This document shows positions 1-64,000 of a stretch of 64,000 bases of DNA, in pieces. Position numbers and translations under genes: made by a program. The stretch is taken from contig NZ_MXAV01000034.1 in assembly GCF_002847505.1 (NCBI RefSeq), positions 124,001 through 188,000 of the forward strand. The letters run 5' to 3'. This DNA is from Acidithiobacillus marinus. GTDB taxonomy: Bacteria > Pseudomonadota > Gammaproteobacteria > Acidithiobacillales > Acidithiobacillaceae. Numbering within the stretch: the first letter of the stretch is position 1; each line of letters opens with the position of its first letter. The notes below the pieces were generated by a model, which was not told the DNA's origin, did not search any database, and was given only the letters and a program-made list of their open reading frames with translations.

Positions 1-2
1 CG

Positions 3-1580
3 CCTTATCCCAAGCCTGTGCCGCCAGCCGTCAAGCCTGCCCAGCACAGTGCGCCCAATACTCCGCTCAAGTCTTCACCGCTGGGTTTCCCGACGGCACC
101 TGAAGACCTGGTCATTGACGAAAATGGTCAGCCCAAGCGTATCGACAAGGCCTACTCCTGGGAAGCGCCTATTGCCAATCATGGCTTGATGCACATGGTG
201 GTCACCAATGCGGTCAATAAAGATCCCTATGCCATTGATACCCTGATTTTCTTCATGGCCAACATGAGTTGGAATTCCACCATGAATACGGCCAATGTGC
301 AGGACATGCTCAAGTCCAAGGACGAGAATGGTGAGTACAACATTCCCTTCCTCGTGGTGGTGGATGCCTTCCATTCGGAAATGGTCAATTTCGGCGATTT
401 GATTCTGCCGGATACCACCTATCTGGAGCGTTACGATGCCATTTCTCTCCTGGATCGGCCGATTTCGGAACCGGATGCCATTTGTGATTCCATTCGCCAT
501 CCCATTTTGCAGCCGGACCGTAACGTCCGGCCCTGGCAGGAAGTCATGGTGGATATTGCCGGTCGCCTGAAATTCCCGGCCTTTACCAAGGAAAATGGCG
601 AGCCGCGTTTCTCCGGTTATAAGGATTTCATCACCAACTACGAACGTGCGCCGGGGATTGGTTTTCTTGCCGGCTGGCGGGGTGAAGATGGGGAAACGCA
701 TCTGCGGGGCGCCCCCAATCCCAAGCAATGGGATCGTTACATCGAAAATCAGGGCTTCTTTCAGTATCACTTGCCGGAGTCCATGGCTTTCTATCGCTTT
801 GCCAACAAGGAATATCTGGAACTGTCCCAGCGGATTGGTTTCAATCCGACTGCGGACCCTATCACCATTGAGTTGTACTCTGAAACCTTCCAGCGCTTTA
901 GGTTGGCGGGAATGGGGCTTTATGACGGACCGCAGCCCAAGGATCCGGTGGATCGTGAGCGACTGGCCACCTACTTCGATCCGCTACCAGCTTTTTATGA
1001 GCCTCTGGAGCAGCAGCGTGTCGACAAGAAGGAGTATCCCTTTTTCGCGGTAAACCAGCGTCCGATGATGATGTATCATTCCTGGGATAGCCAGAATGCC
1101 TGGTTACGCCAGATCCTTGCCCAGAACTATATGTACATGAACCGCAAGCGCGGCGAGCAGATGGGTATCGTCGATAAAAGCTGGGTATGGGTGGAAAGTC
1201 ATAACGGCAAAATCCGCGTGCAGGTCAAGCTGATCGAAGGCTGTCAGGAAGATACGGTATGGACCTGGAATGCCATCGGTAAACAGTCTGGAGCTTGGGG
1301 CCTGAAACCGGAAGCGGCTGAAGCTACTCGGGGATTTCTTATGAATCATCTTATTTCCGAGTTACTCCCGGCCAAGCAGGGGGAAAGACGCTTGACCAAC
1401 TCCGACCCTATTACCGGTCAGGCGGCTTGGTACGATCTGATGGTGAAAATTTATCCGGCAGCCCCCGGAGAAGAAGGTACCTGGCCGGTATTCCCGACCA
1501 TGAAGCCCCTGCCAGGAGATACCCCGGCACCGGACGTGCTGCGCTACCACACCCACAAGCCCGTCAACCTGAAATCCTGA
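3..1580 (+). CDS. soeA: SoeA-like molybdopterin oxidoreductase, catalytic subunit (5' end missing)
   Basis: The reading frame is already open at the window edge (codon phase from base 3), so this is the C-terminal ~525 residues of a protein that in this family is about 950 residues long. The text reads as the C-terminal part of a DMSO-reductase-family molybdoenzyme, including a stretch around an ILPDTTYLERYD-like motif and a C-terminal molybdopterin-binding domain. The N-terminal Fe-S motif and signal-peptide region cannot be seen. It is followed at 18 bp by a four-cluster ferredoxin and then a DmsC/SoeC-type membrane anchor, the order of soeABC (cytoplasmic sulfite:quinone oxidoreductase). 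The sulfite role is inferred from the SoeC-like anchor and the sHdr genes downstream; polysulfide or thiosulfate reductase relatives (PsrA/PhsA) remain possible. Confidence 0.8.
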   Translation, partial: PYPKPVPPAVKPAQHSAPNTPLKSSPLGFPTAPEDLVIDENGQPKRIDKAYSWEAPIANHGLMHMVVTNAVNKDPYAIDTLIFFMANMSWNSTMNTANVQDMLKSKDENGEYNIPFLVVVDAFHSEMVNFGDLILPDTTYLERYDAISLLDRPISEPDAICDSIRHPILQPDRNVRPWQEVMVDIAGRLKFPAFTKENGEPRFSGYKDFITNYERAPGIGFLAGWRGEDGETHLRGAPNPKQWDRYIENQGFFQYHLPESMAFYRFANKEYLELSQRIGFNPTADPITIELYSETFQRFRLAGMGLYDGPQPKDPVDRERLATYFDPLPAFYEPLEQQRVDKKEYPFFAVNQRPMMMYHSWDSQNAWLRQILAQNYMYMNRKRGEQMGIVDKSWVWVESHNGKIRVQVKLIEGCQEDTVWTWNAIGKQSGAWGLKPEAAEATRGFLMNHLISELLPAKQGERRLTNSDPITGQAAWYDLMVKIYPAAPGEEGTWPVFPTMKPLPGDTPAPDVLRYHTHKPVNLKS

Positions 1581-1598
1581 CGCGCCAAGGAGACTGCG

Positions 1599-2291
1599 AT
1601 GAGACTCGGTTTAGTCATTGATCTGGACACCTGTGTCGGCTGTCACGCCTGCGCAGTGGCCTGTAAAGAATGGAATACCAGTGGTACGACAGCACCGCTG
1701 ACCGACTATGACCCCTATGGAGCGAAGCCTTCCGGGGTCTGGTTCAACCGTATCCGGCATTTTGAAATAGGTGATTATCCCTATAACAAAACCGTCAATT
1801 TTCCCATGTCCTGCATGCATTGTGAAAATGCCGAGTGTGTGACGGTATGTCCCACCGGTGCGTCTTACAAGCGGGCCGAAGACGGTATTGTTTTGGTGGA
1901 CCAAAATAAGTGCATGGGTTGCAATTACTGTTCATGGGCATGTCCCTATGGCGCCCGCGAGTTGGATCGGGTGTCTGGAACCATGAAAAAATGTACGCTC
2001 TGCATTGACCGTATTTATGATATGGAAATTCCGGAAGAGGAAAGGCAGCCCGCTTGCGTTTTGACCTGTCCGGCCCACGCTCGCATGTATGGCGATCTGG
2101 ATGATCCCGAAAGTCCGGTCAGTCGCGCTGTTCGCGACCGGGGTGGTTACCAGTTGATGCCCGAGCTGAATTACAACCCGACCAACCACTATTTACCCCC
2201 TCGCGTCCATGCCCCGATTCCCACTGAAGAGCTGAAGAAAAAAGCGGTTCGTAAAGTCAAGGAATGGGTCAATCGCGTTGTTGAGCGTTAA
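1599..2291 (+). CDS. soeB: SoeB-like iron-sulfur electron-transfer subunit
   Basis: A 230-residue ferredoxin-type subunit with four complete [4Fe-4S] cysteine sets: C12/C15/C18/C22, C72/C75/C80/C84, C105/C108/C111/C115 and C132/C135/C153/C157. This is the DmsB/NrfC/SoeB pattern and passes electrons between the molybdoenzyme and the membrane anchor. There is no signal peptide or Tat motif, which suits a complex on the cytoplasmic face. It starts 18 bp after soeA with the ribosome-binding site AAGGAGA, and soeC follows within 10 bp, so the three genes are one transcription unit. Confidence 0.9.
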   Translation: MRLGLVIDLDTCVGCHACAVACKEWNTSGTTAPLTDYDPYGAKPSGVWFNRIRHFEIGDYPYNKTVNFPMSCMHCENAECVTVCPTGASYKRAEDGIVLVDQNKCMGCNYCSWACPYGARELDRVSGTMKKCTLCIDRIYDMEIPEEERQPACVLTCPAHARMYGDLDDPESPVSRAVRDRGGYQLMPELNYNPTNHYLPPRVHAPIPTEELKKKAVRKVKEWVNRVVER

Positions 2292-2300
2292 GGAGAGACC

Positions 2301-3239
2301 ATGCATCCGGCACTCGCAGTTATTTTTTTGACGCTATTTTCTGGCGGTGGATTTGGCATCATGGCTTTGACTGCCATCATCAATGATTTCCAGATTGATG
2401 GCGGCCTGAATCCCCTGCAGACCATGATCGCGGTCATTCTCTCCCTGGTTTTTGTCAGTATTGGTATGCTGTCATCTACCGCCCATCTGGCCAACCCTAA
2501 AAATGCCTGGCGGGCGTTTACCCGTTGGCGGACTTCCTGGTTGGCTCGTGAAGGGGTATTTGCCGTTTTGTATTATCCTTTCGCCTTCGCCTACCTGATT
2601 TGGGTGTTTTTTACCGCAGGCACCCAGGATACAGTAGGATTAATCTTGGCGAATCTGGCAGGGCTGATCGGACTGATTACGATTTTCTGTCAGGGCATGA
2701 TTTATGCCGTGCTGAGAACTATCCGCCAGTGGAATACCGCTCTGGTACCAGCCAATTTTTATGTGATGGGTCTGGCCATCGGCGCCACCATTCTGGCTGC
2801 TGAACGGATGATCATGGGTGCTCCCGCACCAACGCTGGTCGGCATCGCCTTGGGTCTTTTGGTGGCTGCAGCTGTCATGAAAGGCATTTACTATTTCTGG
2901 ATCAGTCGCCCCAATGGTCCCACCATTCGTACGGCTACAGGTTTTAACCGTTTCACCGTACGTATCCTGGAGCAGGGACACACTTTTGGAACCTTCCTGA
3001 CCGAAGAGTTTGGACACACGCTGCCCAATTCCAAGGCGCGCAGCATTAAATTCATGATGTATATTTTTGCTTTCGCCATTCCAGTGGCTGCCCTGATCAT
3101 TGGAATTCTGACAGGACAAATGGTTTTCCCCTGGATTGCGGTGATTTCCGTAGTATTCGGTATTGGTGTTGAGCGCTGGCTGTTTTTTGTCGAAGCACAG
3201 CACGTCATCAATTTGTATCACGGACGTCAGCAGTGTTGA
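2301..3239 (+). CDS. soeC: SoeC-like membrane anchor (DmsC family)
   Basis: A 312-residue polytopic membrane protein with about eight hydrophobic segments, the size and profile of DmsC/SoeC quinone-reactive anchors. The segment near residues 55-85 (STAHLANPKNAWRAF, then WRTSWLAREG) is the family hallmark for SoeC/DmsC rather than NrfD-type anchors. The start has a clear Shine-Dalgarno (AAGGAGAG) 6 bp upstream. Role: passing electrons from the cytoplasmic SoeAB catalytic module to the quinone pool. Quinone use is known for the family, not visible directly. Confidence 0.85.
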   Translation: MHPALAVIFLTLFSGGGFGIMALTAIINDFQIDGGLNPLQTMIAVILSLVFVSIGMLSSTAHLANPKNAWRAFTRWRTSWLAREGVFAVLYYPFAFAYLIWVFFTAGTQDTVGLILANLAGLIGLITIFCQGMIYAVLRTIRQWNTALVPANFYVMGLAIGATILAAERMIMGAPAPTLVGIALGLLVAAAVMKGIYYFWISRPNGPTIRTATGFNRFTVRILEQGHTFGTFLTEEFGHTLPNSKARSIKFMMYIFAFAIPVAALIIGILTGQMVFPWIAVISVVFGIGVERWLFFVEAQHVINLYHGRQQC

Positions 3240-3298
3240 ACTGAGTCTGGAAAGGGGTCTAGTATAAGTTTCTTTCCGGTCTCAGCGAGGTGAAAAAT

Positions 3299-4330
3299 AT
3301 GGCGCAGGAGGTATTGGCTTCACCGTTACGAGAATCCGCCCTGGCAGATCGTTTCGGAAGACGGATTACCTACCTGCGTATTTCTGTCACCGAGCATTGT
3401 AATTTTCGGTGCGCCTATTGTTCACCCGCTGAAGGAACACCTTTTTTTGCCCGCAAAGATCATCTTCAGGTAGAAGAATATGATCGGCTCATTGCCATAT
3501 TTGCCGGCTTGGGTGTGCGGCATATGCGTTTTACGGGTGGCGAACCCCTTATTCATCCCCATTTGCACAGCCTGATTGCAGCCGCTCAACGACAGGGGAT
3601 CGGTAAAATCAGTGTCAGTACCAATGGCCTGTTATTACCCCGGAAAGCGGAGTTGCTCCGTCAGTCTGGAGTCAACAACCTCAATATCAGCCTGGATAGT
3701 CTCGAACCCGAAGTGTTTGCCCGGGTCACCCGAGGCGGCAAACTGCAAGAGGTCTTGCAAGGCATCACGGCGGCGGTGGCAGCGGGCATTCCCCGGATCA
3801 AGCTCAATGTGGTATTGATGCGCCGGGAAAATGGTCATGCTCTGGCTGACCTGGTGCGCTATGCCCTGGAACATCATATTGATATCCGTTTCATTGAAAC
3901 CATGCCTCTGGGTGAAGCCGGCAGTGCAGCGCAACAGTCAGAATTCCTCAGCGCCAGTGAAGCGCGTGAACGTATTGAAGCTGAGTTGGGCACCCTGTAT
4001 CCGGCTTTTCGCCCGACCGATAACGGCCCGGCCCAACTCTATCAATTTGCAGGGCAGCCGCGCTCCCACATTGGCTTTATCACGCCGATCAGTGACAATT
4101 TCTGCGCCAGTTGCAATCGCGTCCGCTTGACCGCTAGCGGACGTCTCGTATTTTGTCTGGGCCAGGAAAACGGGGTGGATCTCTTGCCCATGCTGCGTAG
4201 CACATATCGTGATGCCGATATTGCCGAGCAAATCCGTGCGCGTATCTGGCAGGATAAACCTGAGCGTCACGAATTCGTAACTGATCCGGAACGCTCGTCG
4301 CGGATTTTCATGATGCGTCTCGGTGGTTAA
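3299..4330 (+). CDS. moaA: GTP 3',8-cyclase MoaA (molybdenum cofactor biosynthesis)
   Basis: Radical SAM enzyme for the first step of molybdopterin synthesis, from GTP. Counted from ATG 3299, the radical SAM cluster is C34-x3-C38-x2-C41 (CNFRCAYC). The second, C-terminal [4Fe-4S] site is the NFCASCNRVRL segment plus a further cysteine 13 residues on (VFCLG), and the chain ends in the Gly-Gly needed for MoaA function. A GTG at 3290 is in frame, but it is part of the GCGAGG Shine-Dalgarno lying 8 bp before ATG 3299, so I prefer the ATG. Its place directly after soeABC suggests local supply of cofactor for SoeA. Confidence 0.93.
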   Translation: MAQEVLASPLRESALADRFGRRITYLRISVTEHCNFRCAYCSPAEGTPFFARKDHLQVEEYDRLIAIFAGLGVRHMRFTGGEPLIHPHLHSLIAAAQRQGIGKISVSTNGLLLPRKAELLRQSGVNNLNISLDSLEPEVFARVTRGGKLQEVLQGITAAVAAGIPRIKLNVVLMRRENGHALADLVRYALEHHIDIRFIETMPLGEAGSAAQQSEFLSASEARERIEAELGTLYPAFRPTDNGPAQLYQFAGQPRSHIGFITPISDNFCASCNRVRLTASGRLVFCLGQENGVDLLPMLRSTYRDADIAEQIRARIWQDKPERHEFVTDPERSSRIFMMRLGG

Positions 4331-4332
4331 GG

Positions 4333-4355
4333 GTGCTCTACACGTCAGAGAGCAC
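4333..4355 (+). repeat. Small inverted repeat after moaA
   Basis: GTGCTCT and AGAGCAC form a perfect 7-bp stem around a 9-nt loop, 2 bp after the moaA stop. There is no T-run behind it, so it may be a weak or factor-dependent terminator separating soe-moaA from the sulfur-relay genes, or an RNA-stabilising hairpin. Confidence 0.4.
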
Positions 4356-4404
4356 ATGGTGTAAGCTAAGGGTTGACGTTAATTTATTAATTGGTGAATA
4401 GCTT

Positions 4405-4737
4405 ATGTACGGTTTTCAGGAAATCACGGCAGACCAGCTCAAAGACCTGAGTGATCAGGGGAATGAGTTCATTTTGGTGGATGTGCGTTCACCTGCTGAG
4501 GTGGCGAGAGGTGTGATTCAAGGGGCGCAGCATATTCCTCTGCACATCCTACCTATGTCTCTACAGCAACTGGACAAATCCAAGACGGTGGTCTTTTATT
4601 GTCTGAGTGGCGGTCGATCTGCTCAGGCTGCTGCTTTTGCGGCTGCACAAGGCTTTGATCAGGTGCTGAATTTGCGGGGTGGAATTTCGGCCTGGGCGAA
4701 TCGTGGCTTGCCAATAAGTCAGTTGCCCAGTCAATAA
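4405..4737 (+). CDS. Single-domain rhodanese (sulfurtransferase)
   Basis: A 110-residue single rhodanese domain with active-site Cys66 in the loop CLSGGRS and the usual VDVRSP and LRGGISAWANRGLP motifs. There is no signal peptide, so it acts in the cytoplasm. It is the first gene of the rhodanese-tusA-dsrE relay that in sulfur oxidisers passes persulfide sulfur towards the sHdr complex. The Shine-Dalgarno is poor (GGTGAA), so translation may be modest or leader-dependent. It probably corresponds to the 'rhd' gene of sHdr clusters. Confidence 0.9.
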   Translation: MYGFQEITADQLKDLSDQGNEFILVDVRSPAEVARGVIQGAQHIPLHILPMSLQQLDKSKTVVFYCLSGGRSAQAAAFAAAQGFDQVLNLRGGISAWANRGLPISQLPSQ

Positions 4738-4858
4738 GGATTCTCTAAAATAGGGGTGCTTAATCATCAAATCAAAATATTTGCCTTGCTGTTCCCCCTT
4801 TTCCTGATACAGTCTTGCAGGTAGTTTTCAGACATCAATAACCTTAGGAGGTTAAACC

Positions 4859-5089
4859 ATGGTACAAGAAGATCAAGTACTCGACGCACGTGGCCTGAAT
4901 TGCCCTTTACCTATTCTGCGCACCAAGAAGGCTCTTGGCGAGCTGACTTCCGGTCAGGTCCTGAAGATCGTCGCTACCGATCCCGGTGCTGTGAAAGATT
5001 TCGAAGCGTTTTCCAAGCAGACCAAAAACCCGCTTTTGGAGCATGCTGAAGCTTCGGGCGAATTTATCTTTTTCATCCAGAAGGCCTAA
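4859..5089 (+). CDS. tusA: Sulfur carrier protein TusA
   Basis: A 76-residue TusA/SirA-family protein with the CPxP motif at C15-P-L-P18. Cys15 carries the persulfide. The strong ribosome-binding site TAGGAGG lies 8 bp before the ATG, suggesting high expression. In sulfur oxidisers TusA is a central cytoplasmic sulfane carrier, exchanging sulfur with rhodanese and DsrE proteins on both sides of it here. The 120-bp gap upstream is AT-rich and could hold a promoter, but I see no convincing -35/-10 pair. Confidence 0.95.
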   Translation: MVQEDQVLDARGLNCPLPILRTKKALGELTSGQVLKIVATDPGAVKDFEAFSKQTKNPLLEHAEASGEFIFFIQKA

Positions 5090-5129
5090 TTGCATGAGGT
5101 TAGGCTGAGTGCCTGACCAGGAGTTGAAA

Positions 5130-5600
5130 ATGGACGAGAAAAAACTGGCGATTGTTGCCACGAAAGGGACGCTGGATTGGGGTTATCCGCCCTTTATTTT
5201 GGCTTCTACGGCTGCTGCTCTGGGTTACAGCGTAGAAATCTTCTTCACCTTTTACGGCCTGCAATTGCTCAAGAAAGATCTGAGTCACCTGCGTGTCAGC
5301 CCCCTGGGTAATCCGGCCATGCCGATGCCTGTCCCGATGCCGACGCTGATGATGGTGTTGCCGGGAATGGAAGGAATGGCTACCTCCATGATGAAAAGCA
5401 AAATGAAGGCCAAGGGTGTGGCCAGTCTGGATGAGTTGCGCGAATTATGTGTTGAGGCCGAAGTGCGAATGATCGCCTGTCAGATGACCGTCGATCTTTT
5501 CGAGTTTGATACGGCAGATTTCATTGACGGTATTGAACTGGGTGGCGCGGCTGCTTTTTTTGAATTTGCTGGCGAATCCGACATCACGTTATTTATTTGA
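5130..5600 (+). CDS. dsrE3A: DsrE3A-type sulfurtransferase
   Basis: A 156-residue DsrE/DrsE-like protein with two cysteines 10 residues apart (C107 and C117, in LCVEAEVRMIACQ), the spacing seen in DsrE3A proteins of sHdr clusters. It has a Met/Pro-rich internal loop (residues ~63-95). It should take and pass sulfane sulfur together with TusA. I start it at ATG 5130, which has AGGAG 6 bp upstream; an in-frame GTG at 5109 would lack a ribosome-binding site. hdrC1 follows after 64 bp. Confidence 0.9.
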   Translation: MDEKKLAIVATKGTLDWGYPPFILASTAAALGYSVEIFFTFYGLQLLKKDLSHLRVSPLGNPAMPMPVPMPTLMMVLPGMEGMATSMMKSKMKAKGVASLDELRELCVEAEVRMIACQMTVDLFEFDTADFIDGIELGGAAAFFEFAGESDITLFI

Positions 5601-5664
5601 ACCAATGATCTGCGCTGCGGGTCGAACAGGTATGACGTATTAATTGCGAGCGAGGAGCAAGTAG

Positions 5665-6345
5665 ATGGCGACTTACGCTGAAATGAAAGAGATGTTTGAC
5701 GAAATCCGTGCGGATTTTCGTTATGACCACGAACTCAATGGCTGTTTGAATTGTGGCATTTGTACGGCTACCTGCCCGTCGGCGCAGTTCTATGACTATA
5801 GTCCCCGTGAAATCGTCCAGTTGCTCTGGACGGAAAACGTGGAACAGATTTATGACGCCATGCAGGAAAAAATCTGGGCCTGTGCTCAGTGTATGACCTG
5901 CGCGGCGCGTTGTCCTTTCAAGAACTCCCCCGGGGGATTGGTCATGATCATGCGCGAAGTGTCTATTCGTCATGGTATGCAATCTGCGAAGGATGTATTG
6001 CGTCCCTTCGGTCGTGTGATGCTCAAACTGATTACCACCGGTAACCAGCTTTCTCCTGACATGATTCAACCCGATCACTTCCCAGATTGGGGCCCCAATA
6101 TCCAGAAAGTGGAAGGTGATTTGCGGGTATTGCGCAAAGCCATTCCGGTCCGCACCTTGCAGACCGTTGAAACCGCATGGGAAGTATCTCTCAAGACCTC
6201 CGTTGAAATGTACACCATTTGGGAAATGACGGGTGTGTTGAAGTCCCTGGAAACCATGGATGAAAATCTCTTTGACGTGATCGAAGACTTCATCGATGAA
6301 AAGCGGGAAGACTACGAAGACTGGCTCGAGAGCCAGGAAGATTGA
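5665..6345 (+). CDS. shdrC1: sHdr complex iron-sulfur subunit HdrC1
   Basis: A 226-residue HdrC-like protein with two [4Fe-4S] ferredoxin motifs, C27/C30/C33/C37 and C73/C76/C79/C83, followed by a helical C-terminal half rich in acidic residues. It links the HdrA flavoprotein and HdrB subunits of the cytoplasmic sulfur-oxidising heterodisulfide-reductase-like complex. It is the first gene of the C1-B1-A-hyp-C2-B2 order that defines the type I sHdr operon. The ribosome-binding site is GAGGAG. Confidence 0.93.
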   Translation: MATYAEMKEMFDEIRADFRYDHELNGCLNCGICTATCPSAQFYDYSPREIVQLLWTENVEQIYDAMQEKIWACAQCMTCAARCPFKNSPGGLVMIMREVSIRHGMQSAKDVLRPFGRVMLKLITTGNQLSPDMIQPDHFPDWGPNIQKVEGDLRVLRKAIPVRTLQTVETAWEVSLKTSVEMYTIWEMTGVLKSLETMDENLFDVIEDFIDEKREDYEDWLESQED

Positions 6346-6363
6346 CGGATCAAGGAGATTGAT

Positions 6364-7707
6364 ATGAGCGACAACAACACGCAGCAAGGTCTGGCGGGAC
6401 ACGGCGCTTTTTTCCAGGACACCAATCTGTCGGCGAATGAAGCGGAAGCGGCCACGGCCTGGGTCCGCAGTCATGTAGACCGGCGCACCATGGATCTCGG
6501 TGAGCGCATGGACGACATTCGCGAGCACATGTGGGAGCTGGAAAAAGAAGGCGAAATCATTGTTCATCGGATCACCGATGATCACAAACCCATCGAAGTA
6601 GATACCCTCTATGGTTGGAAAAAGCGGGTCCCCACCAACCAGCTCTGGCATCACAAGAGCTGCGGACAGTGTGGCAATATCCCCGGCTATCCCACCAGCC
6701 TGCTCTGGTTCATGAACCATTTTGGCACCGACTATCTGGACGAAACCGACCAGACCTCGTGCACTGCCTGGAATTATCACGGCTCCGGCATCGGCAACGT
6801 CGAATCCCTCGCCGCCGTATTCCTGCGCAACTTCCATCAGGCCTATGTTTCCGGCAAGCAGCACGGCTACGAGAATGGCCACTTCTATCCCCTGGTGCAC
6901 TGCGGCACCTCCTTCGGCAACTACAAGGAAATTCGCAAGTATCTGGTGGAATCTGCCGAACTGCGCGAAAAGGTCAAAAAGATTCTCGGCAAGCTCGGGC
7001 GTCTGGTGGATGGCAAGATCGTCATTCCCGAAGAAGTCGTGCACTACAGTGAATGGCTGCATGTCATGCGCAACCGCATCGCCAGCGAACTGCAGACCAT
7101 CGACATGAGCAACATCCGGGTGACCACCCATGCGGCCTGCCACTACTACAAGATGGTTGCGGAAGACGCCATTTACGACAACAGCATTCTCGGCGGCAAC
7201 CGCACGGCGGTCGGCACCTCCGTTGCCCAGGCCCTGGGTGCTCAGGTCATCGACTATTCCACCTGGTATGACTGCTGTGGCTTCGGCTTCCGGCACATCA
7301 TTTCCGAGCGCGAATTCACCCGCAGCTTTACCATGAATCGCAAGATCAAGGTCGCCCGGGAAGAAGCCAACGCTGACGTCATGATTGGTATCGACACCGG
7401 CTGTATCACCACCATGGACAAGAACCAGTGGATCGGTAAGGCCCATGACATGAACTACAGCATCCCGATCATTGCCGACGTGCAGCTGGCCGCCCTGGCC
7501 TGCGGTGCCGATCCCTTCAAGATCGTCCAGCTCCAGTGGCATGCTTCACCCTGTGAAGATCTGGTGGAGAAAATGGGCATCAACTGGGACAAGGCCAAGG
7601 CCGACTTCCAGGAATACCTCAAACAGGTCGAGCAGGGTAACGTGGAATACCTCTACAACCCTGAACTCGCCACTAACCAAAATATCAACATGAAAGCGGG
7701 CGCTTAA
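6364..7707 (+). CDS. shdrB1: sHdr complex subunit HdrB1 with degenerate CCG domains
   Basis: A 447-residue HdrB-like protein, longer than HdrB2 (303). Cysteines that can be placed: C100-x2-C103, C133 (SCTAWN, where a CC pair is expected), C180 (HCGTSFG, where CxxC is expected); then C259, C304-C305-G and C347 (GCITT, missing the last cysteine of CxxC). So both cysteine-rich CCG domains are incomplete compared with HdrB2. The gene is strongly biased to C in third positions compared with its neighbours, which also creates a long open frame on the other strand. Location and order identify it as sHdrB1, a predicted catalytic or cluster-binding subunit. Confidence 0.92.
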   Translation: MSDNNTQQGLAGHGAFFQDTNLSANEAEAATAWVRSHVDRRTMDLGERMDDIREHMWELEKEGEIIVHRITDDHKPIEVDTLYGWKKRVPTNQLWHHKSCGQCGNIPGYPTSLLWFMNHFGTDYLDETDQTSCTAWNYHGSGIGNVESLAAVFLRNFHQAYVSGKQHGYENGHFYPLVHCGTSFGNYKEIRKYLVESAELREKVKKILGKLGRLVDGKIVIPEEVVHYSEWLHVMRNRIASELQTIDMSNIRVTTHAACHYYKMVAEDAIYDNSILGGNRTAVGTSVAQALGAQVIDYSTWYDCCGFGFRHIISEREFTRSFTMNRKIKVAREEANADVMIGIDTGCITTMDKNQWIGKAHDMNYSIPIIADVQLAALACGADPFKIVQLQWHASPCEDLVEKMGINWDKAKADFQEYLKQVEQGNVEYLYNPELATNQNINMKAGA

Positions 7708-7719
7708 GGAGAAAAATCA

Positions 7720-8775
7720 GTGAGTGCACAGGATACAGTATTAGTCGTAGGTGCCGGTCCTTCCGGTCTGTCAGCAGCTGCCACCATCGCCTCGATGGGT
7801 AAAAAGGCCGTGGTCGTCGAGAAGGAAGATGTTCTCGGTGGCGCGCCCATTATTTCCGGTTACGCCAAGTTGGTGCCATCAGGTGAATGGGCCAAGGACG
7901 CTATCGGCCGTATGGTCAGTCGGGTGGAAGGGGATGGCAATGTCACCATCCACAAATCGACCAAAGTCAGCAAGGTTGAAGGTGAGGCGGGTAATTTCAC
8001 CGCGACCCTGAGCAATGGTGATAAGGTCGAAGCGGGCTCAATCGTACTGGGTACCGGTTTCACCCACTTTGACTCCATCAATAAACCTGAATGGGGTTTC
8101 GGAACCTATGAAGATGTGCTGACCACCAGTCAGATGGAACAGATGGTGGGCACTGGCCAGATTCGTTGTCCTTCCGATGGTCGCGTGCCGGAACGGGTGG
8201 CCATTCTCCTGTGCGTAGGTTCCCGTGACCGCCAGATTGGTCGTGAATGGTGCTCCAAGATCTGCTGCACCGTTTCTACCAACCTCGCCATGGAAATCAA
8301 GGAAATCTCGCCCAGCACGGACGTATTCATCTATTACATGGATATTCGTACTTTTGGTTTGTACGAAGACAAGTTCTACTGGAAGAGCCAGGAAGAGTTC
8401 AAGACCAAGTTCGTCAAGGCGCGTATTGCTGAAGTCACCAAGTCGCCTGATGGTCGCTTGTTGGTAAAAGGCGAAGACACCCTGGTCAAGCGTCCTATTG
8501 TCATTCCCATGGATATTGTGGTGCACGCCATCGGCATGGATCCCAATGCACTGAACCCTGAAATTGCCAAAACTTTTGGTATTGGTCTGGAAAAGCACGG
8601 TTTCATTGATCGTGCTGAGCAGTACACCAATAGTCAGGGAACCACGCGCAAGGGCATTTACGTGTGTGGTGCAGCTACTGGACCAGAAGATATCGATACG
8701 TCCATCGCTCAAGGCCAGTCTGCTGGTTCACGGGCAGTAGCCGATCTCTTCGGACAGCAGAAAGTTGCCAGCTGA
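7720..8775 (+). CDS. shdrA: sHdr complex flavoprotein HdrA
   Basis: A 351-residue FAD protein, much shorter than methanogen HdrA. It has an N-terminal dinucleotide-binding motif GAGPSGLSAA (residues 11-20), the Fe-S cysteines C165, C178, C182 and C183 (CVGSRD and WCSKICC), and a C-terminal FAD segment with CGAATGPEDIDTSIAQG. It starts with GTG at 7720 behind AAGGAGA. It is the electron-bifurcation-related core of the sHdr complex in the cytoplasm. Confidence 0.93.
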   Translation: MSAQDTVLVVGAGPSGLSAAATIASMGKKAVVVEKEDVLGGAPIISGYAKLVPSGEWAKDAIGRMVSRVEGDGNVTIHKSTKVSKVEGEAGNFTATLSNGDKVEAGSIVLGTGFTHFDSINKPEWGFGTYEDVLTTSQMEQMVGTGQIRCPSDGRVPERVAILLCVGSRDRQIGREWCSKICCTVSTNLAMEIKEISPSTDVFIYYMDIRTFGLYEDKFYWKSQEEFKTKFVKARIAEVTKSPDGRLLVKGEDTLVKRPIVIPMDIVVHAIGMDPNALNPEIAKTFGIGLEKHGFIDRAEQYTNSQGTTRKGIYVCGAATGPEDIDTSIAQGQSAGSRAVADLFGQQKVAS

Positions 8776-9583
8776 TATCTACCAGGACAGGAACGAAGAA
8801 CATATCGTTCCTGCCACGCTGCCCATAGAGCTCGACAAGGGTCTGCTCAATCGCTCCTTTTATGAACTGGAAGAAGCGTTTGAGGGTCAACAGGGTCTGG
8901 CCGATCTGGTGAGCAGCATGGCGGAAAAAACGGCGAGCTTTCGTCGTCTGCTGCTGGAAGAACAGCAACCTCTGACCGAAACACAAATGGAACATCTCGT
9001 CGCCCAGATGTTTACGGCGCGACGCAAAATTTGGCCGCTCATTGCGGAACAAGGAACGGCCAGGGTCGGGGAGTTGATGCGTGATCTACTGACCGGGCAT
9101 GGCGATCTGGTGCAGCGTATGACCAGATTTGAGGAAGCCTTGCCGGCTACCGGAAAAGTGAAGCGGGTGATCAGGGATGTGGCTGCTGAGGTGCTGCACT
9201 TCAGTGATCCTGAGCGTTACCCGTTGATGACACGGTGGGTCTGGGACCAGGGAACTACCTCTGGCGCCATTCGTGAGTTTATTCGTGGCGGTGATTACCT
9301 GACGGATTTCCCTTTTGGTGAGAGTCCCGAGATGTTTGAGGGTCTGCGCCAGTGGATGCGGGAAACCTTGGAGGAGTTGGGTGTATATCGGGATGTTCCC
9401 TACATGGTGGACATTATCCTCGCTCATCAGTACTCCCAGTATGTTCGGGCAATGGCCGAAGGCTTTTTACGCTCGGACTTTGGTGGACAAACAGACTTTA
9501 CGGAACAGATTCGAAAGTTGCTGGGCGTAGAAGTGCAGCGACGGATGGGCGGGTCTCGTATCAAAAGAGACGACATTCATTGA
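8765..9583 (+). CDS. Conserved sHdr-cluster protein of unknown function (hyp)
   Basis: A 272-residue mainly helical soluble protein with no cysteine-rich or cofactor motif that I recognise. It lies between hdrA and hdrC2, the fixed position of the 'hyp' gene in type I sHdr operons. The only upstream start in the frame is a TTG at 8765 that overlaps the end of hdrA by 11 bp and has no good ribosome-binding site. Translational coupling to hdrA is likely. The first ATG is only at codon 49, which would drop a well-folded-looking N-terminus. Confidence 0.8.
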   Translation: MPADIYQDRNEEHIVPATLPIELDKGLLNRSFYELEEAFEGQQGLADLVSSMAEKTASFRRLLLEEQQPLTETQMEHLVAQMFTARRKIWPLIAEQGTARVGELMRDLLTGHGDLVQRMTRFEEALPATGKVKRVIRDVAAEVLHFSDPERYPLMTRWVWDQGTTSGAIREFIRGGDYLTDFPFGESPEMFEGLRQWMRETLEELGVYRDVPYMVDIILAHQYSQYVRAMAEGFLRSDFGGQTDFTEQIRKLLGVEVQRRMGGSRIKRDDIH

Positions 9584-9606
9584 TGAATTAGGGTTTAGGA
9601 GCAGCT

Positions 9607-10326
9607 ATGGCTATTCATGAAAAAACACTGATCGATCCTGATCGGATTTTACAGCACGACAATCTGGTGGTGGACGGTGTGGATGTATCGGGTTCCTGGA
9701 ACACGATGATTACTCCCCGTACGCTGACCGACTATGAAGAAAACTTTGAGAAAATTATTCAGAGCTACAGTGGTGGCGAAAATGTGCATCGTTGCTGGCA
9801 GTGCGGTTCCTGCACCAACTCCTGCACCATGTATGCCCAGAACGTGGACTTCAATCCGCGCTACTGGATCTACCTGATTCGTCTGGGTCTGAAGGCTGAG
9901 TTGCTCAAGGACAAGGATATCATCTGGCAGTGTGTGTCCTGCAACAAGTGCACCAACATCTGCCCCAAAGATGTGCGTCCTGAGGGCGTGATGAAAGCTA
10001 CTGCCCACTGGATGGAAGATAACGGTTTGACTCCCAAGACCCTGTCCACCCACTTTGATGAAGAATTCACGCATCAGTGCATCGAGTTTGGCCGCATTGA
10101 GGACACGGAAGTGATGATGGGTTTTTTCAAGCGTTCCAATCAACCGTTGGTGCAGCCCTGGATTGTTGAGTTCGGTAAACGTCTCTCCAAAGGCTTGCCA
10201 TTGGGTCAGCTGGCAAAAATGGGCATGAATGTGGTTTTCCGCCCGAAAACCAAATCCTGGGGTAAGACCGGCGAAGTTCTTGCCGAATATGTGAAAGCAC
10301 AGAAGGAGGCTGCTCATCATGGCTAA
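9607..10326 (+). CDS. shdrC2: sHdr complex iron-sulfur subunit HdrC2
   Basis: A 239-residue HdrC-like protein with two [4Fe-4S] motifs, C63/C66/C69/C73 (CWQCGSCTNSC) and C109/C112/C115/C119 (CVSCNKCTNICP). The N-terminal ~55 residues before the clusters are longer than in HdrC1. Its stop codon is overlapped by the hdrB2 start, so the two are co-translated and very likely form a tight pair. The ribosome-binding site is TAGGAGCAG. Confidence 0.93.
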   Translation: MAIHEKTLIDPDRILQHDNLVVDGVDVSGSWNTMITPRTLTDYEENFEKIIQSYSGGENVHRCWQCGSCTNSCTMYAQNVDFNPRYWIYLIRLGLKAELLKDKDIIWQCVSCNKCTNICPKDVRPEGVMKATAHWMEDNGLTPKTLSTHFDEEFTHQCIEFGRIEDTEVMMGFFKRSNQPLVQPWIVEFGKRLSKGLPLGQLAKMGMNVVFRPKTKSWGKTGEVLAEYVKAQKEAAHHG

Positions 10327-11230
10327 GGTTGCATATTATCCGGGTTGTGCGCTGGAAGGCTCTGGTGGTCCCTATGACAAATCCACCCGCGTTCTCGTCA
10401 AGGAACTCGGTTTGCAGATGGAAAATCTGGAAGACTACAATTGCTGTGGTGCCATGGAAGTGAAAAATGTTCATCCCATGCTCCAGACTTACATGTCCGC
10501 GCGGAATCTGGCTATTGCCAGTAAGTTGCAGGGCTGTGATACAGTGATGGCCCCTTGTAACGGTTGCTATCGTAACCTCAAGCAGACGGAATACGAATGT
10601 GCCACGTCTGAAGAAACCATGAAGACAGTGCAGGACCTGGCAGACAAGTCCGGTGACCCGGTTTATGAAGGTGATGTGCGTACCTTGCATGCTCTGGAAT
10701 GGTTCATGGAAGAGGTTGGCCCTGACGGGATCAAGAGCAAGGTCAAGAAGAGTCTGAACGGGCTGAAAATTGCCAATTACTATGGCTGTATGTACACCCG
10801 GCCCCGGCAGATTTTCCCGGAAAAAGACCAGGGCCCTGATTCTGAGTCTTCCTATGCACCTCACTTCATGGATGACCTGCTCAATGCAGCGGGTGCCGTT
10901 GCGGTGGACTTCCCGCTGAAAACGGCTTGCTGCGGTGGTGCCCACACTTTGTCTGATTCGGATACATCCACTCAGCTGGTATTGAATATTCTCCAGGCTG
11001 CAGAAGATGCGGGTGCTGAAGTGATCGCCACGGAATGTCCGACCTGCCATTCCGGACTGGAAATGCATCAGGTGCGTGCAGAAACCGAGTTTGGCATCAA
11101 ATCCAATGTCAAGGTCATTTACTTCACGCAATTGCTGGGTTTGGCAATGGGGCTGTCTGCACGTAAGGTCGGTATTCCCGACAACGTCAGTGACTCCATG
11201 GACTTGCTCGCGGCCAAAGGCATCGTATAA
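10319..11230 (+). CDS. shdrB2: sHdr complex catalytic subunit HdrB2
   Basis: A 303-residue HdrB protein with two intact CCG domains: C10, C42-C43, C80-x2-C83 in the first and C157, C204-C205, C240-x2-C243 in the second. In methanogen HdrB such motifs hold noncubane [4Fe-4S] clusters that act on a disulfide; in sHdr this is the likely site of sulfur handling. The start overlaps the end of hdrC2 by 8 bp. It is the last gene before a strong intrinsic terminator. Confidence 0.94.
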   Translation: MAKVAYYPGCALEGSGGPYDKSTRVLVKELGLQMENLEDYNCCGAMEVKNVHPMLQTYMSARNLAIASKLQGCDTVMAPCNGCYRNLKQTEYECATSEETMKTVQDLADKSGDPVYEGDVRTLHALEWFMEEVGPDGIKSKVKKSLNGLKIANYYGCMYTRPRQIFPEKDQGPDSESSYAPHFMDDLLNAAGAVAVDFPLKTACCGGAHTLSDSDTSTQLVLNILQAAEDAGAEVIATECPTCHSGLEMHQVRAETEFGIKSNVKVIYFTQLLGLAMGLSARKVGIPDNVSDSMDLLAAKGIV

Positions 11231-11242
11231 TAAGGTTGAAGG

Positions 11243-11269
11243 GCGCCCCGCAAAGGGGCGCTTTTTTTT
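11243..11269 (+). terminator. Intrinsic terminator after hdrB2
   Basis: GCGCCCC and GGGGCGC form a 7-bp GC stem with loop GCAAA, directly followed by eight T. It lies 12 bp after the hdrB2 stop and 27 bp before lbpA1, so it separates the hdr structural genes from the lbpA/lip genes or lets only part of the transcripts through. Confidence 0.88.
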
Positions 11270-11296
11270 ACCTGCCGCTGTCACCAGGGGGAGGCT

Positions 11297-11743
11297 ATGG
11301 AATGTAACGGATGCGAATTCCGCGCCGAATTATATTATGATCAGGAATGTCAAATCTGGGTCCGTCGTGAAGGTGATGGTACCTTGACGGTGGGAATGAC
11401 TGATATTTCGCAGTCAATTGCCGGTAAAATTCTGCACGTACGCGTGCGTCGGCCTGGCACCCGTCGTCCTGTGGGTAAGCCGGTAGCCACCATCGAAAGT
11501 GGGAAATGGGCGGGTCCGGTACCCAACGTGTTCGACTGTGTGATAGAACTCGCCAATGAAGATGTGCTAGAAGATCCCAATCTGCTGAATATTGAACCCT
11601 ATGAAGCTTGGATTGCCCGAGTCCGGCCGGTAGCTTCCGTGGACGTCGCCCTAAAAAAGCTGTCTACTGGGGATGCGGCCTTTGAGTTGTATCGGCAGCG
11701 TTGTTTGCGCGACGACATTCACTGTGAGCGAGGGATGCGATGA
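11297..11743 (+). CDS. lbpA1: Lipoate-binding protein LbpA1 (GcvH-like)
   Basis: A 148-residue glycine-cleavage H-like protein. The lipoylation site is Lys70 in IESGKWAGP. Around it are the usual TVGMTDISQSIAG and EDPNLLNIEPYEAWIARV features of the H-fold. The chain begins with a CNGC pair (C3, C6) not needed for lipoylation. The Shine-Dalgarno is GGGAGG. No glycine-cleavage genes are nearby; LbpA proteins of sHdr clusters are dedicated to sulfur oxidation, with the lipoyl arm thought to carry the substrate. It overlaps the next gene by 4 bp. Confidence 0.92.
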   Translation: MECNGCEFRAELYYDQECQIWVRREGDGTLTVGMTDISQSIAGKILHVRVRRPGTRRPVGKPVATIESGKWAGPVPNVFDCVIELANEDVLEDPNLLNIEPYEAWIARVRPVASVDVALKKLSTGDAAFELYRQRCLRDDIHCERGMR

Positions 11744-12135
11744 GTGATCATTATTTGGATGATGATAGCGAAAAATCGGTTGTGATCGTGATGACCAGTG
11801 GTCCAAGCACGGCACATCGCTGTGCCACCCCGTTTTATTTAGGTTCACTGTTGTCTTCCATGGACGCAGAGGTTAAGATTTTTTGCACCATGGAAGCTGT
11901 TAGACTCATGAAAGTGGGCGTTGCTGAAAATTTGGCCGCCATGGAAGGTGGTAAGCGCATCATCGATTTTATTCGTGATGCGAAAAATGCGGGAGCCCAG
12001 CTCTACGTGTGCAGGCCCGCACTGCCAGGCTATGAGATTGTGGCAGATGACCTGATTGATGAGGTGGATGAAGTGGCTTCAGCAGGTGATCTTGCTGATC
12101 TGATTTTATCGGTTGACCGGCTTTTGTTTTTTTAA
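11740..12135 (+). CDS. DsrE-family protein between the two lbpA genes
   Basis: A 131-residue DsrE/DsrF-like protein with cysteines C28, C49 and C91 (YVCRPALPGYE near the active region). It differs from the DsrE3A at 5130 in length and cysteine placement, so it is a separate subfamily (a DsrE3B/C-like paralogue is possible; I cannot decide). The start overlaps the lbpA1 stop (ATGA) and it sits between two lipoate-binding proteins, suggesting it loads or unloads sulfur on their lipoyl groups. That role is inference. Confidence 0.82.
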   Translation: MSDHYLDDDSEKSVVIVMTSGPSTAHRCATPFYLGSLLSSMDAEVKIFCTMEAVRLMKVGVAENLAAMEGGKRIIDFIRDAKNAGAQLYVCRPALPGYEIVADDLIDEVDEVASAGDLADLILSVDRLLFF

Positions 12136-12155
12136 TTTAAAACCTGAAGGAGAAA

Positions 12156-12596
12156 ATGATGGGAACTGTACGTGGCTGTGAAATCCCCGAAGATTTGATG
12201 TACAACGTCGAAAACAATGTGTGGCTACGCAAGGAAGATGACGGTAGCGTTACCATCGGTATGACATCTTACGCCTGTGCTCTTGCCGGCCAAATTGTTT
12301 CCTATACCCCCAAGAGCGCCGGTAAGGACATCAAAAAAGACAAATCTGCCGCCACAGTAGAATCTGGTAAATGGGTAGGTCCTCTGAAGAGTCCAGTGAG
12401 TGGCACCGTGGTTTCCAGCAATGATGAAGTGGCTAAAGACCCGGGTTTGATCAACAAGGATCCTTACGGAAGCGGCTGGATTGCCAAGCTGACCCCGGCG
12501 GATTTTGCCGGTGATTCTGCTGAGCTGAAGACCGGTGCAGATGCACTCTCGGCTTTTGAAGAAAAAATGACGGCTGATGGTTTTGGTGGCTGCTGA
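12156..12596 (+). CDS. lbpA2: Lipoate-binding protein LbpA2 (GcvH-like)
   Basis: A 146-residue GcvH-like protein with the lipoyl lysine at K72 in VESGKWVGP. The H-protein features VTIGMTSYACALAG and DPGLINKDPYGSGWIAKL are clear. It is closer to the classical H-protein than LbpA1, which looks more derived. The start may be the first or second of two adjacent ATGs; AAGGAGA precedes them. It is followed by a GC-rich hairpin. Confidence 0.93.
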   Translation: MMGTVRGCEIPEDLMYNVENNVWLRKEDDGSVTIGMTSYACALAGQIVSYTPKSAGKDIKKDKSAATVESGKWVGPLKSPVSGTVVSSNDEVAKDPGLINKDPYGSGWIAKLTPADFAGDSAELKTGADALSAFEEKMTADGFGGC

Positions 12597-12621
12597 TACA
12601 TTCTGGTAGCCCTATCCAGTC

Positions 12622-12646
12622 AGACGGCCGCATTTTGCGGCCGTCT
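12622..12646 (+). terminator. Strong hairpin between lbpA2 and lipS1
   Basis: AGACGGCCGCA and TGCGGCCGTCT form a perfect 11-bp stem with a TTT loop, 25 bp after lbpA2. The T-tract behind it is weak (AGCTTTCT), so it may be a partial terminator that sets a lower level for the lipoate-assembly genes. Confidence 0.62.
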
Positions 12647-12682
12647 AGCTTTCTCCACGTATGACTAAGGATGGAAATTAAT

Positions 12683-13804
12683 ATGAACCCATGGTTAAAC
12701 GCTGTTTCGCAAGTGGAAGCATTGGAAGATCTGACACTCAACCCAGATCTGGTCGAGTCCATGCGGGAACGGTGGTCCGGTCTCTCTGGCAGCCAAGTGG
12801 GTCGTATCAATTTCTATACGCCTTCTTTTAAGCACCACGAAACTTCTGAGGTGTCTGCCTGTGGGAAAAATGCGTTTCCGGCCATCTCCATCACCGGCGG
12901 TGACTGCAAATTGCAGTGCGATCACTGCAAGGCCAAAATCCTGGAGCCGATGATTCCGGTACGCAGTCCTGAAGAGCTGGATCGTCTGGTGGATCAGATT
13001 GTGCTGGATGGTGGGCGTGGACTGCTGCTTTCCGGAGGTTCCGACCATCAGAATGTCGTGCATTACGAGCCTTATTTTCCGATGGTTCGAAAGATCAAGG
13101 ATCGTTATCCCAATTTGCAGATCGCCATGCATACAGGCATAGCCACTCCGGAATTTGCCCGGGGCATGGAAGATGCGGGTGTGGATGTGGCCATGATGGA
13201 TGTCATCGGTGCTCAAGATACCATCAACCAGGTCTATCACCTGCGCCGCAGCGTTGATGATTTCGAAGCCGCTCTCGAAGCCTTGGTGGCTACCAGCATG
13301 AAAGTGGTTCCCCATATTGTCATCGGTTTGCATTATGGTGAACTGTTGGGTGAATGGAATTCGTTGGAAATCATTCAGCGCCATCTGCCCAGTGCCCTGG
13401 TGCTGGTGGTCATCATGCCCCAGTATGCGTCTTCCAGCAGACCTTTTGCGACGCCACATACGGATGAAGTTGGAAAATTTTTCATGGATGCCCGTGCTGC
13501 CCTCCCGGAAACTCCGGTATTGCTGGGCTGCGCCCGGCCTTCCGGTGTGCATCGTTCCATTACCGATACCTACGCAGTGATGGCTGGTCTCAATGGCGTC
13601 GCATTTCCCTCTGATGGGATGTTGGCCCTGGCCAAGCATTTGGAGCGGGATGTGTTCGTCACTCCGTCCTGTTGCTCCATGATTGTGGGTGAGGAAGTAC
13701 TCAGTATGGGTGACGAGTCAACGACCATGCCCCTCGATTTCGTCCCGGCCGCCCCCAAACGGCGCACGCAGTTGCGGGATATTCCCATCGTGTTTTCTGC
13801 TTGA
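12683..13804 (+). CDS. lipS1: Lipoyl synthase-like radical SAM protein LipS1
   Basis: A 373-residue radical SAM protein; counted from ATG 12683 the cluster motif is C75-x3-C79-x2-C82 (CKLQCDHC). In sHdr organisms sulfur insertion into octanoyl-LbpA is done by a pair of radical SAM proteins, LipS1 and LipS2, instead of LipA. This gene and the one at 16019 flank the ligase and LipT and fit that pair. An in-frame ATG at 12671 overlaps the Shine-Dalgarno AAGGA, so 12683 is preferred. Which of the two inserts which sulfur atom cannot be read from sequence. Confidence 0.87.
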   Translation: MNPWLNAVSQVEALEDLTLNPDLVESMRERWSGLSGSQVGRINFYTPSFKHHETSEVSACGKNAFPAISITGGDCKLQCDHCKAKILEPMIPVRSPEELDRLVDQIVLDGGRGLLLSGGSDHQNVVHYEPYFPMVRKIKDRYPNLQIAMHTGIATPEFARGMEDAGVDVAMMDVIGAQDTINQVYHLRRSVDDFEAALEALVATSMKVVPHIVIGLHYGELLGEWNSLEIIQRHLPSALVLVVIMPQYASSSRPFATPHTDEVGKFFMDARAALPETPVLLGCARPSGVHRSITDTYAVMAGLNGVAFPSDGMLALAKHLERDVFVTPSCCSMIVGEEVLSMGDESTTMPLDFVPAAPKRRTQLRDIPIVFSA

Positions 13805-13856
13805 AAATGGCACAAACAGCAATGATTCGCTACGGTTGCTACAGGTCTTGGCAGGC

Positions 13857-14936
13857 ATGAATCAGGTCTCGCAAGGCTCCTGGCTGGTGGTTGATTCTGG
13901 GCTGCGTCCTGCGGACGAGAACATGGCGCTGGATAAAGCCCTGCTTGAAGCCATGGCCGAGCATGACATTACCGGTGTTTGCGGTGTGTTTCGTTTCCTT
14001 CGCTTTGAAGAATCGGCTCTGGTGGGATATCACCAGTCTCCTGATCAGGAATTGAATCTGGATTTTTGTTGCGAACAAGGCATCGCCGTCCAGCGACGTT
14101 TGACCGGTGGCGGAGCATTGATATTTGATCCCACCCAGATTGGTTGGGAGCTGGTCTGTCATCGTGATGCCCTGCCCAAGGGGGACATGGCCGCACTTTC
14201 TCGTGAAATTTGTCTGGCAGCAGCAGCAGGATTATCGACTCTGGGCGTTAAAGCTTCCTTCCGTCCGCGCAATGATATTGAAGTAGAAGGGAAAAAAATT
14301 TCCGGAACCGGTGGCATCATGGATGGGGACATCTTGCTGTTTCAGGGCACGGTGCTGGTGGATCTGGATATTCCCAGAATGTTGCGCGTGCTGCGGGTGC
14401 CATTGGAAAAACTGGATGCGCATGCTATTTCTTCCGTCGCAGAACGTGTCACCAGTCTCAAGGCACTTCTCGGAAAAGCGCCGGCATTGTCGCAAGTACA
14501 GGAAGCCCTGTTGGAAGGCTTCCGCCAACATCTGGGATTGGATTTTGAAAAGGGTGATATGCCCGAGTCCGTGATGGCGCTCTACCCGGCGATGTTGGAG
14601 GAAATCCGCGATCCGGAATGGATCAATATCAATAGCAGAATGCAAGCTGACATGCCATTACGCAAAGCTTCCTTGCGTGCTCCGGGCGGCACCTTGCAGG
14701 CAGAAATGCTCTGGGACAGTTTCGGCAGTCGGATCCGGCAGGTCCATTTTAGTGGGGATTACTTTATTCAGCCGCGGCGCGCCATCGTCGATATGGAAGC
14801 TGCTTTGCGCAATGTTCACTTGAACGAAGTAGAGACCATTCTGGCAGATATTTTTGAAAAACAGCAAATAGACGGTTTTGGTTTGCAAGCGAAAGATTTT
14901 GCCAGTGTATTAAGACAGGCAGCGGAGCAAGCATGA
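13857..14936 (+). CDS. slpl: Lipoate-protein ligase sLpl(AB)
   Basis: A 359-residue biotin/lipoate ligase-family protein with RRLTGGGA (residues 80-87) and the catalytic lysine K147 in GKKISGTGG. A ~100-residue C-terminal extension looks like the LplB-type accessory domain, so large and small domains are fused, as described for sLpl(AB) of sulfur oxidisers. It attaches octanoate or lipoate to LbpA. The frame is open far upstream, but the family N-terminus matches the ATG at 13857. The stop overlaps the lipT start (ATGA). Confidence 0.9.
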   Translation: MNQVSQGSWLVVDSGLRPADENMALDKALLEAMAEHDITGVCGVFRFLRFEESALVGYHQSPDQELNLDFCCEQGIAVQRRLTGGGALIFDPTQIGWELVCHRDALPKGDMAALSREICLAAAAGLSTLGVKASFRPRNDIEVEGKKISGTGGIMDGDILLFQGTVLVDLDIPRMLRVLRVPLEKLDAHAISSVAERVTSLKALLGKAPALSQVQEALLEGFRQHLGLDFEKGDMPESVMALYPAMLEEIRDPEWININSRMQADMPLRKASLRAPGGTLQAEMLWDSFGSRIRQVHFSGDYFIQPRRAIVDMEAALRNVHLNEVETILADIFEKQQIDGFGLQAKDFASVLRQAAEQA

Positions 14937-15994
14937 CACCGCAAGCAGTCGATGTGCTGATAGTTGGTGCGGGTCCTGCGGGTGCCGCTGCCGCCCGGGC
15001 TGCGGCGGGAAAAGGCCTGCAAGTACTGTGTATCGATCGGCGTGCCCGGATCGGTTTACCTGTGCAATGTGCAGAATTCGTCCCTATGCCGCTGCTGCGG
15101 ACAGTGCACGAAACTCAATCCCGCGTGCAGGACGTTGCCGGTATGTTAACGGTACTGCCTTCGGGTTTTCAGCATCAGAGTATCTTTCCGGGCATCATGA
15201 TCGATCGTGCTTTGTTTGATCAGGGTTTGGCCGATTTGGCACAAGCTGCAGGCGCCCACATAAAAACCCGGACATCTTTTATGAGTTGGGATGGCCAGTG
15301 TGCAAGGATAAAGCTTCCCTCCGGAGAAGTGGATGAGATAGTCCCCAGAATGCTGATTGCTGCCGATGGCCCTCATAGTCCGGTGGCGGAAAATATCGGT
15401 TTGGTTCATCAGCAGGTGGTATATACCCGCCAATATACGGTACCCTTGTGTCATGAGTATGACGATACCGATATTTATCTGTCAGACGCATTTCCAGGAG
15501 GGTATGGCTGGTTGTTTCCGCGCGGTCCGGTGGCCAATCTTGGCCTGGGTGCTGACAAGCGCTTTGAGGACAACCTCAAAAAACCGCTGGAAGAACTGCA
15601 TCAGCAAATGGTGGAACGAGGAATTGTGGGTCCGGAAGTACTGAGCAGAACTGGCGGCGCCATACCCGTTGGGGGTTTGCGTTCCATGATTCATGACCAT
15701 GTACTGCTCTGTGGTGATGCAGCCGGGTTGACACATCCCATTACCGGGGCGGGTATTCCTGCAGCTGTCATCAGTGGAGAAGCTGCCGGACTCGCCGTTG
15801 CCGCTTACCTGGCTGGCGAGAACGATGCCCTGGAAAGTTATGAAGAAGACATGCAGGATCAGTTTGGACCGGCCCTGCGCCGGGCTGTGCAACGCAGAAG
15901 CTCTCTGGAAGCCGTGTGGCGCAAGCCCGCTGCCCAGGAAGATCAGGTCATGCGATCCGCCTGGATCGCTTTTGATGAATATTTTGCCGCTTAA
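14933..15994 (+). CDS. lipT: FAD-dependent oxidoreductase LipT
   Basis: A 353-residue flavoprotein of the geranylgeranyl-reductase/FixC-like family: dinucleotide motif GAGPAGAAAA near the N-terminus and the second FAD motif with LLCGDAAGLTHPITGAGIP around residues 260-280. It overlaps the ligase gene by 4 bp and is followed by lipS2. LipT-type genes recur in sHdr-linked lipoate clusters and may supply reducing power to the LipS proteins; that function is inferred from context. Confidence 0.84.
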   Translation: MTPQAVDVLIVGAGPAGAAAARAAAGKGLQVLCIDRRARIGLPVQCAEFVPMPLLRTVHETQSRVQDVAGMLTVLPSGFQHQSIFPGIMIDRALFDQGLADLAQAAGAHIKTRTSFMSWDGQCARIKLPSGEVDEIVPRMLIAADGPHSPVAENIGLVHQQVVYTRQYTVPLCHEYDDTDIYLSDAFPGGYGWLFPRGPVANLGLGADKRFEDNLKKPLEELHQQMVERGIVGPEVLSRTGGAIPVGGLRSMIHDHVLLCGDAAGLTHPITGAGIPAAVISGEAAGLAVAAYLAGENDALESYEEDMQDQFGPALRRAVQRRSSLEAVWRKPAAQEDQVMRSAWIAFDEYFAA

Positions 15995-16018
15995 GGCGGA
16001 TTGACAGGAGGAACGTCC

Positions 16019-17155
16019 ATGAGTGCGGTAGTGGAAGAAAATGCTCAGACCTTAAATTTTTATCGCCCGGATTATTTCGTCAAAACACCGACGATGCGTT
16101 CCCCGGACTACGTGCAGTTGAGTACGGCCGCAGCCATAACCTTGGGATTGATTCCCGGTGTGATGCACCGTACTTCCTGCACCAACTGCCTGAATTTGTT
16201 GATGACTTATCCGGAGGGCTGCCGTGCCAACTGCACCTACTGCGGTCTTGCCCGTCATCGTGAAGAAAGCCGGGACTATGCCGACCGCAATTTCATTCGT
16301 GTGGACTGGCCGACCGTGCGCGTCGATGAAATGCTGGAACGCATTGCCCAGAACAGCGACAAAGGTGATTTTCAGCGCATGTGCATCAGCATGATCACCC
16401 ATCCCGACTCGGACAATGACACCATGACCATGCTCAAGCGCTGGATGGAAGTCGCCCCCCATATTCCGGTATCCATTCTTTCCAACCCGACCACCATGGA
16501 AAAGCAGGATCTGATCAACCTCAAGGAAGCCGGCGCGGATATTTTCACGGTGGCCCTGGATGCGGTGACTCCGGAAATTTTTGAACGGACTCGTGGTAAA
16601 ACCGTACAAAGCCCCCATTCCTGGGATAAGTACTGGCAGGCCATTGAATGGGCCGCAGAAATTTATGGTCCTGAAAAGTTCGGTGCGCATCTGATTTGTG
16701 GCATGGGTGAAACCGAACAGGAAATTCTCCAGGTTTGCCAGAAAATGAAAGATATGGGTGGTCATAACCACATGTTTGCCTTCTTCCCGGAAAAAGGCTC
16801 CATGATGGAAGACTGGGATCCAGTTCCCCAGGATCACTGGCGCCGCGTTCAGTTGGGTCGTTTCCTCATCGATTACGCGGGCGGCCGTTACGAAGACATG
16901 CAATTTGACGAATATGGCCGGGTCCTGAATTTCGGCTATCCCGAAGCGGAGCTGGAAGACATTATCAACTCCGGCAAGCCTTTCCAGACATCCGGTTGCC
17001 CCGGCAAGGATGACGAAGAAGTCAGTGCCTGCAACCGTCCCTATGGCGATTCTTCCCCCTCGGACATTCGTTCCTTCCCCTTCGCTCTGAACAAGCAGGA
17101 CGTGGAAATCGTCCGCCGCCAGATGAAGCTGCAGGATCTGCAGTTTCCCGGTTAA
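16019..17155 (+). CDS. lipS2: Lipoyl synthase-like radical SAM protein LipS2
   Basis: A 378-residue radical SAM protein with the motif C68-x3-C72-x2-C75 (CRANCTYC) and an additional pair C54/C57 (CTNC) just before it; C-terminal cysteines (GCPGKDD...SACN) may serve an auxiliary [4Fe-4S] cluster that gives up sulfur, as in LipA. The start at ATG 16019 has an ideal AGGAGG 7 bp upstream; an earlier TTG is unlikely. It is the last gene of the lipoate-assembly group, 25 bp after lipT, and is followed by a terminator. Confidence 0.88.
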   Translation: MSAVVEENAQTLNFYRPDYFVKTPTMRSPDYVQLSTAAAITLGLIPGVMHRTSCTNCLNLLMTYPEGCRANCTYCGLARHREESRDYADRNFIRVDWPTVRVDEMLERIAQNSDKGDFQRMCISMITHPDSDNDTMTMLKRWMEVAPHIPVSILSNPTTMEKQDLINLKEAGADIFTVALDAVTPEIFERTRGKTVQSPHSWDKYWQAIEWAAEIYGPEKFGAHLICGMGETEQEILQVCQKMKDMGGHNHMFAFFPEKGSMMEDWDPVPQDHWRRVQLGRFLIDYAGGRYEDMQFDEYGRVLNFGYPEAELEDIINSGKPFQTSGCPGKDDEEVSACNRPYGDSSPSDIRSFPFALNKQDVEIVRRQMKLQDLQFPG

Positions 17156-17210
17156 GGATGCTGCAATCCATATTGTCATCAATGAATGATAAGCTGGATG
17201 AATGAAAAAC

Positions 17211-17230
17211 GGGGCTTCGGCCCCTTTTTT
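17211..17230 (+). terminator. Intrinsic terminator after lipS2
   Basis: GGGGC-TTCG-GCCCC tetraloop hairpin followed by six T, 56 bp after lipS2. It closes the sulfur-oxidation/lipoate region. Confidence 0.88.
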
Positions 17231-17311
17231 AATGGTTGGTGCCGAAAATTCAGAAGTATTTATTGTTGCTAATATACCGATATTTTAAGCACTAATCATT
17301 GGATTAAAAAA

Positions 17312-17323
17312 TTGATAGATCAA
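17312..17323. promoter_or_regulatory. Short palindrome upstream of the FadL-type gene
   Basis: TTGAT-AG-ATCAA, an inverted repeat with a 2-bp centre, immediately upstream of the candidate -35 box. The half-sites match FNR-family half-sites, but FNR sites have a 4-bp centre, so the binding protein is unknown. Confidence 0.3.
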
Positions 17324-17328
17324 TCGTC

Positions 17329-17357
17329 TTGCAACACTGTTCCCGATAAGACACAAT
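17329..17357 (+). promoter_or_regulatory. Candidate sigma-70 promoter of the FadL-type gene
   Basis: TTGCAA, 17-bp spacer, CACAAT (4/6 matches in each box), about 40 bp before the start codon. It follows the lipS2 terminator, so the gene needs its own promoter. Confidence 0.42.
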
Positions 17358-17398
17358 CATCGTGTCATTAGCGACACAACTGTGGGCGGAGGATACAA

Positions 17399-18742
17399 AT
17401 GAAAAAATCACGAATTCTTGGGGTGGCAGTAGGCGCAGCTCTAGCAATGGGTATTTCCAGCAGCGCATTTGCAACGGATGGATATCAGTTGATTGGTATT
17501 GGTCAGTATGCTGTGGGTATGGGTGGAGCGGTTGTGGCTGCGCCAGACGATCCCTTGTCGGCCGCTATCAGTAACCCGGCTGGATTGGCGAATATGACTC
17601 CCCAGGCGGCCTTCTCGGCCGAAGTATTTAACCCTACCCGTAAGACGAATATGGGTAGTGGAGAAATAGGAAGTCATAGTAATATTTATGGGATTCCTGC
17701 GATTGGTTGGGTAGCCCCGGCTTTTGGAGACGGTATTGTTTTTGGTGGTGGCGTTTATGGTACTTCTGGTTTGGGTGTAAACTATATCCAGCCTGGTGCA
17801 GTGGGACCTGCTTATCAATTTGCCAAGAATGGTAAATTACAGAATCCCTCGCCCACCCTGACTTCTGGTGTAGCACAAGCATACAGTAGTATCACTTTTA
17901 TTCAGATGGCTCCCTCCATTGCCATGAAAGTGAATAGCCATCTTTCTGTTGGTGCATCTTTGAATATTGCCGCCGAACAAGGATCTTTCCAACAAACCTT
18001 TACTCCTAATCAAAACTTTGCAAAAGGGGATTTGTATGAAGGTGGTGGCTTGAACTTGTCGACTCCGTCTTGGGCATATGGGGTGGGTGTGACTTTAGGT
18101 GCGCTTTATAAAGTTAATAATATGGTGACCTTGGGCGCTACTTATAAATCACCCATGATTTTTACACCGTTAACATTTCAGGCGGGGGCTCAGGCCGCAC
18201 AGCTTCCAAACGGACAACCAGTCCAAGGCACTGCTGGACAGTATAGTGGTCATTTAAACTATCCCCAGCAAATCGCGCTGGGCATTGCTATTCGACCCAT
18301 CCGGCAATGGTTGGTGAGTGTCGAAGGACAATGGATTAATTGGCATAATACCCTCAATACATTTAACATTCACGGCCCTTGGCAGGGAACCAACGTGGTT
18401 CCGCTCGGACTGCATTGGCACAATCAGTTTGTGGCAAACTTCGGTACTCAGTACAATGTCAATGATTGGCTACAAGTGCGTGCCGGTTATACTTGGAGCT
18501 CAAACCCCATTGATAACAAGGATGCGGCTGCCAACACGATTTTCCCGGCGGTAGTTCAGAATACTATCACCTTCGGTTCTACGCAGAAGCTGGGTATGGG
18601 TTGGAAATTGACAGAAGCGTATATGCATGCCTTTGCTAACACTATCACAGGACCGGCAGGTACCGCGCCTTTTGGAATGGAAACACCCACTTCCACCTTG
18701 GCCGAAAATTCCTTCGGTTTGCAAGTCGGCTACGACTTCTAA
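17399..18742 (+). CDS. FadL/TodX-type outer-membrane transport protein
   Basis: A 447-residue outer-membrane beta-barrel protein. Signal peptide residues 1-25 (cleavage after SSAFA), then the family's N-terminal hatch region with ISNPAGLA, and a C-terminal strand ending in the aromatic residue of VGYDF. FadL-family proteins take up hydrophobic molecules. Ribosome-binding site GGAGGA. It stands as a single gene with its own promoter and terminator directly behind the sHdr/lip region and is visibly AT-richer than its neighbours. A role in bringing hydrophobic sulfur (S8 or polymeric sulfur) across the outer membrane is attractive but only inference; fatty acids or aromatics are the known substrates. 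Confidence 0.86.
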   Translation: MKKSRILGVAVGAALAMGISSSAFATDGYQLIGIGQYAVGMGGAVVAAPDDPLSAAISNPAGLANMTPQAAFSAEVFNPTRKTNMGSGEIGSHSNIYGIPAIGWVAPAFGDGIVFGGGVYGTSGLGVNYIQPGAVGPAYQFAKNGKLQNPSPTLTSGVAQAYSSITFIQMAPSIAMKVNSHLSVGASLNIAAEQGSFQQTFTPNQNFAKGDLYEGGGLNLSTPSWAYGVGVTLGALYKVNNMVTLGATYKSPMIFTPLTFQAGAQAAQLPNGQPVQGTAGQYSGHLNYPQQIALGIAIRPIRQWLVSVEGQWINWHNTLNTFNIHGPWQGTNVVPLGLHWHNQFVANFGTQYNVNDWLQVRAGYTWSSNPIDNKDAAANTIFPAVVQNTITFGSTQKLGMGWKLTEAYMHAFANTITGPAGTAPFGMETPTSTLAENSFGLQVGYDF

Positions 18743-18765
18743 GAACACCCCTCCTCAGGGTCACT

Positions 18766-18792
18766 GGGAGACGGGCAACCGTCTCCCTTTTT
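18766..18792 (+). terminator. Intrinsic terminator after the FadL-type gene
   Basis: GGGAGACGG-GCAA-CCGTCTCCC, a perfect 9-bp stem with five T behind it, 24 bp after the stop. Confidence 0.92.
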
Positions 18793-18919
18793 GTTTGCGC
18801 AGCGCATGAAGGTTTATCAGTAAGTCTCCTGCGGGGAGTTAAGCACTCATCCTCTCCTTACCTTGCACCCTGCAGGGCTTTGCGCGAAACTGGTCTAAAT
18901 CCACATCGCAAGGAATCTC

Positions 18920-19324
18920 ATGAAGTCCATACCGATTACCGATGTCAGCAGTCTCAAAAATGAATTGAATAAATACAAGATGGGGAAAAAGCTGGAAATT
19001 CCCCGTTTCAACCAGTTGGCCAGAATGGCGTATATGGGGCGTCTGGTCATGACTCCGCTGGATCCGGAAGATCCGGCCTGCAAGTCTTTTCTGGTCCATG
19101 TCCAGGAGCCTTTGGGTCTAGCGGCACATTTTATCGAGCTGGATGAGGATTTGCAGGATACCATCCTCATTCTCGATAGTGAGCAGTCCATGGCCATGGC
19201 GGGTATCATGCAGGCGGGGGTGGAAGAGCGGGTGCGTTGGCATGAAGCCCTCAATGAGCGGGATTTCTATTTCTCCGCCTTTTACCGGCCCAAGGATAAG
19301 GAAAGCCGGGAAGAGAACGCCTGA
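18920..19324 (+). CDS. Hypothetical protein next to the second lipoate-ligase-like gene
   Basis: A 134-residue soluble protein that I do not recognise; no cysteine motif, signal peptide or membrane segment (one cysteine in the chain). It starts with ATG behind CAAGGAA and lies 50 bp before the lipoate-ligase-like gene, same strand. The window's other lipoate genes are 1.7 kb upstream, so a link with lipoyl metabolism or sulfur oxidation is possible but unproven. Confidence 0.7.
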   Translation: MKSIPITDVSSLKNELNKYKMGKKLEIPRFNQLARMAYMGRLVMTPLDPEDPACKSFLVHVQEPLGLAAHFIELDEDLQDTILILDSEQSMAMAGIMQAGVEERVRWHEALNERDFYFSAFYRPKDKESREENA

Positions 19325-19373
19325 GATGATGCTGTGCAGTGTCGCTCTTGTCCCACCAGGGCAATACTGAAAA

Positions 19374-20381
19374 GTGCAGTTACGGGTTATTTCCCTGGGG
19401 GTGTTGCCCCCGGAGTTGCTGCACAAAACCTATATGGGCCTGGCAGAAGCACAGAAAGATGATGATCCGCCTGTTCTGCTGCTGGTCCAGTCTGAGCCTC
19501 ACCTGAGTCTGGGAGCGGCTCAATCCGCTAGTGCCGAGCTGGATCACAGGGCCTGCGCTAACCTGGGCATACCCGTATTGCAAAGAGCGCTGGGTGGTGG
19601 TCTGGTCTGGGTAGATAGTGGTCAGCTCAACTATTTTTTTATTTTCCCGATGGCCCTGGGCATACGTCGCGGCCCCGAACTTTTTGCACGCACGGCCCCC
19701 TGGATAGTAGCCTTGCACGCCCGCTTCGGACTGCAGATTGAAGCCCGTGATGGTCATGATTTTTGGTGTGCGAGCCAAAAAATCGGCGGGACAGGGGCGG
19801 CGACCATTGGCCGAAGCCTGGTCATGGGCGGCAGTTTGATGCTCCATGTGGACTGGAAACCGTTTGTAAATTGCGTGGCCGCACCCTCGGCAGGTTTCCG
19901 CGCATGGCTGGCCGAAGCCTTGCAGGATAGTCTGTGGACCTGGTCGCGCCTGCTGCCGCAGGTGCCATCCGTAGAAGATATCCGCAACACTTTTCCGGAA
20001 GTGCTGGAATCTGGCGATATCCAGGTGACCCGCGTCGCAACCTTGAAGCCGGCAGAGCAGCAGGCTGTGACGGCTGCCGAATTAGAGGAGCCGGAATGGG
20101 AGATGCCAGCCAGCAGGAGGGTTCCCGCTGGCATCAAAATCAAGGCCGGGGCGTTTTTGACGGAAAGGCAATGGCCGGATGGGTCCTGGTTGCGCATCTG
20201 GACAGAAAATGGTGGCTTCCGGAAGGTGGCGGCCTCTGTCTGGTCAGAAAATCAGTGCCGGGTATTCACCGGGTTACGAGCAGAGTCTCAGGAAATGACC
20301 CGCGCCTTGCAAGAGCTGGCAGGCGAAGCATGTGCACAATGGTCCGCGCGTTTTGCTGAAACGGCCGTCTGGAAAGACTGA
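19374..20381 (+). CDS. Divergent lipoate-protein ligase/octanoyltransferase-like protein
   Basis: A 335-residue protein with lipoate-ligase-fold motifs: RALGGGLVWVDSGQ (residues 71-84) in place of RR-x-GGG, and SQKIGGTGA with Lys136 at the catalytic position. The C-terminal ~120 residues are not a clear LplB domain. Its motifs differ from those of sLpl at 13857, so it is not a recent duplicate. It starts with GTG at 19374; no ATG is better placed. It could be an amidotransferase moving octanoyl or lipoyl groups between carriers, or a ligase for another E2/H-type protein. Confidence 0.78.
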   Translation: MQLRVISLGVLPPELLHKTYMGLAEAQKDDDPPVLLLVQSEPHLSLGAAQSASAELDHRACANLGIPVLQRALGGGLVWVDSGQLNYFFIFPMALGIRRGPELFARTAPWIVALHARFGLQIEARDGHDFWCASQKIGGTGAATIGRSLVMGGSLMLHVDWKPFVNCVAAPSAGFRAWLAEALQDSLWTWSRLLPQVPSVEDIRNTFPEVLESGDIQVTRVATLKPAEQQAVTAAELEEPEWEMPASRRVPAGIKIKAGAFLTERQWPDGSWLRIWTENGGFRKVAASVWSENQCRVFTGLRAESQEMTRALQELAGEACAQWSARFAETAVWKD

Positions 20382-20407
20382 AATCCACAATCACAGGAGA
20401 TGGTTTC

Positions 20408-20785
20408 ATGCCCAGTATTGAAGAACGGATGCGCAAGCGTTTCATTTTGATGAATAGTGACGCTGTCTTGCGGCAAGCGGTGGCAAAGGCTATTCCGGAA
20501 AAATGGGAAATGACTGAAGCGACCGATCTGGAAGCTTTTGAGGAATGGCAGGAAATTCTCCTACATCGTTTTATGTTGCTGAATCTGGAAGATCCGCAGA
20601 TCAGTGATCCGGTAGAGTTGATTGATCAGATTCGCCGCGAATACCAGTTGAATATTCCCATCTTTTGTTTGGGAGGCAGTCGGGAGATAAGGGATCAGGC
20701 CCGTTCAGCCCGGGCTGACCGGTTTTTTGATCGGGAAGAGGGCCTGCAAAGACTGCCGGAGTTTTTTCAGCAGTTTGCCTGGTGA
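20408..20785 (+). CDS. CheY-like pseudo-receiver protein
   Basis: A 125-residue protein with the alternating strand/helix layout of a response-regulator receiver: FILMNSD at strand 1, RFMLLNLEDP at strand 3, IPIFCLGG at strand 4. At the usual phosphorylation site (strand 3, normally LLD) an Asn is present, so phosphorylation is unlikely. It follows the lipoate-ligase-like gene at 26 bp with AGGAGATGG before the ATG. The receiver assignment rests on pattern only; it may be an unrelated flavodoxin-like fold. Confidence 0.55.
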   Translation: MPSIEERMRKRFILMNSDAVLRQAVAKAIPEKWEMTEATDLEAFEEWQEILLHRFMLLNLEDPQISDPVELIDQIRREYQLNIPIFCLGGSREIRDQARSARADRFFDREEGLQRLPEFFQQFAW

Positions 20786-20787
20786 AT

Positions 20788-20817
20788 AGCGCCGCTACTG
20801 GATGACCAGGCGGCGCT
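20788..20817. terminator. Long hairpin between convergent genes
   Basis: AGCGCCGC-TA-CTGG-ATGA-CCAG-GCGGCGCT: a 12-bp stem with a 2-nt bulge, exactly between two convergent genes. No T-run on either side, so termination would need help from Rho or be inefficient. Confidence 0.45.
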
Positions 20818-20842
20818 GGATGTTACAGTGAAGCTGGATGAT

Positions 20843-21163
20843 TCAGCCGACCTTGGCGTGGGCTTCGGTATCAAGCAGCAGATCGTGACTTTCGCTCTGG
20901 CCATCAGCAGTGACGGTCAGGGTGGCGATGCGGATGCCGGCATCCTTGAAGGTGACTTCATAAGAAAAAATGCCCGGCAGTTCCAGGGTGCTTTCTTTCA
21001 GGGTCTTGCCTTCGCAGGTGACGCTGATCTTGGCGCTGCCCTGACCTTCGAGCATGGCCTGAATCCGGAAAGGATGGCCGACGACGCGGCGATAAACCTG
21101 GGGGTCGCGGTTGGCGTTATATTGCAGGTTGTTCAGTTTGACCATCTTGACGAGTTTGCTCAT
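20843..21163 (-). CDS. Small beta-rich hypothetical protein (SoxZ/Ig-like fold possible)
   Basis: A 106-residue protein with alternating hydrophobic/polar stretches typical of a beta-sandwich (FRIQAMLEG, AKISVTCEG, FSYEVTF, ATLTVTADG). The general shape recalls SoxZ, but the sequence match is weak and no soxY is near. No signal peptide, so it would act in the cytoplasm. Ribosome-binding site AAGGGG. It is divergent from the AAA+/VWA gene run and convergent with the pseudo-receiver gene. Confidence 0.65.
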   Translation of the reverse strand: MSKLVKMVKLNNLQYNANRDPQVYRRVVGHPFRIQAMLEGQGSAKISVTCEGKTLKESTLELPGIFSYEVTFKDAGIRIATLTVTADGQSESHDLLLDTEAHAKVG

Positions 21164-21285
21164 GGTTGCCCCTTATTAATCACACTATAAAATGAATTAT
21201 ACACGCATTTAGCTAAAACTCTTTTATCCTAGACGAAAATCTCCCGGAGTGGTAGCGGGTTTCACCGAAAAACCGATCAGGAGTG

Positions 21286-21684
21286 ATGATGACCGAGTCA
21301 AATGATTTGATTGCAGCACTGGATGCTGTTCATGCCCGCATCGAAAAGCTGGCCAAACAGCAGAGCGATGGCATGCCTTTGTCGGAATTGCTGGCAGCAG
21401 GTATTGCCGAAGCCGAAACCATGCTACGGATCATGCTGGAAACCGAGCATAAGCCCTATGCCAGTGATGCTGATCTGCTGGCATTGTGGAAAACCCTGGT
21501 GAAGGGCAAACCGCACTGGAATACCATTCGCGATAATTGTCGTGAACTGGTTTACTACCAGAACTGTCTGAAAGCAGAGCGCCAGGATGCTTTGCCTGCC
21601 CAGCCTGAGCGTATGGTGATCCATACCCTGCGCCACATTTTTTTGTATTTACGTAGCCATGCCGAACAACATCAAGAGGGTTGA
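21286..21684 (+). CDS. Hypothetical helical protein upstream of the cbbQ-like gene
   Basis: About 132 residues, almost all predicted helix, with no motif I recognise. Two adjacent ATGs (21286, 21289) and an in-frame GTG before them are possible starts; CAGGAG lies just upstream. It ends 3 bp before the cbbQ-like gene and so is part of that operon, perhaps as a partner or adaptor of the AAA+ machine. Confidence 0.72.
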   Translation: MMTESNDLIAALDAVHARIEKLAKQQSDGMPLSELLAAGIAEAETMLRIMLETEHKPYASDADLLALWKTLVKGKPHWNTIRDNCRELVYYQNCLKAERQDALPAQPERMVIHTLRHIFLYLRSHAEQHQEG

Positions 21685-21687
21685 GTA

Positions 21688-22485
21688 ATGAGTGAAATGA
21701 TCATCGAAGAACCTTTTTACCAGCCCGTAGCCAATGAAGTCGGGGTATTTATGGCGGCCTGGAGCCGGCGTTTGCCGGTGATGCTCAAGGGGCCGACGGG
21801 TTGCGGCAAGACCCGCTTTCTGGAGCACATGGCCTGGCGCCTGAAAAGACCGCTGATTACCGTTGCCTGTCACGAAGATCTGACCAGCTCGGATCTGGTC
21901 GGGCGTTTTCTCATCGAAGGCGACGCCACGGTCTGGCAGGACGGCCCGCTGACCAAGGCGGTGCGCGAAGGTGCCATCTGCTATCTGGATGAAATTGTCG
22001 AAGCGCGGACGGATACCACGGTGGTCATCCACCCGCTGACCGATCATCGTCGCCATCTGCCCATCGAAAAGCTGGGCACGGAAATCAATGCCCATCCCGA
22101 TTTCATGTTGGTCATTTCCTACAATCCGGGTTATCAGACGGTGCTGAAAGATCTCAAGCCTTCTACCAAACAGCGTTTTGTGGGTATGAATTTCACCTAT
22201 CCGCCGGGGGAAGTGGAAACCCGCATTGTCATGAAAGAAGCCGGGCTGGATGAGTCCCGTTCCAAGGCGCTGGTAGCGGCGGCAGACAAGGCCCGCAATC
22301 TGAAGGATCAGGGCTTGCAGGAAGTGACTTCGACGCGAGCGCTGATTTATGCCGGGGCGCTGATGGTGGCAGGTCTGGAGCCGCTGGAAGCCTGTACCAT
22401 GGCCATCATCAATCCTCAGACCGATGACCCGGAACTGAGTGAGGCCCTGCTGGAAATATTCCGGACCTTCTTCCCCGAACGCTAA
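21688..22485 (+). CDS. cbbQ: CbbQ/NorQ-type AAA+ ATPase
   Basis: A 265-residue MoxR-class AAA+ ATPase of the CbbQ/NirQ/NorQ family: Walker A GPTGCGKT (residues 35-42), Walker B LDE with D101-E102, and the CbbQ signature NPGYQ...LKPSTKQRF around residues 151-165. CbbQ works with CbbO as a RuBisCO activase; NorQ works with NorD on nitric oxide reductase. No RuBisCO, carboxysome or nor gene is in the window, so the target is open. The gene is followed at 9 bp by its VWA partner. Confidence 0.9.
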
Positions 22486-22494
22486 GGAGCTTTC

Positions 22495-24990
22495 ATGTCG
22501 GAAGCGACCGAAGAAATCCTCGAGCATCTGGCGGCCATCAGTTTTGTGGCCGGACGCGATGCCCGCGACGCCTTGCCTGCGGTGACGCCTCTGGGTGAAA
22601 GCGCCTGTCTGCAGTTTCTGGAAACCGGCAGAGATCTGTTTTTTTATGATCGGGAAGCCGGGAAAGCCTGTTTTCATGCCACGGCGACCATGGTGGCGGC
22701 CTTTGGTGGACTGGACCCCTGGCTGGAACAGGCCCGCCAGTTTCTCACCCAGCGCGGTACCTTCAGGGCGGTGGTGGGCTTTTTTCAGCAGGCGGCGACG
22801 GTCCGGAGCAACTGGGGTGCCGAGGGTGAGGCCTTGTGGTTCCGCCTCGGTGCAGCCTGGATTGATCGTCATGTGGACAGTGCTGCGGCGTATTTCCGGA
22901 TGCCGGTGCAGATCCTCTTTGGGGAGCAGGGCACAGCCGGGCTGGAAGCCCTGTTACAGCCCGCCGAAAGTCTCGCCAAGGGCCGCCTCGGGCTGGGAAC
23001 TTATCTGGATGGGGCCATCAAGGTGCGCGGCATTTGCGGGCTGGATGGTGTGGAGGAATGGGCACGGCGGGGTGCTGATGTGCTGGCGGCCGGACGCATA
23101 AGGGGTGAAGCCTGGTTTCGGCTGGAAAGTGACGAGGCCCGGGGTTTTCTGCTGGAGGTGCTACCCGGTTTCCGCATGGGTACTCACAAGCGCCTCTTTG
23201 GCCTACTGTTACAGGCCTGGACGGGCTTGCACCTGCCTCTGGAAGAGGGCGACTGGAGTCTGGAAGGGGGGCGCAGTTTTCTGGAGACGGACGGTCGCAG
23301 TCTTTTTGTGCCGGCCGTCATGCCCGATCGGGAAGAAGCACTGCTGGCCTTTTATCATACCGGTGCGCATCTGGCTTTTGACAGTTACGAGCAGGACGCC
23401 ATTCACGCCCTTTTTGCGGAAATAGGGATGGAGCATCCCCCTCTGGATCCCGATCAGCGCATTACCTGGCGACCGCTTTTTGCCCAGTTTGGCGAGGACT
23501 TGATCCGCTTCCAGATGCTTTTTGATCTCTGCGAAGATTTGCGGGTAGATACCGCCCTGGATCGGGAAATGCCGGGCTATATTTCCCGGGTTTTGCAGGC
23601 CGCGCGCAAGCATGGACTGCCTGAGGGTGTGGCCGCCGCCTACTATGAGCAGGCCCTGCAGCATCTGGAAGATTACCAGCAGAGCCGCCTGGCCCCGGAA
23701 CTGGCAGCGTTGACCCATCCTGAAGCTGGGATTGTGGATGCTTTTCGGGTGGCTCTGGGCCTGTATGCGACGACAACGCTGCCGCCTTTGACACTGGTGG
23801 AACGCGCCCGCGCCTATCTTCCCGGTCATTCGCCCAATGCCGCACGTCCGGTTTATCCCCGGCAAAAGCGCGGCAGTGAGGCTCCGGAAATGGATGGAGA
23901 CAGCGCGCTAGGGGCGGCAGGGCATCAGGAAAAGCCCAAGGAAGCGCCGCAATCGGCTGAAGGGAATGACCCGGATATGGAAATTCCGCCGGAAGACATT
24001 CAGGGTACCGGTGGTCGGGTAGGCGTGGGCATTCCTCTGCCGGCCAAGGTCGCGGGCAGCGGTCGCGGGGTCAAAGGCCCCAAGGGCGGCTGGCCTTACC
24101 GAGAATGGGATTATCGCCATCAGCAGTACAAAATGGATTGGGCGCGGGTACATGAACGCAAGCTGCGTGAACAGGACGAAGCCAAGGCCATCGAAATAGC
24201 CGCAGAGTATGATGGCACCCTGCGCCGCCTCAAGCGCGCCCTGCAAGCGCAGAAGCCAACGCGGATGGCACCGCGCCGTCGTCAGTATGAAGGGGAGGAA
24301 CCGGATCTGGAGGCTGCGGTCCAGTTTCTTATCGAAAAACGCGCCGGACGTTCACCCAAGGCCAGCGTATATTTGCAGCGCCGCCCTCAGCAGCGGGACA
24401 CCGCCGTGCTGCTGTTGGCTGACTTGTCGACCTCCATCATGGCCGAAGCCGGGGACTCCGGGGTGCGGGTAGTGGATCGCCTGCGCGCCGCCATGCTGCT
24501 CTTTGGCGAGGCCTTGCTGGAAGTGGGCGACCCTTTCGCGGTCTATGGTTTTGCCAGCAAGTATCATGATGAGGTGCTGATGTATCCCATCAAACGCTTT
24601 GCCGACAAGTTTGATGCCCGGGCCAGAGCCATACTGGGAGGCTTGTCTGGACGTCTGGCGACGCGCATGGGGGCAGCCATCCGCCATAGTACCCGCTTGA
24701 TGTTGCGCAGCCCCGCCCAACGACGCTTGTTGCTGATTCTTTCGGACGGGCGACCGGCGGATTATGACGACGGCGGCGATCCGCGCTATTTGCAGGAAGA
24801 TACCCGCATGGCCGTGCGCGAGGCTCTGGAATTGGGTATTCACGCCTTTTGTATCAGTCTGGATCCCCAGGGTGGGGAATACCTGCCCCAGGTGTTCGGG
24901 CAGGGGCATTTCCTGGTCCTCCCCCATCTTGATAGTCTCCCGGCGCGCTTGCCGGAGGTCTATCTGCGCCTGCGGGGGCATGGCGGATGA
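22495..24990 (+). CDS. cbbO: CbbO/NorD-type von Willebrand factor A protein
   Basis: An 831-residue protein with a C-terminal VWA domain. The metal-ion-dependent adhesion site DLSTS starts at D643 and is followed by the usual LRAAMLLFGEAL and LILSDGRPADYDDG segments. The N-terminal ~430 residues are helical and CbbO-like, then comes a low-complexity Pro/Gly linker (residues ~460-530). It is the adaptor partner of the AAA+ ATPase just before it; the VWA site binds an acidic residue of the target. The stop overlaps the next start (ATGA). Confidence 0.9.
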   Translation: MSEATEEILEHLAAISFVAGRDARDALPAVTPLGESACLQFLETGRDLFFYDREAGKACFHATATMVAAFGGLDPWLEQARQFLTQRGTFRAVVGFFQQAATVRSNWGAEGEALWFRLGAAWIDRHVDSAAAYFRMPVQILFGEQGTAGLEALLQPAESLAKGRLGLGTYLDGAIKVRGICGLDGVEEWARRGADVLAAGRIRGEAWFRLESDEARGFLLEVLPGFRMGTHKRLFGLLLQAWTGLHLPLEEGDWSLEGGRSFLETDGRSLFVPAVMPDREEALLAFYHTGAHLAFDSYEQDAIHALFAEIGMEHPPLDPDQRITWRPLFAQFGEDLIRFQMLFDLCEDLRVDTALDREMPGYISRVLQAARKHGLPEGVAAAYYEQALQHLEDYQQSRLAPELAALTHPEAGIVDAFRVALGLYATTTLPPLTLVERARAYLPGHSPNAARPVYPRQKRGSEAPEMDGDSALGAAGHQEKPKEAPQSAEGNDPDMEIPPEDIQGTGGRVGVGIPLPAKVAGSGRGVKGPKGGWPYREWDYRHQQYKMDWARVHERKLREQDEAKAIEIAAEYDGTLRRLKRALQAQKPTRMAPRRRQYEGEEPDLEAAVQFLIEKRAGRSPKASVYLQRRPQQRDTAVLLLADLSTSIMAEAGDSGVRVVDRLRAAMLLFGEALLEVGDPFAVYGFASKYHDEVLMYPIKRFADKFDARARAILGGLSGRLATRMGAAIRHSTRLMLRSPAQRRLLLILSDGRPADYDDGGDPRYLQEDTRMAVREALELGIHAFCISLDPQGGEYLPQVFGQGHFLVLPHLDSLPARLPEVYLRLRGHGG

Positions 24991-26168
24991 ATGAAAAACA
25001 GCTCTTGCACCCCCAAATTGCCGCGACCCGTCCGGCCCGTTTTGTGGGTGCCGCCCGCTATCGGCGTGCCAGCTACGGCAGCAATCATCCCCTGGCCATT
25101 CCCCGTGTTTCCCTGACCCTGGATCTGATCAATGCTTACGGTGCCATGGCGCCCGAGGAATATTGTCTGGGCCGACCGGCCAGTCATCAGGAACTGTTCG
25201 GATTTCACACCCGCGATTACATTCAGGCCTTTGAGCGTGCTCAGTTTCGCGGCAATGTGCGTGATGCCGACCGCAAACAATATCAATTAGGGACGCTTGA
25301 AAATCCCTGTTTCCCCGGCTTTTTTGATACCCCCAATCTGGCTACAGGTTCCAGTATCCTTGGCGCGGAGTTGGTATTGCAGGGTTTCACCGCCTTCAGT
25401 CCGGCAGGGGGGATGCATCATGCTGCTCCCGCTCAGGCGCGGGGCTTCTGCTACCTGAATGATCCGGTGCTAGCCATTCAGCGCCTGCGCAAGGCGGGGC
25501 TGCGGGTACTCTACTGGGACATGGACGCCCATCATGGCGACGGTGTTGAGGCGGCTTTCCGGGAAGATCCCGATACTCTCACGGTTTCCCTGCACATGGA
25601 CACGACTTATGCCTATCCCTTTCAGGGAGGTGGGTTGGATGACCAGGAAGGCCTGGCCGTGAATCTTCCCCTGCCGATGGAAATCAATGACACGGAATAT
25701 GCCCACGTTTTCGCTGCACTTTGGCCCAAGGTCCTGCAGCAGTTTGCACCTGACGTGCTGGTTCTTCAGGCTGGTACGGATATTTTATCGCCGGATCCCT
25801 TGAGCAAATTCCGCATATCCAATAGCCTGTTCTGGAACATTGTTCAGAGAATTGTCGCCGAAAGCCCGCGTTTGCTGGTATTGGGCGGGGGAGGGTATCA
25901 TCCCATTGCCCTGGCCCGTTGCTGGACCGGCGTCTGGGCGGCCCTGTCGGGACGCACTCTGGATATGGCCCTGCCCGAAGCCGGTCGAGCCCTGCTGGAA
26001 GCGGTGGAATGGGATCTGGATGATGAAGATGCGCCGGATTACAGCCGCCAGTTCCAGTATCTGGATGATCTGCCCTTGCCAGGTCCGCTCCGTCCGGAAG
26101 TGATAGCGCGTCTGGATTATCTCTTTCATCATCATCCTCTTTTTGCCAACAGGAGAAATGCTGCGTGA
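24987..26168 (+). CDS. Histone-deacetylase-family (AcuC/HDAC-like) amidohydrolase
   Basis: A 393-residue arginase-fold deacetylase. Active-site His pair H144-H145 in GGMHHA, GFCYLND at 153-159, zinc ligands in DMDAHHGDG (D180, H182), and a later aspartate in QAGTDILSPDPL. All key residues are present, so an active zinc deacetylase (acetyl-lysine, acetylpolyamine or other amide) is expected in the cytoplasm. Its start overlaps the cbbO-like stop and its own stop overlaps the next GTG start, so it is translationally coupled to both neighbours. Confidence 0.9.
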   Translation: MNEKQLLHPQIAATRPARFVGAARYRRASYGSNHPLAIPRVSLTLDLINAYGAMAPEEYCLGRPASHQELFGFHTRDYIQAFERAQFRGNVRDADRKQYQLGTLENPCFPGFFDTPNLATGSSILGAELVLQGFTAFSPAGGMHHAAPAQARGFCYLNDPVLAIQRLRKAGLRVLYWDMDAHHGDGVEAAFREDPDTLTVSLHMDTTYAYPFQGGGLDDQEGLAVNLPLPMEINDTEYAHVFAALWPKVLQQFAPDVLVLQAGTDILSPDPLSKFRISNSLFWNIVQRIVAESPRLLVLGGGGYHPIALARCWTGVWAALSGRTLDMALPEAGRALLEAVEWDLDDEDAPDYSRQFQYLDDLPLPGPLRPEVIARLDYLFHHHPLFANRRNAA

Positions 26169-27310
26169 ATGCTGCAGAAAACACCTTGATTCCCGGCGCT
26201 GCCAATAGTGTGGGCAGCAAGGCTTATGTGGCGCGCTTTGCGGACACCTTGGCAGAAGAACATTTCAGCGATTTTCTCAATACCCGGATCAAGCTGTCCT
26301 CATTGGGGGTGGGTACTTTTCCCGGCGCGGTGGATGATGTGACGGATCTCGCTGTGGCCGCCATCATCGCCCAGGCCCTGCAGTCCGGAATCAACGTGAT
26401 TGATACCGGTGCCAATTATCGCTTTGGCCGCGCCGGACGGGCCGTTGGTGCCGGTATTGCCAAAGCCATGGCCGCGGGTATTCGTCGGGAAGAGTTTTTT
26501 GTGGTGGGCAAGGGGGGGTTTTTGACCTTCACGACGGGGCGACCTGAAGATCCTCTCGCATTTTTCCGCGAGGAAGTGGTCGCCAAGGGATTGGGCAAAG
26601 AGGAAGATCTGGCCGGGAATGTGCATTGCCTCAGTCCCGAATATATCGCCTGGCAATTGGATGACTTGCGCCAGCAAACCGGTCTGGAAACCCTGGACGT
26701 GTTTCTGGTGGATCAACCGGAAGTGCATATTCCCCTGATCGGCAAGGAACGGATGTACCAGAAGCTGCTCCAGGTATTTACCGTGCTGGAACAGGCCGTC
26801 CAGGAAAACAAAATTCGTTATTACGGGATTTCCACCTTCAATGCCTGCCGGGTTGAAACGGACCATACCCTGTTTCAGTCCCTCACCAGTCTCATCGGTC
26901 TGGCTGAAAAGGCGGCGGGAGAGGGCAACCGCCACCATCTGCGCGTGGTAGAACTCCCCTTCAACGCCCTGATGCCCGAAGCCTATACACGTTTCAGTCA
27001 GGTGACCGGACAGGGCAATATCGGCTCCACCATTCAGGCGGCTTTTCAGCTCAAGCTGACCATCATGGCCAGCCACACCCTGGGCAAGGGATTATTGGCC
27101 CAGGAAGAAATTCCTTCCCTGCTGGAAGGCATTCCCGAACTGGCTAACGCCGCCCAGCGGGCCATTCAGTTTGTACGGTCAACGCCGGGAATTGGTGTTA
27201 CCCTGGTGGGCATGAGCACTCCCCTCCATCTGGCTGATTTTCTGGCCGTTGCCAAGCAGTTGCCTCTCCCCAAAGAACGTTATCTGGCGATGTTCGAAAA
27301 GGAAAAATAG
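26165..27310 (+). CDS. Aldo/keto reductase-family protein with altered catalytic residue
   Basis: A 381-residue AKR-family TIM-barrel protein with an N-terminal extension of ~40 residues. Of the D-Y-K-H tetrad I can place D80, Y85 (DTGANYRFG) and K116 (VVGKGGF), but the position normally LVHxP reads LVDQP, so the histidine is replaced by D183. The C-terminal GVTLVGMSTPLHL segment fits the NADP-binding end of the family. It starts with GTG overlapping the deacetylase stop. Substrate unknown; last gene of the five-gene run. Confidence 0.82.
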   Translation: MNAAENTLIPGAANSVGSKAYVARFADTLAEEHFSDFLNTRIKLSSLGVGTFPGAVDDVTDLAVAAIIAQALQSGINVIDTGANYRFGRAGRAVGAGIAKAMAAGIRREEFFVVGKGGFLTFTTGRPEDPLAFFREEVVAKGLGKEEDLAGNVHCLSPEYIAWQLDDLRQQTGLETLDVFLVDQPEVHIPLIGKERMYQKLLQVFTVLEQAVQENKIRYYGISTFNACRVETDHTLFQSLTSLIGLAEKAAGEGNRHHLRVVELPFNALMPEAYTRFSQVTGQGNIGSTIQAAFQLKLTIMASHTLGKGLLAQEEIPSLLEGIPELANAAQRAIQFVRSTPGIGVTLVGMSTPLHLADFLAVAKQLPLPKERYLAMFEKEK

Positions 27311-27339
27311 GCACTGCATTACCAAGCAGAGCCATGAGA

Positions 27340-27359
27340 AAGGTGGGATAACCCACCTT
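27340..27359 (+). terminator. Hairpin after the aldo/keto reductase gene
   Basis: AAGGTGGG-ATAA-CCCACCTT, a perfect 8-bp stem 30 bp after the stop, but without a T-run. A weak terminator at best. Confidence 0.38.
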
Positions 27360-27456
27360 GGCGGTAAGCGCGCAATGACATGTGTAGGACTACTAGTCTT
27401 GGCCCCGCCCACTTATTTACGTGAGCTCCAGCTAATAAAGCTTAGTATGGCTTGAG

Positions 27457-27478
27457 CGGTCTAACGGTCTAACGGTCT
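27457..27478. repeat. Short tandem repeat CGGTCTAA
   Basis: Two full copies of the 8-mer CGGTCTAA plus a partial third (CGGTCT), overlapping the 3' end of the TM2 protein gene. Because 8 is not a multiple of 3, copy changes would alter the C-terminus of that protein. Confidence 0.55.
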
Positions 27479-28077
27479 TCAGATGTCTTGCCATCAGTTT
27501 TGGCATCCGCCTTGTCTTTGGCGCCGCTGGCTATTTCCCGCAGCAATCGCTCCTGCTCGGCAAAGGACATGCGTCTCTGTCCCGGAGCAAAACCTTTGTT
27601 GGCCGGGTTCTGCGCAGCAGGATGGCCCGCCCGCTCGCTTTCCTTGGTTGCGGTATAGTCTTGTAACTCCCGCTGCCACTGGGCGGGTGCCTCACCGGTA
27701 TCGGCGCGGCCCTGGTAATTGGCCGGGGCCGCTGGCGTCTGGCGGGCAAACCAGGTGGCCTTGCGCAGCTCCTTGTTGTAGATGCTGATCCACTGATTGA
27801 TGCGGCTGAGATCCCAAAGAGCAACTCCCAGCAGCAGCACTGCCAGAACAATAGCTTCCCATCCCAGACCGAGTAGAGCGAGGATGACGATGGCTGCCGT
27901 GACCAGCGGGAATATCCAGGCCCAGGATTCTTCCAGGTAAAAACGATGGGCACCGACAGGAAACAAACACCAGTATAGATAGGCCCATAGAGATTTTTTC
28001 TGGAGTTTTTGCAGGCGAATTTGTAAACTCTGTACTCCGGCGCCTTGCAGATCGAGCTTTTCCCAAGCCTTGGGCAT
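27469..28077 (-). CDS. TM2-domain membrane protein
   Basis: A 202-residue protein with an N-terminal coiled region, the TM2-like motif LYWCLFPVGAHRFYL (residues 34-48), two more hydrophobic segments to ~residue 88, and a charged, Ala/Gln-rich cytoplasmic tail. TM2 proteins have no settled function. Ribosome-binding site GGAGG. It is divergent from the LysR gene with an 83-bp shared promoter region, so LysR may control it. Confidence 0.72.
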   Translation of the reverse strand: MPKAWEKLDLQGAGVQSLQIRLQKLQKKSLWAYLYWCLFPVGAHRFYLEESWAWIFPLVTAAIVILALLGLGWEAIVLAVLLLGVALWDLSRINQWISIYNKELRKATWFARQTPAAPANYQGRADTGEAPAQWQRELQDYTATKESERAGHPAAQNPANKGFAPGQRRMSFAEQERLLREIASGAKDKADAKTDGKTSEDR

Positions 28078-28160
28078 GGGTTATCCTCCATAAAGCTGTA
28101 TTGAAGCGCTCAGATATTACCCCTAAACTCATTAAAAGTCGCGGGTGACTAAGGATTTCC

Positions 28161-29087
28161 ATGGCAGATAGACGGTTACAGGTTTTTCATACGGTGGCAA
28201 GGCTGCTCAGCTTTACCAAGGCGGCAGATACGCTGCACATGACCCAGCCGGCGGTCACTTTTCAGGTCAAGCAGCTCGAAGAACAATTCAATACCCGTCT
28301 CTTTGATCGCACCCACAATCGCATCAGCCTTACTGAAGCGGGCATGGTGGTCTACGAATATTCAGAACGCATCATTTCTCTTTATACGGAAATGTCCAAC
28401 CGGGTCGGGGAAATGACCGGTGATTTGCGCGGTCATCTGCTCATCGGTGCCAGTACCACCATTGCCGAATATATGCTGCCCCGTCTGCTGGGGGATTTCA
28501 AAATGAAATATCCCGATGTCCAGGTCCGCCTGCATGTGGGGAATACGGACAAAATCGTCCACATGATTGAAGATAACAGCATTGATCTGGGTCTGGTGGA
28601 AGGGGTCGTGACCAATAAAAGTCTGGCCACCCTCAAGTGTTGCATGGATTCCATGATTGTCATTGCCCAGCCTGACCATGCCCTGGGCCTTCATGAAAGT
28701 GTGTCTGCCCAGGAGCTGCTGGATTATCCCTTTGTTTCCCGCGAGGAAGGTTCAGGGACCCGGGAAGTGACCATGGAGTACCTGCACCAAGCCGGTATTG
28801 ATACGGAAGATCTGCATATCACCATGGAATTGGGCAGCCCCGAAGCGGTCAAGGGGGCGGTAGAAGGCGGTTTGGGTGTCGCCATTGTTTCCGAGGCGAC
28901 GGTGCTCAAAGAACTGGCCCTGGGTACTTTGCTGGCGCGGCCCCTGAGTCCGGCCCTGGCCCGGCCCTACTTTTTTGTCTATCAGAAACAGAAATTCCGC
29001 AGTCTGGTCATGGATGAGTTCCTGGAGTTTGCCAAGGAACGCTGCAGCAAGGATATGCTGGCCATGCCGGTGCGCCGCGAAGTCTAA
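28161..29087 (+). CDS. LysR-family transcriptional regulator
   Basis: A 308-residue LTTR: N-terminal winged helix (residues 3-65, FTKAADTLHMTQPAVTFQVKQLE) and a periplasmic-binding-like effector domain with GSGTREV and VKGAVEGGLGVAI. The sequence is of the CysL/CbbR-like type with a small anionic effector in many relatives. It is divergent from the TM2 gene and precedes a run of four same-strand genes at 28 bp, so it may control either. Target and effector cannot be told from sequence. Confidence 0.9.
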   Translation: MADRRLQVFHTVARLLSFTKAADTLHMTQPAVTFQVKQLEEQFNTRLFDRTHNRISLTEAGMVVYEYSERIISLYTEMSNRVGEMTGDLRGHLLIGASTTIAEYMLPRLLGDFKMKYPDVQVRLHVGNTDKIVHMIEDNSIDLGLVEGVVTNKSLATLKCCMDSMIVIAQPDHALGLHESVSAQELLDYPFVSREEGSGTREVTMEYLHQAGIDTEDLHITMELGSPEAVKGAVEGGLGVAIVSEATVLKELALGTLLARPLSPALARPYFFVYQKQKFRSLVMDEFLEFAKERCSKDMLAMPVRREV

Positions 29088-29114
29088 TCAGTGAAGCAGT
29101 AGTACGGAGAGTTC

Positions 29115-29867
29115 ATGAAGCATTTTGCTGTCGTGCAGCACAGTTATTCCGAGTTTCTGGGAATCGTGGAAAGCCAACTGGAGAAGCGCGACATTGGTTT
29201 CAGTTATTTTCGGGTATTTTTGAGTGGCGAACTCCCCGGAAATGCCCTGACTTTTGATGCCCTGTTTTTGCTGGGCGGCCCCATGTCGCCGCTGGAAACT
29301 GAAAAACACCCGTGGCTGGAGCAGGAAATCAAGACCATTGCCATGTTTCGCAAAAACCGCCGACCGGTGGTGGGTTTTGGTCTGGGAGCACTGCTGCTGG
29401 CTCAGTATGAAGGGGCGGAAGTGCAGCTGGAGCCCTATCATAACGCTTATTTCACCACCGCCCATGCCACGGAAGCGGGCAAGGATGACCCTTTGGCCCA
29501 GGCGGTAGATGGTGCCAAGGTGATGGTCTGGTCGCCGGGAACCGCCATTCTGCCCCAGGGTGTTGAGCCGCTGGTGGTGGATGATGAGGGGCGCTGGATT
29601 GCATTCCGCCCCGAAGACGGGGCGGTGGGTCTGCTCTTCCGTCCGGAAATGAAGCCGGGTCTGATTGAAGACATCCTTATGGAAGAAGACCGCGAAACCC
29701 CCGAAAATGTCGGGGAACTGCTGGAACAATGCCGCCAGCTCTGGCCGGAAATGCAGAAAACCACGGATCGGGTGATTGTCGCCCTGGTACGGGAACTGGC
29801 GTTGATGACCGAAAAGCGTAAACCGCCGGTATTCGCCCTGAAAGTAGACACAGGTAGCGATGTATGA
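29115..29867 (+). CDS. Class I glutamine-amidotransferase-like protein lacking the catalytic Cys and His
   Basis: A 250-residue GATase1-fold protein with the oxyanion loop LLGGPMSP (residues 52-59). At the nucleophile elbow, where GxCxG is required, it reads GFGLG with Gly89 in place of Cys. The motif HPE near the C-terminus reads LFRPEM with Arg176 in place of His. So two of three catalytic residues are lost and it cannot hydrolyse glutamine by the usual route. It overlaps the next gene by 4 bp. A binding or regulatory role is likely. Confidence 0.78.
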   Translation: MKHFAVVQHSYSEFLGIVESQLEKRDIGFSYFRVFLSGELPGNALTFDALFLLGGPMSPLETEKHPWLEQEIKTIAMFRKNRRPVVGFGLGALLLAQYEGAEVQLEPYHNAYFTTAHATEAGKDDPLAQAVDGAKVMVWSPGTAILPQGVEPLVVDDEGRWIAFRPEDGAVGLLFRPEMKPGLIEDILMEEDRETPENVGELLEQCRQLWPEMQKTTDRVIVALVRELALMTEKRKPPVFALKVDTGSDV

Positions 29868-30226
29868 ACAGTCGGGAACGTCAGTTTCTGAAGGTTATGC
29901 GCAAACTGGATGCTGCCGGACAGGAGCAGGTGGTGGCTTTTGCAGAATTTCTGCGCAGTCGCCAGAAGCCGGAACAGCCCCAGGAAAAAGTCATCGAAAA
30001 GCCCAATCTGCTGCCGCCCCGTGAGGGTGAGACGGTCGTGGGAGCCATCAAGCGTCTGCGCGAGAGTTACACCATGCTGGATGCCAAGGACATGCTCAAT
30101 GATACGTCCAGTTTGATGTCCAAACATGTCATGGGCGGGATCGAGGCAGAAACCGTCATTGCCGAGCTCGAAGTCATGTTTGAAAGGCACTACCAGCGCT
30201 ACTGCGGGACGACGGAAGATGCCTGA
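29864..30226 (+). CDS. Hypothetical protein coupled to the dead amidotransferase
   Basis: A 120-residue hydrophilic, helical protein. The N-terminal part (EQVVAFAEFLRSR) resembles the helical motif of small DUF2281-type proteins, the rest is unknown. Both ends overlap their neighbours (ATGA with the amidotransferase-like gene and TGATG with the DedA gene), so the three proteins are translated together in fixed proportion and probably act together. Confidence 0.75.
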   Translation: MNSRERQFLKVMRKLDAAGQEQVVAFAEFLRSRQKPEQPQEKVIEKPNLLPPREGETVVGAIKRLRESYTMLDAKDMLNDTSSLMSKHVMGGIEAETVIAELEVMFERHYQRYCGTTEDA

Positions 30227-30873
30227 TGCATGATCTCCATGCCCTGCTGCAGATTCTTCTACATTTTGACCCGTATTTGCTGCAGTTTCTCCGGGAATAC
30301 GGGGCCTGGGTATATGCCCTGCTGTTTCTGATCCTGTTTGCGGAAACCGGGCTGGTCATCATGCCTATTCTCCCCGGCGACTCCATGCTTTTTGTCTGTG
30401 GCACGCTGGCTGGGGTCGGGGCCATGAGTCTGCCCTGGCTGCTGGTGCTGCTGGTGACGGCCGCCGTGTTGGGCGATGCAGTCAATTACGGGGTGGGCAA
30501 GCGCTGGGGCGTGCATCTGTTCGGGGGGAAATTGCTGAATATCCACCATCTGGAAACCACTCAGCGTTTTTACGCCCGGCATGGGGGGAAAACAGTGGTG
30601 ATCGCCCGATTGTTACCCATTATCCGGACTTTTGCGCCCTTCGTGGCGGGTATTGCGGCCATGCCCTATCGGCGGTTTTTCGTCTTCAACCTGAGCGGTG
30701 CAGTGCTCTGGGTAGGGGGGCTGCTCGGCGCGGGTTATTTTCTGGGTCGCTTCCCCTGGGTGAAAACCCACCTGAATCTGGTGTTGATTGCCATTATTGT
30801 CATTTCCCTGCTGCCTGCGGGCTTCGCCTGGCTGCAGCAGCGCATGCAGCCGGTCAGTCACCCTGCGCCCTGA
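30226..30873 (+). CDS. DedA-family inner-membrane protein
   Basis: A 215-residue DedA/SNARE-associated protein with about five hydrophobic segments, the motif FAETGLVIMPILPGDS (residues 39-54) and the re-entrant FYARHGGKTVVIARLLPIIRTFAPFVAGIAAM region split by charged Arg residues typical of the family. DedA members flip undecaprenyl phosphate or other lipids and influence proton-motive-force-dependent growth. It ends a coupled three-gene run and is convergent with the C26 peptidase gene. Confidence 0.9.
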   Translation: MHDLHALLQILLHFDPYLLQFLREYGAWVYALLFLILFAETGLVIMPILPGDSMLFVCGTLAGVGAMSLPWLLVLLVTAAVLGDAVNYGVGKRWGVHLFGGKLLNIHHLETTQRFYARHGGKTVVIARLLPIIRTFAPFVAGIAAMPYRRFFVFNLSGAVLWVGGLLGAGYFLGRFPWVKTHLNLVLIAIIVISLLPAGFAWLQQRMQPVSHPAP

Positions 30874-30887
30874 ATCTCCGGGTTTGC

Positions 30888-31640
30888 TCAGCCCTTGTTT
30901 TCCTGACGTTCAATGGTCCGCACAATGCGGCGTTCCGCACGTTTGACCAACCAGTTGAACAGTGCCTGTTGATGGGGATCGCCGGCAGCGGTGTGCTCCG
31001 GATGCCACTGCACGGCAAAAATATCCGGGTTATCGGGCATGTCTACGGCTTCAATGACCCCATCCTCAGCAATGGCATTGATGCGCAGGGAGGGTGCCAT
31101 GTTGGCAATGGCTTGATGGTGCCAGGAGGAAATTTCCAGGGTGTCGCGGCGCACGATGCTGCCCAGCAGAGTGTCGGGCAACACAATGACCTCATGCATG
31201 ATGGGGTCTCCATCCTGCTTGCGGTGACAAATGCGGGTGCCGATATTTTTGGGTAAATCCTGGAGGAGATCTCCACCCAGAGCGACATTGATGATTTGCA
31301 AGCCGCGACAAATGCCTAAGACTGGAATTCTCCGGGCGATGGCTTCCCGGGCTAGGGCGATTTCTGCAGCATCCCGATCCGGATGTACCATATGGATACT
31401 GTCATCGCAGGCTGCGCGATAAAATTCCGGGGAAATATCGCCACCACCCGTCAGTACCAAGGCATCGCAGCGCGACAGGATGATCCGTGCTTCGGGGCAT
31501 TGTGGCGGAAACAGGATTGGCAGGCCCCCGGCCTGACAGACAGCAGCAGCATACTGGGGGGCGAGGGAATAGGGTTCGCCATTGCGTTCATAGGCACTGA
31601 GAGCAATGACGGGGGGTTCCTGCGGCAGGCTCTCAACCAT
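30888..31640 (-). CDS. Peptidase C26 family gamma-glutamyl hydrolase (PuuD-like)
   Basis: A 250-residue class I amidotransferase-fold hydrolase with intact nucleophile GICRGLQIINVALGG and the QWHPEH catalytic His/Glu near the C-terminus. PuuD-type enzymes cleave gamma-glutamyl-GABA in putrescine breakdown. The start is ATG 31640 (or 31655), overlapping the end of the amidase gene; the frame is open further upstream but that part lies inside the amidase gene. Its partner gene also points to polyamine metabolism. Confidence 0.85.
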   Translation of the reverse strand: MVESLPQEPPVIALSAYERNGEPYSLAPQYAAAVCQAGGLPILFPPQCPEARIILSRCDALVLTGGGDISPEFYRAACDDSIHMVHPDRDAAEIALAREAIARRIPVLGICRGLQIINVALGGDLLQDLPKNIGTRICHRKQDGDPIMHEVIVLPDTLLGSIVRRDTLEISSWHHQAIANMAPSLRINAIAEDGVIEAVDMPDNPDIFAVQWHPEHTAAGDPHQQALFNWLVKRAERRIVRTIERQENKG

Positions 31641-32505
31641 CAGCGCTATTGCCATCGAGGCTGAGAATGGGCCCATAAAGTTCCGGGCGACGATCCCGGA
31701 ACAACCCCCACTCAGCGCGTTGTGCCGCCAGCTGTCGCAAGTCCAGATCGGCGTAGAGAATGCCTTCTTCCAGATCGGCCTGAGCGAGCAGGGCGCCGGT
31801 AGGGTCGCTGATGAAAGAACCCCCGTAAAAGGTGAGGGTACTTTCTGCACCGACTTCTCTGCCGATCCGGTTGGCGGCAACAACAGGCACCAGATTGGCG
31901 GCGGCATGCCCCTGCATGACCCGGGTCCAGTGTCCCCGACTGTTGACTTCCGGAGCACGGGGTTCGGAGCCGATAGCGGCGGGATAAAACAGCATTTCGG
32001 CCCCTTGCAGAGCCATGATGCGGGCTGGCTCCGGAAACCATTGATCCCAGCAGATAGCCACGCCAATCCGTCCATAATGGGTATAGAAAACCTTGAAACC
32101 GGTATCGCCGGGGCTGAAATAAAATTTTTCCTGATAACCAGGACCATCAGGGATATGGGCTTTGCGATACAAGCCCAGGTCCTTTCCGTCGGCGTCAAAA
32201 ACCACCAGGCTGTTGAAAAAGGCGTTGTTGGCGCGTTCGAAGAAACTCACCGGCAGCACCACATGGCGATCTTTCGCTAGTTTTTGCAGAGCCAGTAATG
32301 CCGGATGAGATGCGCGAGGCCGGGCCAGTTCAAAAAAATCCGGGTTTTGATCCTTGCAGAAGTAAGGCGTACTGAATAACTCCTGGAGGAGAACGATGTT
32401 GGCGCCGGCATCGGCCGCCTTGTTCACCATACCCAAGGCTTTGTTGATGTTGTCTGCTTCGTTTTCCCCAACGGCCATCTGAATGGCGGCTACTTTTACC
32501 TGCAC
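31633..32505 (-). CDS. aguB: N-carbamoylputrescine amidase (AguB-like nitrilase-family)
   Basis: A 290-residue carbon-nitrogen hydrolase with the catalytic triad E42 (LQELF), K115 (YRKAHIPD) and C152 (AICWDQWFPE). The PDGPGYQEKFYFSPGD segment is typical of N-carbamoylputrescine amidases, which release putrescine, CO2 and ammonia. It starts with GTG at 32505 behind CAGGAG. It overlaps the C26 hydrolase gene by 8 bp, so the pair may be a small polyamine unit; no agmatine deiminase is in the window. Confidence 0.88.
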   Translation of the reverse strand: MQVKVAAIQMAVGENEADNINKALGMVNKAADAGANIVLLQELFSTPYFCKDQNPDFFELARPRASHPALLALQKLAKDRHVVLPVSFFERANNAFFNSLVVFDADGKDLGLYRKAHIPDGPGYQEKFYFSPGDTGFKVFYTHYGRIGVAICWDQWFPEPARIMALQGAEMLFYPAAIGSEPRAPEVNSRGHWTRVMQGHAAANLVPVVAANRIGREVGAESTLTFYGGSFISDPTGALLAQADLEEGILYADLDLRQLAAQRAEWGLFRDRRPELYGPILSLDGNSADG

Positions 32506-32581
32506 GATGTACTCCTGTCCCGGAATCGGTGGTCCATTACCCGTTTACGAGTATAGAGGAGCTAACGATGCGGACAAGAGG

Positions 32582-32917
32582 CTATCTCGGGTTTCCGTCA
32601 GGCTCAGGAGCGGTGACGGGGATATGAAATGTCAAAATATCTTTGCGCGGGGTTGCAGATGGCTCCCGCCAGCGCCAGGCCTGCATATTGGGGGGTAGGG
32701 AGGCATGACCGCAGCCGGTGCAGCTCCCCGCAGCACAACTGCTGCCACAAGATTTTGTGGCATGCAGCGGAACGACTTCGGCCTGACCACGACGCTGCCA
32801 GTATTGCAGCATGTCTTCTACCGTTGCCGCTGACAGACTCAGGGTGGCGGCAATCTGGCTGCTGGTCAGTAAGGTCTGATTACGCAGGAGGTCGCGTACC
32901 GCAAAAAGGGTGCTCAT
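32582..32917 (-). CDS. feoC: FeoC-like winged-helix protein
   Basis: A 111-residue protein with an N-terminal winged helix (residues 3-50) and a cysteine cluster C57/C61/C66/C69, which in FeoC binds an oxygen-sensitive [4Fe-4S] centre or iron. The C-terminus after residue 75 is an unstructured Pro-rich tail, longer than in enteric FeoC (~80 residues). It overlaps the feoB stop by 4 bp. FeoC supports or protects FeoB; a direct DNA-binding role is not established. Confidence 0.85.
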   Translation of the reverse strand: MSTLFAVRDLLRNQTLLTSSQIAATLSLSAATVEDMLQYWQRRGQAEVVPLHATKSCGSSCAAGSCTGCGHASLPPNMQAWRWREPSATPRKDILTFHIPVTAPEPDGNPR

Positions 32918-35259
32918 AACGCTGCCTCCTTACGGAGCTGGACGGGACTGGTATCCTGACGTCGGCCATAAATGCGCAGCGCCAGGATCAGCAGGACGAA
33001 AGTCCCCAGAATGCCGAGAATCCAGGCCAGTGAACTGGTCGGGTGAAGGGCCATGGTCCCGATCTGATAAATCATGGTGCTGCTCCCCCATGCCAGACCC
33101 GTGCCGTAGAGCAGGGAAAATCCCATCCATCCCCAACCGACCTCACGGCGCAGGGCACCCATGGTGCTGGCGCAGGGCACATAGAGCAGGACAAATACCA
33201 GATAGGCAAAAGCCGACAAGGGGGTGAAGCCGGCAGCGATAGCCTGCAGGGTGGCGCTCTCGGCACCCGAAGCCTGCTCGGTGGCTGACGTAGAGCCCAT
33301 AGCCGCCAGACCCAGAGGATCATCCAGGGTGCGGAAAAAAGTCAGGGCATTGGCGGGAATGCTGTACAGGGCATCACGGAGTTGGGCGATGAGGTCAGGA
33401 TGGCGGTAATCCGCCATCATATCGGCCGCATTCTGCCGCTGATAAATGCCATTGAGGGTGCCAATGACGATTTCCTTGGCGGCTGCCCCCGCGATGAGGC
33501 CCGATACGGCAGGCCAGTTGTCCTTCTGGATACCCATGGGGGCAAATATCGGAACCAGCGCCTGACTGCCCTGGGCGAGCAGGGAATGATCAATGTCCGT
33601 ACTCCGCAAGCCCTGGCTGGTCCAGCCAATACCGGGCAGGATGAACAAAACCACACCGATGACGGCAATGACTTTGCCGACCCGAAACAGGAATATCCGC
33701 AAACGCTGCCAGCTTTGCAGGACCACACTGCGAAAGCTGGGCAGGCGATAAGGTGGCAATTCCATGACAAAGGGCATGGCTTCGCCGCGCAGGGCAGTCT
33801 TGCCCAGCAGCCAGGCGGTGAGCAGAGCCACGAGAATGCCCAAAACATACAGGGCAAATACCACCTGACCGCCATTGCTGCGGAAAAATACCACTGCGAA
33901 GGCCATATAAATGGTGAGCCGTGCCGAGCAGGACATGAAAGGCTGCATCAGTACGGTCAAAATCCGTCCACGCGGGTCTTCGATGATACGGGCACCCATG
34001 ATGGCCGGGACATTGCAGCCGAAGCCGATGACCATCGGCACCAGCGCATTGCCCGGTAATCCCAGGCGGCGCATCAGGCGATCCATAGCATAAGCGGCGC
34101 GGGCCATGTAGCCCGAATCATCAAGAAAAGCCAGAAAGAGAAAGGTGAGCGCTATAGGTGGAATGAAAGAGATGACCAAATTGAGACCGCCACCCACACC
34201 ACCGGCGATGACTGCAACCAGCCATTCCGGTAAGCCCGCGATGAACAGGAGGTGACCGACACCATGGATGAGCAGGGCAGCCGAAGCCTGATCAAAAAAA
34301 TCCAGGAAAATGTTACCGCCACTGAAGCTCACCACAAATACCAGATAAAGGACCAGCAGGAACACCGGCACCCCCAGCCAGTCATTCAGGACGATGCGGT
34401 CGAGGTGGTGGTTGATGCTTTCGCGCAGGCCGGACTTGCCAGTGCGTTGCAAGGTGAGGGAAGCCATTTCCTGAGCCCAGGAAAAGCGGCGGTCCATGAT
34501 CAGATCTGCTGGTTCTTCGCCGCTGCGGGCCTGGACTTGTTCGTGCAGACTTTTCAGCAGGGTTTGTGTCTGCCTGGTTTCAGCCTCTGCCGTACCCTCC
34601 AGCAGACGCAGGGCGGCAATGCGGGTACGGACGGGATTTTGTTCCGGTAGAGCTGCGGCAAGAGTTTGCAGCGCTGCTTCCACCGGCGCTGGATAATGCA
34701 CCGGGTGTCCCTGGGGCGGCTGGTGCAGGGCCCGGGTCATGGTCTGCAGTAACTGCGTCTTGCCCTGATTTTTGCGGGCGACCATAGGGACCACCGGAAT
34801 GCCCAAGGTCTTTTCCAAATCGGCACAACGCAGTTTCCAGCCCCTGGCCGCTGCTTCATCAGTCATGTTCATGAGCAGCAACATGGGATGTCCGGTTTCC
34901 AGCAACTCCGCCGTCAGGGCGAGGTGACGTTCCAGGTTGGAGGCATCGACGATGTTGATGATGAGATCGACAGGCGTATCCAGCAAAAAATCCCGGGCTA
35001 CCCGCTGATCTTCGCCCCCCCCTCCCATGAGACTGTAGACCCCGGGGAGATCTACTACCGCGATTTTATTGTGGCCGAGTTGCAGGTGACCGCTGCGTTT
35101 TTCCACCGTCACTCCTGGCCAGTTGCCCACCTGTTGATGAGCGCCAGTGAGGAGATTGAAAACCGTGGTTTTTCCGCAGTTAGGGTTGCCAGCCAGAACG
35201 ATGATTTTTCCCGAAGACCCCAAGGCGGTCGGAGTATTGTTGGAGTGACAAGTGCTCAT
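32914..35259 (-). CDS. feoB: Ferrous iron transporter FeoB
   Basis: A 781-residue Fe(II) transporter with an N-terminal G domain: G1 GNPNCGKT (24-31), G2 around NWPGVTVEK (46-54), G3 DLPG (70-73), G4 NMTD; then a GDI-like helical part and about eight membrane segments with the core GFGCNVPAIMGAR motif and a second gate region near the C-terminus (VPCASTMGALRREVG). Start and stop overlap feoA and feoC by 4 bp each. It imports ferrous iron, abundant in acidic habitats, across the inner membrane. Confidence 0.96.
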   Translation of the reverse strand: MSTCHSNNTPTALGSSGKIIVLAGNPNCGKTTVFNLLTGAHQQVGNWPGVTVEKRSGHLQLGHNKIAVVDLPGVYSLMGGGGEDQRVARDFLLDTPVDLIINIVDASNLERHLALTAELLETGHPMLLLMNMTDEAAARGWKLRCADLEKTLGIPVVPMVARKNQGKTQLLQTMTRALHQPPQGHPVHYPAPVEAALQTLAAALPEQNPVRTRIAALRLLEGTAEAETRQTQTLLKSLHEQVQARSGEEPADLIMDRRFSWAQEMASLTLQRTGKSGLRESINHHLDRIVLNDWLGVPVFLLVLYLVFVVSFSGGNIFLDFFDQASAALLIHGVGHLLFIAGLPEWLVAVIAGGVGGGLNLVISFIPPIALTFLFLAFLDDSGYMARAAYAMDRLMRRLGLPGNALVPMVIGFGCNVPAIMGARIIEDPRGRILTVLMQPFMSCSARLTIYMAFAVVFFRSNGGQVVFALYVLGILVALLTAWLLGKTALRGEAMPFVMELPPYRLPSFRSVVLQSWQRLRIFLFRVGKVIAVIGVVLFILPGIGWTSQGLRSTDIDHSLLAQGSQALVPIFAPMGIQKDNWPAVSGLIAGAAAKEIVIGTLNGIYQRQNAADMMADYRHPDLIAQLRDALYSIPANALTFFRTLDDPLGLAAMGSTSATEQASGAESATLQAIAAGFTPLSAFAYLVFVLLYVPCASTMGALRREVGWGWMGFSLLYGTGLAWGSSTMIYQIGTMALHPTSSLAWILGILGTFVLLILALRIYGRRQDTSPVQLRKEAAL

Positions 35260-35513
35260 ATCGTTATTTCCTTGACAATAATTTCCTGGGCCAGGCTTTT
35301 GCCAATGGCAAAGCGCCCTCCCTGGATCTGGACGACCACCCCGCGTTTATTGGGCCCATGAACAATTTTCAATGCAACGCCCGGTCGGATGCCCAGCATT
35401 TTCAGGCGTTGCTGCTGGGCACGATCTCCTGTGATCTGGGTAATTTGTGCAGGATGGGCGCTGCTGAGTTGATCCAGACGACAGGACGATGTTGGTGATG
35501 CTGGTGTAGGCAT
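35256..35513 (-). CDS. feoA: Ferrous iron transport accessory protein FeoA
   Basis: An 85-residue SH3-like protein with the family pattern LDQLSSAHPAQI...QQRLKMLGIRPG...VVVQIQGGRFAIG. It starts at ATG 35513, 15 bp after feoP, and overlaps feoB by 4 bp. FeoA acts with the FeoB G domain at the inner face of the membrane. Confidence 0.92.
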   Translation of the reverse strand: MPTPASPTSSCRLDQLSSAHPAQITQITGDRAQQQRLKMLGIRPGVALKIVHGPNKRGVVVQIQGGRFAIGKSLAQEIIVKEITI

Positions 35514-35528
35514 GGTTATATGTCCGAT

Positions 35529-36776
35529 TCAGAAAAATTCAACATGAAGACGCAGCATGCCCACCAGGGCATCGGGATAGTAGCCCGAGGGATGCTGGAT
35601 ATACTGAAGGTCTGGCTGGATATTGATGTGCTCGGTCAGTTTGGCCAGATAGGTCAGTTCGTAGCTGGTTTCCGCAGAATGAATCGTGGAGGGATCTACA
35701 TCCAGACCCGCAGCCACGGCATCCGGGCGTAACCAGGCTTTGGCCATGCCCACGGAAATACTGTCGTCAGGACGGCTGGCAAAGGGGTGTCCCAGGCGCA
35801 GACCCAGACCCAGATACCAGGGAACGGGGTTGATATTCTCGGGCGCTGCTCCGGCCTGTAAAAATGCGCCCAGTTGCCGGTCGCCCGTCAGAGTCCAGTT
35901 GCCTTCGATGATGCCATAAACCCCTGCGGTGCTGGGCGAAAGATGATAGCGTTCGGGATTGGCCTGCTGGTACCGCCAGGCACCCACTTTCAGCTCGTAC
36001 TGACCGTATTCATCGGTATTGTCTTCCAGATCTTCGTCCGGCTTGTGGCCCCAGTGCAGTGCCCCTTCCCAGAGGACCATATAACCGCGTGTAAAAGCCG
36101 ATGTCTGATGTTGGGGGTCGCCCTGGAAAATGGCAAACTTGTTACTCAGATGTGCGCTGTGGGTGCTGACCAGCAGTCCCAGACCGGAATAGGGATAGGT
36201 GGCGGTGCCCGGAACATTGACCGTGATGGTGGGAGACATGCCAAAGGAGCTATTGATGAGTTGCAGGGCGTTGGCGGTCACATCGAAGTAGTAGTTGACA
36301 TCCATATAACCGACCCGGGTGTTGAGCCAGTCCGTCCAGCACTGCCGGAAAGCGGCATCGTAAAACCGTACCGCATTGGGTGCCCAGATATTGCTCGCGG
36401 TCTGAATGTCGCCACTGTAGTTCTGCTGGACACCGCTACTGTAAATGCCCATCAGGGAAAGCGTGAATTTACCGCCCTTCCAGAGCCCGGCTTTTTCGGT
36501 GTCATATTCTCCACCAATCTGCCCGACGATATTGCCCTCACTGCCTGGCTTGATACCCCCGGAGAAATTGGAAAAGATTTCGCTGTCCAGATGCCCCGCC
36601 CAGGAAAGTCCATTCCCGATATGCGTATAAGCGGGCAGGTATTTGGCCGAGAGACCTGGGATGTTGGGAACGGCTGATTCGGGAGTGCCCTGCGCCGCAT
36701 CGGCGAAGGTGGCTTCTGAATAACCAAGAAAGGACGCTGCACAGAATGCAGTGACCACTGAAACACGAGGCAACAT
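35529..36776 (-). CDS. feoP: OprB-type outer-membrane porin of the feo operon (FeoP)
   Basis: A 415-residue carbohydrate-selective-porin (OprB) family barrel. Signal peptide residues ~1-24 (ending SEATFADA), an N-terminal GIKPGSEGNIVGQIGGEYD-like region, and a C-terminal aromatic residue (HVEFF) for barrel insertion. It is the first gene of an operon with feoABC, the order feoP-feoA-feoB-feoC reported for Acidithiobacillus, where FeoP is the proposed outer-membrane route for Fe(II). I start it at ATG 36776, which has GGAG 7 bp before it; an in-frame GTG at 36782 is less likely. Confidence 0.85.
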   Translation of the reverse strand: MLPRVSVVTAFCAASFLGYSEATFADAAQGTPESAVPNIPGLSAKYLPAYTHIGNGLSWAGHLDSEIFSNFSGGIKPGSEGNIVGQIGGEYDTEKAGLWKGGKFTLSLMGIYSSGVQQNYSGDIQTASNIWAPNAVRFYDAAFRQCWTDWLNTRVGYMDVNYYFDVTANALQLINSSFGMSPTITVNVPGTATYPYSGLGLLVSTHSAHLSNKFAIFQGDPQHQTSAFTRGYMVLWEGALHWGHKPDEDLEDNTDEYGQYELKVGAWRYQQANPERYHLSPSTAGVYGIIEGNWTLTGDRQLGAFLQAGAAPENINPVPWYLGLGLRLGHPFASRPDDSISVGMAKAWLRPDAVAAGLDVDPSTIHSAETSYELTYLAKLTEHINIQPDLQYIQHPSGYYPDALVGMLRLHVEFF

Positions 36777-36804
36777 GAGCACGCTCCGTTATAAGAATAT
36801 TAAC

Positions 36805-36823
36805 GATAATGATTCTTAATATT
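36805..36823 (-). promoter_or_regulatory. Fur box of the feoPABC operon
   Basis: The 19-mer GATAATGATTCTTAATATT (plus-strand sense) matches the classical Fur box GATAATGATAATCATTATC at 14 of 19 positions, including the first nine. It covers the -10 box of the feoP promoter and so would block it when Fur carries iron. Confidence 0.68.
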
Positions 36824-36846
36824 ATAAGAACGGTGCTCTCTGTCAA
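36818..36846 (-). promoter_or_regulatory. Promoter of the feoPABC operon
   Basis: On the minus strand: perfect TTGACA (36846-36841), 17-bp spacer, AATATT (36823-36818, 4/6). It lies about 40 bp before the feoP start and overlaps the Fur box. Confidence 0.62.
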
Positions 36847-36927
36847 TATCTTCTGCAAACTTTCTGAAAGGAAGATCTGCTGCCGGAAATGGGGCGGATT
36901 GCGTCTGGAACTGTTCGTTGCCTGCGT

Positions 36928-37560
36928 TTACTGGAGGCCCTTCAAAGTCTGCGCCAGATTTTTGGGACTTAGTAGTTGCCAGACAATTTGTGCTTGGTTC
37001 TGGCTGTTTCGGTAAAGCATGGTAGGTACAGTCTTCTGACCTGTGGCTTCGAGAATGCTCAGATTATTTTTCAGGGCCTTTTCGGTTGCTGCACTGGGCA
37101 GGATTTCCTGGATGGCGCCATCATGACCTTTCTCTCGGAAGCCTTTTTCATTTTCCCAGAGAGCCTGCAGCGGATTTTTGGCTTCGAGGATGGCAGCAGC
37201 CTTGCCCATGCTGGAAGGCTCCAGAAAGCCTACCGGGACATAACGGATAGTGAGTGCGTCAGGCTTCAGGAGGGGTTGCAGTTCTTTGATAAGGAGGTGG
37301 CAATACGGACAGTTAGGATCAAACAGAAGATAAATGATGTGCGGACCGGAGCCCTGGCTGAACCAGCGCGCGTGATTCAGTCGCTGCCAGATCTGTGCTG
37401 GCGTGGCTGCTGTGCCCTTTGGAGCAAAGCTGGCTGCTGTCGCGTCCAAGGTGGTAGCCTGTGCAATAGTACCTAGACCGCCCGTCAGAATCAGGGTGGA
37501 AAACGCCAACCCTATGGAAAAAATACGATTATTCTGGCTTTTTGCAAGAAAATAAGACAT
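36928..37560 (-). CDS. Periplasmic DsbC/DsbG-like thiol:disulfide protein
   Basis: A 210-residue thioredoxin-fold protein with a signal peptide (residues 1-~35, ending AQA) and active site C84-P-Y-C87 within FDPNCPYCH. The KTVPTMLYRN segment holds the cis-Pro loop. The N-terminal dimerisation domain is short compared with DsbC/DsbG (~240 residues). It should rearrange or reduce disulfides in the periplasm. It stands alone, divergent from the NlpC/P60 gene. Confidence 0.85.
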   Translation of the reverse strand: MSYFLAKSQNNRIFSIGLAFSTLILTGGLGTIAQATTLDATAASFAPKGTAATPAQIWQRLNHARWFSQGSGPHIIYLLFDPNCPYCHLLIKELQPLLKPDALTIRYVPVGFLEPSSMGKAAAILEAKNPLQALWENEKGFREKGHDGAIQEILPSAATEKALKNNLSILEATGQKTVPTMLYRNSQNQAQIVWQLLSPKNLAQTLKGLQ

Positions 37561-37723
37561 TTTCGCGCTCCGATTCAGTCTTGTCTCCCATTATTCAAGC
37601 AATACTCAGGCCAGTTTTACAATGTGTTACGGTTGTAATAAAAAAACGACATTTTAGGACTTGCCTGATCGAGCAAATCCCCCTATATTCCCAAATAAGG
37701 ACTATGGAGTATCGATTTTACTA
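37561..37723. other. Non-coding stretch upstream of the DsbG-like gene
   Basis: AT-rich intergenic DNA between the DsbG-like gene and a small candidate gene. It probably carries divergent promoters, but I see no box pair worth calling and no repeat or RNA structure. Confidence 0.5.
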
Positions 37724-37843
37724 ATGGCTAATATTCGGATGCATTTTGGAGAAAGTATCGGGGTCACGGGGAATTTGGCTCTTCAGTATCTTGCTGTTTT
37801 GGTTCTGCGTTCAGCCCGCGTGCGCCATGTTCAGGTAATTTAG
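37724..37843 (+). CDS. Candidate 39-residue small protein or small RNA
   Basis: An ATG-started frame of 39 codons that ends 4 bp before a strong intrinsic terminator. The peptide has a basic N-terminus, a hydrophobic middle (VTGNLALQYLAVLVL) and a basic end, as in small amphipathic or membrane-binding peptides. A GGAG lies 15 bp upstream, too far for an ideal ribosome-binding site, so the transcript might instead be a small RNA. Either way the terminator shows that something is transcribed here before the NlpC/P60 gene. Confidence 0.4.
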   Translation: MANIRMHFGESIGVTGNLALQYLAVLVLRSARVRHVQVI

Positions 37844-37847
37844 ATCG

Positions 37848-37872
37848 AGCCGAACTTATGTTCGGCTTTTTT
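37848..37872 (+). terminator. Intrinsic terminator of the small transcript
   Basis: AGCCGAAC-TTAT-GTTCGGCT, a perfect 8-bp stem followed by TTTTT, 124 bp upstream of the NlpC/P60 start. Confidence 0.87.
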
Positions 37873-37995
37873 ATTGGGTTCAGGGGGGTAGCCTCGAAGT
37901 TTCTCTGTCGGGTATGAGAAATGGCAATGTCTCTGCATAATCAGCCTATTGGAATATTATGCAGCGACAATTCCCAAGCGGTTCTGGAGAGAAGA

Positions 37996-39087
37996 ATGAT
38001 AAAGAAGCATCGCTGGCAGATTGCTTTGGCAGTAGCCATGTGTTTCGGTTGTGTAGGTGTAGCACAAGCGGCCACACATCCGGTTAAGACGTATTCGCAT
38101 CGGGGAATGAAGCATCATTACCATGCGGTTAAAGGGCAGGGTCATCTGCGCACGCTGCGGTATCATTCCGTCAAGCAGGTTCATGGGCTTTCCCGTCATC
38201 ATCCAACTTTGGCTACAGTTGCCGATGATTATACGGCCCTGACTCCCACGGCCTTGCAATTGATGCATCTGGCTCCGGTGGAATTTGCGGGAGTAGGTGC
38301 GGCTCCGCAACCGGTTTCCGATTATTCCTATCACTTTAAAGTATTTACAGCCGTCAGTAAGGATACCGTCACCAGTCCGGAATTTGTCGACCAATCCTTG
38401 GTTCTGGTGAAAACCGGTTTGGCAGTGACTGGCACCCATGTGGATACTCCGGTCAAAGTGGCGGCTCCCGTAGATGCGGTGAGCGTCACTTCAACACCTG
38501 AGCAATCGCATTTGCGGCTGGCCCTGGAAATGCTGGCCAGTCAGGCTTACCACTGGGCCCGGCATCCGCTCCAGGCTTTAGAGGCCGATGGGGATGCTGC
38601 CAGTGGTCCGCAGGCGGCTGCACAGCTGGCCAATGATATTGCGCAACAAGCCAGCCAATATGCCGAAGGGAACAGCGCAAGCGCTTCATCCAGTGACTCC
38701 TGGTTTTCGCCCCGCGCCATGGTCGTTTCTGCGCTGCAGTTCATTGGTGCGCCTTATCGCTGGGGAGGCATGAGTCCTTCAGGATTTGATTGCAGTGGCT
38801 TTGTGAAATACATCCTGGCCAAGTTTGACATTCAGGTACCACGGACGTCTTATGCCCAGGCGGCGCAATTGCACAAGGTGTCCCGGGAAAATCTTAAACC
38901 CGGTGATCTGGTGTTTTTCGATACCATGCACAGACCTTACTCCCATGTCGGCATTTATATTGGCCATCAACGTTTTGTCAGTGCCCAGACGCCCAGCTCT
39001 GGGGTGCAGGTAGCGAGCCTGAACAATCCTTACTGGGCTGCCCATTATGATGGCGCGCGAAGACTGCCGGATACCCACACTTATTGA
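37996..39087 (+). CDS. Secreted NlpC/P60 peptidoglycan endopeptidase
   Basis: A 363-residue protein with a signal peptide (cleavage after AQA25), a His-rich segment after it, a long low-similarity middle part, and a C-terminal NlpC/P60 domain. The catalytic Cys266 is in GFDCSGFVKY and His317 in YSHVGIYIG. It should cut peptide stems of peptidoglycan in the periplasm. The start at ATG 37996 has GGAGAG upstream; a longer frame to 37921 would hide the signal peptide. A bidirectional terminator follows. Confidence 0.88.
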   Translation: MIKKHRWQIALAVAMCFGCVGVAQAATHPVKTYSHRGMKHHYHAVKGQGHLRTLRYHSVKQVHGLSRHHPTLATVADDYTALTPTALQLMHLAPVEFAGVGAAPQPVSDYSYHFKVFTAVSKDTVTSPEFVDQSLVLVKTGLAVTGTHVDTPVKVAAPVDAVSVTSTPEQSHLRLALEMLASQAYHWARHPLQALEADGDAASGPQAAAQLANDIAQQASQYAEGNSASASSSDSWFSPRAMVVSALQFIGAPYRWGGMSPSGFDCSGFVKYILAKFDIQVPRTSYAQAAQLHKVSRENLKPGDLVFFDTMHRPYSHVGIYIGHQRFVSAQTPSSGVQVASLNNPYWAAHYDGARRLPDTHTY

Positions 39088-39116
39088 GTAATTTCCTCTC
39101 CCATTTTGCGGAATAT

Positions 39117-39148
39117 AAAAGCCCGCCGTCATTGGACGGCGGGCTTTT
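39117..39148. terminator. Bidirectional intrinsic terminator
   Basis: AAAA-GCCCGCCGTC-ATTG-GACGGCGGGC-TTTT: a perfect 10-bp GC stem flanked by A-run and T-run, between the convergent NlpC/P60 and ccsA genes. It works in both directions. Confidence 0.95.
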
Positions 39149-39182
39149 AAGTGTTGATCATCTCAAAGAGCAGGAACTTAGT

Positions 39183-40352
39183 TTAGAGCTTTCCATAGGA
39201 ATGCAGGCCACCCAGGAACAGATCCACACCGATAAAGCAGAAGGTAACGACAATCAGGCTGATGAAAGCCCACCAGGCCATTGGTCTGCCTTCCCAGTTG
39301 CGCTGACTGCGTGCATGGAGGAAGCCGGCATAATTCAGCCAGACGATTAGTGCCCAGGTTTCCTTGGGATCCCATGACCAGAAACCACCCCAGGCCTTGG
39401 CTGCCCAGACAGCACCGAGAATGGTACCCACCGTGAAAAACAGAAATCCGAAGGCAATGGTTCCCGAAAAGGTCTTGTCCAGCAGTTCCAGACTGGGTAG
39501 GCGATCGCGCAGGAAGTTTCCGCTGGTCTGTGCACGTTCTTTGAGAAGATATGCCAAACCCGCCATGGCGGAAATATAAAAATTGGCATAGGCAATGAAC
39601 ATGGAGGGTACATGGATTTTCATCCAGAAACTCTGTAATGCCGGAATGAGGGGTTGAATTCGGTTGAGATGATAGGCAGCACCCACCCAGATGAGAAAAA
39701 TATCGGCAACGAGAACCAATGGCAGCACGAATGCGCCAAGCCCCCGGTTTTCGGTGCGGTTTTCATGAAAGAGGTAAAAGAGAATGGTTGTGGCACAGAA
39801 CAGCACCATCACATCGTAAATATTGCTGACAGGAATATGGCCCCAGGAAGGATGGCCGATATAGGTTTCCCGCCAGCGAATGGCCAGTCCGGAAAAGCCC
39901 AGGGCTACAGCCATCCAGGCCAGCCGATGGCCCCAGTTTCCGGCGTTTTGCCGACCCGCAAACAAATACAGATAGTAACCCACGGCACTGAGTAGAATGG
40001 CCGCGCTCATCCAGTAAAACATGGCGTTACTATGAAAAAAATAGCGTATGGCAAGACTGTCATTGCTGCTGAGTCCGGCTTGATAAAGACCGACCCCGGT
40101 GCCGGCTATGGCCAGGACGACCAGAAATAAAATTCGGAATGCCGGCCATTTCAGGCCAAACCACATGAGGCCGACATACCACATGCCCAGGATGATGAAC
40201 TGCCACATCCAGAATTCAGCACGAAAAATGGCCCAGGTAGCCACGGCACCGACACTCAGGAAAGTGGCCCAGGCAATTCTCTGAGCCTTGGAGTTTTCCA
40301 TGCTGCTGGGCTCTTTAAGGGAATAATAAGGGGATTGGAGTTGCGCAGACAT
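39183..40352 (-). CDS. ccsA: Cytochrome c biogenesis protein CcsA/CcsB (haem-handling)
   Basis: A 389-residue polytopic membrane protein with the tryptophan-rich haem motif WGGFWSWDPKE (321-331) and conserved flanking histidines (such as H247 in KIHVPS). The N-terminal ~25 residues are cytoplasmic. It is the CcsA-type half of the system II cytochrome c synthase; its partner ResB/Ccs1 is not in the window. The start has GGAGACTG before it. It is transcribed alone and ends at the bidirectional terminator. Confidence 0.9.
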   Translation of the reverse strand: MSAQLQSPYYSLKEPSSMENSKAQRIAWATFLSVGAVATWAIFRAEFWMWQFIILGMWYVGLMWFGLKWPAFRILFLVVLAIAGTGVGLYQAGLSSNDSLAIRYFFHSNAMFYWMSAAILLSAVGYYLYLFAGRQNAGNWGHRLAWMAVALGFSGLAIRWRETYIGHPSWGHIPVSNIYDVMVLFCATTILFYLFHENRTENRGLGAFVLPLVLVADIFLIWVGAAYHLNRIQPLIPALQSFWMKIHVPSMFIAYANFYISAMAGLAYLLKERAQTSGNFLRDRLPSLELLDKTFSGTIAFGFLFFTVGTILGAVWAAKAWGGFWSWDPKETWALIVWLNYAGFLHARSQRNWEGRPMAWWAFISLIVVTFCFIGVDLFLGGLHSYGKL

Positions 40353-40660
40353 TTTTCAGTCTCCTGTTTCGCGGTGATATGAAACGACTATGAAAATTTT
40401 TATGCTTGTTACAAGCAAAAAATGCGCCCGGAAAACCTGAACAGGTTTCGCAAGCGCAGGTGCGGAAGAAGCGGGTTTCAAATACGGAAAACGCATTTCC
40501 AAGACCTGCGATTGACTGTACCTATCCGAACAGTCCGGATCAGGGAAGGGTTCCCGATCTGGCCAATGGACCCGTTCTCCGCACCGGAATGACCATCAGG
40601 ACGAATCCAACATCACCCCACAGGTTTAGTTCCCGGACCGCTTGATGCCCAAATAACCGC
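40353..40660. other. Intergenic stretch upstream of ccsA
   Basis: 308 bp without a gene, between the 3' end of a minus-strand gene and the ccsA start. It holds an imperfect inverted repeat around 40538-40559 (GATC-A-GGGAA and TTCCC-GATC) that may end the upstream transcript. The ccsA promoter must lie here, but no box pair stands out. I see no small gene. Confidence 0.45.
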
Positions 40661-40990
40661 TTAGTCTTGGGCCTCGACTGGTGGTGGTCCACTCTGGTCC
40701 ATTCGGGCCAGTAACTGAAAACCTCCGATGACCCCCAGAATGCGAGTGCGCAATGCGTTCTTGTCCGGAGAGATCGGCCAGAATTTGCACTGGGTGTGGG
40801 CGGCATGTGCCTGATCCGGTATACCATCACTGTCCAATGCAATAAAAAGGTCTGGCCAGGAGATGTCTAGCGATATGGCTCTGGCCTCCAGCCATTGGCT
40901 GCCCAGTTGGTTGGCCAATTGGGCGGCGGCGAGCGCTTTTTTGGGCTGATGAGGGTGCCAGAAAAGAATATGTGCGCGGCGTTTGTACAT
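40661..40990 (-). CDS. Small protein faintly like low-molecular-weight phosphatase/ArsC
   Basis: A 109-residue protein; start ATG 40990 behind AAGGG, divergent from the helicase gene. The layout (strand ILFWHPHQP, then helix KKALAAAQLANQLG, and a C-terminal CKFWPISPDKNALRTRILG) recalls the arsenate-reductase/LMW-phosphatase fold, but the CxxxxxR phosphate loop is absent, so it cannot be an active member. It may be unrelated; I would treat it as hypothetical. Confidence 0.55.
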   Translation of the reverse strand: MYKRRAHILFWHPHQPKKALAAAQLANQLGSQWLEARAISLDISWPDLFIALDSDGIPDQAHAAHTQCKFWPISPDKNALRTRILGVIGGFQLLARMDQSGPPPVEAQD

Positions 40991-41068
40991 GAATACCCTT
41001 TTTGTGACGGAAATATGTAAAAATAGCAGGACTATTTGTAAATCGGGAGTGGGCATGAAATACGGGCA

Positions 41069-42988
41069 ATGCCAGTGACCATGACAGACTGGTCAGAAAA
41101 TCTCGGGCAGAACGGAGCCTTGGCGCAGCGTCTGCCGCAGTTTCGGGCGCGTGTCCAACAGCAGGACATGGCTGCGCAGGTTGCCCAGACCTTGCAGCAA
41201 GGCGGGGTGGCTTTGATAGAAGCCGGCACCGGTACCGGAAAAACCTTTGCCTATTTGTTGCCGGCCATGCTCTCGGGACGCAAGGTACTGGTTTCCACCG
41301 GCAGCAAGGCCCTGCAAGACCAGATTCTGGAAAAGGATATACCCGTGCTTCTGGAAGTCGTCGGAAAACCGCTGCAGGTCAGTCGCCTCAAGGGCCGCTC
41401 GAATTATTTGTGCCTGCATCGTTTGCAGCGCTTCAGCAGCGAGGGGGTGGCTCCGCTCCTGGCTGCCCCTCTCGCCAGAATTGTGGATTGGGCGGGCCGC
41501 ACCCGTGCAGGAGACGTTGCCGAAGTCGGCGGCATTCCGGAAGACTCTGGGGTCTGGCCCCTGGTGACCTCCACCCGGGATAATTGTCTGGGCAGTGACT
41601 GCCCCGATTATCAGCGTTGTCATGTGGTGGAAGCGCGGCGCAAAGCCCAGGAGGCCGATGTGCTGGTAGTCAATCATCACCTGCTGTTTTCCGATCTGGC
41701 GCTCAAGGCCAACGGGATGGGCGATCTGCTGCCCCGGGTGGAGGCGATGATTCTCGATGAGGCCCATCAGGTGCTGGATTTGGCGGGCCGCTATTTTGGC
41801 CGCCAGCTCAGTAGTCATCAGCTCTGGGACTGGGCCAGAGACAGTCGCAGTGAAGCATTAGCTGAGGCATCTGACGATGCTGCGCTGCTGCAGGCTGCAG
41901 CCGAACTCGAAAAAGCGACCAGCGCATGGCGCAGTGCGTTGGGTTCTGGAGAAGACCGCGTACCCTGGTCACTGGTCCCCGGTTCTCCACCTCAGGCTGC
42001 CTTTATGCTGGTCTATCAGGCAGTCAGTACCTTGCAGCAATGCTTGCAGCAGGCTTCTGCCCGAGGTAAGGGGCTGGAACAGTGCGCAGCACGTGGTGCG
42101 ATTATGCTGGACAGTGTGGCATTTTTTATGCGCCATGACGCCGCAGAGATGGTTTTCTGGATGGAAAAGAAAACCCGGACGGTGCAGTTGCACGCGACGC
42201 CACTGGATGTGGCTCCGCCCCTGCAAAAATATTTGCTGGAACCCGTTGAGGCCGTGATCATGGCCAGTGCCACCCTCCGGGTAGGGGGCAGTTTCGCCAA
42301 TACGGAAAGAGCACTGGGGCTGAGTGGCGCACAGACCTTTGCGGCAGCGTCGCCTTTCGATTATGCCCGACAATCTCTGCTCTATCTGCCCTCGGGCCTT
42401 CCCGAGCCCAACCTCCCTCATTATACCCGTGCATGTCTGGAAGCGGCCATTCCCGTGATTCAAGCTTGCGGTGGCCGTACTTTCATGCTTTTTACCAGTC
42501 ATCGCGCCCTGCAGGAAGCCGCAGCGCATTTGCCGCATGCTTTGGACTTTCCGGTGCTGGTGCAGGGCAGTATGCCGCGTTCGCGCTTGCTGGATCGCTT
42601 TCGCAGTTTGGGAAATGCCGTCCTGCTGGGCGCGGCCAGTTTCTGGGAGGGGGTGGATGTGCAGGGCGAAGCCCTGTCCTGCGTCATTATCGATAAACTG
42701 CCTTTTGCCAGCCCCTCCGATCCGATTTTGCGGGCACGTACTGAGCAATGTCAGTCCGTCGGTGGTGATCCTTTCCGGGAACTGCAGATTCCCCAGGCGG
42801 TGATCGCCCTGCGCCAGGGGGTGGGACGCTTGATTCGCTCGGAAAATGACCGGGGTATCCTGATGTTGTGCGATCCCCGTCTGCGCAGCAAAGGATATGG
42901 AAAAATTTTCCTGGACAGCCTGCCACCCATGCGCCGGGTGACGGACCTGCTTGCCGTGCAGCAGTTCTGGCAGGATGCCGCGTCATGA
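41069..42988 (+). CDS. ATP-dependent DNA helicase of the DinG/YoaA family
   Basis: A 639-residue XPD-like superfamily 2 helicase: Walker A AGTGTGKT (residues 52-59), DEAH box at D230-H233, and between them iron-sulfur cysteines (YLCLHR and NCLGSDCPDYQRCH) for the [4Fe-4S] cluster found in DinG, YoaA and XPD. The length is like YoaA (636). C-terminal motifs include GAASFWEGVD and QGVGRLIRS. It unwinds 5'-3' and acts in replication repair. It overlaps tsaB by 4 bp. Confidence 0.92.
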   Translation: MPVTMTDWSENLGQNGALAQRLPQFRARVQQQDMAAQVAQTLQQGGVALIEAGTGTGKTFAYLLPAMLSGRKVLVSTGSKALQDQILEKDIPVLLEVVGKPLQVSRLKGRSNYLCLHRLQRFSSEGVAPLLAAPLARIVDWAGRTRAGDVAEVGGIPEDSGVWPLVTSTRDNCLGSDCPDYQRCHVVEARRKAQEADVLVVNHHLLFSDLALKANGMGDLLPRVEAMILDEAHQVLDLAGRYFGRQLSSHQLWDWARDSRSEALAEASDDAALLQAAAELEKATSAWRSALGSGEDRVPWSLVPGSPPQAAFMLVYQAVSTLQQCLQQASARGKGLEQCAARGAIMLDSVAFFMRHDAAEMVFWMEKKTRTVQLHATPLDVAPPLQKYLLEPVEAVIMASATLRVGGSFANTERALGLSGAQTFAAASPFDYARQSLLYLPSGLPEPNLPHYTRACLEAAIPVIQACGGRTFMLFTSHRALQEAAAHLPHALDFPVLVQGSMPRSRLLDRFRSLGNAVLLGAASFWEGVDVQGEALSCVIIDKLPFASPSDPILRARTEQCQSVGGDPFRELQIPQAVIALRQGVGRLIRSENDRGILMLCDPRLRSKGYGKIFLDSLPPMRRVTDLLAVQQFWQDAAS

Positions 42989-43659
42989 GTAATCCGGTGC
43001 TTCTGGCCATGGATACGGCTACCGAGGCTTGCTCCGTGGCGATCAATGGCCCCGCCGGGCTGGTTGAGGAATGTCAGGTGCTGGCCAATGCCCACAGTCA
43101 AATTCTCTTGCCCATGATCACCCGGGTATTGCAGCGCGCCGGTTTGCAGCTTGCCGATGTGCAGGCCATTGCCTGCGGCGTAGGGCCGGGTGGCTTTACC
43201 GGCGTGCGTATTGGCGTGAGTACCGCGCAGGCTCTGGCAATAGCCCGGGGCTTGCCGGTTTATCCGGTTTCCAGCTTGCAGGCTTTGGCGGCAGGCATTG
43301 CCCAGCCCCGAGTGCTGGCCGCCCTGGATGCTCGTAAAGGCGAAGTGTATGCCGCTGAGTATGTGCAGGATGCCGACGGCTTACCCGTATTGCAGGGAGC
43401 AGAGCGGGTTTGCCCGCCGGCGGCGGTGTCCTGGCCCAGCGAGGGATTGTATTGGGGAGTGGGCTCGGCCTGGCCCTTGTACCATTCCTGCTGGCAACAG
43501 GAAAACATGCTCGGCTGGACGCAAGACCATTACCCCCAGGCCGCCGCCGTCCTGCGTCTGGCCAGCGCCCGTCAGGCCAGAGGCGATGCCGGTTGCGCGG
43601 CTGCCCAGCTGGAACCCCATTACATCCGGCCATTTTTGCCGGAGGACCAGCAAAAATGA
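42985..43659 (+). CDS. tsaB: tRNA t6A biosynthesis protein TsaB
   Basis: A 224-residue ASKHA-fold protein with LAMDTATEACSVAI at the N-terminus and the ACGVGPGGFTGVRIG motif around residues 67-81. TsaB is the scaffold of the TsaBDE complex that makes threonylcarbamoyl-adenosine at position 37 of ANN-decoding tRNAs. The ATGA overlaps at both ends place it between the helicase and rimI genes in one operon. Confidence 0.94.
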   Translation: MSNPVLLAMDTATEACSVAINGPAGLVEECQVLANAHSQILLPMITRVLQRAGLQLADVQAIACGVGPGGFTGVRIGVSTAQALAIARGLPVYPVSSLQALAAGIAQPRVLAALDARKGEVYAAEYVQDADGLPVLQGAERVCPPAAVSWPSEGLYWGVGSAWPLYHSCWQQENMLGWTQDHYPQAAAVLRLASARQARGDAGCAAAQLEPHYIRPFLPEDQQK

Positions 43660-44126
43660 ACCTGCGTCCCATGCTGGCAGAAGATCTGGATGCGGTAGCG
43701 GCTCTGGAATCCCATATTTCTCCGGGACCCTGGACTCGGGGGATATTCCGGGACTGTATCCAGGCCGGTTATGATGCCTGGGTCATGGATGACGAAGCGA
43801 GTCAGCTGATTGCCTTTGGCGTGCTCTCAACGGGCGCGGCAGAAGCGCATGTTCTCAATCTGGGGGTAAGTCCGACTTTGCGACGGCGGGGCTATGGTCG
43901 CAAAATGCTCATGCACCTGCTCGGGCGTGCCGCACAGTTGGGAGCGGAGCGGGCCTTTCTGGAAGTCAGGGTCTCCAATGTCGCGGCCCAGCAGCTTTAT
44001 CGTTCCGTCGGCTTTCATGAAATTGGAGTACGCTTGAATTATTATCGCAATACCGAAGGTCGCGAGGATGCACTGGTCCTTTCTCTGCCACTGCTGCGCG
44101 ATGTCCGTTTTTTCAAAGAAGGTTAA
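43656..44126 (+). CDS. rimI: Ribosomal protein S18-alanine N-acetyltransferase RimI
   Basis: A 156-residue GNAT acetyltransferase with the acetyl-CoA loop [16 protein letters not shown] and the C-terminal [23 protein letters not shown] segment typical of RimI. It acetylates the N-terminus of ribosomal protein S18. The tsaB-rimI pair is common in proteobacteria. Confidence 0.92.
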
Positions 44127-44131
44127 AAATT

Positions 44132-45754
44132 ATGTCTTCCTCTCCTGAAGCGGTAGAGTCGACGGCGGAGGCATTCCTGGATGCCATCCAGCGCCGCCGG
44201 ACTTTTGCCATTATTTCCCATCCTGACGCGGGTAAGACCACCCTGACCGAAAAACTGCTGCTCTTTGGTGGTGCCATTCAGCTCGCAGGAACCGTCAAGG
44301 CCCGCAAAAGCAGCCGCCATGCCACCAGCGACTGGATGGCCATCGAAAAAAATCGCGGTATTTCAGTGGCCAGCTCGGTGATGCAATTTGAATATGCGGA
44401 TCATGTCATCAATTTGCTGGATACCCCAGGTCACCAGGATTTTTCCGAGGACACTTATCGGGTGCTGACCGCCGTGGATTCGGCCCTGATGGTGATTGAT
44501 GGCGGTAATGGTGTGGAAGCCCAGACCATCAAACTGCTGGAAGTCTGCCGCTTGCGCGATACCCCCATCATTACCTTCATGAACAAGTTTGACCGGGAAA
44601 GCCGGGATCCTACCGAGCTCATGGATGAAGTGGAGTCGGTGCTGGGAATTCAGTGCGCTCCCGTCACCTGGCCCATTGGCATGGGGAAACGCTTTCGCGG
44701 CGTCTATCATCTGCTGCGCGATGAGGTGCTGGTGTTCGCTCCCGGTGAAGAAACCCGGGACCAACAACTGGAACGCATCGCCGGTCTGGATAATCCCGAA
44801 CTGGATCGCCGTTTTCCCGAAGAAATGCCGGAGTTGCGCGAGCAGGTGGAACTGCTGCGCGCCGCATCAAACCCCTTCTGTCTGGAGGATTTTCTGGAAG
44901 GTCAGCAGACGCCGGTATTTTTTGGCTCGGCCATCAACAACTTCGGGGTGCGTGAGTTGCTGGGCGCGTTGATTGACTGGGCCCCCTCACCCCGTTCCCG
45001 CCCGACTACCGGGCGCGAGGTCAGCCCTGAAGAAACGGCTTTCAGTGGCTTTGTGTTCAAGATCCAGGCGAACATGGACCCTCAGCATCGCGATCGGGTC
45101 GCCTTTTTGCGGGTGTGTTCCGGACATTTTCAGCGGGGCATGAAAATCCGCCATCTGCGGCTGGGCCGGGACATTCAGGTGCATAATCCCATCACCTTCC
45201 TCGCCCAGGAGCGGGAGTTGGTAGAAGATGCTTATGCCGGGGACATCATCGGTTTGCATAACCACGGGAGCATTCAGATCGGAGATAGTTTCAGTCAGGG
45301 TGAGGCCTTGCAATTTACCGGGATTCCTTATTTTGCACCGGAATTGTTTCGTCGGGTGCGGCTGCGCAATCCCCTGAAAGCCAAGCAGTTGCAAAAAGGT
45401 TTGCAGCAGTTGGCAGAAGAGGGGGCCACCCAGGTATTCAAGCCCTTGCAGGGGGGTGACATGATCCTGGGCGCCGTTGGGGTGCTACAGTTTGATGTGG
45501 TCGCCGAACGCCTGAAAGGCGAATACGCGGTGGAAGCCCTCTTTGATCCGGTTACGGTGCAGACCGCACGCTGGATTCACTGTGAGGATCCGAAAATGCT
45601 CGCAGAGTTTACCCGCAAGCATGAAGAACAATTGGCCGAAGACGCGGGTGGGCGTTTGGCCTATCTGGCACCGTCCCAGGTAAATCTGGATTTGACCATG
45701 GAGCGCTGGCCGCAGGTGGTCTTCCATGCCACTCGGGAACATGCCGATACCTGA
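44132..45754 (+). CDS. prfC: Peptide chain release factor 3
   Basis: A 540-residue translational GTPase: G1 SHPDAGKT (29-36), the [10 protein letters not shown]3 motif, NKFDRE G4, and a C-terminal RF3 domain ([19 protein letters not shown]). Length fits RF3 (~529). RF3 releases RF1/RF2 after termination. It lies 5 bp after rimI. The N-terminus has ~10 extra residues compared with E. coli. Confidence 0.96.
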
Positions 45755-45775
45755 CAGTTCTGCCAAGGAGTTGAA

Positions 45776-46255
45776 ATGAAAGCAGCCAAAATGAGCTTGT
45801 TTTTGTTACTTGCCGCCCTGCCAGTACTGGCGGCGGCGGAAGATATGGAATCTCTGCGCGATCAGGCCGAAACGGATCCGGTTGCCCTGCACCATCTGCA
45901 GGATCTGGCTCAGGGCGATCATGCCGAAGCGGCATTTTACCTGGGGACGCTTTATGCACCGCGTATTACCCGCAAGGAAGTGACTGTCACCAAAAGCTGG
46001 CCGGAAGCCTTGCACTGGTATCGCAAGGCGGCCCGGTTGGGATTGGCAAAGGCGGATTTTGATCTTGGACTGGCCTACGAAAAAGGCTTGGGGGTGCACA
46101 AGGACCCCCAGCGGGCCCAGATCTACTTTGACCGGATGGCCCATATCGCCGAAGTGGAAACCGCTCTGCCCCACGATAAGGAGGCTGCGTCCCGCAGCGT
46201 TGGTCCCCATGGCGTTTCCTCTGAGTCGTCGGGGATTTCTCGGGAGGGCAGTTAG
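45776..46255 (+). CDS. Secreted Sel1-repeat protein
   Basis: A 159-residue protein with a signal peptide (residues 1-~21, LPVLAAAE) and two Sel1-type repeats (AEAAFYLGTLY...WYRKAARLG and AKADFDLGLAYEKGLGVHKD...). The last ~25 residues are Ser/Gly-rich. Sel1 repeats bind protein partners; it is likely periplasmic. It follows prfC at 21 bp with AAGGAG. Confidence 0.8.
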   Translation: MKAAKMSLFLLLAALPVLAAAEDMESLRDQAETDPVALHHLQDLAQGDHAEAAFYLGTLYAPRITRKEVTVTKSWPEALHWYRKAARLGLAKADFDLGLAYEKGLGVHKDPQRAQIYFDRMAHIAEVETALPHDKEAASRSVGPHGVSSESSGISREGS

Positions 46256-46307
46256 ATCACCACGTCCGTGGATGGGGTCACTGCTAGGTAAGGGGCGATA
46301 CCAGCAT

Positions 46308-46421
46308 TTATTTTTTGCGGATCAACACCAGGACGACAATACCAAAAAATATCAGGCCGCCAGCCAGAGCCAATAAAACCATAGGATTGCTCAAGCCGGC
46401 AAAGGGACTTGCGCCGTACAT
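46308..46421 (-). CDS. Small single-span membrane protein (37 residues)
   Basis: An ATG-started 37-codon frame with an excellent ribosome-binding site (AGGAG, 7 bp upstream on the minus strand). The peptide is one hydrophobic helix (residues ~13-33, PMVLLALAGGLIFFGIVVLV) ended by RKK, so it should sit in the inner membrane with the C-terminus inside. It lies 68 bp downstream of comM. Function unknown; such peptides often belong to larger membrane complexes. Confidence 0.65.
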   Translation of the reverse strand: MYGASPFAGLSNPMVLLALAGGLIFFGIVVLVLIRKK

Positions 46422-46489
46422 AACCTGCTCCTGTGTCTAAAAAACCAGCTTTTATCTGTGTAAATCTTTGTTTTTTTAACCGTTAGTGA

Positions 46490-48001
46490 CTACTGCCTGA
46501 GATGCTGTGCCAAACGCCGATACTGAATAGCCTCGGCCAGGTGTTGGGTTTGTATGACCGCACTGGCTTCCAGATCGGCAATGCTCCGGGCGATCCGTAA
46601 AATACGGTGATAACCCCGGGCTGACAGATGCAGAGTGTCCGCAGCGCGAGCCAGTAAACGGCTCCCTTCAGATGGTAAAGCACAATGCGCGTCCAGCGCC
46701 TCCCCCTGAAGTTGGGCATTACGCCCGGATTGGCGTTGCCACTGTATATCGATGGCAGCGCTGATCCGCTCTCGCCAATAGGCAGAGTTTTCGCCCTGGG
46801 GGGCGTTTTGCAGCATCTCCACCGGCAGGGCCGGGACTTCCACTTGAATGTCCATGCGATCCAGCAGGGGGCCGGACAGGCGGCTGCGATATTGGGCAAT
46901 TTGCGCTGGCGTACAAACGCAAGGCTGGCGAGGATGGCCGAGATTGCCGCAAGGGCAGGGATTCATGGCGGCAATCAGTTGAAAGCGGGCGGGAAAGGTA
47001 CTTTGGCGGGCAGCCCGGGAAATATGAATTTCCCCGGATTCCAGGGGTTCCCGCAACACTTCCAGCACGCTGCGGGAAAACTCGGGCATTTCGTCGAGGA
47101 AGAGAATGCCTTGATGGGCCATGCTGATCTCTCCGGGACGGGGCTGTGAGCCCCCACCCACCAATGCCGCCGAAGAAGCACTGTGATGGGGAGAACGAAA
47201 GGGACGCTGTCCCCAGCGTTGTACATCAAAACCGCCACTTTGCAGACTATGAATGGCCGCGACTTCCAGGGCTTCATGACGGCGCAGGGGGGGTAACAGC
47301 CCCGGCAGACGCGCAGCCAGCATGCTTTTCCCGGTACCCGGTGGCCCGGAAAGGAGAATATGGTGCCCACCTACGGCGGCAATGATCAGCGCGCGCTTGG
47401 CTGTCTCCTGACCGCGCACGTCGCGTAAGTCCGGGTAAGGGGTGGTATCCGCAGAGATGCCGTCCTCGGACGTTGTTTCGGAAATCTTCTCAGTTCCGCG
47501 TAGGTGTGCCACGGCTTCGGCAAGGTTATGGCAGGCAAAAACCGGGGCAGACCGGGCCAAAGCGGCCTCTATGGCATTGCCGACAGGCAGCAGTAGGGCA
47601 TGTCCGGCAGTGCCGGCAGCCAGGCTATTGGAGAGGGCGCCGGTCACTGGCCGCAGGCTGCCATCCAGGGCCAGTTCGCCGATCATCTCCAGCTGTTCCA
47701 GGGCCTTTAATGGTATCTGCCCACTGGCGGCGAGGATGCCGATGGCAATGGGCAGATCGAAGCGTCCGCCATCCTTGGGCAGATCGGCGGGAGCCAGATT
47801 GACGACCATGCGCCGCGCGGGAAATTCAAAGCCGCTGTTCTGGATCGCGGAGCGTACCCGGTCCCGGGATTCCTTGACGGCGGTTTCGGCCAGCCCGACT
47901 ACGGCAAAGGTGGGCAGACCGGGTCCCAGATCACACTCTACGGCCACTGCCGCAGCGTGAACGCCGGTGAGGGCGCGACTCTGGACAATCGCCAGGGGCA
48001 A
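46490..48001 (-). CDS. comM: ComM/YifB-type AAA+ helicase (Mg-chelatase-like)
   Basis: A 503-residue protein with the N-terminal Lon-like ChlI domain (GLPTFAVVGLAETAVKESRDRVRSAI, without protease serine function), Walker A GPPGTGKS (219-226), Walker B LFLDEMPEF, and the C-terminal Mg-chelatase helical domain. ComM is a branch-migration helicase in natural transformation. It starts with TTG (48001) preceded by AAGGA; family N-terminus MPLAIVQSRALTGV supports this. It follows ubiK at 5 bp. Confidence 0.92.
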   Translation of the reverse strand: MPLAIVQSRALTGVHAAAVAVECDLGPGLPTFAVVGLAETAVKESRDRVRSAIQNSGFEFPARRMVVNLAPADLPKDGGRFDLPIAIGILAASGQIPLKALEQLEMIGELALDGSLRPVTGALSNSLAAGTAGHALLLPVGNAIEAALARSAPVFACHNLAEAVAHLRGTEKISETTSEDGISADTTPYPDLRDVRGQETAKRALIIAAVGGHHILLSGPPGTGKSMLAARLPGLLPPLRRHEALEVAAIHSLQSGGFDVQRWGQRPFRSPHHSASSAALVGGGSQPRPGEISMAHQGILFLDEMPEFSRSVLEVLREPLESGEIHISRAARQSTFPARFQLIAAMNPCPCGNLGHPRQPCVCTPAQIAQYRSRLSGPLLDRMDIQVEVPALPVEMLQNAPQGENSAYWRERISAAIDIQWQRQSGRNAQLQGEALDAHCALPSEGSRLLARAADTLHLSARGYHRILRIARSIADLEASAVIQTQHLAEAIQYRRLAQHLRQ

Positions 48002-48006
48002 GCGCT

Positions 48007-48270
48007 TCAGTCCTTGGCGGTATGTTCGTCCAGCGCGGCCTTGGGGGCCACGGTATCGAGGCGGGCTTCCAGGGCGGCAACCCGGGCTGCCAGTCGGGAG
48101 AGTAGCTCCTGCTGAATGTCAAATTCATCGCGGGTAACCAGATCCAGGCGATCCAGGGCATTGGAAAGAATGGCCCGGGCCTGTTTGTCCACATCTTCCT
48201 TGACGGTACCCAGGCGGGCAAAGGCGTCTCCAAAGGCGGCAGCAATATCATCAGCGATACGGTGTTGCAT
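48007..48270 (-). CDS. ubiK: Ubiquinone biosynthesis accessory factor UbiK
   Basis: An 87-residue BMFP-family protein, a long coiled coil (residues ~35-75, heptads with LLSRLAARVAALEARLD). UbiK binds UbiJ and helps the late steps of ubiquinone synthesis in the soluble Ubi metabolon. The clustering with two UbiH-type monooxygenases just upstream on the same strand agrees. Confidence 0.88.
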   Translation of the reverse strand: MQHRIADDIAAAFGDAFARLGTVKEDVDKQARAILSNALDRLDLVTRDEFDIQQELLSRLAARVAALEARLDTVAPKAALDEHTAKD

Positions 48271-48281
48271 GGTAGTTCTCC

Positions 48282-49478
48282 TTAAAGGCCCATGGCCTGA
48301 CGGATGAGAAAGCGTTTGACCGGAGGCAACAGCCCTGTTCCCAGCATTCCCAGGTCGCGCAGACGGGCGAGCCCACGACTGCGGTTGGAAAAGAGGTGAC
48401 TGAGGGCGCCACAGGTCATGACATTGACCAGATTATCAGGGCGTCGCGCTCTTTGATAGCGGTGCAATGCTGGTCTGTCTCCCCAATCTTCATGTCGTGC
48501 GCGCGCTTCCTGAATGCTTTGGGCCAGCGCTGTGACATCTCGGAAGCCCAGATTGACGCCGAGGCCCGCCAAGGGATGCACGCCATGGGCACTGTCTCCC
48601 AGGACCACGCAGCGGTCACCCGTATAGCGGCTGCTATGCAGACCCGACAGGGGATAACTGTTGCGCTCGCCGATACGCACAAAATGCCCCAGTTGCGGCC
48701 CAAAGGCCTGATGAAAAGCCGCCAAAAACGCGGCATCGTCCATCTGCATCAGCCGCCTTGCCAGGGCATGTTTGGCACTCCAGACGATGGATGCCCGGGG
48801 ATGCCCGGCGCTGTCGGGACTGAAGGGCAGGACTGCCAGCGGGCCGGTAGGGAGAAAACGCTGATAGGCGATCCCGCGATGGGGTTTTTCCATCCACACC
48901 GTCGCGGTGATGGCATCCTGGCCATAGGCCTCCTGAAAAACCGGGGCCTGGATAAGCTGTTTGCGCAGCAGTGACTGGCGACCTTCGGCAATGGCAAGGA
49001 GGGTCGTTCCATAGCTGCTTTCCCGGGATGTGCTGCTGGTGCTGATGTGCATATGCTCCTGGTCCGCCCAGGCGGTGCTGATTTCCTGCCCAAAAAAAAC
49101 CGCCACCCCTTGTTCGGCGAGTGCGGCATGAAGCAATTGCTCCAGGCGACGGTTTTCGACGATGTGTCCGAGAAAACTTTCTCCTGCTTCTTCTGCATCC
49201 AGATGAATGCTGCCAGTGGTTTCAGCGTCCCAGACCCGCATTCTTTCCACAGCGCTACCCAATGTTGCCACGTCAATGCCGATTGTCTGCAAAAAGCGCC
49301 CCGAACCGGCAGCAACCAGGCTGGCACGTTCATACTTGTCGGGCAGGGCACAAATGGCTTGGGGACGTTTTTCAAAAACAGCGACCCGCAGCCCAGTCTG
49401 CTGGACCGCAAGGGCCAGGCTGGCCCCTACCATGCCGGCACCGGAAATAATCAGATCGTAATGGGGATCAGCGGACAT
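48282..49478 (-). CDS. UbiH/UbiF/UbiI-family FAD monooxygenase (second of two)
   Basis: A 398-residue flavin-dependent aromatic hydroxylase: dinucleotide motif SGAGMVGASLAL near residue 14, and the C-terminal FAD motif VLGDSAHGVHPLAGLGVNLGFRD. These enzymes hydroxylate the ubiquinone ring at C1, C5 or C6; which position cannot be read here. Start ATG 49478 overlaps the end of the paralogue upstream by 11 bp; a longer open frame to 49511 is inside that gene. Confidence 0.88.
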   Translation of the reverse strand: MSADPHYDLIISGAGMVGASLALAVQQTGLRVAVFEKRPQAICALPDKYERASLVAAGSGRFLQTIGIDVATLGSAVERMRVWDAETTGSIHLDAEEAGESFLGHIVENRRLEQLLHAALAEQGVAVFFGQEISTAWADQEHMHISTSSTSRESSYGTTLLAIAEGRQSLLRKQLIQAPVFQEAYGQDAITATVWMEKPHRGIAYQRFLPTGPLAVLPFSPDSAGHPRASIVWSAKHALARRLMQMDDAAFLAAFHQAFGPQLGHFVRIGERNSYPLSGLHSSRYTGDRCVVLGDSAHGVHPLAGLGVNLGFRDVTALAQSIQEARARHEDWGDRPALHRYQRARRPDNLVNVMTCGALSHLFSNRSRGLARLRDLGMLGTGLLPPVKRFLIRQAMGL

Positions 49479-50697
49479 GGGCGGGCGCTCTTTGCAAATC
49501 GGGAATGACACTGCCGGGGGGCAGACGAATGCCAGCCAGTCGCGCTGCCAGCTCGCGTTTGCCCAGGGTGCTTTGCTCCAGCAGGGCCAATGCGGCAGCG
49601 CGTGCTACACGAAGAGGAAAACGGGGGTTGCTGAACAGGCGATTCATGGCTTCGGTAAACGCGATGGTTTCCAGTCGGTCACGCCGGCGAATACGGACAT
49701 AATCCTCCAGCAATCGTCTGCTGCCGGGATCCTGACCCGCGGCGGCGGCTTCTCGAAGCAGAGCGGCAAGGGTAATGACATCGCGCAAACCCAGATTGTA
49801 ACCCTGACCTGCAATAGGATGCAGTGTCTGGGCAGCATTGCCCACCAGAGCCAGACGTTGGCCGGGTTGTGCCCAAAGACGCTGGAAAAACAGGGGATAC
49901 ACACTGCGCGGGCTGGCCGCGACCAAGGGGGGCAGCTGAGGCGGGCGCTGGCGGTTCAAGGCTTCCAGAAAAGCGCCATCATGAAGATCCATGACCTGAC
50001 TGGCGGCACCTGGACGCAAGCTCCAGACGATGGAGAACTGTTGTTGACCAAAGGGCAGGAAGGCCAGCGGCCCACTTTCCTGAAAGTGCTCAAAGGCGAT
50101 ACCAGCAAGGGGTTCGCGGGGGGTGACGGTGGCGACAATGGCATGGCGATTATGATCCCAGCCCATGCGTTGCAGGGACGCCAGACGGGCGAGCCCACCA
50201 TGTCCACCATCGGCGACCACCGCCAGCGCCGTTTCCACCCGCAGGTCCGGCCAGTCCAGTTGCAGGCGATCAGGAAACCATTGCAGGGCTTCCAGAGGAC
50301 CGGCGGCCACCTGCTGGACAGCTGGATTCTGGGCCAGAGGGAGCGCCAGTGCTGTCTGTAGGGTGTTCAGCCCGGCCACTTCCCCCAGGCGCTGTTCGGG
50401 CGCGTCGAGTAGCTGGTGCTCAAGACGAACCCGACCGGTAAGGCCTTGCTGGGTAATCTGCACGGTTTTGATGGCAGCCGCACCGGACAGAGGCATTTCC
50501 ACCCCCAGATGGCTCAGCAGACGCCGACTGCCCAGGGCCAGAGCCACTGTTCGGTCCTGATGTGCTGGACGGACTTGCTGCAGGGGAAAGGTGTCGACAA
50601 TCAGTACCTTGAGGGCGATTTCACCCAGGGCCAATGCCAGACTGTGCGCCACAGGGCCATTGCCGAGGATGGTAATATCGGCAGTCAGGCTACGCAT
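49468..50697 (-). CDS. ubiH: UbiH-type FAD monooxygenase (first of two)
   Basis: A 409-residue flavin hydroxylase of the same family: N-terminal ITILGNGPVAHSLALAL and C-terminal LVGNAAQTLHPIAGQGYNLGLRD. Start at ATG 50697 behind GGAGA; the frame is open to 51345, but that part lies opposite tatD and has no family match. The two paralogues differ clearly, so each likely hydroxylates a different ring position. UbiH is my guess for this one; it is not proven. Confidence 0.86.
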   Translation of the reverse strand: MRSLTADITILGNGPVAHSLALALGEIALKVLIVDTFPLQQVRPAHQDRTVALALGSRRLLSHLGVEMPLSGAAAIKTVQITQQGLTGRVRLEHQLLDAPEQRLGEVAGLNTLQTALALPLAQNPAVQQVAAGPLEALQWFPDRLQLDWPDLRVETALAVVADGGHGGLARLASLQRMGWDHNRHAIVATVTPREPLAGIAFEHFQESGPLAFLPFGQQQFSIVWSLRPGAASQVMDLHDGAFLEALNRQRPPQLPPLVAASPRSVYPLFFQRLWAQPGQRLALVGNAAQTLHPIAGQGYNLGLRDVITLAALLREAAAAGQDPGSRRLLEDYVRIRRRDRLETIAFTEAMNRLFSNPRFPLRVARAAALALLEQSTLGKRELAARLAGIRLPPGSVIPDLQRAPAHVR

Positions 50698-50784
50698 GAT
50701 TTCTCCAGCATTTGAGCATATCCTGCCATTTAAGACCAAGATGAGTCTGGCGGCAAGTCGTGGATGGAGGATATTGACAGGAAA

Positions 50785-51561
50785 ATGTGCGTGCCAAAGT
50801 TGGTTGATAGTCACTGTCATCTGGACGATGCGGCATTTGATCTGGACCGGCCGGATGTCATCCGCAGAGCCCGGGCTGCGGGCGTACAGAAAATCATCGT
50901 GCCCGCATACAGTCCATTGTTCTGGCCCCGTCTGCAGCAGCTCTGCGCTCAGAATATCTGGCTTTATCCCGCTTATGGGGTGCATCCCTTGTATCTCCAT
51001 GCCTGCGCTTCTGACTGGTTTGAGGCATTGCCGGTTTGGCTGGAAAATGCGGTGGCCGTGGGAGAAATCGGTCTCGACCGTTCGGATAATGCGCCCGATC
51101 ATGGGGCGCAAATCGCTTGCCTGAAAAGCCAGTTGCAGTTGGCGCAGGCGTTGGACTTGCCGGTGATCCTGCATGCGCGGGGTACGCTCGAAGAGTTGAT
51201 CCTGATTCTGCGTGGTTTTCCGAGACTGCGGGGGGTGGTGCACAGTTTTTCCGGAAGCCTGGTGCAGGCGCAGCGACTGATGGACAGCGGGTTTTATCTG
51301 GGACTGGGTGCTGCCTTCACCCATGCCCGGGCCTTGCGCCTGCAAGCCACGATTCGCTCTTTACCCCTGGATCGGGTATTGATAGAAACTGATGCCCCCT
51401 GGCAGTCGGGTGCATCCTTTCGGGGGCAACGTAACGAGCCGGCTTTTCTGTTGGAAACCGTCCGTGCCCTGGCCCATCTGCGCGAAATGGCATTTTCAGC
51501 GTTGGCAGAACAACTCACTCGTAATACTCTGGCTTTTTTTCGCTTGCAGGAAAATGCCTAG
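50785..51561 (+). CDS. TatD-family metal-dependent hydrolase/DNase
   Basis: A 258-residue TIM-barrel hydrolase with metal ligands in VDSHCHLD (H10, H12 from ATG 50785), the VAVGEIGLDR glutamate motif, and later ligands in VHSFSGS and IETDAPW. YcfH/TatD-like nucleases act in DNA repair and RNA quality control. ATG 50764 is another possible start seven codons earlier. It is divergent from ubiH and abuts tcdA. Confidence 0.9.
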   Translation: MCVPKLVDSHCHLDDAAFDLDRPDVIRRARAAGVQKIIVPAYSPLFWPRLQQLCAQNIWLYPAYGVHPLYLHACASDWFEALPVWLENAVAVGEIGLDRSDNAPDHGAQIACLKSQLQLAQALDLPVILHARGTLEELILILRGFPRLRGVVHSFSGSLVQAQRLMDSGFYLGLGAAFTHARALRLQATIRSLPLDRVLIETDAPWQSGASFRGQRNEPAFLLETVRALAHLREMAFSALAEQLTRNTLAFFRLQENA

Positions 51562-52308
51562 ATGCCGGATCCTTTTGAACGGAGTGAAATTCTGTTGGGT
51601 AGCCCCGCAGTGGCGGATTTGCGCCGCCGCCACGTATTGATTGCCGGTGTGGGTGGTGTGGGTGGTTATGTAGCCGAAAACCTGGCCCGTGCCGGAGTCG
51701 GTCATATTACGCTGGTGGATCATGATGTGGTTTCGCCATCCAATATCAACCGTCAGGTAGTGGCACTGCATTCGACCCTGGATCAGCCCAAGGTGGCGGT
51801 GATGGCGGCACGTATCCGGGATATATCCCCGACTTGTACGGTCGTTGCCCGCCGGGAATTTATTACTGCCGACAATGCGGAGCGGATTCTCCGCGAGAGT
51901 GGCACTGAACTGGTGGCCGATTGTATTGATGCCATTGCTTGGAAAGCGGTGTTGATCCAGTCTGCCCAGCAGCTGGGTCTGGAAGTGTTTTCCAGTATGG
52001 GCGCCGGAAATCGCCTGGATCCGCGCCGGGTGCGGATAGCCAAACTGAATCAGACCGAAAAATGTCCGCTGGCCCGGGAGGTGCGGGCGTTACTGCGAAA
52101 AAATGGCGCCAGTCTCGATTTTTTGACCGTGTTCTCTGACGAAACGCCCCGTCCGACTGCTCCACCCGAGCCAGTGACAGGCCCCCAAGGGCGACCCAAA
52201 ACCGTCAATGGGACGATTTCTTATATGCCCGCTCTGTTTGGGGTGATGCTTTCAGGCATGATTATCCAATTTCTGCTGGAAGCTGGCGAAAGTGAAAAAA
52301 ACATCTAA
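51562..52308 (+). CDS. tcdA: tRNA threonylcarbamoyladenosine dehydratase TcdA
   Basis: A 248-residue E1-like adenylating enzyme with the ATP motif AGVGGVGGYVAENLARAG (from residue 29), the DHDVVSPSNINRQ motif, and the TcdA-type C-terminal region with SMGAGNRLDP and KTVNGTISYMPALFG. TcdA cyclises t6A to ct6A at tRNA position 37, and so builds on the product of the TsaB pathway found 8 kb away. The ATG directly follows the tatD stop. Confidence 0.92.
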   Translation: MPDPFERSEILLGSPAVADLRRRHVLIAGVGGVGGYVAENLARAGVGHITLVDHDVVSPSNINRQVVALHSTLDQPKVAVMAARIRDISPTCTVVARREFITADNAERILRESGTELVADCIDAIAWKAVLIQSAQQLGLEVFSSMGAGNRLDPRRVRIAKLNQTEKCPLAREVRALLRKNGASLDFLTVFSDETPRPTAPPEPVTGPQGRPKTVNGTISYMPALFGVMLSGMIIQFLLEAGESEKNI

Positions 52309-52330
52309 ATAGAAAATTAAAGCAAGTATT

Positions 52331-52359
52331 TTAACAGAATATAAACAAATTATTATATG
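52331..52359 (+). promoter_or_regulatory. Candidate promoter of the SCP2/PhnD-like pair
   Basis: TTAACA, 17-bp spacer, TATATG (4/6), in an AT-rich stretch just upstream of the SCP2-like gene. The start codon is 30 bp behind the -10 box. Confidence 0.42.
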
Positions 52360-52388
52360 GTGTGCATAGCGTAGAGGCGCTTCAAGTT

Positions 52389-52778
52389 ATGGCAAAATTC
52401 ATGAGTACGGAATGGATCCGTCTGGTGGGTAAGCAGTGGGATACACATCCGGAAATTCAGAAAGATCTGAAGAATTTCAATGCGACCTGGGAATATTACA
52501 TTGAAGATCGACCGGATATTCCCCACGTCATGCTCTTCTGCAAGGCAGGAAAAGTCATTTATGCTGGGCCTTCTGATGGCCGCCGCCGTGACTTCATCAT
52601 GTGGACAAGCATGGATAACTGGAAGAAGATCCTTTCCGGTGAGTTGTCGGGTAAAGCCGCCCTGATGACCCGCAAGCTCAAGTTCAAGGGATCCATGATG
52701 ACCGCCATGAAATATATGACGCCTTTTAATATCCACTTGAGTATTCTCGGTGAAATCCCCGTCGATTTTGATATTTAA
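52389..52778 (+). CDS. SCP2 sterol-carrier-domain protein
   Basis: A 129-residue protein built of one SCP2-like domain: GKVIYAGPSDG..., DFIMWTSMDNWKKILSGELSGKAALMTRKLKFKG, MKYMTPF. SCP2 domains bind hydrophobic molecules such as fatty acyl or polyprenyl chains; in UbiJ-like proteins they hold ubiquinone intermediates. No signal peptide. It precedes a PhnD-like protein by 13 bp and lies between two ubiquinone gene groups (ubiH upstream, ubiD downstream). Confidence 0.82.
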   Translation: MAKFMSTEWIRLVGKQWDTHPEIQKDLKNFNATWEYYIEDRPDIPHVMLFCKAGKVIYAGPSDGRRRDFIMWTSMDNWKKILSGELSGKAALMTRKLKFKGSMMTAMKYMTPFNIHLSILGEIPVDFDI

Positions 52779-52791
52779 GGCAGGCGCATTG

Positions 52792-53664
52792 ATGAATGAA
52801 GAATGGGCAGCCAGCAACAGCATCCTGAACTTTACGGTGGATCCGAACTACTCGGGTAAAAACCTGCCTGGCTGGTTTCTGATGAATACCTATTTGCAAC
52901 GTCATCTGGGTCAGGTGATGCATTTCCAGCCGCATGATGATTTTGACAGTGGCCGGGCGGCGGTGCTTTCCGGTCAATTTGATCTGGTCTATGCGAACCC
53001 CTTCGACTGGGTGCAATATCAGCAGAAGCTGGCGTTCCGGCCCATCGTCAAGCCCCGCAATCATTTTGACGAAGTGTATTTGTGCGGAAAAGCCGATGGG
53101 CCGATGCACAGCCCCGAGGATTTTCCGGAGCGCATACGCATTGCCTCGGCACATCCCGGCACGCTGGTGCATATGGTTGGGCTTTTTCTGATGGACAAGG
53201 CCGATATTGATCGCGCGCGCCTGGAGTTTGTGTTTACCGGCAGTTATCAGGGGGTACTCAAAGCCCTGCTGCAGGGGCAGGCGGACCTGGGTTTTCTGTT
53301 TGATGAGGTGTACCTCAGTGCCAGCAAGCTGATTCGCGAGCGTCTGCGCATTATCGATCAGTCGGATGATGCTTTTGCTTTTCATGCTTTTTGTATCGGC
53401 CCCCGCCTGTTTCCGCAGCAGGACATGCTGACCGATCTGCTCTGTGCCATGGAAGCGGATGCGCGCGGAAAAGTGCTGCTGGACGATCTGGGCTTTGCCG
53501 GATTCGAGGCGGTTACGGAAGACGAAATCGCCTGCCTGAGTACCCTGGCTGATGAGTACATCAGCGGCCACGAAGCCATTGATATTCGTGCCACCTCCAG
53601 CCTGGAAGTGGCGGACACTGCCTTTGTGGTCGCTCGCGAAGACCCCGGAGAGGGGACAAACTAG
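52792..53664 (+). CDS. PhnD-like substrate-binding protein without a signal peptide
   Basis: A 290-residue protein of the phosphate/phosphonate-binding (PhnD) fold: LNFTVDPNYSG at the start, FDLVYANPFDWVQY and GQADLGFLFDEVYLS as ligand-pocket elements. Unlike transporter binding proteins it has no signal peptide or lipobox; the ATG at 52792 is followed directly by the mature domain. No ABC permease or ATPase is nearby. So it is probably a cytoplasmic ligand sensor, tied to the SCP2 protein before it. Confidence 0.78.
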   Translation: MNEEWAASNSILNFTVDPNYSGKNLPGWFLMNTYLQRHLGQVMHFQPHDDFDSGRAAVLSGQFDLVYANPFDWVQYQQKLAFRPIVKPRNHFDEVYLCGKADGPMHSPEDFPERIRIASAHPGTLVHMVGLFLMDKADIDRARLEFVFTGSYQGVLKALLQGQADLGFLFDEVYLSASKLIRERLRIIDQSDDAFAFHAFCIGPRLFPQQDMLTDLLCAMEADARGKVLLDDLGFAGFEAVTEDEIACLSTLADEYISGHEAIDIRATSSLEVADTAFVVAREDPGEGTN

Positions 53665-53688
53665 ACCGGCTATGGTTACAATGCGCGT

Positions 53689-55161
53689 ATGAGCTATCGT
53701 GACCTGCGCGCCTTTATTGCTGATCTGGAAAAACGGGACCTGCTGCGTTCTCTCCAGGTGCCCGTATCTCCGCAGCTGGAGATGACCGAAATTTGTGATC
53801 GCACCCTCCGCGCCGGTGGCCCCGCAGTGCTATTCCAGCAGGTGAGCGGTTTTAATATGCCGGTGCTGGGCAATCTTTTTGGAACGACGCAAAGAGTGGC
53901 CCTGGGCATGGGCGCCGAATCCCTGGCGGATTTACGGCAGATCGGTCAATTGCTGTCCTACCTCAAGGAGCCCGACCCTCCCCGTGGGTTGAAGGACCTG
54001 TGGCATAAATTGCCGACCCTGCGCAAAGTATTGTACATGGCGCCAACGACTGTTGCCCGTCCCCCCTGTCAGGAAGTCATCCTGCGCGGTGATGACGTGG
54101 ATTTGTCTACTCTGCCGGTACAGACCTGTTGGCCGGAAGATGCCGCACCGCTCATGACCTGGGGCTTGACCATTACCAAGGGTCCGCACAAGCGCCGGGC
54201 CAACATGGGTATTTATCGCCAGCAGGTCATTGGCCGCAACCGGGTGATCATGCGCTGGCTGGCACACCGGGGCGGGGCACAGGACCTGCGCGAATTTCAG
54301 AAGCAGCATCGGGGCGAGCCTTTTCCCGTGGCGGTGGCCTACGGTGCCGATCCGGCAACCATTCTTGCTGCCGTGATTCCCATTCCGGATACGGTTTCCG
54401 AGCATCAGTTTGCCGGATTGTTGCGGGGGGGGCGTACCGAGTTGGCCAAGGCTCTGACGGTACCGCTACAGGTGCCTGCCCGCGCCGAAATCGTTCTGGA
54501 AGGTCATATCTACCCCGATGATATGGCCGAAGAAGGCCCTTTTGGAGACCATACCGGATATTATAACGAAACCCAGAAGTTTCCGGTGTTTACCGTGGAA
54601 GCCATCACCCATCGGGAAAACCCCATTTATCACAGTACCTATACCGGCCGTCCCCCCGATGAGCCGGCGATTCTGGGCGCAGCGCTGAATGAAGTGTTTG
54701 TGCCATTACTGCAGAAGCAGTTTCCAGAAATTGTGGATTTTTATTTGCCCCCCGAAGGCTGCTCCTACCGCCTGGCAGTCGTCAGCATCCGCAAGGGTTA
54801 TCCGGGGCATGCCAAGCGCGTTATGTTTGGCATCTGGGGATTTCTGCGCCAGTTCATGTATACCAAATTCATTATTGTGGTGGATGACGATATCAATGTG
54901 CGCAGTTGGGAAGATGTGATCTGGGCCATGACAACCCGGATGGACCCGGTGCGGGATATCACCCTGATTGAAAACACGCCCATTGATTATCTGGATTTTG
55001 CCTCGCCGGTGGCGGGTCTGGGTGGCAAGACAGGGTTTGATGCGACCAACAAGATGCCCGGGGAAACTCAGCGGGAGTGGGGGCGGCCCATCCAGATGAC
55101 TGCAGCTGTGCGCGAGCGAGTGGATGCCATACTGGGCGGTCTGGATAGGCCGCTGTACTGA
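53689..55161 (+). CDS. ubiD: 4-hydroxy-3-polyprenylbenzoate decarboxylase UbiD
   Basis: A 490-residue UbiD-family decarboxylase using prenylated [22 protein letters not shown] at the N-terminus, the [13 protein letters not shown]-like cofactor site and the [11 protein letters not shown] segment with the catalytic acidic residues, and a C-terminal [14 protein letters not shown]. Length matches E. coli UbiD (497). It removes the carboxyl group of the ubiquinone ring precursor. ubiX, for its cofactor, is not in the window. Confidence 0.95.
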
Positions 55162-55235
55162 ATGACGGATGTATTGGTGTTAAAAATCTGGGGTTTCTAA
55201 AATTGTTGTATGGGGTTATTCTCATTCGCTGATAA

Positions 55236-55309
55236 TGGAGCGGGTGATGGGAATCGAACCCACGTCATGAGCTTGGGAAGCTCAGGTTCTACCATTGAAC
55301 TACACCCGC
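55236..55309 (-). tRNA. glyU: tRNA-Gly (CCC)
   Basis: Minus-strand cloverleaf of 74 nt with encoded CCA end. Acceptor GCGGGTG pairs with CACCCGC, the D arm is in GTTCAATGGTAGAAC, the anticodon stem TGAGC/GCTCA encloses the loop TTCCCAA with anticodon CCC, and the T arm holds GTGGGTTCGATTCCCAT (one mismatch). It is very like E. coli glyU. Confidence 0.95.
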
Positions 55310-55423
55310 GTCGTGCGGATTCTATGCGGTTGAAGTGTAAAAGGCAAGGCGGAGACATAACTTCGCGCTACAATTTTTTAATGAAAGTCAATAAGATGGT
55401 TAATAGACCAAGAGGCAAGAATA

Positions 55424-55726
55424 ATGGAAGAGTTACCAACCAGAGAAGAGGACATTGAACAGGCTTCGCGTTCTCTGAAAGCCATGGCCCACCCACTGCG
55501 TCTCAAAGTGCTGTGTGTGTTGGGTTCGGAAGAAATGAGTGTGCAGGATATTGTTTCGGCGGTGGGGACCACCCAGAGTAATATTTCCCAGCATCTGGCG
55601 ATCTTGCGCGAAAAAGATATTCTTCGAGCGCGCAAGGATGCCAACAAAGTCTATTACCGCGTCGGTGATCCGCGAACCTTGCGGCTGATTTCCATGATGA
55701 GTGACGTTTTCTGTAGCGTCCATTAG
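55424..55726 (+). CDS. ArsR-family regulator of the SqrR/BigR/YgaV persulfide-sensor type
   Basis: A 100-residue ArsR/SmtB winged-helix protein (HTH with TTQSNISQHLAILREKDIL, residues 49-67). It lacks the metal-binding ELCVCDL motif but has exactly two cysteines, C31 in VLCVL and C97 in VFCSVH, 66 residues apart. In SqrR and BigR two cysteines at the same places (66 apart) form a tetrasulfide or disulfide with persulfides and release DNA. It stands at the head of an efflux/rhodanese/redox gene row, as ygaV stands before ygaP in E. coli. The sensing role is inferred from this match. Confidence 0.85.
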   Translation: MEELPTREEDIEQASRSLKAMAHPLRLKVLCVLGSEEMSVQDIVSAVGTTQSNISQHLAILREKDILRARKDANKVYYRVGDPRTLRLISMMSDVFCSVH

Positions 55727-55771
55727 GTTTTTCAGATCCATAAGGATCGCAATTCAGTGGCGGGGGATTCA

Positions 55772-55826
55772 ATATCAGGATTCTACCGTGAGATGATTGT
55801 TGTGGTATATGGTTATATTCTGATAT
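55772..55826. promoter_or_regulatory. Candidate operator: separated inverted repeat upstream of the efflux genes
   Basis: ATATCAG (55772-55778) and CTGATAT (55820-55826) form a 7-bp inverted repeat 41 bp apart in the AT-rich 204-bp gap between the ArsR gene and the TolC-like gene. Such half-sites could bind the ArsR dimer, but the spacing is long; this is weak evidence. Confidence 0.25.
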
Positions 55827-55929
55827 GCTCCGCCACCTGCGCTTGCCCTTCTGCAGAAGACGTATGAAAAGCAATGCGCACCGTTTTCCTGAAGAGGATG
55901 GTTGTGGCTTTGAGTGGCGGAGATTAAGT

Positions 55930-57360
55930 ATGTTTGAAGGTCCCTGTAAAAAATCCTTGCTGCTGCTGACGGCGGCCATAGTGGGATCTCTGTCGGCTGC
56001 ACCGGCAATGGCCCTGGATTTTAAGCAGTGCGTGACTTTGGCTCTCAAGCAGAATCCGCAGATGCTCGCCGCCAAGGCGCAACAGGCGGAAGCCAAAGGT
56101 GCCGTATCTGAGGCGCGGGGGCATTTACTGCCGAAGTTGAAGGCCTCTTTTTCTGCCAGCCAGTCCAATAATGCCCTGACGGTTTTTGGTATGAAGCTGT
56201 CCCAGCGCCAGGCTACTTTCAATGATTTTGGCGCCAGCCAATTCAATCCCAGCAATCCTAACAGCCTGGGTCTGGCACCGGCTGGCCTCAATCTTCCGGG
56301 TAATTACCATAATTATGGCACCAAAGTTCAGCTGGAGATTCCCATCTGGAATGGGGGCGAAATCTGGGGACGCCTCAATCAGGCCCATGCCATGCTCGAA
56401 GCCGCCCAAAGCGGCAATATCCTGGCCCGCCAGAAACTGACTTTTGCCGTGCTTCAGGCTTATGACAGTGTCATTGCCGCTGACAGCGCCATCCAGGTAG
56501 CCCAAAAAGCCGAAAAGGCCGCTGCATCCTATGTGAAAACCAGCAAGTTACTGCTCGATAAGGGAGTATTGGTCAAAAGTGACTGGTTGGCCGCCGAAGT
56601 GAATCGTGAAAAAACCCAGTTGGCTGTTCAGAATGCTGAAAATAATCGCGCTAATGCATTGGAAAATCTGTCCATTTTGATTGGCTGGCCCGAGGGGAAA
56701 AACCTTGTCGTGGAAAAACCCGTGCAACCGCTATTGCCGGACCATCCTCTGGCAGATTTGCAACGCGAGGCTCTTGCCGACAATGCTGGTATTGTCGCCT
56801 TGCAACAGCAGTTGAAGGCCGCTCAGGACGGTATTCAGGTCGCCCGAGCCGCTTATATGCCCCATGTGAATGCCATGGCCAATCAGGAATGGAATGGTAG
56901 CTCACTCGGGAATGCGGCGCCCTCTTACACCATTGGTGGTGAAGTGACCTGGAATGTACTGGATTTTGCTCGAGGCGGTGGTATGGATCGGGCCCAGGCC
57001 AAACGCGAACAAGCCATGGCAGCCTTGCAAGAGGCCCAGGACAAGCTGCGTTTGCAGGTGGCAGAAGCCTGGCGCAGTGCTCGGGAGGCAGCGCTGCGCG
57101 TCAAAATGCGTCAGCTGGCAGTCCAGCAAATGGAAGAATCCCAACGTCTGGTGCGTTTGCGTTATGAAAACGGTGTCGAAACCATTACCGGACTTTTACA
57201 TGGTCAGGCCGAACTGGATCAATCCAGGGCAGAGCTGGTTTCGGCTTATTATGCCGAGGCTGTCCAGCGCGGTGCGCTGCTGCTGGCTATGGGTAAATTG
57301 AATCCGCAAGAAATTGTCGACGCGGCTCCGGTGCCCGTTGAAGAAGGAGTGCAACAATGA
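55930..57360 (+). CDS. TolC-family outer-membrane efflux channel
   Basis: A 476-residue outer-membrane factor. Signal peptide residues 1-28 (ending AMA), two long coiled-coil repeats (from LDFKQCVTLALKQNPQM and from LADLQREALADNAGI) as in TolC. It is the exit duct of the tripartite pump coded by the next two genes. Start ATG 55930 with GGAG upstream; an open frame from 55825 would spoil the signal peptide. The stop overlaps the adaptor start (ATGA). Confidence 0.9.
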   Translation: MFEGPCKKSLLLLTAAIVGSLSAAPAMALDFKQCVTLALKQNPQMLAAKAQQAEAKGAVSEARGHLLPKLKASFSASQSNNALTVFGMKLSQRQATFNDFGASQFNPSNPNSLGLAPAGLNLPGNYHNYGTKVQLEIPIWNGGEIWGRLNQAHAMLEAAQSGNILARQKLTFAVLQAYDSVIAADSAIQVAQKAEKAAASYVKTSKLLLDKGVLVKSDWLAAEVNREKTQLAVQNAENNRANALENLSILIGWPEGKNLVVEKPVQPLLPDHPLADLQREALADNAGIVALQQQLKAAQDGIQVARAAYMPHVNAMANQEWNGSSLGNAAPSYTIGGEVTWNVLDFARGGGMDRAQAKREQAMAALQEAQDKLRLQVAEAWRSAREAALRVKMRQLAVQQMEESQRLVRLRYENGVETITGLLHGQAELDQSRAELVSAYYAEAVQRGALLLAMGKLNPQEIVDAAPVPVEEGVQQ

Positions 57361-58436
57361 TGATCTGGAAGCGCACCGCGCTGTTGTCGATGCTGGTGTT
57401 AAGTAGTGCCAGCCTGGCTGCCTGCAGCAAAACGCCTCCCCAGTCCCCGGCCATCCATCAGCGCATGAATGCCCCGGTCATGCAGATTGGCGGGAAGGAT
57501 ATGGCCGCCTACAGCCAGATTCCCGGTACGGTAATTGCCGCCCAGCAGGTAGAGATCAGTTCCCGGCTCAGCGGTTATATTCGTCATCTTGACCTGCGCG
57601 AAGGGCAAGCCGTCAAAGCAGGCCAGTTGCTTTTTGAGGTCGATCCGACCGATGTGCAGGCCCAGGTACGGCAGGCCCAGGCGGGTCTGGCGGAAGCCCA
57701 ATCCAGCCTCAACGATGCCCGTTCCAATTATGTACGTTTCAAGGCGCTTTACGCCCAGCAGGCGATTCCAGAAAAACAATGGGATCAGGTGAAATCCGCA
57801 TATGCCATGGCGCAAGCCCGTGCTGCTGCAGCCCAAGCTGGAATTGCCAGCGCCCAGGCCCAGATGCGCTATGCCCGGGTAACGGCCCCCTTTTCCGGCA
57901 TCATCATCAATAAGCAGGCGCAAAATGGGGATATGGCGTCGCCCGGACAGCCGGTACTGACCCTGGCCAATCCTGGCCAGTTGGAAGTGCGTTTTGCGGC
58001 AGGAAGTACGTTATTCCAAAGTCTGAAAATGGGCCAGACCCTCGAGGTGCTGGCAGATGGGCACAGGGTGCCTGCGACGGTGCTGGATTTGGTGAGTACG
58101 GCGGATCCCATGACCCATGCCCACACCGTCAAGCTGAGGTTGCCTGCAAATAGTCACTTGCAGGCCGGTAATTATGTGACGGTTGAGGCGCCTCTGGCGA
58201 AACGGCAGGTAATTACCGTCCCGACCAGCGCCCTGCAGGACCGTGCCGGCATCTCGGGAGTTTTTGTAGTAGATGCCCAGGGTATAGCCCATTACCGCAT
58301 GGTACGCCGTGGTCCGGAAACGTCTGATGGTGTGGAAATTCTTGCCGGCTTGAGTACGGGCGAAACCGTGGTGACCGGCAATGTTGCCGCTGTGAATAAT
58401 GGTGATCAGATCAATGCCGGTGCAGCCCATGGCTGA
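57357..58436 (+). CDS. RND efflux periplasmic adaptor lipoprotein
   Basis: A 359-residue membrane-fusion protein. Lipobox LAAC with Cys23 for lipid anchoring to the inner membrane, lipoyl/barrel-sandwich halves (ISSRLSGYIRHLDLREGQAV and ARVTAPFSGIIINKQAQNGD) around a coiled-coil hairpin (residues ~95-165), and a beta-barrel with membrane-proximal domain behind. It joins the TolC-like channel and the RND pump. It overlaps both neighbours. Confidence 0.92.
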   Translation: MMIWKRTALLSMLVLSSASLAACSKTPPQSPAIHQRMNAPVMQIGGKDMAAYSQIPGTVIAAQQVEISSRLSGYIRHLDLREGQAVKAGQLLFEVDPTDVQAQVRQAQAGLAEAQSSLNDARSNYVRFKALYAQQAIPEKQWDQVKSAYAMAQARAAAAQAGIASAQAQMRYARVTAPFSGIIINKQAQNGDMASPGQPVLTLANPGQLEVRFAAGSTLFQSLKMGQTLEVLADGHRVPATVLDLVSTADPMTHAHTVKLRLPANSHLQAGNYVTVEAPLAKRQVITVPTSALQDRAGISGVFVVDAQGIAHYRMVRRGPETSDGVEILAGLSTGETVVTGNVAAVNNGDQINAGAAHG

Positions 58437-61400
58437 TCAGCAGCATAAGATGAATCTGGCTGGCCGCCTCGCCCAGTCTTTCTATCAATCCAAAATTACT
58501 GTACTCATCATGATCGCCATTGCCCTTTTCGGGCTGTTGGCGGTGACGGTGACGCCCCGCCTATATAATCCTGAAATCGTGGTTCCGGCAGCAGAAATTT
58601 TTGTCATGCGGCCCGGTTCCAATAGTAAAGAAATCCATAATTTGGTCATTCGCCCGCTGGAAGCGCTGATGGCTTCTTTGCCGGGGGTGCATCATACCTT
58701 TGGATACGCGGTGAATGACATGGGGATTGTCACCGTGGAATTCCAGGTGGGTGCCAACGAAGAAAAAAGCCTGCTTGAGGTCTATAATCAGCTCAGTCGC
58801 AATATGGACAAAATGCCGCCGGGAACCGAACAACCCCTGGTGAAATCCATCGGTATCAATGATGTGCCGATCATGACGGTGACCTTGAGTAGCGCACGGC
58901 TGAATAATTTGGCCTTGCGGCAGGTGGCTATCCGCCTGATGGATCAGTTGCAGAATGTGCCTGATGTAGCCAATGCCATTCTGATTGGCGGCGGCAGGCA
59001 GGCAGTCAATGTCTGGCTCAATCCCGCCAAACTGGCCAGCGCCGGCCTCAGCCTGAAAAACATCCAGCAGTCTCTGCAGGGCAATAATGTCATTCTTCCC
59101 GGTGGACATCTGGTCAATCATAATCATGAAATCCCCCTGCGTATCGACGGTGCGCTGGGCTCTGTTCAGGCCGTCGGCAATGTGATTATCGGCAGTCATG
59201 ATGGCCAACCCATTTTTCTGAAAAATGTGGCCCGTATTGAGGAAGGTGCTGCGGAAAGTCATACCGCGACCAGTAACACGGAAGGGCTGGCCAACCAGAT
59301 GCATCTTCCCGCCGGCACCAGCATGCCTGCCGTGACCATTGCCCTGGCCAAGCGTCCGGGTACCAATGCCGTAACCGTGGCTGATGCTGTCAAAGCCAAA
59401 CTAGGACGCCTGGAGCGGGAAGCCCTGCCGCAGGGAGTGCATGTCAGCATTACCCGTGACTATGGTGCCCGCGCCAATGATGCCGTGAGTACTTTGTTTG
59501 AGCATCTCAGTATCGCCATTGGCGTGGTGGCCATCATCCTGATGCTCTTCCTAGGATGGCGCGAAGCCGGTATTGTCATCTTGACGGTTCCTCTGACCCT
59601 TGGCGCTGTGCTGGGGATAGGCTGGTTGCTGGGCCAGACAATCAACCGGATTACCCTTTTCGCCCTGATTCTCTCTCTCGGCTTGCTGGTCGATGGCGGG
59701 ATTGTGGTCATTGAAAATATCCATCGCCATTTGCATGCTTGTTCCAAGGGTGGGTTTGCCGATTGTGTCATCCATGCGACGAATGAAATCGGAAATCCCA
59801 CCAATATTGCCACCCTGGCAGTCATTCTGGCTTTTGTACCGATGGCTTTTGTCACCGGGATGATGGGGCCGTTCATGTTGCCCATCCCGATTTTTGTGCC
59901 CATCGCGATGATCGCTTCGGTTTTGCTGGCCTACACGGTGGTTCCCTGGGGCGCTTACCGCTTTCTGCGCCGAAAGGCGGCCAAGGCCGCAGATGCGCAC
60001 GCTGCAGCAGCGCATGGCGACGAACATGCTGATGACGCCCAGTCTTCCCCAGATGCCCTGCAAAGAGGGTATTTGCGGGTAGTGACGCCACTACTCAAAT
60101 CGTCGGGGCGGCGCAATATTTTTTTTCTGGTGGTAGTGATTCTGCTCCTGTTGGCCATGTTAATGCCCTTGTGGCAATTTGTTCGCCCCTCGGGAACGAA
60201 TGGTCCTCTCAGCGCTCTCGGGGTTAACCTGAAAATGCTTCCTGCAGGGAATGTCAGCGATTTCATGATCCAGGTAGATACTCCTGCTGGTACGGCGCTG
60301 GATGCTACCGGGCAGGTGACAGAAGCAGTTGGTAACGTTCTCGTTCATAATCGGTACATCAAAAACTTTCAGACTTATCTGGGACATTCGGCCCCTGTCG
60401 ATTTTGCCGGACTGGTGCGCGGTGACATGATGCGTGAGGGCAGTAACTACGCCCAGATCCAGATCAATCTCGTCCCCCGTGATGAACGTCCCATGTCTCA
60501 TACGGTGGCTGTGGAAGTCTATAAGGCCTTGCAGGGCGTACGTGAGCGTTTTCCGAGGGCGGTCATCAAGATTTTTGAGGTGCCTCCGGGTCCTCCCGTG
60601 CGCGCCCAGGTGGTTGCCGAGCTCTATGGTCCGAATTACCAGAAGCTCCGGGAACTGGCAGGAACCGTAGAGCAGCGTTTCCGGAAAGTCTACGACATGA
60701 TCAATGTGGATGATTCGGTAACCGCTACCGTGCCCGAGTATCGGGTTCATGTGGACCGGCAAAAGGCGATGCTGGCTGGTGTGGCCCCTGCTCAGGTGGC
60801 TGAGCTGGTGCATGATTACATTGCCGGTACCAAGCTGGGTGCCTTGCACGATCCTTCTGCCCGGGAACCGGTGGATATCATTTTGCGGGTGCCGCCCCAG
60901 GATCGCGCCTGGAGGCAGCAGATTCTCGATCTACATATTCGCAACAGCCAGGGTCAGCAGGTGGCTTTGTCGAGTATTGTGCAGATCCAGAAAACCTCTC
61001 TGGCAAAACCGATCTACGACCGGGACCAGCATCCCGTGGTTTACGTGACCGGTGATCTCATTGGATCCAGTCCGGTGTATGCGGTTTTGAGTCTTAATGA
61101 TTGGCTGGATGGCCGGCATCTGGATGGCGTGCATCTGAGCACCGGTAATCTGGGCTTTACGCCCTCCCAGCCGAGTGATATTACTCATTACCAGATTCTC
61201 TGGGGCGGTGATATGCGTCTGACCCTGGACGTTTTCCGTGATCTGGGGGCGGCCTTCATCGTTGCACTGGTATTCATTTATCTGATGCTGGTGGCTTACT
61301 ACCAGTCTTTCATGATGCCGGTGATTGTCATGGGTGCGATTCCGATGACGCTGATCGGTGTTTTTCCTGGCCACTGGCTGCTCAATACGCCCTTCAATGC

Positions 61401-61731
61401 TACCTCCATGATCGGCGTGATCGCTCTGGCCGGTGTGGTGGTGCGTAACTCATTGTTGCTGATTGATTTTATTATTGATTATCGGCACCAGGGCTTTCCG
61501 TTGGAAGAGGCGGTTTTACAGGCGGGTGCCGTTCGCTTCCGCCCTATTCTCCTCACCGCACTGGCCATTATGTTCGGTTCGGCCATCATGGTATCCGATC
61601 CAGTCTTTGGAGGTTTGGCGGTTTCCTTGATTTTTGGCACCTTCGCCTCCACACTCCTGACATTAGTGGTGATTCCGCTGCTGTATTTTTTATGGGAGCG
61701 GCGCCTTGAGCAGCAGACACAGAGGATTTAA
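58429..61731 (+). CDS. RND-family efflux pump, inner-membrane permease
   Basis: An 1100-residue AcrB/CusA-like RND transporter: first membrane helix near residues 23-40, two large periplasmic loops, and a second bundle of helices from ~residue 930. In the fourth helix the AcrB pair DD reads LLVDGGIVVIENIH, so only one of the two proton-relay aspartates is present, as in heavy-metal-type (HME) and some other RND pumps. A His/Ala/Asp-rich cytoplasmic linker lies after helix 6 (residues ~520-545). The substrate is unknown; the regulator and downstream genes suggest sulfur or thiol compounds. Confidence 0.9.
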   Translation: MADQQHKMNLAGRLAQSFYQSKITVLIMIAIALFGLLAVTVTPRLYNPEIVVPAAEIFVMRPGSNSKEIHNLVIRPLEALMASLPGVHHTFGYAVNDMGIVTVEFQVGANEEKSLLEVYNQLSRNMDKMPPGTEQPLVKSIGINDVPIMTVTLSSARLNNLALRQVAIRLMDQLQNVPDVANAILIGGGRQAVNVWLNPAKLASAGLSLKNIQQSLQGNNVILPGGHLVNHNHEIPLRIDGALGSVQAVGNVIIGSHDGQPIFLKNVARIEEGAAESHTATSNTEGLANQMHLPAGTSMPAVTIALAKRPGTNAVTVADAVKAKLGRLEREALPQGVHVSITRDYGARANDAVSTLFEHLSIAIGVVAIILMLFLGWREAGIVILTVPLTLGAVLGIGWLLGQTINRITLFALILSLGLLVDGGIVVIENIHRHLHACSKGGFADCVIHATNEIGNPTNIATLAVILAFVPMAFVTGMMGPFMLPIPIFVPIAMIASVLLAYTVVPWGAYRFLRRKAAKAADAHAAAAHGDEHADDAQSSPDALQRGYLRVVTPLLKSSGRRNIFFLVVVILLLLAMLMPLWQFVRPSGTNGPLSALGVNLKMLPAGNVSDFMIQVDTPAGTALDATGQVTEAVGNVLVHNRYIKNFQTYLGHSAPVDFAGLVRGDMMREGSNYAQIQINLVPRDERPMSHTVAVEVYKALQGVRERFPRAVIKIFEVPPGPPVRAQVVAELYGPNYQKLRELAGTVEQRFRKVYDMINVDDSVTATVPEYRVHVDRQKAMLAGVAPAQVAELVHDYIAGTKLGALHDPSAREPVDIILRVPPQDRAWRQQILDLHIRNSQGQQVALSSIVQIQKTSLAKPIYDRDQHPVVYVTGDLIGSSPVYAVLSLNDWLDGRHLDGVHLSTGNLGFTPSQPSDITHYQILWGGDMRLTLDVFRDLGAAFIVALVFIYLMLVAYYQSFMMPVIVMGAIPMTLIGVFPGHWLLNTPFNATSMIGVIALAGVVVRNSLLLIDFIIDYRHQGFPLEEAVLQAGAVRFRPILLTALAIMFGSAIMVSDPVFGGLAVSLIFGTFASTLLTLVVIPLLYFLWERRLEQQTQRI

Positions 61732-61737
61732 CAAGAA

Positions 61738-61959
61738 ATGAATACAGAACGTTGGGTACGTGTGGTTGCCGGTTTTTTTGTCCTGGTGAGTGTCATTCTG
61801 GGCGCTCCTGCCAGTCCCATTTTTGTGAGTGAATGGTTTCTGGCGTTTACGCTTTTTGTGGGATTCAACTTGTTGCAGAGCGGTTTCTCCTGTTTCTGCC
61901 CTCTGGACCGTATTTTGTTGAAGCTGGGTGTTCCTGGTTCTGGATCCTGCGGGAGATAA
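61738..61959 (+). CDS. DUF2892 (YgaP-type transmembrane) protein
   Basis: A 73-residue inner-membrane protein with two helices and the DUF2892 pattern MNTERWVRVVAGFFVL...GFNLLQSGFSCFCPLDRILLKLG. In E. coli YgaP this domain is fused to a rhodanese; here the two are separate neighbouring genes. It starts 6 bp after the RND gene. C51 and C53 (SCFC) may take part in sulfur transfer. Confidence 0.88.
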   Translation: MNTERWVRVVAGFFVLVSVILGAPASPIFVSEWFLAFTLFVGFNLLQSGFSCFCPLDRILLKLGVPGSGSCGR

Positions 61960-61962
61960 CTC

Positions 61963-62388
61963 ATGGAAGCCAAACTCCTTACCTTCGCCCAGGCGCAATG
62001 GCCTCTTTTGCTTGTGGCGGTTGCGCTGATTGTCATGATTTTCAAAGGGCCGCTGACGCGCAAGGCAGCCGGTATCAGTGAAGTGGATGCCAAGGCGGCG
62101 GTCCAGCTCATCAATCACGAAGAAGCCGTGGTGATTGATGTGCGTGAACAAAATGAATGGGCTCAGGGACATCTCCCCGGGGCTCGTCACATTCCTCTTG
62201 GTGATTTGCCCAAATACATGAAAGAGCTGGAAAAGCACCGTGGTCACCATGTGATTTGTCAATGCGCCAGCGGGATGCGATCGGCCCGGGCGGCCGCCAG
62301 TTTGAAAAAAGCCGGCTTCGATAAAATCTACAGTCTTAAAGGCGGCATTGGTGCCTGGCGTAGTGCTGGCTTGCCGGTCGAAAAATGA
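61963..62388 (+). CDS. Membrane-anchored rhodanese
   Basis: A 141-residue protein with one N-terminal membrane helix (residues ~11-27) followed by a cytoplasmic rhodanese domain with active-site Cys101 in CASGMRS. With the DUF2892 protein just before it, it makes a split version of YgaP, a membrane rhodanese that takes up persulfide sulfur. It overlaps the glutaredoxin start (ATGA). Confidence 0.9.
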   Translation: MEAKLLTFAQAQWPLLLVAVALIVMIFKGPLTRKAAGISEVDAKAAVQLINHEEAVVIDVREQNEWAQGHLPGARHIPLGDLPKYMKELEKHRGHHVICQCASGMRSARAAASLKKAGFDKIYSLKGGIGAWRSAGLPVEK

Positions 62389-62663
62389 AAGTCGTTGCTG
62401 AAGTCATCATGTACGCCACGGGAACCTGTCCTTATTGCCACCGGGCCGAAGCCCTGCTGCGCAGCAAGGGGGTCAATCCTACCGTTATCCGCGTCGATCA
62501 AAATCCAGCTCTGCGCCGGGAAATGCAGCAGCGTGCCCACGGTCGCCATACGGTGCCGCAGATTTTTATCAATGGACTGCATGTGGGTGGATCTGATGAT
62601 CTGGCCGCATTGAACCATCGCGGTGGACTGGATAGTCTGTTACAAACGCCTCCCCAGGCTTAG
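62385..62663 (+). CDS. grxC: Glutaredoxin 3
   Basis: A 92-residue glutaredoxin with active site C15-P-Y-C18, the TVPQIFIN cis-Pro loop and the GGSDDL glutathione-binding motif. It reduces protein and glutathione disulfides and can release sulfane sulfur from persulfides with glutathione. It is translationally coupled to the rhodanese before it. Confidence 0.94.
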   Translation: MKVVAEVIMYATGTCPYCHRAEALLRSKGVNPTVIRVDQNPALRREMQQRAHGRHTVPQIFINGLHVGGSDDLAALNHRGGLDSLLQTPPQA

Positions 62664-62698
62664 TTTCGCACGCTGATGGATATTCTCAGGAGGAAAAA

Positions 62699-63133
62699 AT
62701 GACAACATTGATGCTGGTGTGTCCTTCCTGTGGTGGACTGAATCGTGTTCCCCAGGAGCGCTTGGGGGATAAAGCCAAATGTGGCAAGTGCCATGCCGAA
62801 CTGTTACCCGAGCATCCGGTCAACCTGGATGCAGGACATTTCAATACCTATGTCCAGAAAAATGCACTCCCGGTGCTGGTGGACTTTTGGGCTCCCTGGT
62901 GCGGGCCCTGTCGCAGTATGGCACCTCAGTTTGAACAGGCCGCGCGCACTCTGCGGGGGCGGGTTTTGTTTGCCAAGGTCAATACCGAAGCAGAGCAGTC
63001 TCTGGGGGCGCGCTTCCAGATTCGCTCGATTCCCAGCATGCTGCTCTTCCAAAATGGTCAGGAAACGGCGCGCGTCAGTGGCGCCATGGGCGCAGCAGAA
63101 ATCCAGCGCTGGCTTGGATCCCAAGGGGTCTAA
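62699..63133 (+). CDS. trxC: Thioredoxin 2
   Basis: A 144-residue TrxC: N-terminal zinc ribbon with C8/C11 and C28/C31, then a thioredoxin domain with WCGPC (C68, C71). Thioredoxin 2 is the zinc-binding, stress-related form. It lies 35 bp after grxC with AGGAGG and is the last gene of the redox tail. Confidence 0.95.
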   Translation: MTTLMLVCPSCGGLNRVPQERLGDKAKCGKCHAELLPEHPVNLDAGHFNTYVQKNALPVLVDFWAPWCGPCRSMAPQFEQAARTLRGRVLFAKVNTEAEQSLGARFQIRSIPSMLLFQNGQETARVSGAMGAAEIQRWLGSQGV

Positions 63134-63166
63134 GCGGGCACGGGGATAGATCTAAGAGCTAATCCC

Positions 63167-63194
63167 TTGACTTCCTCCGAATAAACACTAAATT
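63167..63194 (+). promoter_or_regulatory. Candidate promoter of amiC
   Basis: TTGACT (5/6), 16-bp spacer, TAAATT (4/6), about 43 bp before the GTG start of the amidase gene. Confidence 0.45.
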
Positions 63195-63236
63195 ACCCCT
63201 ATAAGTTCAGAAATTAATATAAGTTGGGGGCGTACT

Positions 63237-64000
63237 GTGCGTGATTCATCCAGTATTTGTTCCAGTCGGCGACAATTTCTTCAGCGGTTGGCTCTGGGCG
63301 GAGCCCTGCTGGGAACATGGACAATGGCTGATGCCAGCCGGCTTGGCCGCATTACGCCTCGTGAACGCCCCATTGTGGTCTGCTTGGATCCCGGACATGG
63401 CGGCCACGATCCTGGCGCGGTGGGTGTGCGCGGTACCCGGGAAAAGGATGTGGTCCTCGATGTAGGCCTTATTTTGGCCGGGCATCTGCGCAGGACACCT
63501 GGGATTCAGGTGGTGATGACCCGGCAGACAGATCGGTATATTCCTCTCCTGTCGCGCATGTATCTGGGCTCCCGTCAGCGTGCAGACCTATTTGTTTCCA
63601 TTCATGCTGATGCTTTTCCGGATCCCGACGTGCGTGGTTCTACGGTCTGGGCCTTATCCGGAAAGGGAGCCAGCAATGCCGCTGCCCGCTGGCTGGCTAA
63701 ATCCCAAAATTCGGCAGATCCGATCCTCAGTAAATGGTCCACCAGTCGGCAAGATCCCATGCTGAACGAGGTGCTGATCAACATGACACAGACTGCGGCC
63801 ATGAATGCCGCCGCAGCGGCGGCAGATGTCATGATTCGTGGCCTGGCAGGAATAGAAGGCTTGCATAATGCGGCAGTGCAACATGCCAATTTTGTGGTAC
63901 TGCGTGCCCCCGATGTGCCTTCCATGCTGGTTGAAACCGCCTTTATCTCGAATCCCCAGGAAGAACAGCGGCTGCGTGACCCGGAATTCCGGCAGGATCT
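63237..64000 (+). CDS. amiC: Tat-exported N-acetylmuramoyl-L-alanine amidase (3' end missing)
   Basis: The frame opens with GTG at 63237, after GGGGG, and runs off the window at residue ~254. Residues 10-16 are the twin-arginine motif SRRQFLQ, followed by a hydrophobic LALGGALLG stretch, so the protein is exported folded by Tat, as E. coli AmiC is. Zinc-amidase residues: H54 in LDPGHGGHDPGA, a glutamate in EKDVVLDVG, His in VSIHADAF, Glu in VETAFISN. It cuts the amide between MurNAc and the stem peptide at division. An in-frame ATG at 63324 would remove the Tat signal. Confidence 0.92.
   Translation, partial: MRDSSSICSSRRQFLQRLALGGALLGTWTMADASRLGRITPRERPIVVCLDPGHGGHDPGAVGVRGTREKDVVLDVGLILAGHLRRTPGIQVVMTRQTDRYIPLLSRMYLGSRQRADLFVSIHADAFPDPDVRGSTVWALSGKGASNAAARWLAKSQNSADPILSKWSTSRQDPMLNEVLINMTQTAAMNAAAAAADVMIRGLAGIEGLHNAAVQHANFVVLRAPDVPSMLVETAFISNPQEEQRLRDPEFRQD

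Follow-up and report, generated by a model that had tools for sequence, protein, structure and literature searches.

The sHdr system is a widespread route of sulfur oxidation that depends on lipoic acid. In the LipM, LipL and LipB transferases, the catalytic role falls to a cysteine. According to the accessible part of one previous study, a single Thioalkalivibrio sLpl(AB), the lipoate-protein ligase of sHdr, makes lipoyl-AMP, modifies LbpA1 as well as LbpA2 in vitro and has no octanoyltransferase activity; in Thermoplasma acidophilum, the LplB partner of the ligase is a separate protein (PMC6067878). In Hyphomicrobium, deletion of sLpl(AB) blocks the modification of LbpA2; the accessible part of that report names lipX and lipY in published clusters, the latter as a putative fatty acid transporter gene, and neither a second ligase nor the genes that we call hyp134 and rec125 were seen there (PMC10332631). 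With one sLpl(AB) able to modify both carriers in vitro, the need for another ligase is not obvious, so that the second ligase-like protein described here, LplA2, must have a different task or act under different conditions. No description of a hyp134-LplA2-rec125 module was found in the accessible parts of the literature searched (including PMC6335251, PMC10531304, PMC2754497, PMC6382920, PMC7082400 and PMC12423496), where a mere gene listing in supplements or subscription papers is possible.

The window, i.e., the whole stretch of 64,000 nucleotides that was analysed, comes from a 2.9 Mb genome, and Acidithiobacillus montserratensis GG1-14 is the nearest named relative among the genomes compared (92% in LplA2). 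The three open reading frames of the original prediction were recovered at their places and lengths, all on the forward strand, and the two LbpA genes said to be near LplA2 are both present upstream (Table 1). The forward strand carries, in order, the sHdr genes with lbpA1, a dsrE-like gene and lbpA2, then the lipoylation genes, the FadL-type gene and the trio. Behind the trio are min105 on the other strand, SMALL140, and the CbbQ-like and CbbO-like genes. Only 49 bases separate hyp134 from LplA2, and 26 bases separate LplA2 from rec125. The terminator-like hairpin between FadL and hyp134 is suggestive of a trio that begins its own transcription unit, while such hairpins are barely commoner in the region (seven sites) than in shuffled sequence (5.0 +/- 2.5).

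Table 1. Features of the window in and around the hyp134-LplA2-rec125 module
Feature	Position	Strand	Remarks
Part of sHdr operon	6364-12596	+	includes lbpA1 (11297-11743) and lbpA2 (12156-12596)
lipS1, sLpl(AB), lipT, lipS2	12671-17155	+	known LbpA lipoylation genes
sLpl(AB)	about 13803-14936	+	upstream of the trio
FadL-type outer membrane protein gene (FadL/LipY)	17399-18742	+	
Terminator-like hairpin	18766-18787	+	3' of the FadL/LipY gene, before hyp134
hyp134	18920-19324	+	134 aa; without Pfam, NCBIfam or PDB family; best module marker
LplA2	19374-20381	+	335 aa, GTG start; divergent lipoate-ligase fold; K136, D129 and R71-xx-GGG present
rec125	20408-20785	+	125 aa, receiver-like; presumed phospho-Asp position is Asn/Ser in this genus
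min105	20843-21163	-	about 105 aa, no assigned function; convergent with rec125
SMALL140	21283-21684	+	133 aa, no assigned function
CbbQ-like MoxR-type AAA+ ATPase	21688-22485	+	
CbbO-like partner	22495-24990	+	831 aa
Histone-deacetylase-family protein	24987-26168		Pfam 3.9e-67; directly after the CbbO-like gene

LplA2 is present in 26 of 27 Acidithiobacillales genomes, the source genome included, and the single miss (G020) is 71% complete; none of the 13 other genomes of the class that were searched contains it. In these 26 loci, rec125 always lies downstream and hyp134 lies upstream in 25, the remaining locus (L018) ending too early. The hyp134 profile matched 22 of 369 Gammaproteobacteria, 21 of them at 141.9 bits or more, and the last match (G374, 17.7 bits) was dropped from the count. 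Among the 21 genomes, 16 hold the trio in order, four (G131, G215, G231, G319) have hyp134 and rec125 adjacent without LplA2 between them, and in one (G360) the locus is cut by the contig end and LplA2 starts another contig. These proportions indicate that the core consists of hyp134 and rec125, which LplA2 usually joins as the third member. That several bacterial orders and families have conserved the trio with its gene order is far beyond chance, and the trio is not an oddity of Acidithiobacillus. The module stands directly after the lip genes or FadL in many genomes; it is joined to the sHdr-lip cluster in loci L165, L167, L171, L172, L174, L175, L178 and L179, and separate from it in others, e.g. 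L164, L170, L176, L177 and L180. Upstream ORFs of about 330 aa, seen in some loci, are of two kinds: a secreted-looking protein of about 315 aa between FadL and hyp134 (L170 8027-8971, L180 8125-9078, L174 and L176), which is absent from the window, and opposite-strand ORFs, which were taken for antisense. A search of plasmid records gave no match for hyp134; LplA2 matched just two lipoate ligases there, both distant and both from Vescimonas.

Where LplA2 is missing from the slot, a solo LplA2-like paralogue was found at another place in the genome (four of four genomes, one of the paralogues being weak). The LplA-like gene of G231, a long-branch solo paralogue, lies near a third LbpA/GcvH-like carrier gene and away from the sHdr operon (L155 8107-8556, 9371-10393); this extra carrier is LbpA1-like at 43%. 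That LbpA1 itself had moved beside the solo ligase was considered and rejected, because LbpA1 sits in the sHdr operon (74%). In the single-contig genome G131 (L156, L148), an sHdr operon with LbpA1 and LbpA2 is found with no LipS1, sLpl(AB), LipT or LipS2 beside it. The genome search revealed no LipS1 in G131, and the solo LplA2 paralogue, which adjoins a gene read as fumarase, is the only LplA-like gene found in it.

The original prediction regarded the set as a possible accessory part of the sHdr system, a view that would have suffered had the module occurred mainly in genomes without sHdr or LbpA. The opposite was observed. The window sHdrB2 matches 77 of the 369 Gammaproteobacteria, 21 of them at 79-100% identity; G192 follows at 63%, and none of the others exceeds 36%. 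With sHdrB2 counted at 79% or above, both genes occur in 20 genomes, hyp134 only in one, sHdrB2 only in one and neither in 347 (Fisher p 8e-31, from a test that treats genomes as independent, which related genomes are not). Leaving out Acidithiobacillales, the order that trained the profile, gave 16, 1, 1 and 347 (p 8e-26, with the same caveat on independence). Non-independence is partly countered by paired absences inside two genera, in which sister genomes either have or lack hyp134 and sHdrB2 together (G181 has both and G291 neither; G172 has both and G378, which is 88% complete, neither). The genome with hyp134 only is G360, which is 75% complete, and the genome with sHdrB2 only is G345, which has sHdr with LbpA1. 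LipS1 is a looser partner of hyp134 (both 18, hyp134 only 3, LipS1 only 8, neither 340); for this count, 26 genomes with model matches of at least 184 bits were kept and 19 at 60.5 bits or less were dropped, the curated cut-off of 230 bits being reached by none, the window's own LipS1 included.

In a 398-genome sample of the phylum, hyp134 was found only in the source genome (G000) and G392. G392 belongs to another class and has sHdrB2 (68%) with LbpA1 and LbpA2; its hyp134 (40%) sits on a different contig, has neither LplA2 nor rec125 close by, and lies near genes whose translations read as rnf and mobA. Neither LplA2 nor hyp134 was matched in G394 and G439, which lie outside Gammaproteobacteria and have sHdrB2 at 63%. 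The testable sHdr loci with LbpA1 number 21 (20 from Gammaproteobacteria, where G215 was left out because a contig end cuts its locus, plus G392), and 20 of them are in hyp134 genomes, with G345 as the exception. The LbpA2-only sHdr loci (G192, G394, G439) are all three in genomes without the module. These three negatives from few lineages give a hint that the module is tied to sHdr with LbpA1 and LbpA2, so that the earlier emphasis on two LbpA proteins gained some support. Taken together, the co-occurrence across lineages, extending to G392 outside the class, strongly supports an accessory part of the sHdr system, and co-occurrence and synteny indicate that the module is an accessory operon, probably for sHdr of the LbpA1+LbpA2 type.

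LplA2 matches the Pfam LplA-B_cat domain (E 6.4e-27) as well as lipoate ligases in the PDB, and its predicted model is confident (pLDDT 94.1). The best structural match is T. acidophilum LplA (Z 25.8, rmsd 2.4-2.6, 225-226 aligned residues). The catalytic Lys and the RRxxGGG core of LplA-type ligases are present in the window protein with Gln (Q70) for the first Arg. The original prediction had described altered motifs around a kept catalytic lysine. Its K136, RALGGG (R71-A72-L73-G74-G75-G76) and SQK (S134-Q135-K136) are as described; the variation is confined to the first Arg and the residues preceding K136, whereas R71 and GGG are shared with known ligases and invariant (37/37 LplA2, 12/12 sLpl(AB), 8/8 solo paralogues). 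The lysine is kept, together with D129, in 33 of the 37 LplA2 proteins including that of the window, but is replaced in the other four (L021, L023, L024, L025), all members of one genus, by K136R with D129E. Within this genus, LplA2 dN/dS is 0.13-0.32 (three pairs, two with near-saturated dS), which indicates that the protein is kept under purifying selection, and the sLpl(AB) readable in one of these genomes retains both K and D.

A phylogeny of 43 proteins groups 23 trio LplA2, taken from the 37 aligned, in one clade (100/100) and 12 sLpl(AB) in another (100/100); eight solo paralogues fall between the two and are not one group. LplA2 thus lies outside the sLpl(AB) of sHdr, and its profile scores sLpl(AB) at about 42-85 bits versus at least 169 for trio members. 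H43 is invariant in the 37 trio LplA2, and H43 and F164 are specific to LplA2 relative to sLpl(AB). The LplB model matches sLpl(AB) (1.6e-9) but not LplA2, whose C-terminal part still aligns and folds. In all 36 pairs of nine genomes, LplA2 shows lower conservation than sLpl(AB), the mean difference being 14.6 points. A biotin ligase, which would have undermined the original prediction, is unlikely: no NCBIfam biotin-ligase model matched LplA2 at E 0.1, and biotin ligases reach only Z 11-12.5 against the LplA2 model.

No Pfam, NCBIfam or PDB family was found for hyp134. Its model is of middling quality (pLDDT 72.8, pTM 0.59), and a Foldseek search with it returned nothing at E 0.001, which does not show a new fold. 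Mean column identity in Acidithiobacillales is 87% for hyp134, 77% for rec125 and 63% for LplA2. Both flanking genes of the original prediction, the 134-residue protein and the pseudo-receiver, are real, and the receiver-like nature of rec125 appears weak but consistent: its profile matches response regulator 3lte (E 0.0094), and Pfam Response_reg is matched by one of 26 members, at 0.11. At the positions that we equate with the receiver phosphorylation site, the window protein has Asn for phospho-Asp and no Lys-Pro segment, and thus lacks the D-D-T-K site. The presumed phospho-Asp is Asn or Ser in Acidithiobacillus and Asp in most other families.

Of the 17 loci retrieved from outside Acidithiobacillales, 14 have min105 beside the module (two of the others being cut by contig ends), nine have SMALL140 and eight the CbbQ/CbbO-like genes, the latter also where sHdr is unlinked. 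Full-length relatives of the CbbO-like protein (49-100%) occur in 17 of the 21 hyp134 genomes. In 59 further genomes tested, which have weak HdrB2 matches or LipS1 only and so are not a random draw, there was none, and the matches were no more than partial (about 31-41%). The protein is named CbbO-like from our reading of it and because its gene follows that of a CbbQ-type ATPase; it had no match among Pfam and NCBIfam models. A SMALL140 homologue (34%) lies between hdrB2 and lbpA2 in the LbpA2-only sHdr operons of G394 and G439. The SMALL140-like proteins encoded there (L193 2988-3407 and L194 10987-11406) share a CRELVY motif. The restriction of the CbbO-like gene to hyp134 genomes among those tested and the SMALL140 homologue in sHdr operons suggest that the ATPase pair may serve sHdr too, possibly as a dedicated ATPase machine.

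Being nearly restricted to bacteria with sHdr, hyp134, LplA2 and rec125 are probably undescribed helper parts of the sHdr machine. The explanation that we favour, with modest confidence, is an accessory operon of LbpA1+LbpA2-type sHdr in which LplA2 would bind an LbpA, perhaps LbpA1, and act on the lipoyl or octanoyl group by Lys-dependent lipoate-protein-ligase chemistry. Its job would be distinct from that of sLpl(AB), e.g., charging or re-charging LbpA1. As the most constant member, hyp134 is probably an adaptor that brings LplA2 to the carrier or the sHdr complex, and rec125 may be a receiver-like switch or scaffold. A bolder and rather doubtful extension takes everything from hyp134 to the CbbO-like gene (18920-24990) as an ATP-driven maintenance machine for two-carrier sHdr, a counterpart in sulfur oxidation of Rubisco activase or NorQD. 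LplA2 and hyp134 would charge or reset LbpA1, rec125 would gate, and the CbbQ/CbbO-like pair with SMALL140 would remodel or reactivate the sHdr complex.

An enzymatic LplA2 must be weighed against a catalytically dispensable pseudo-ligase, which would recognise lipoyl-LbpA by its fold and serve the hyp134-rec125 complex as a docking or sensing subunit. A pure scaffold is favoured by the K136R genus, where the altered protein is nevertheless under purifying selection; the faster evolution of LplA2 than of sLpl(AB), the unrecognised LplB-like part and the persistence of hyp134-rec125 without LplA2 in the slot point the same way. Most of these observations, together with the G345 exception, also count against the explanation favoured above. 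Yet K and D are retained in most members and R71-GGG in all, and an enzymatic role is favoured by the solo ligase-like paralogues of the four slot-less genomes and the extra LbpA1-like gene in G231; the pseudo-ligase is therefore possible but not probable. The original prediction, a lipoyl/octanoyl amidotransferase or editing factor moving the group between carriers, fits a module that tracks sHdr clusters with both LbpA1 and LbpA2, where a single ligase already serves both in vitro according to the accessible part of PMC6067878. It has a small probability, and its known Cys-dependent kind was rejected, since no cysteine both conserved and specific to LplA2 was found among the 37 aligned proteins: the best positions are C61 (34/37), C167 (23/37) and C132 (19/37), and C61 is shared with all 12 sLpl(AB), of which the tested homologue has no transferase activity.

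The LplA fold and motifs would also suit a second scavenging ligase for central metabolism (PDH, OGDH, GcvH), but LplA2 is linked to sHdr and to two partners of no assigned function, and the trio was seen only in sHdr genomes, which leaves this reading very improbable. Least probable is a role of the module in CO2 fixation (Rubisco activation) or general autotrophy, with its link to sHdr arising only from the presence of both in sulfur autotrophs. The CbbQ/CbbO-like genes adjoin the module in the window and in nearly half of the other fetched loci, even with sHdr unlinked. However, in the genomes tested, whose negatives were non-random, the full-length CbbO-like gene was seen only alongside hyp134 and so is tied to the module itself; on this ground the autotrophy explanation was rejected. 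In addition, four hyp134 genomes have no full-length CbbO-like gene, hyp134 was seen in no autotroph without sHdr among the 369 genomes, and the three other cbbQO sets of A. ferrooxidans all lie in rubisco clusters, according to the accessible part of PMC4660213.

The module supplies concrete candidates for the missing parts of sHdr carrier charging, turnover and regulation. With hyp134 as a marker gene, the split between LbpA1+LbpA2 and LbpA2-only systems becomes testable.

Compared with known systems, LplA2 resembles the sHdr-specific ligase sLpl(AB) (Cao 2018, Tanabe 2023) in fold family, Lys136/Asp129/GGG and gene neighbourhood, but differs in its separate clade, in the invariant H43 and F164 found only in LplA2, and in the LplB-type part, which is not recognised. 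The T. acidophilum LplA structures (2ars, 2art, 3r07) come closest to it in structure (Z 25.3-25.8, with 225-238 residues aligned), although identity is only 17-18%. The superfamily fold is also common to the LipM, LipL and LipB octanoyl- and amidotransferases (LipB structures, Z 17-20), whose catalytic Cys has no conserved LplA2-specific counterpart. Likewise, rec125 is similar to response-regulator receivers at the profile level, but in the 3lte alignment it has no Lys-Pro segment and carries Gly-Gly at the presumed Thr/Ser position, with Asn or Ser replacing the phospho-Asp in Acidithiobacillus.
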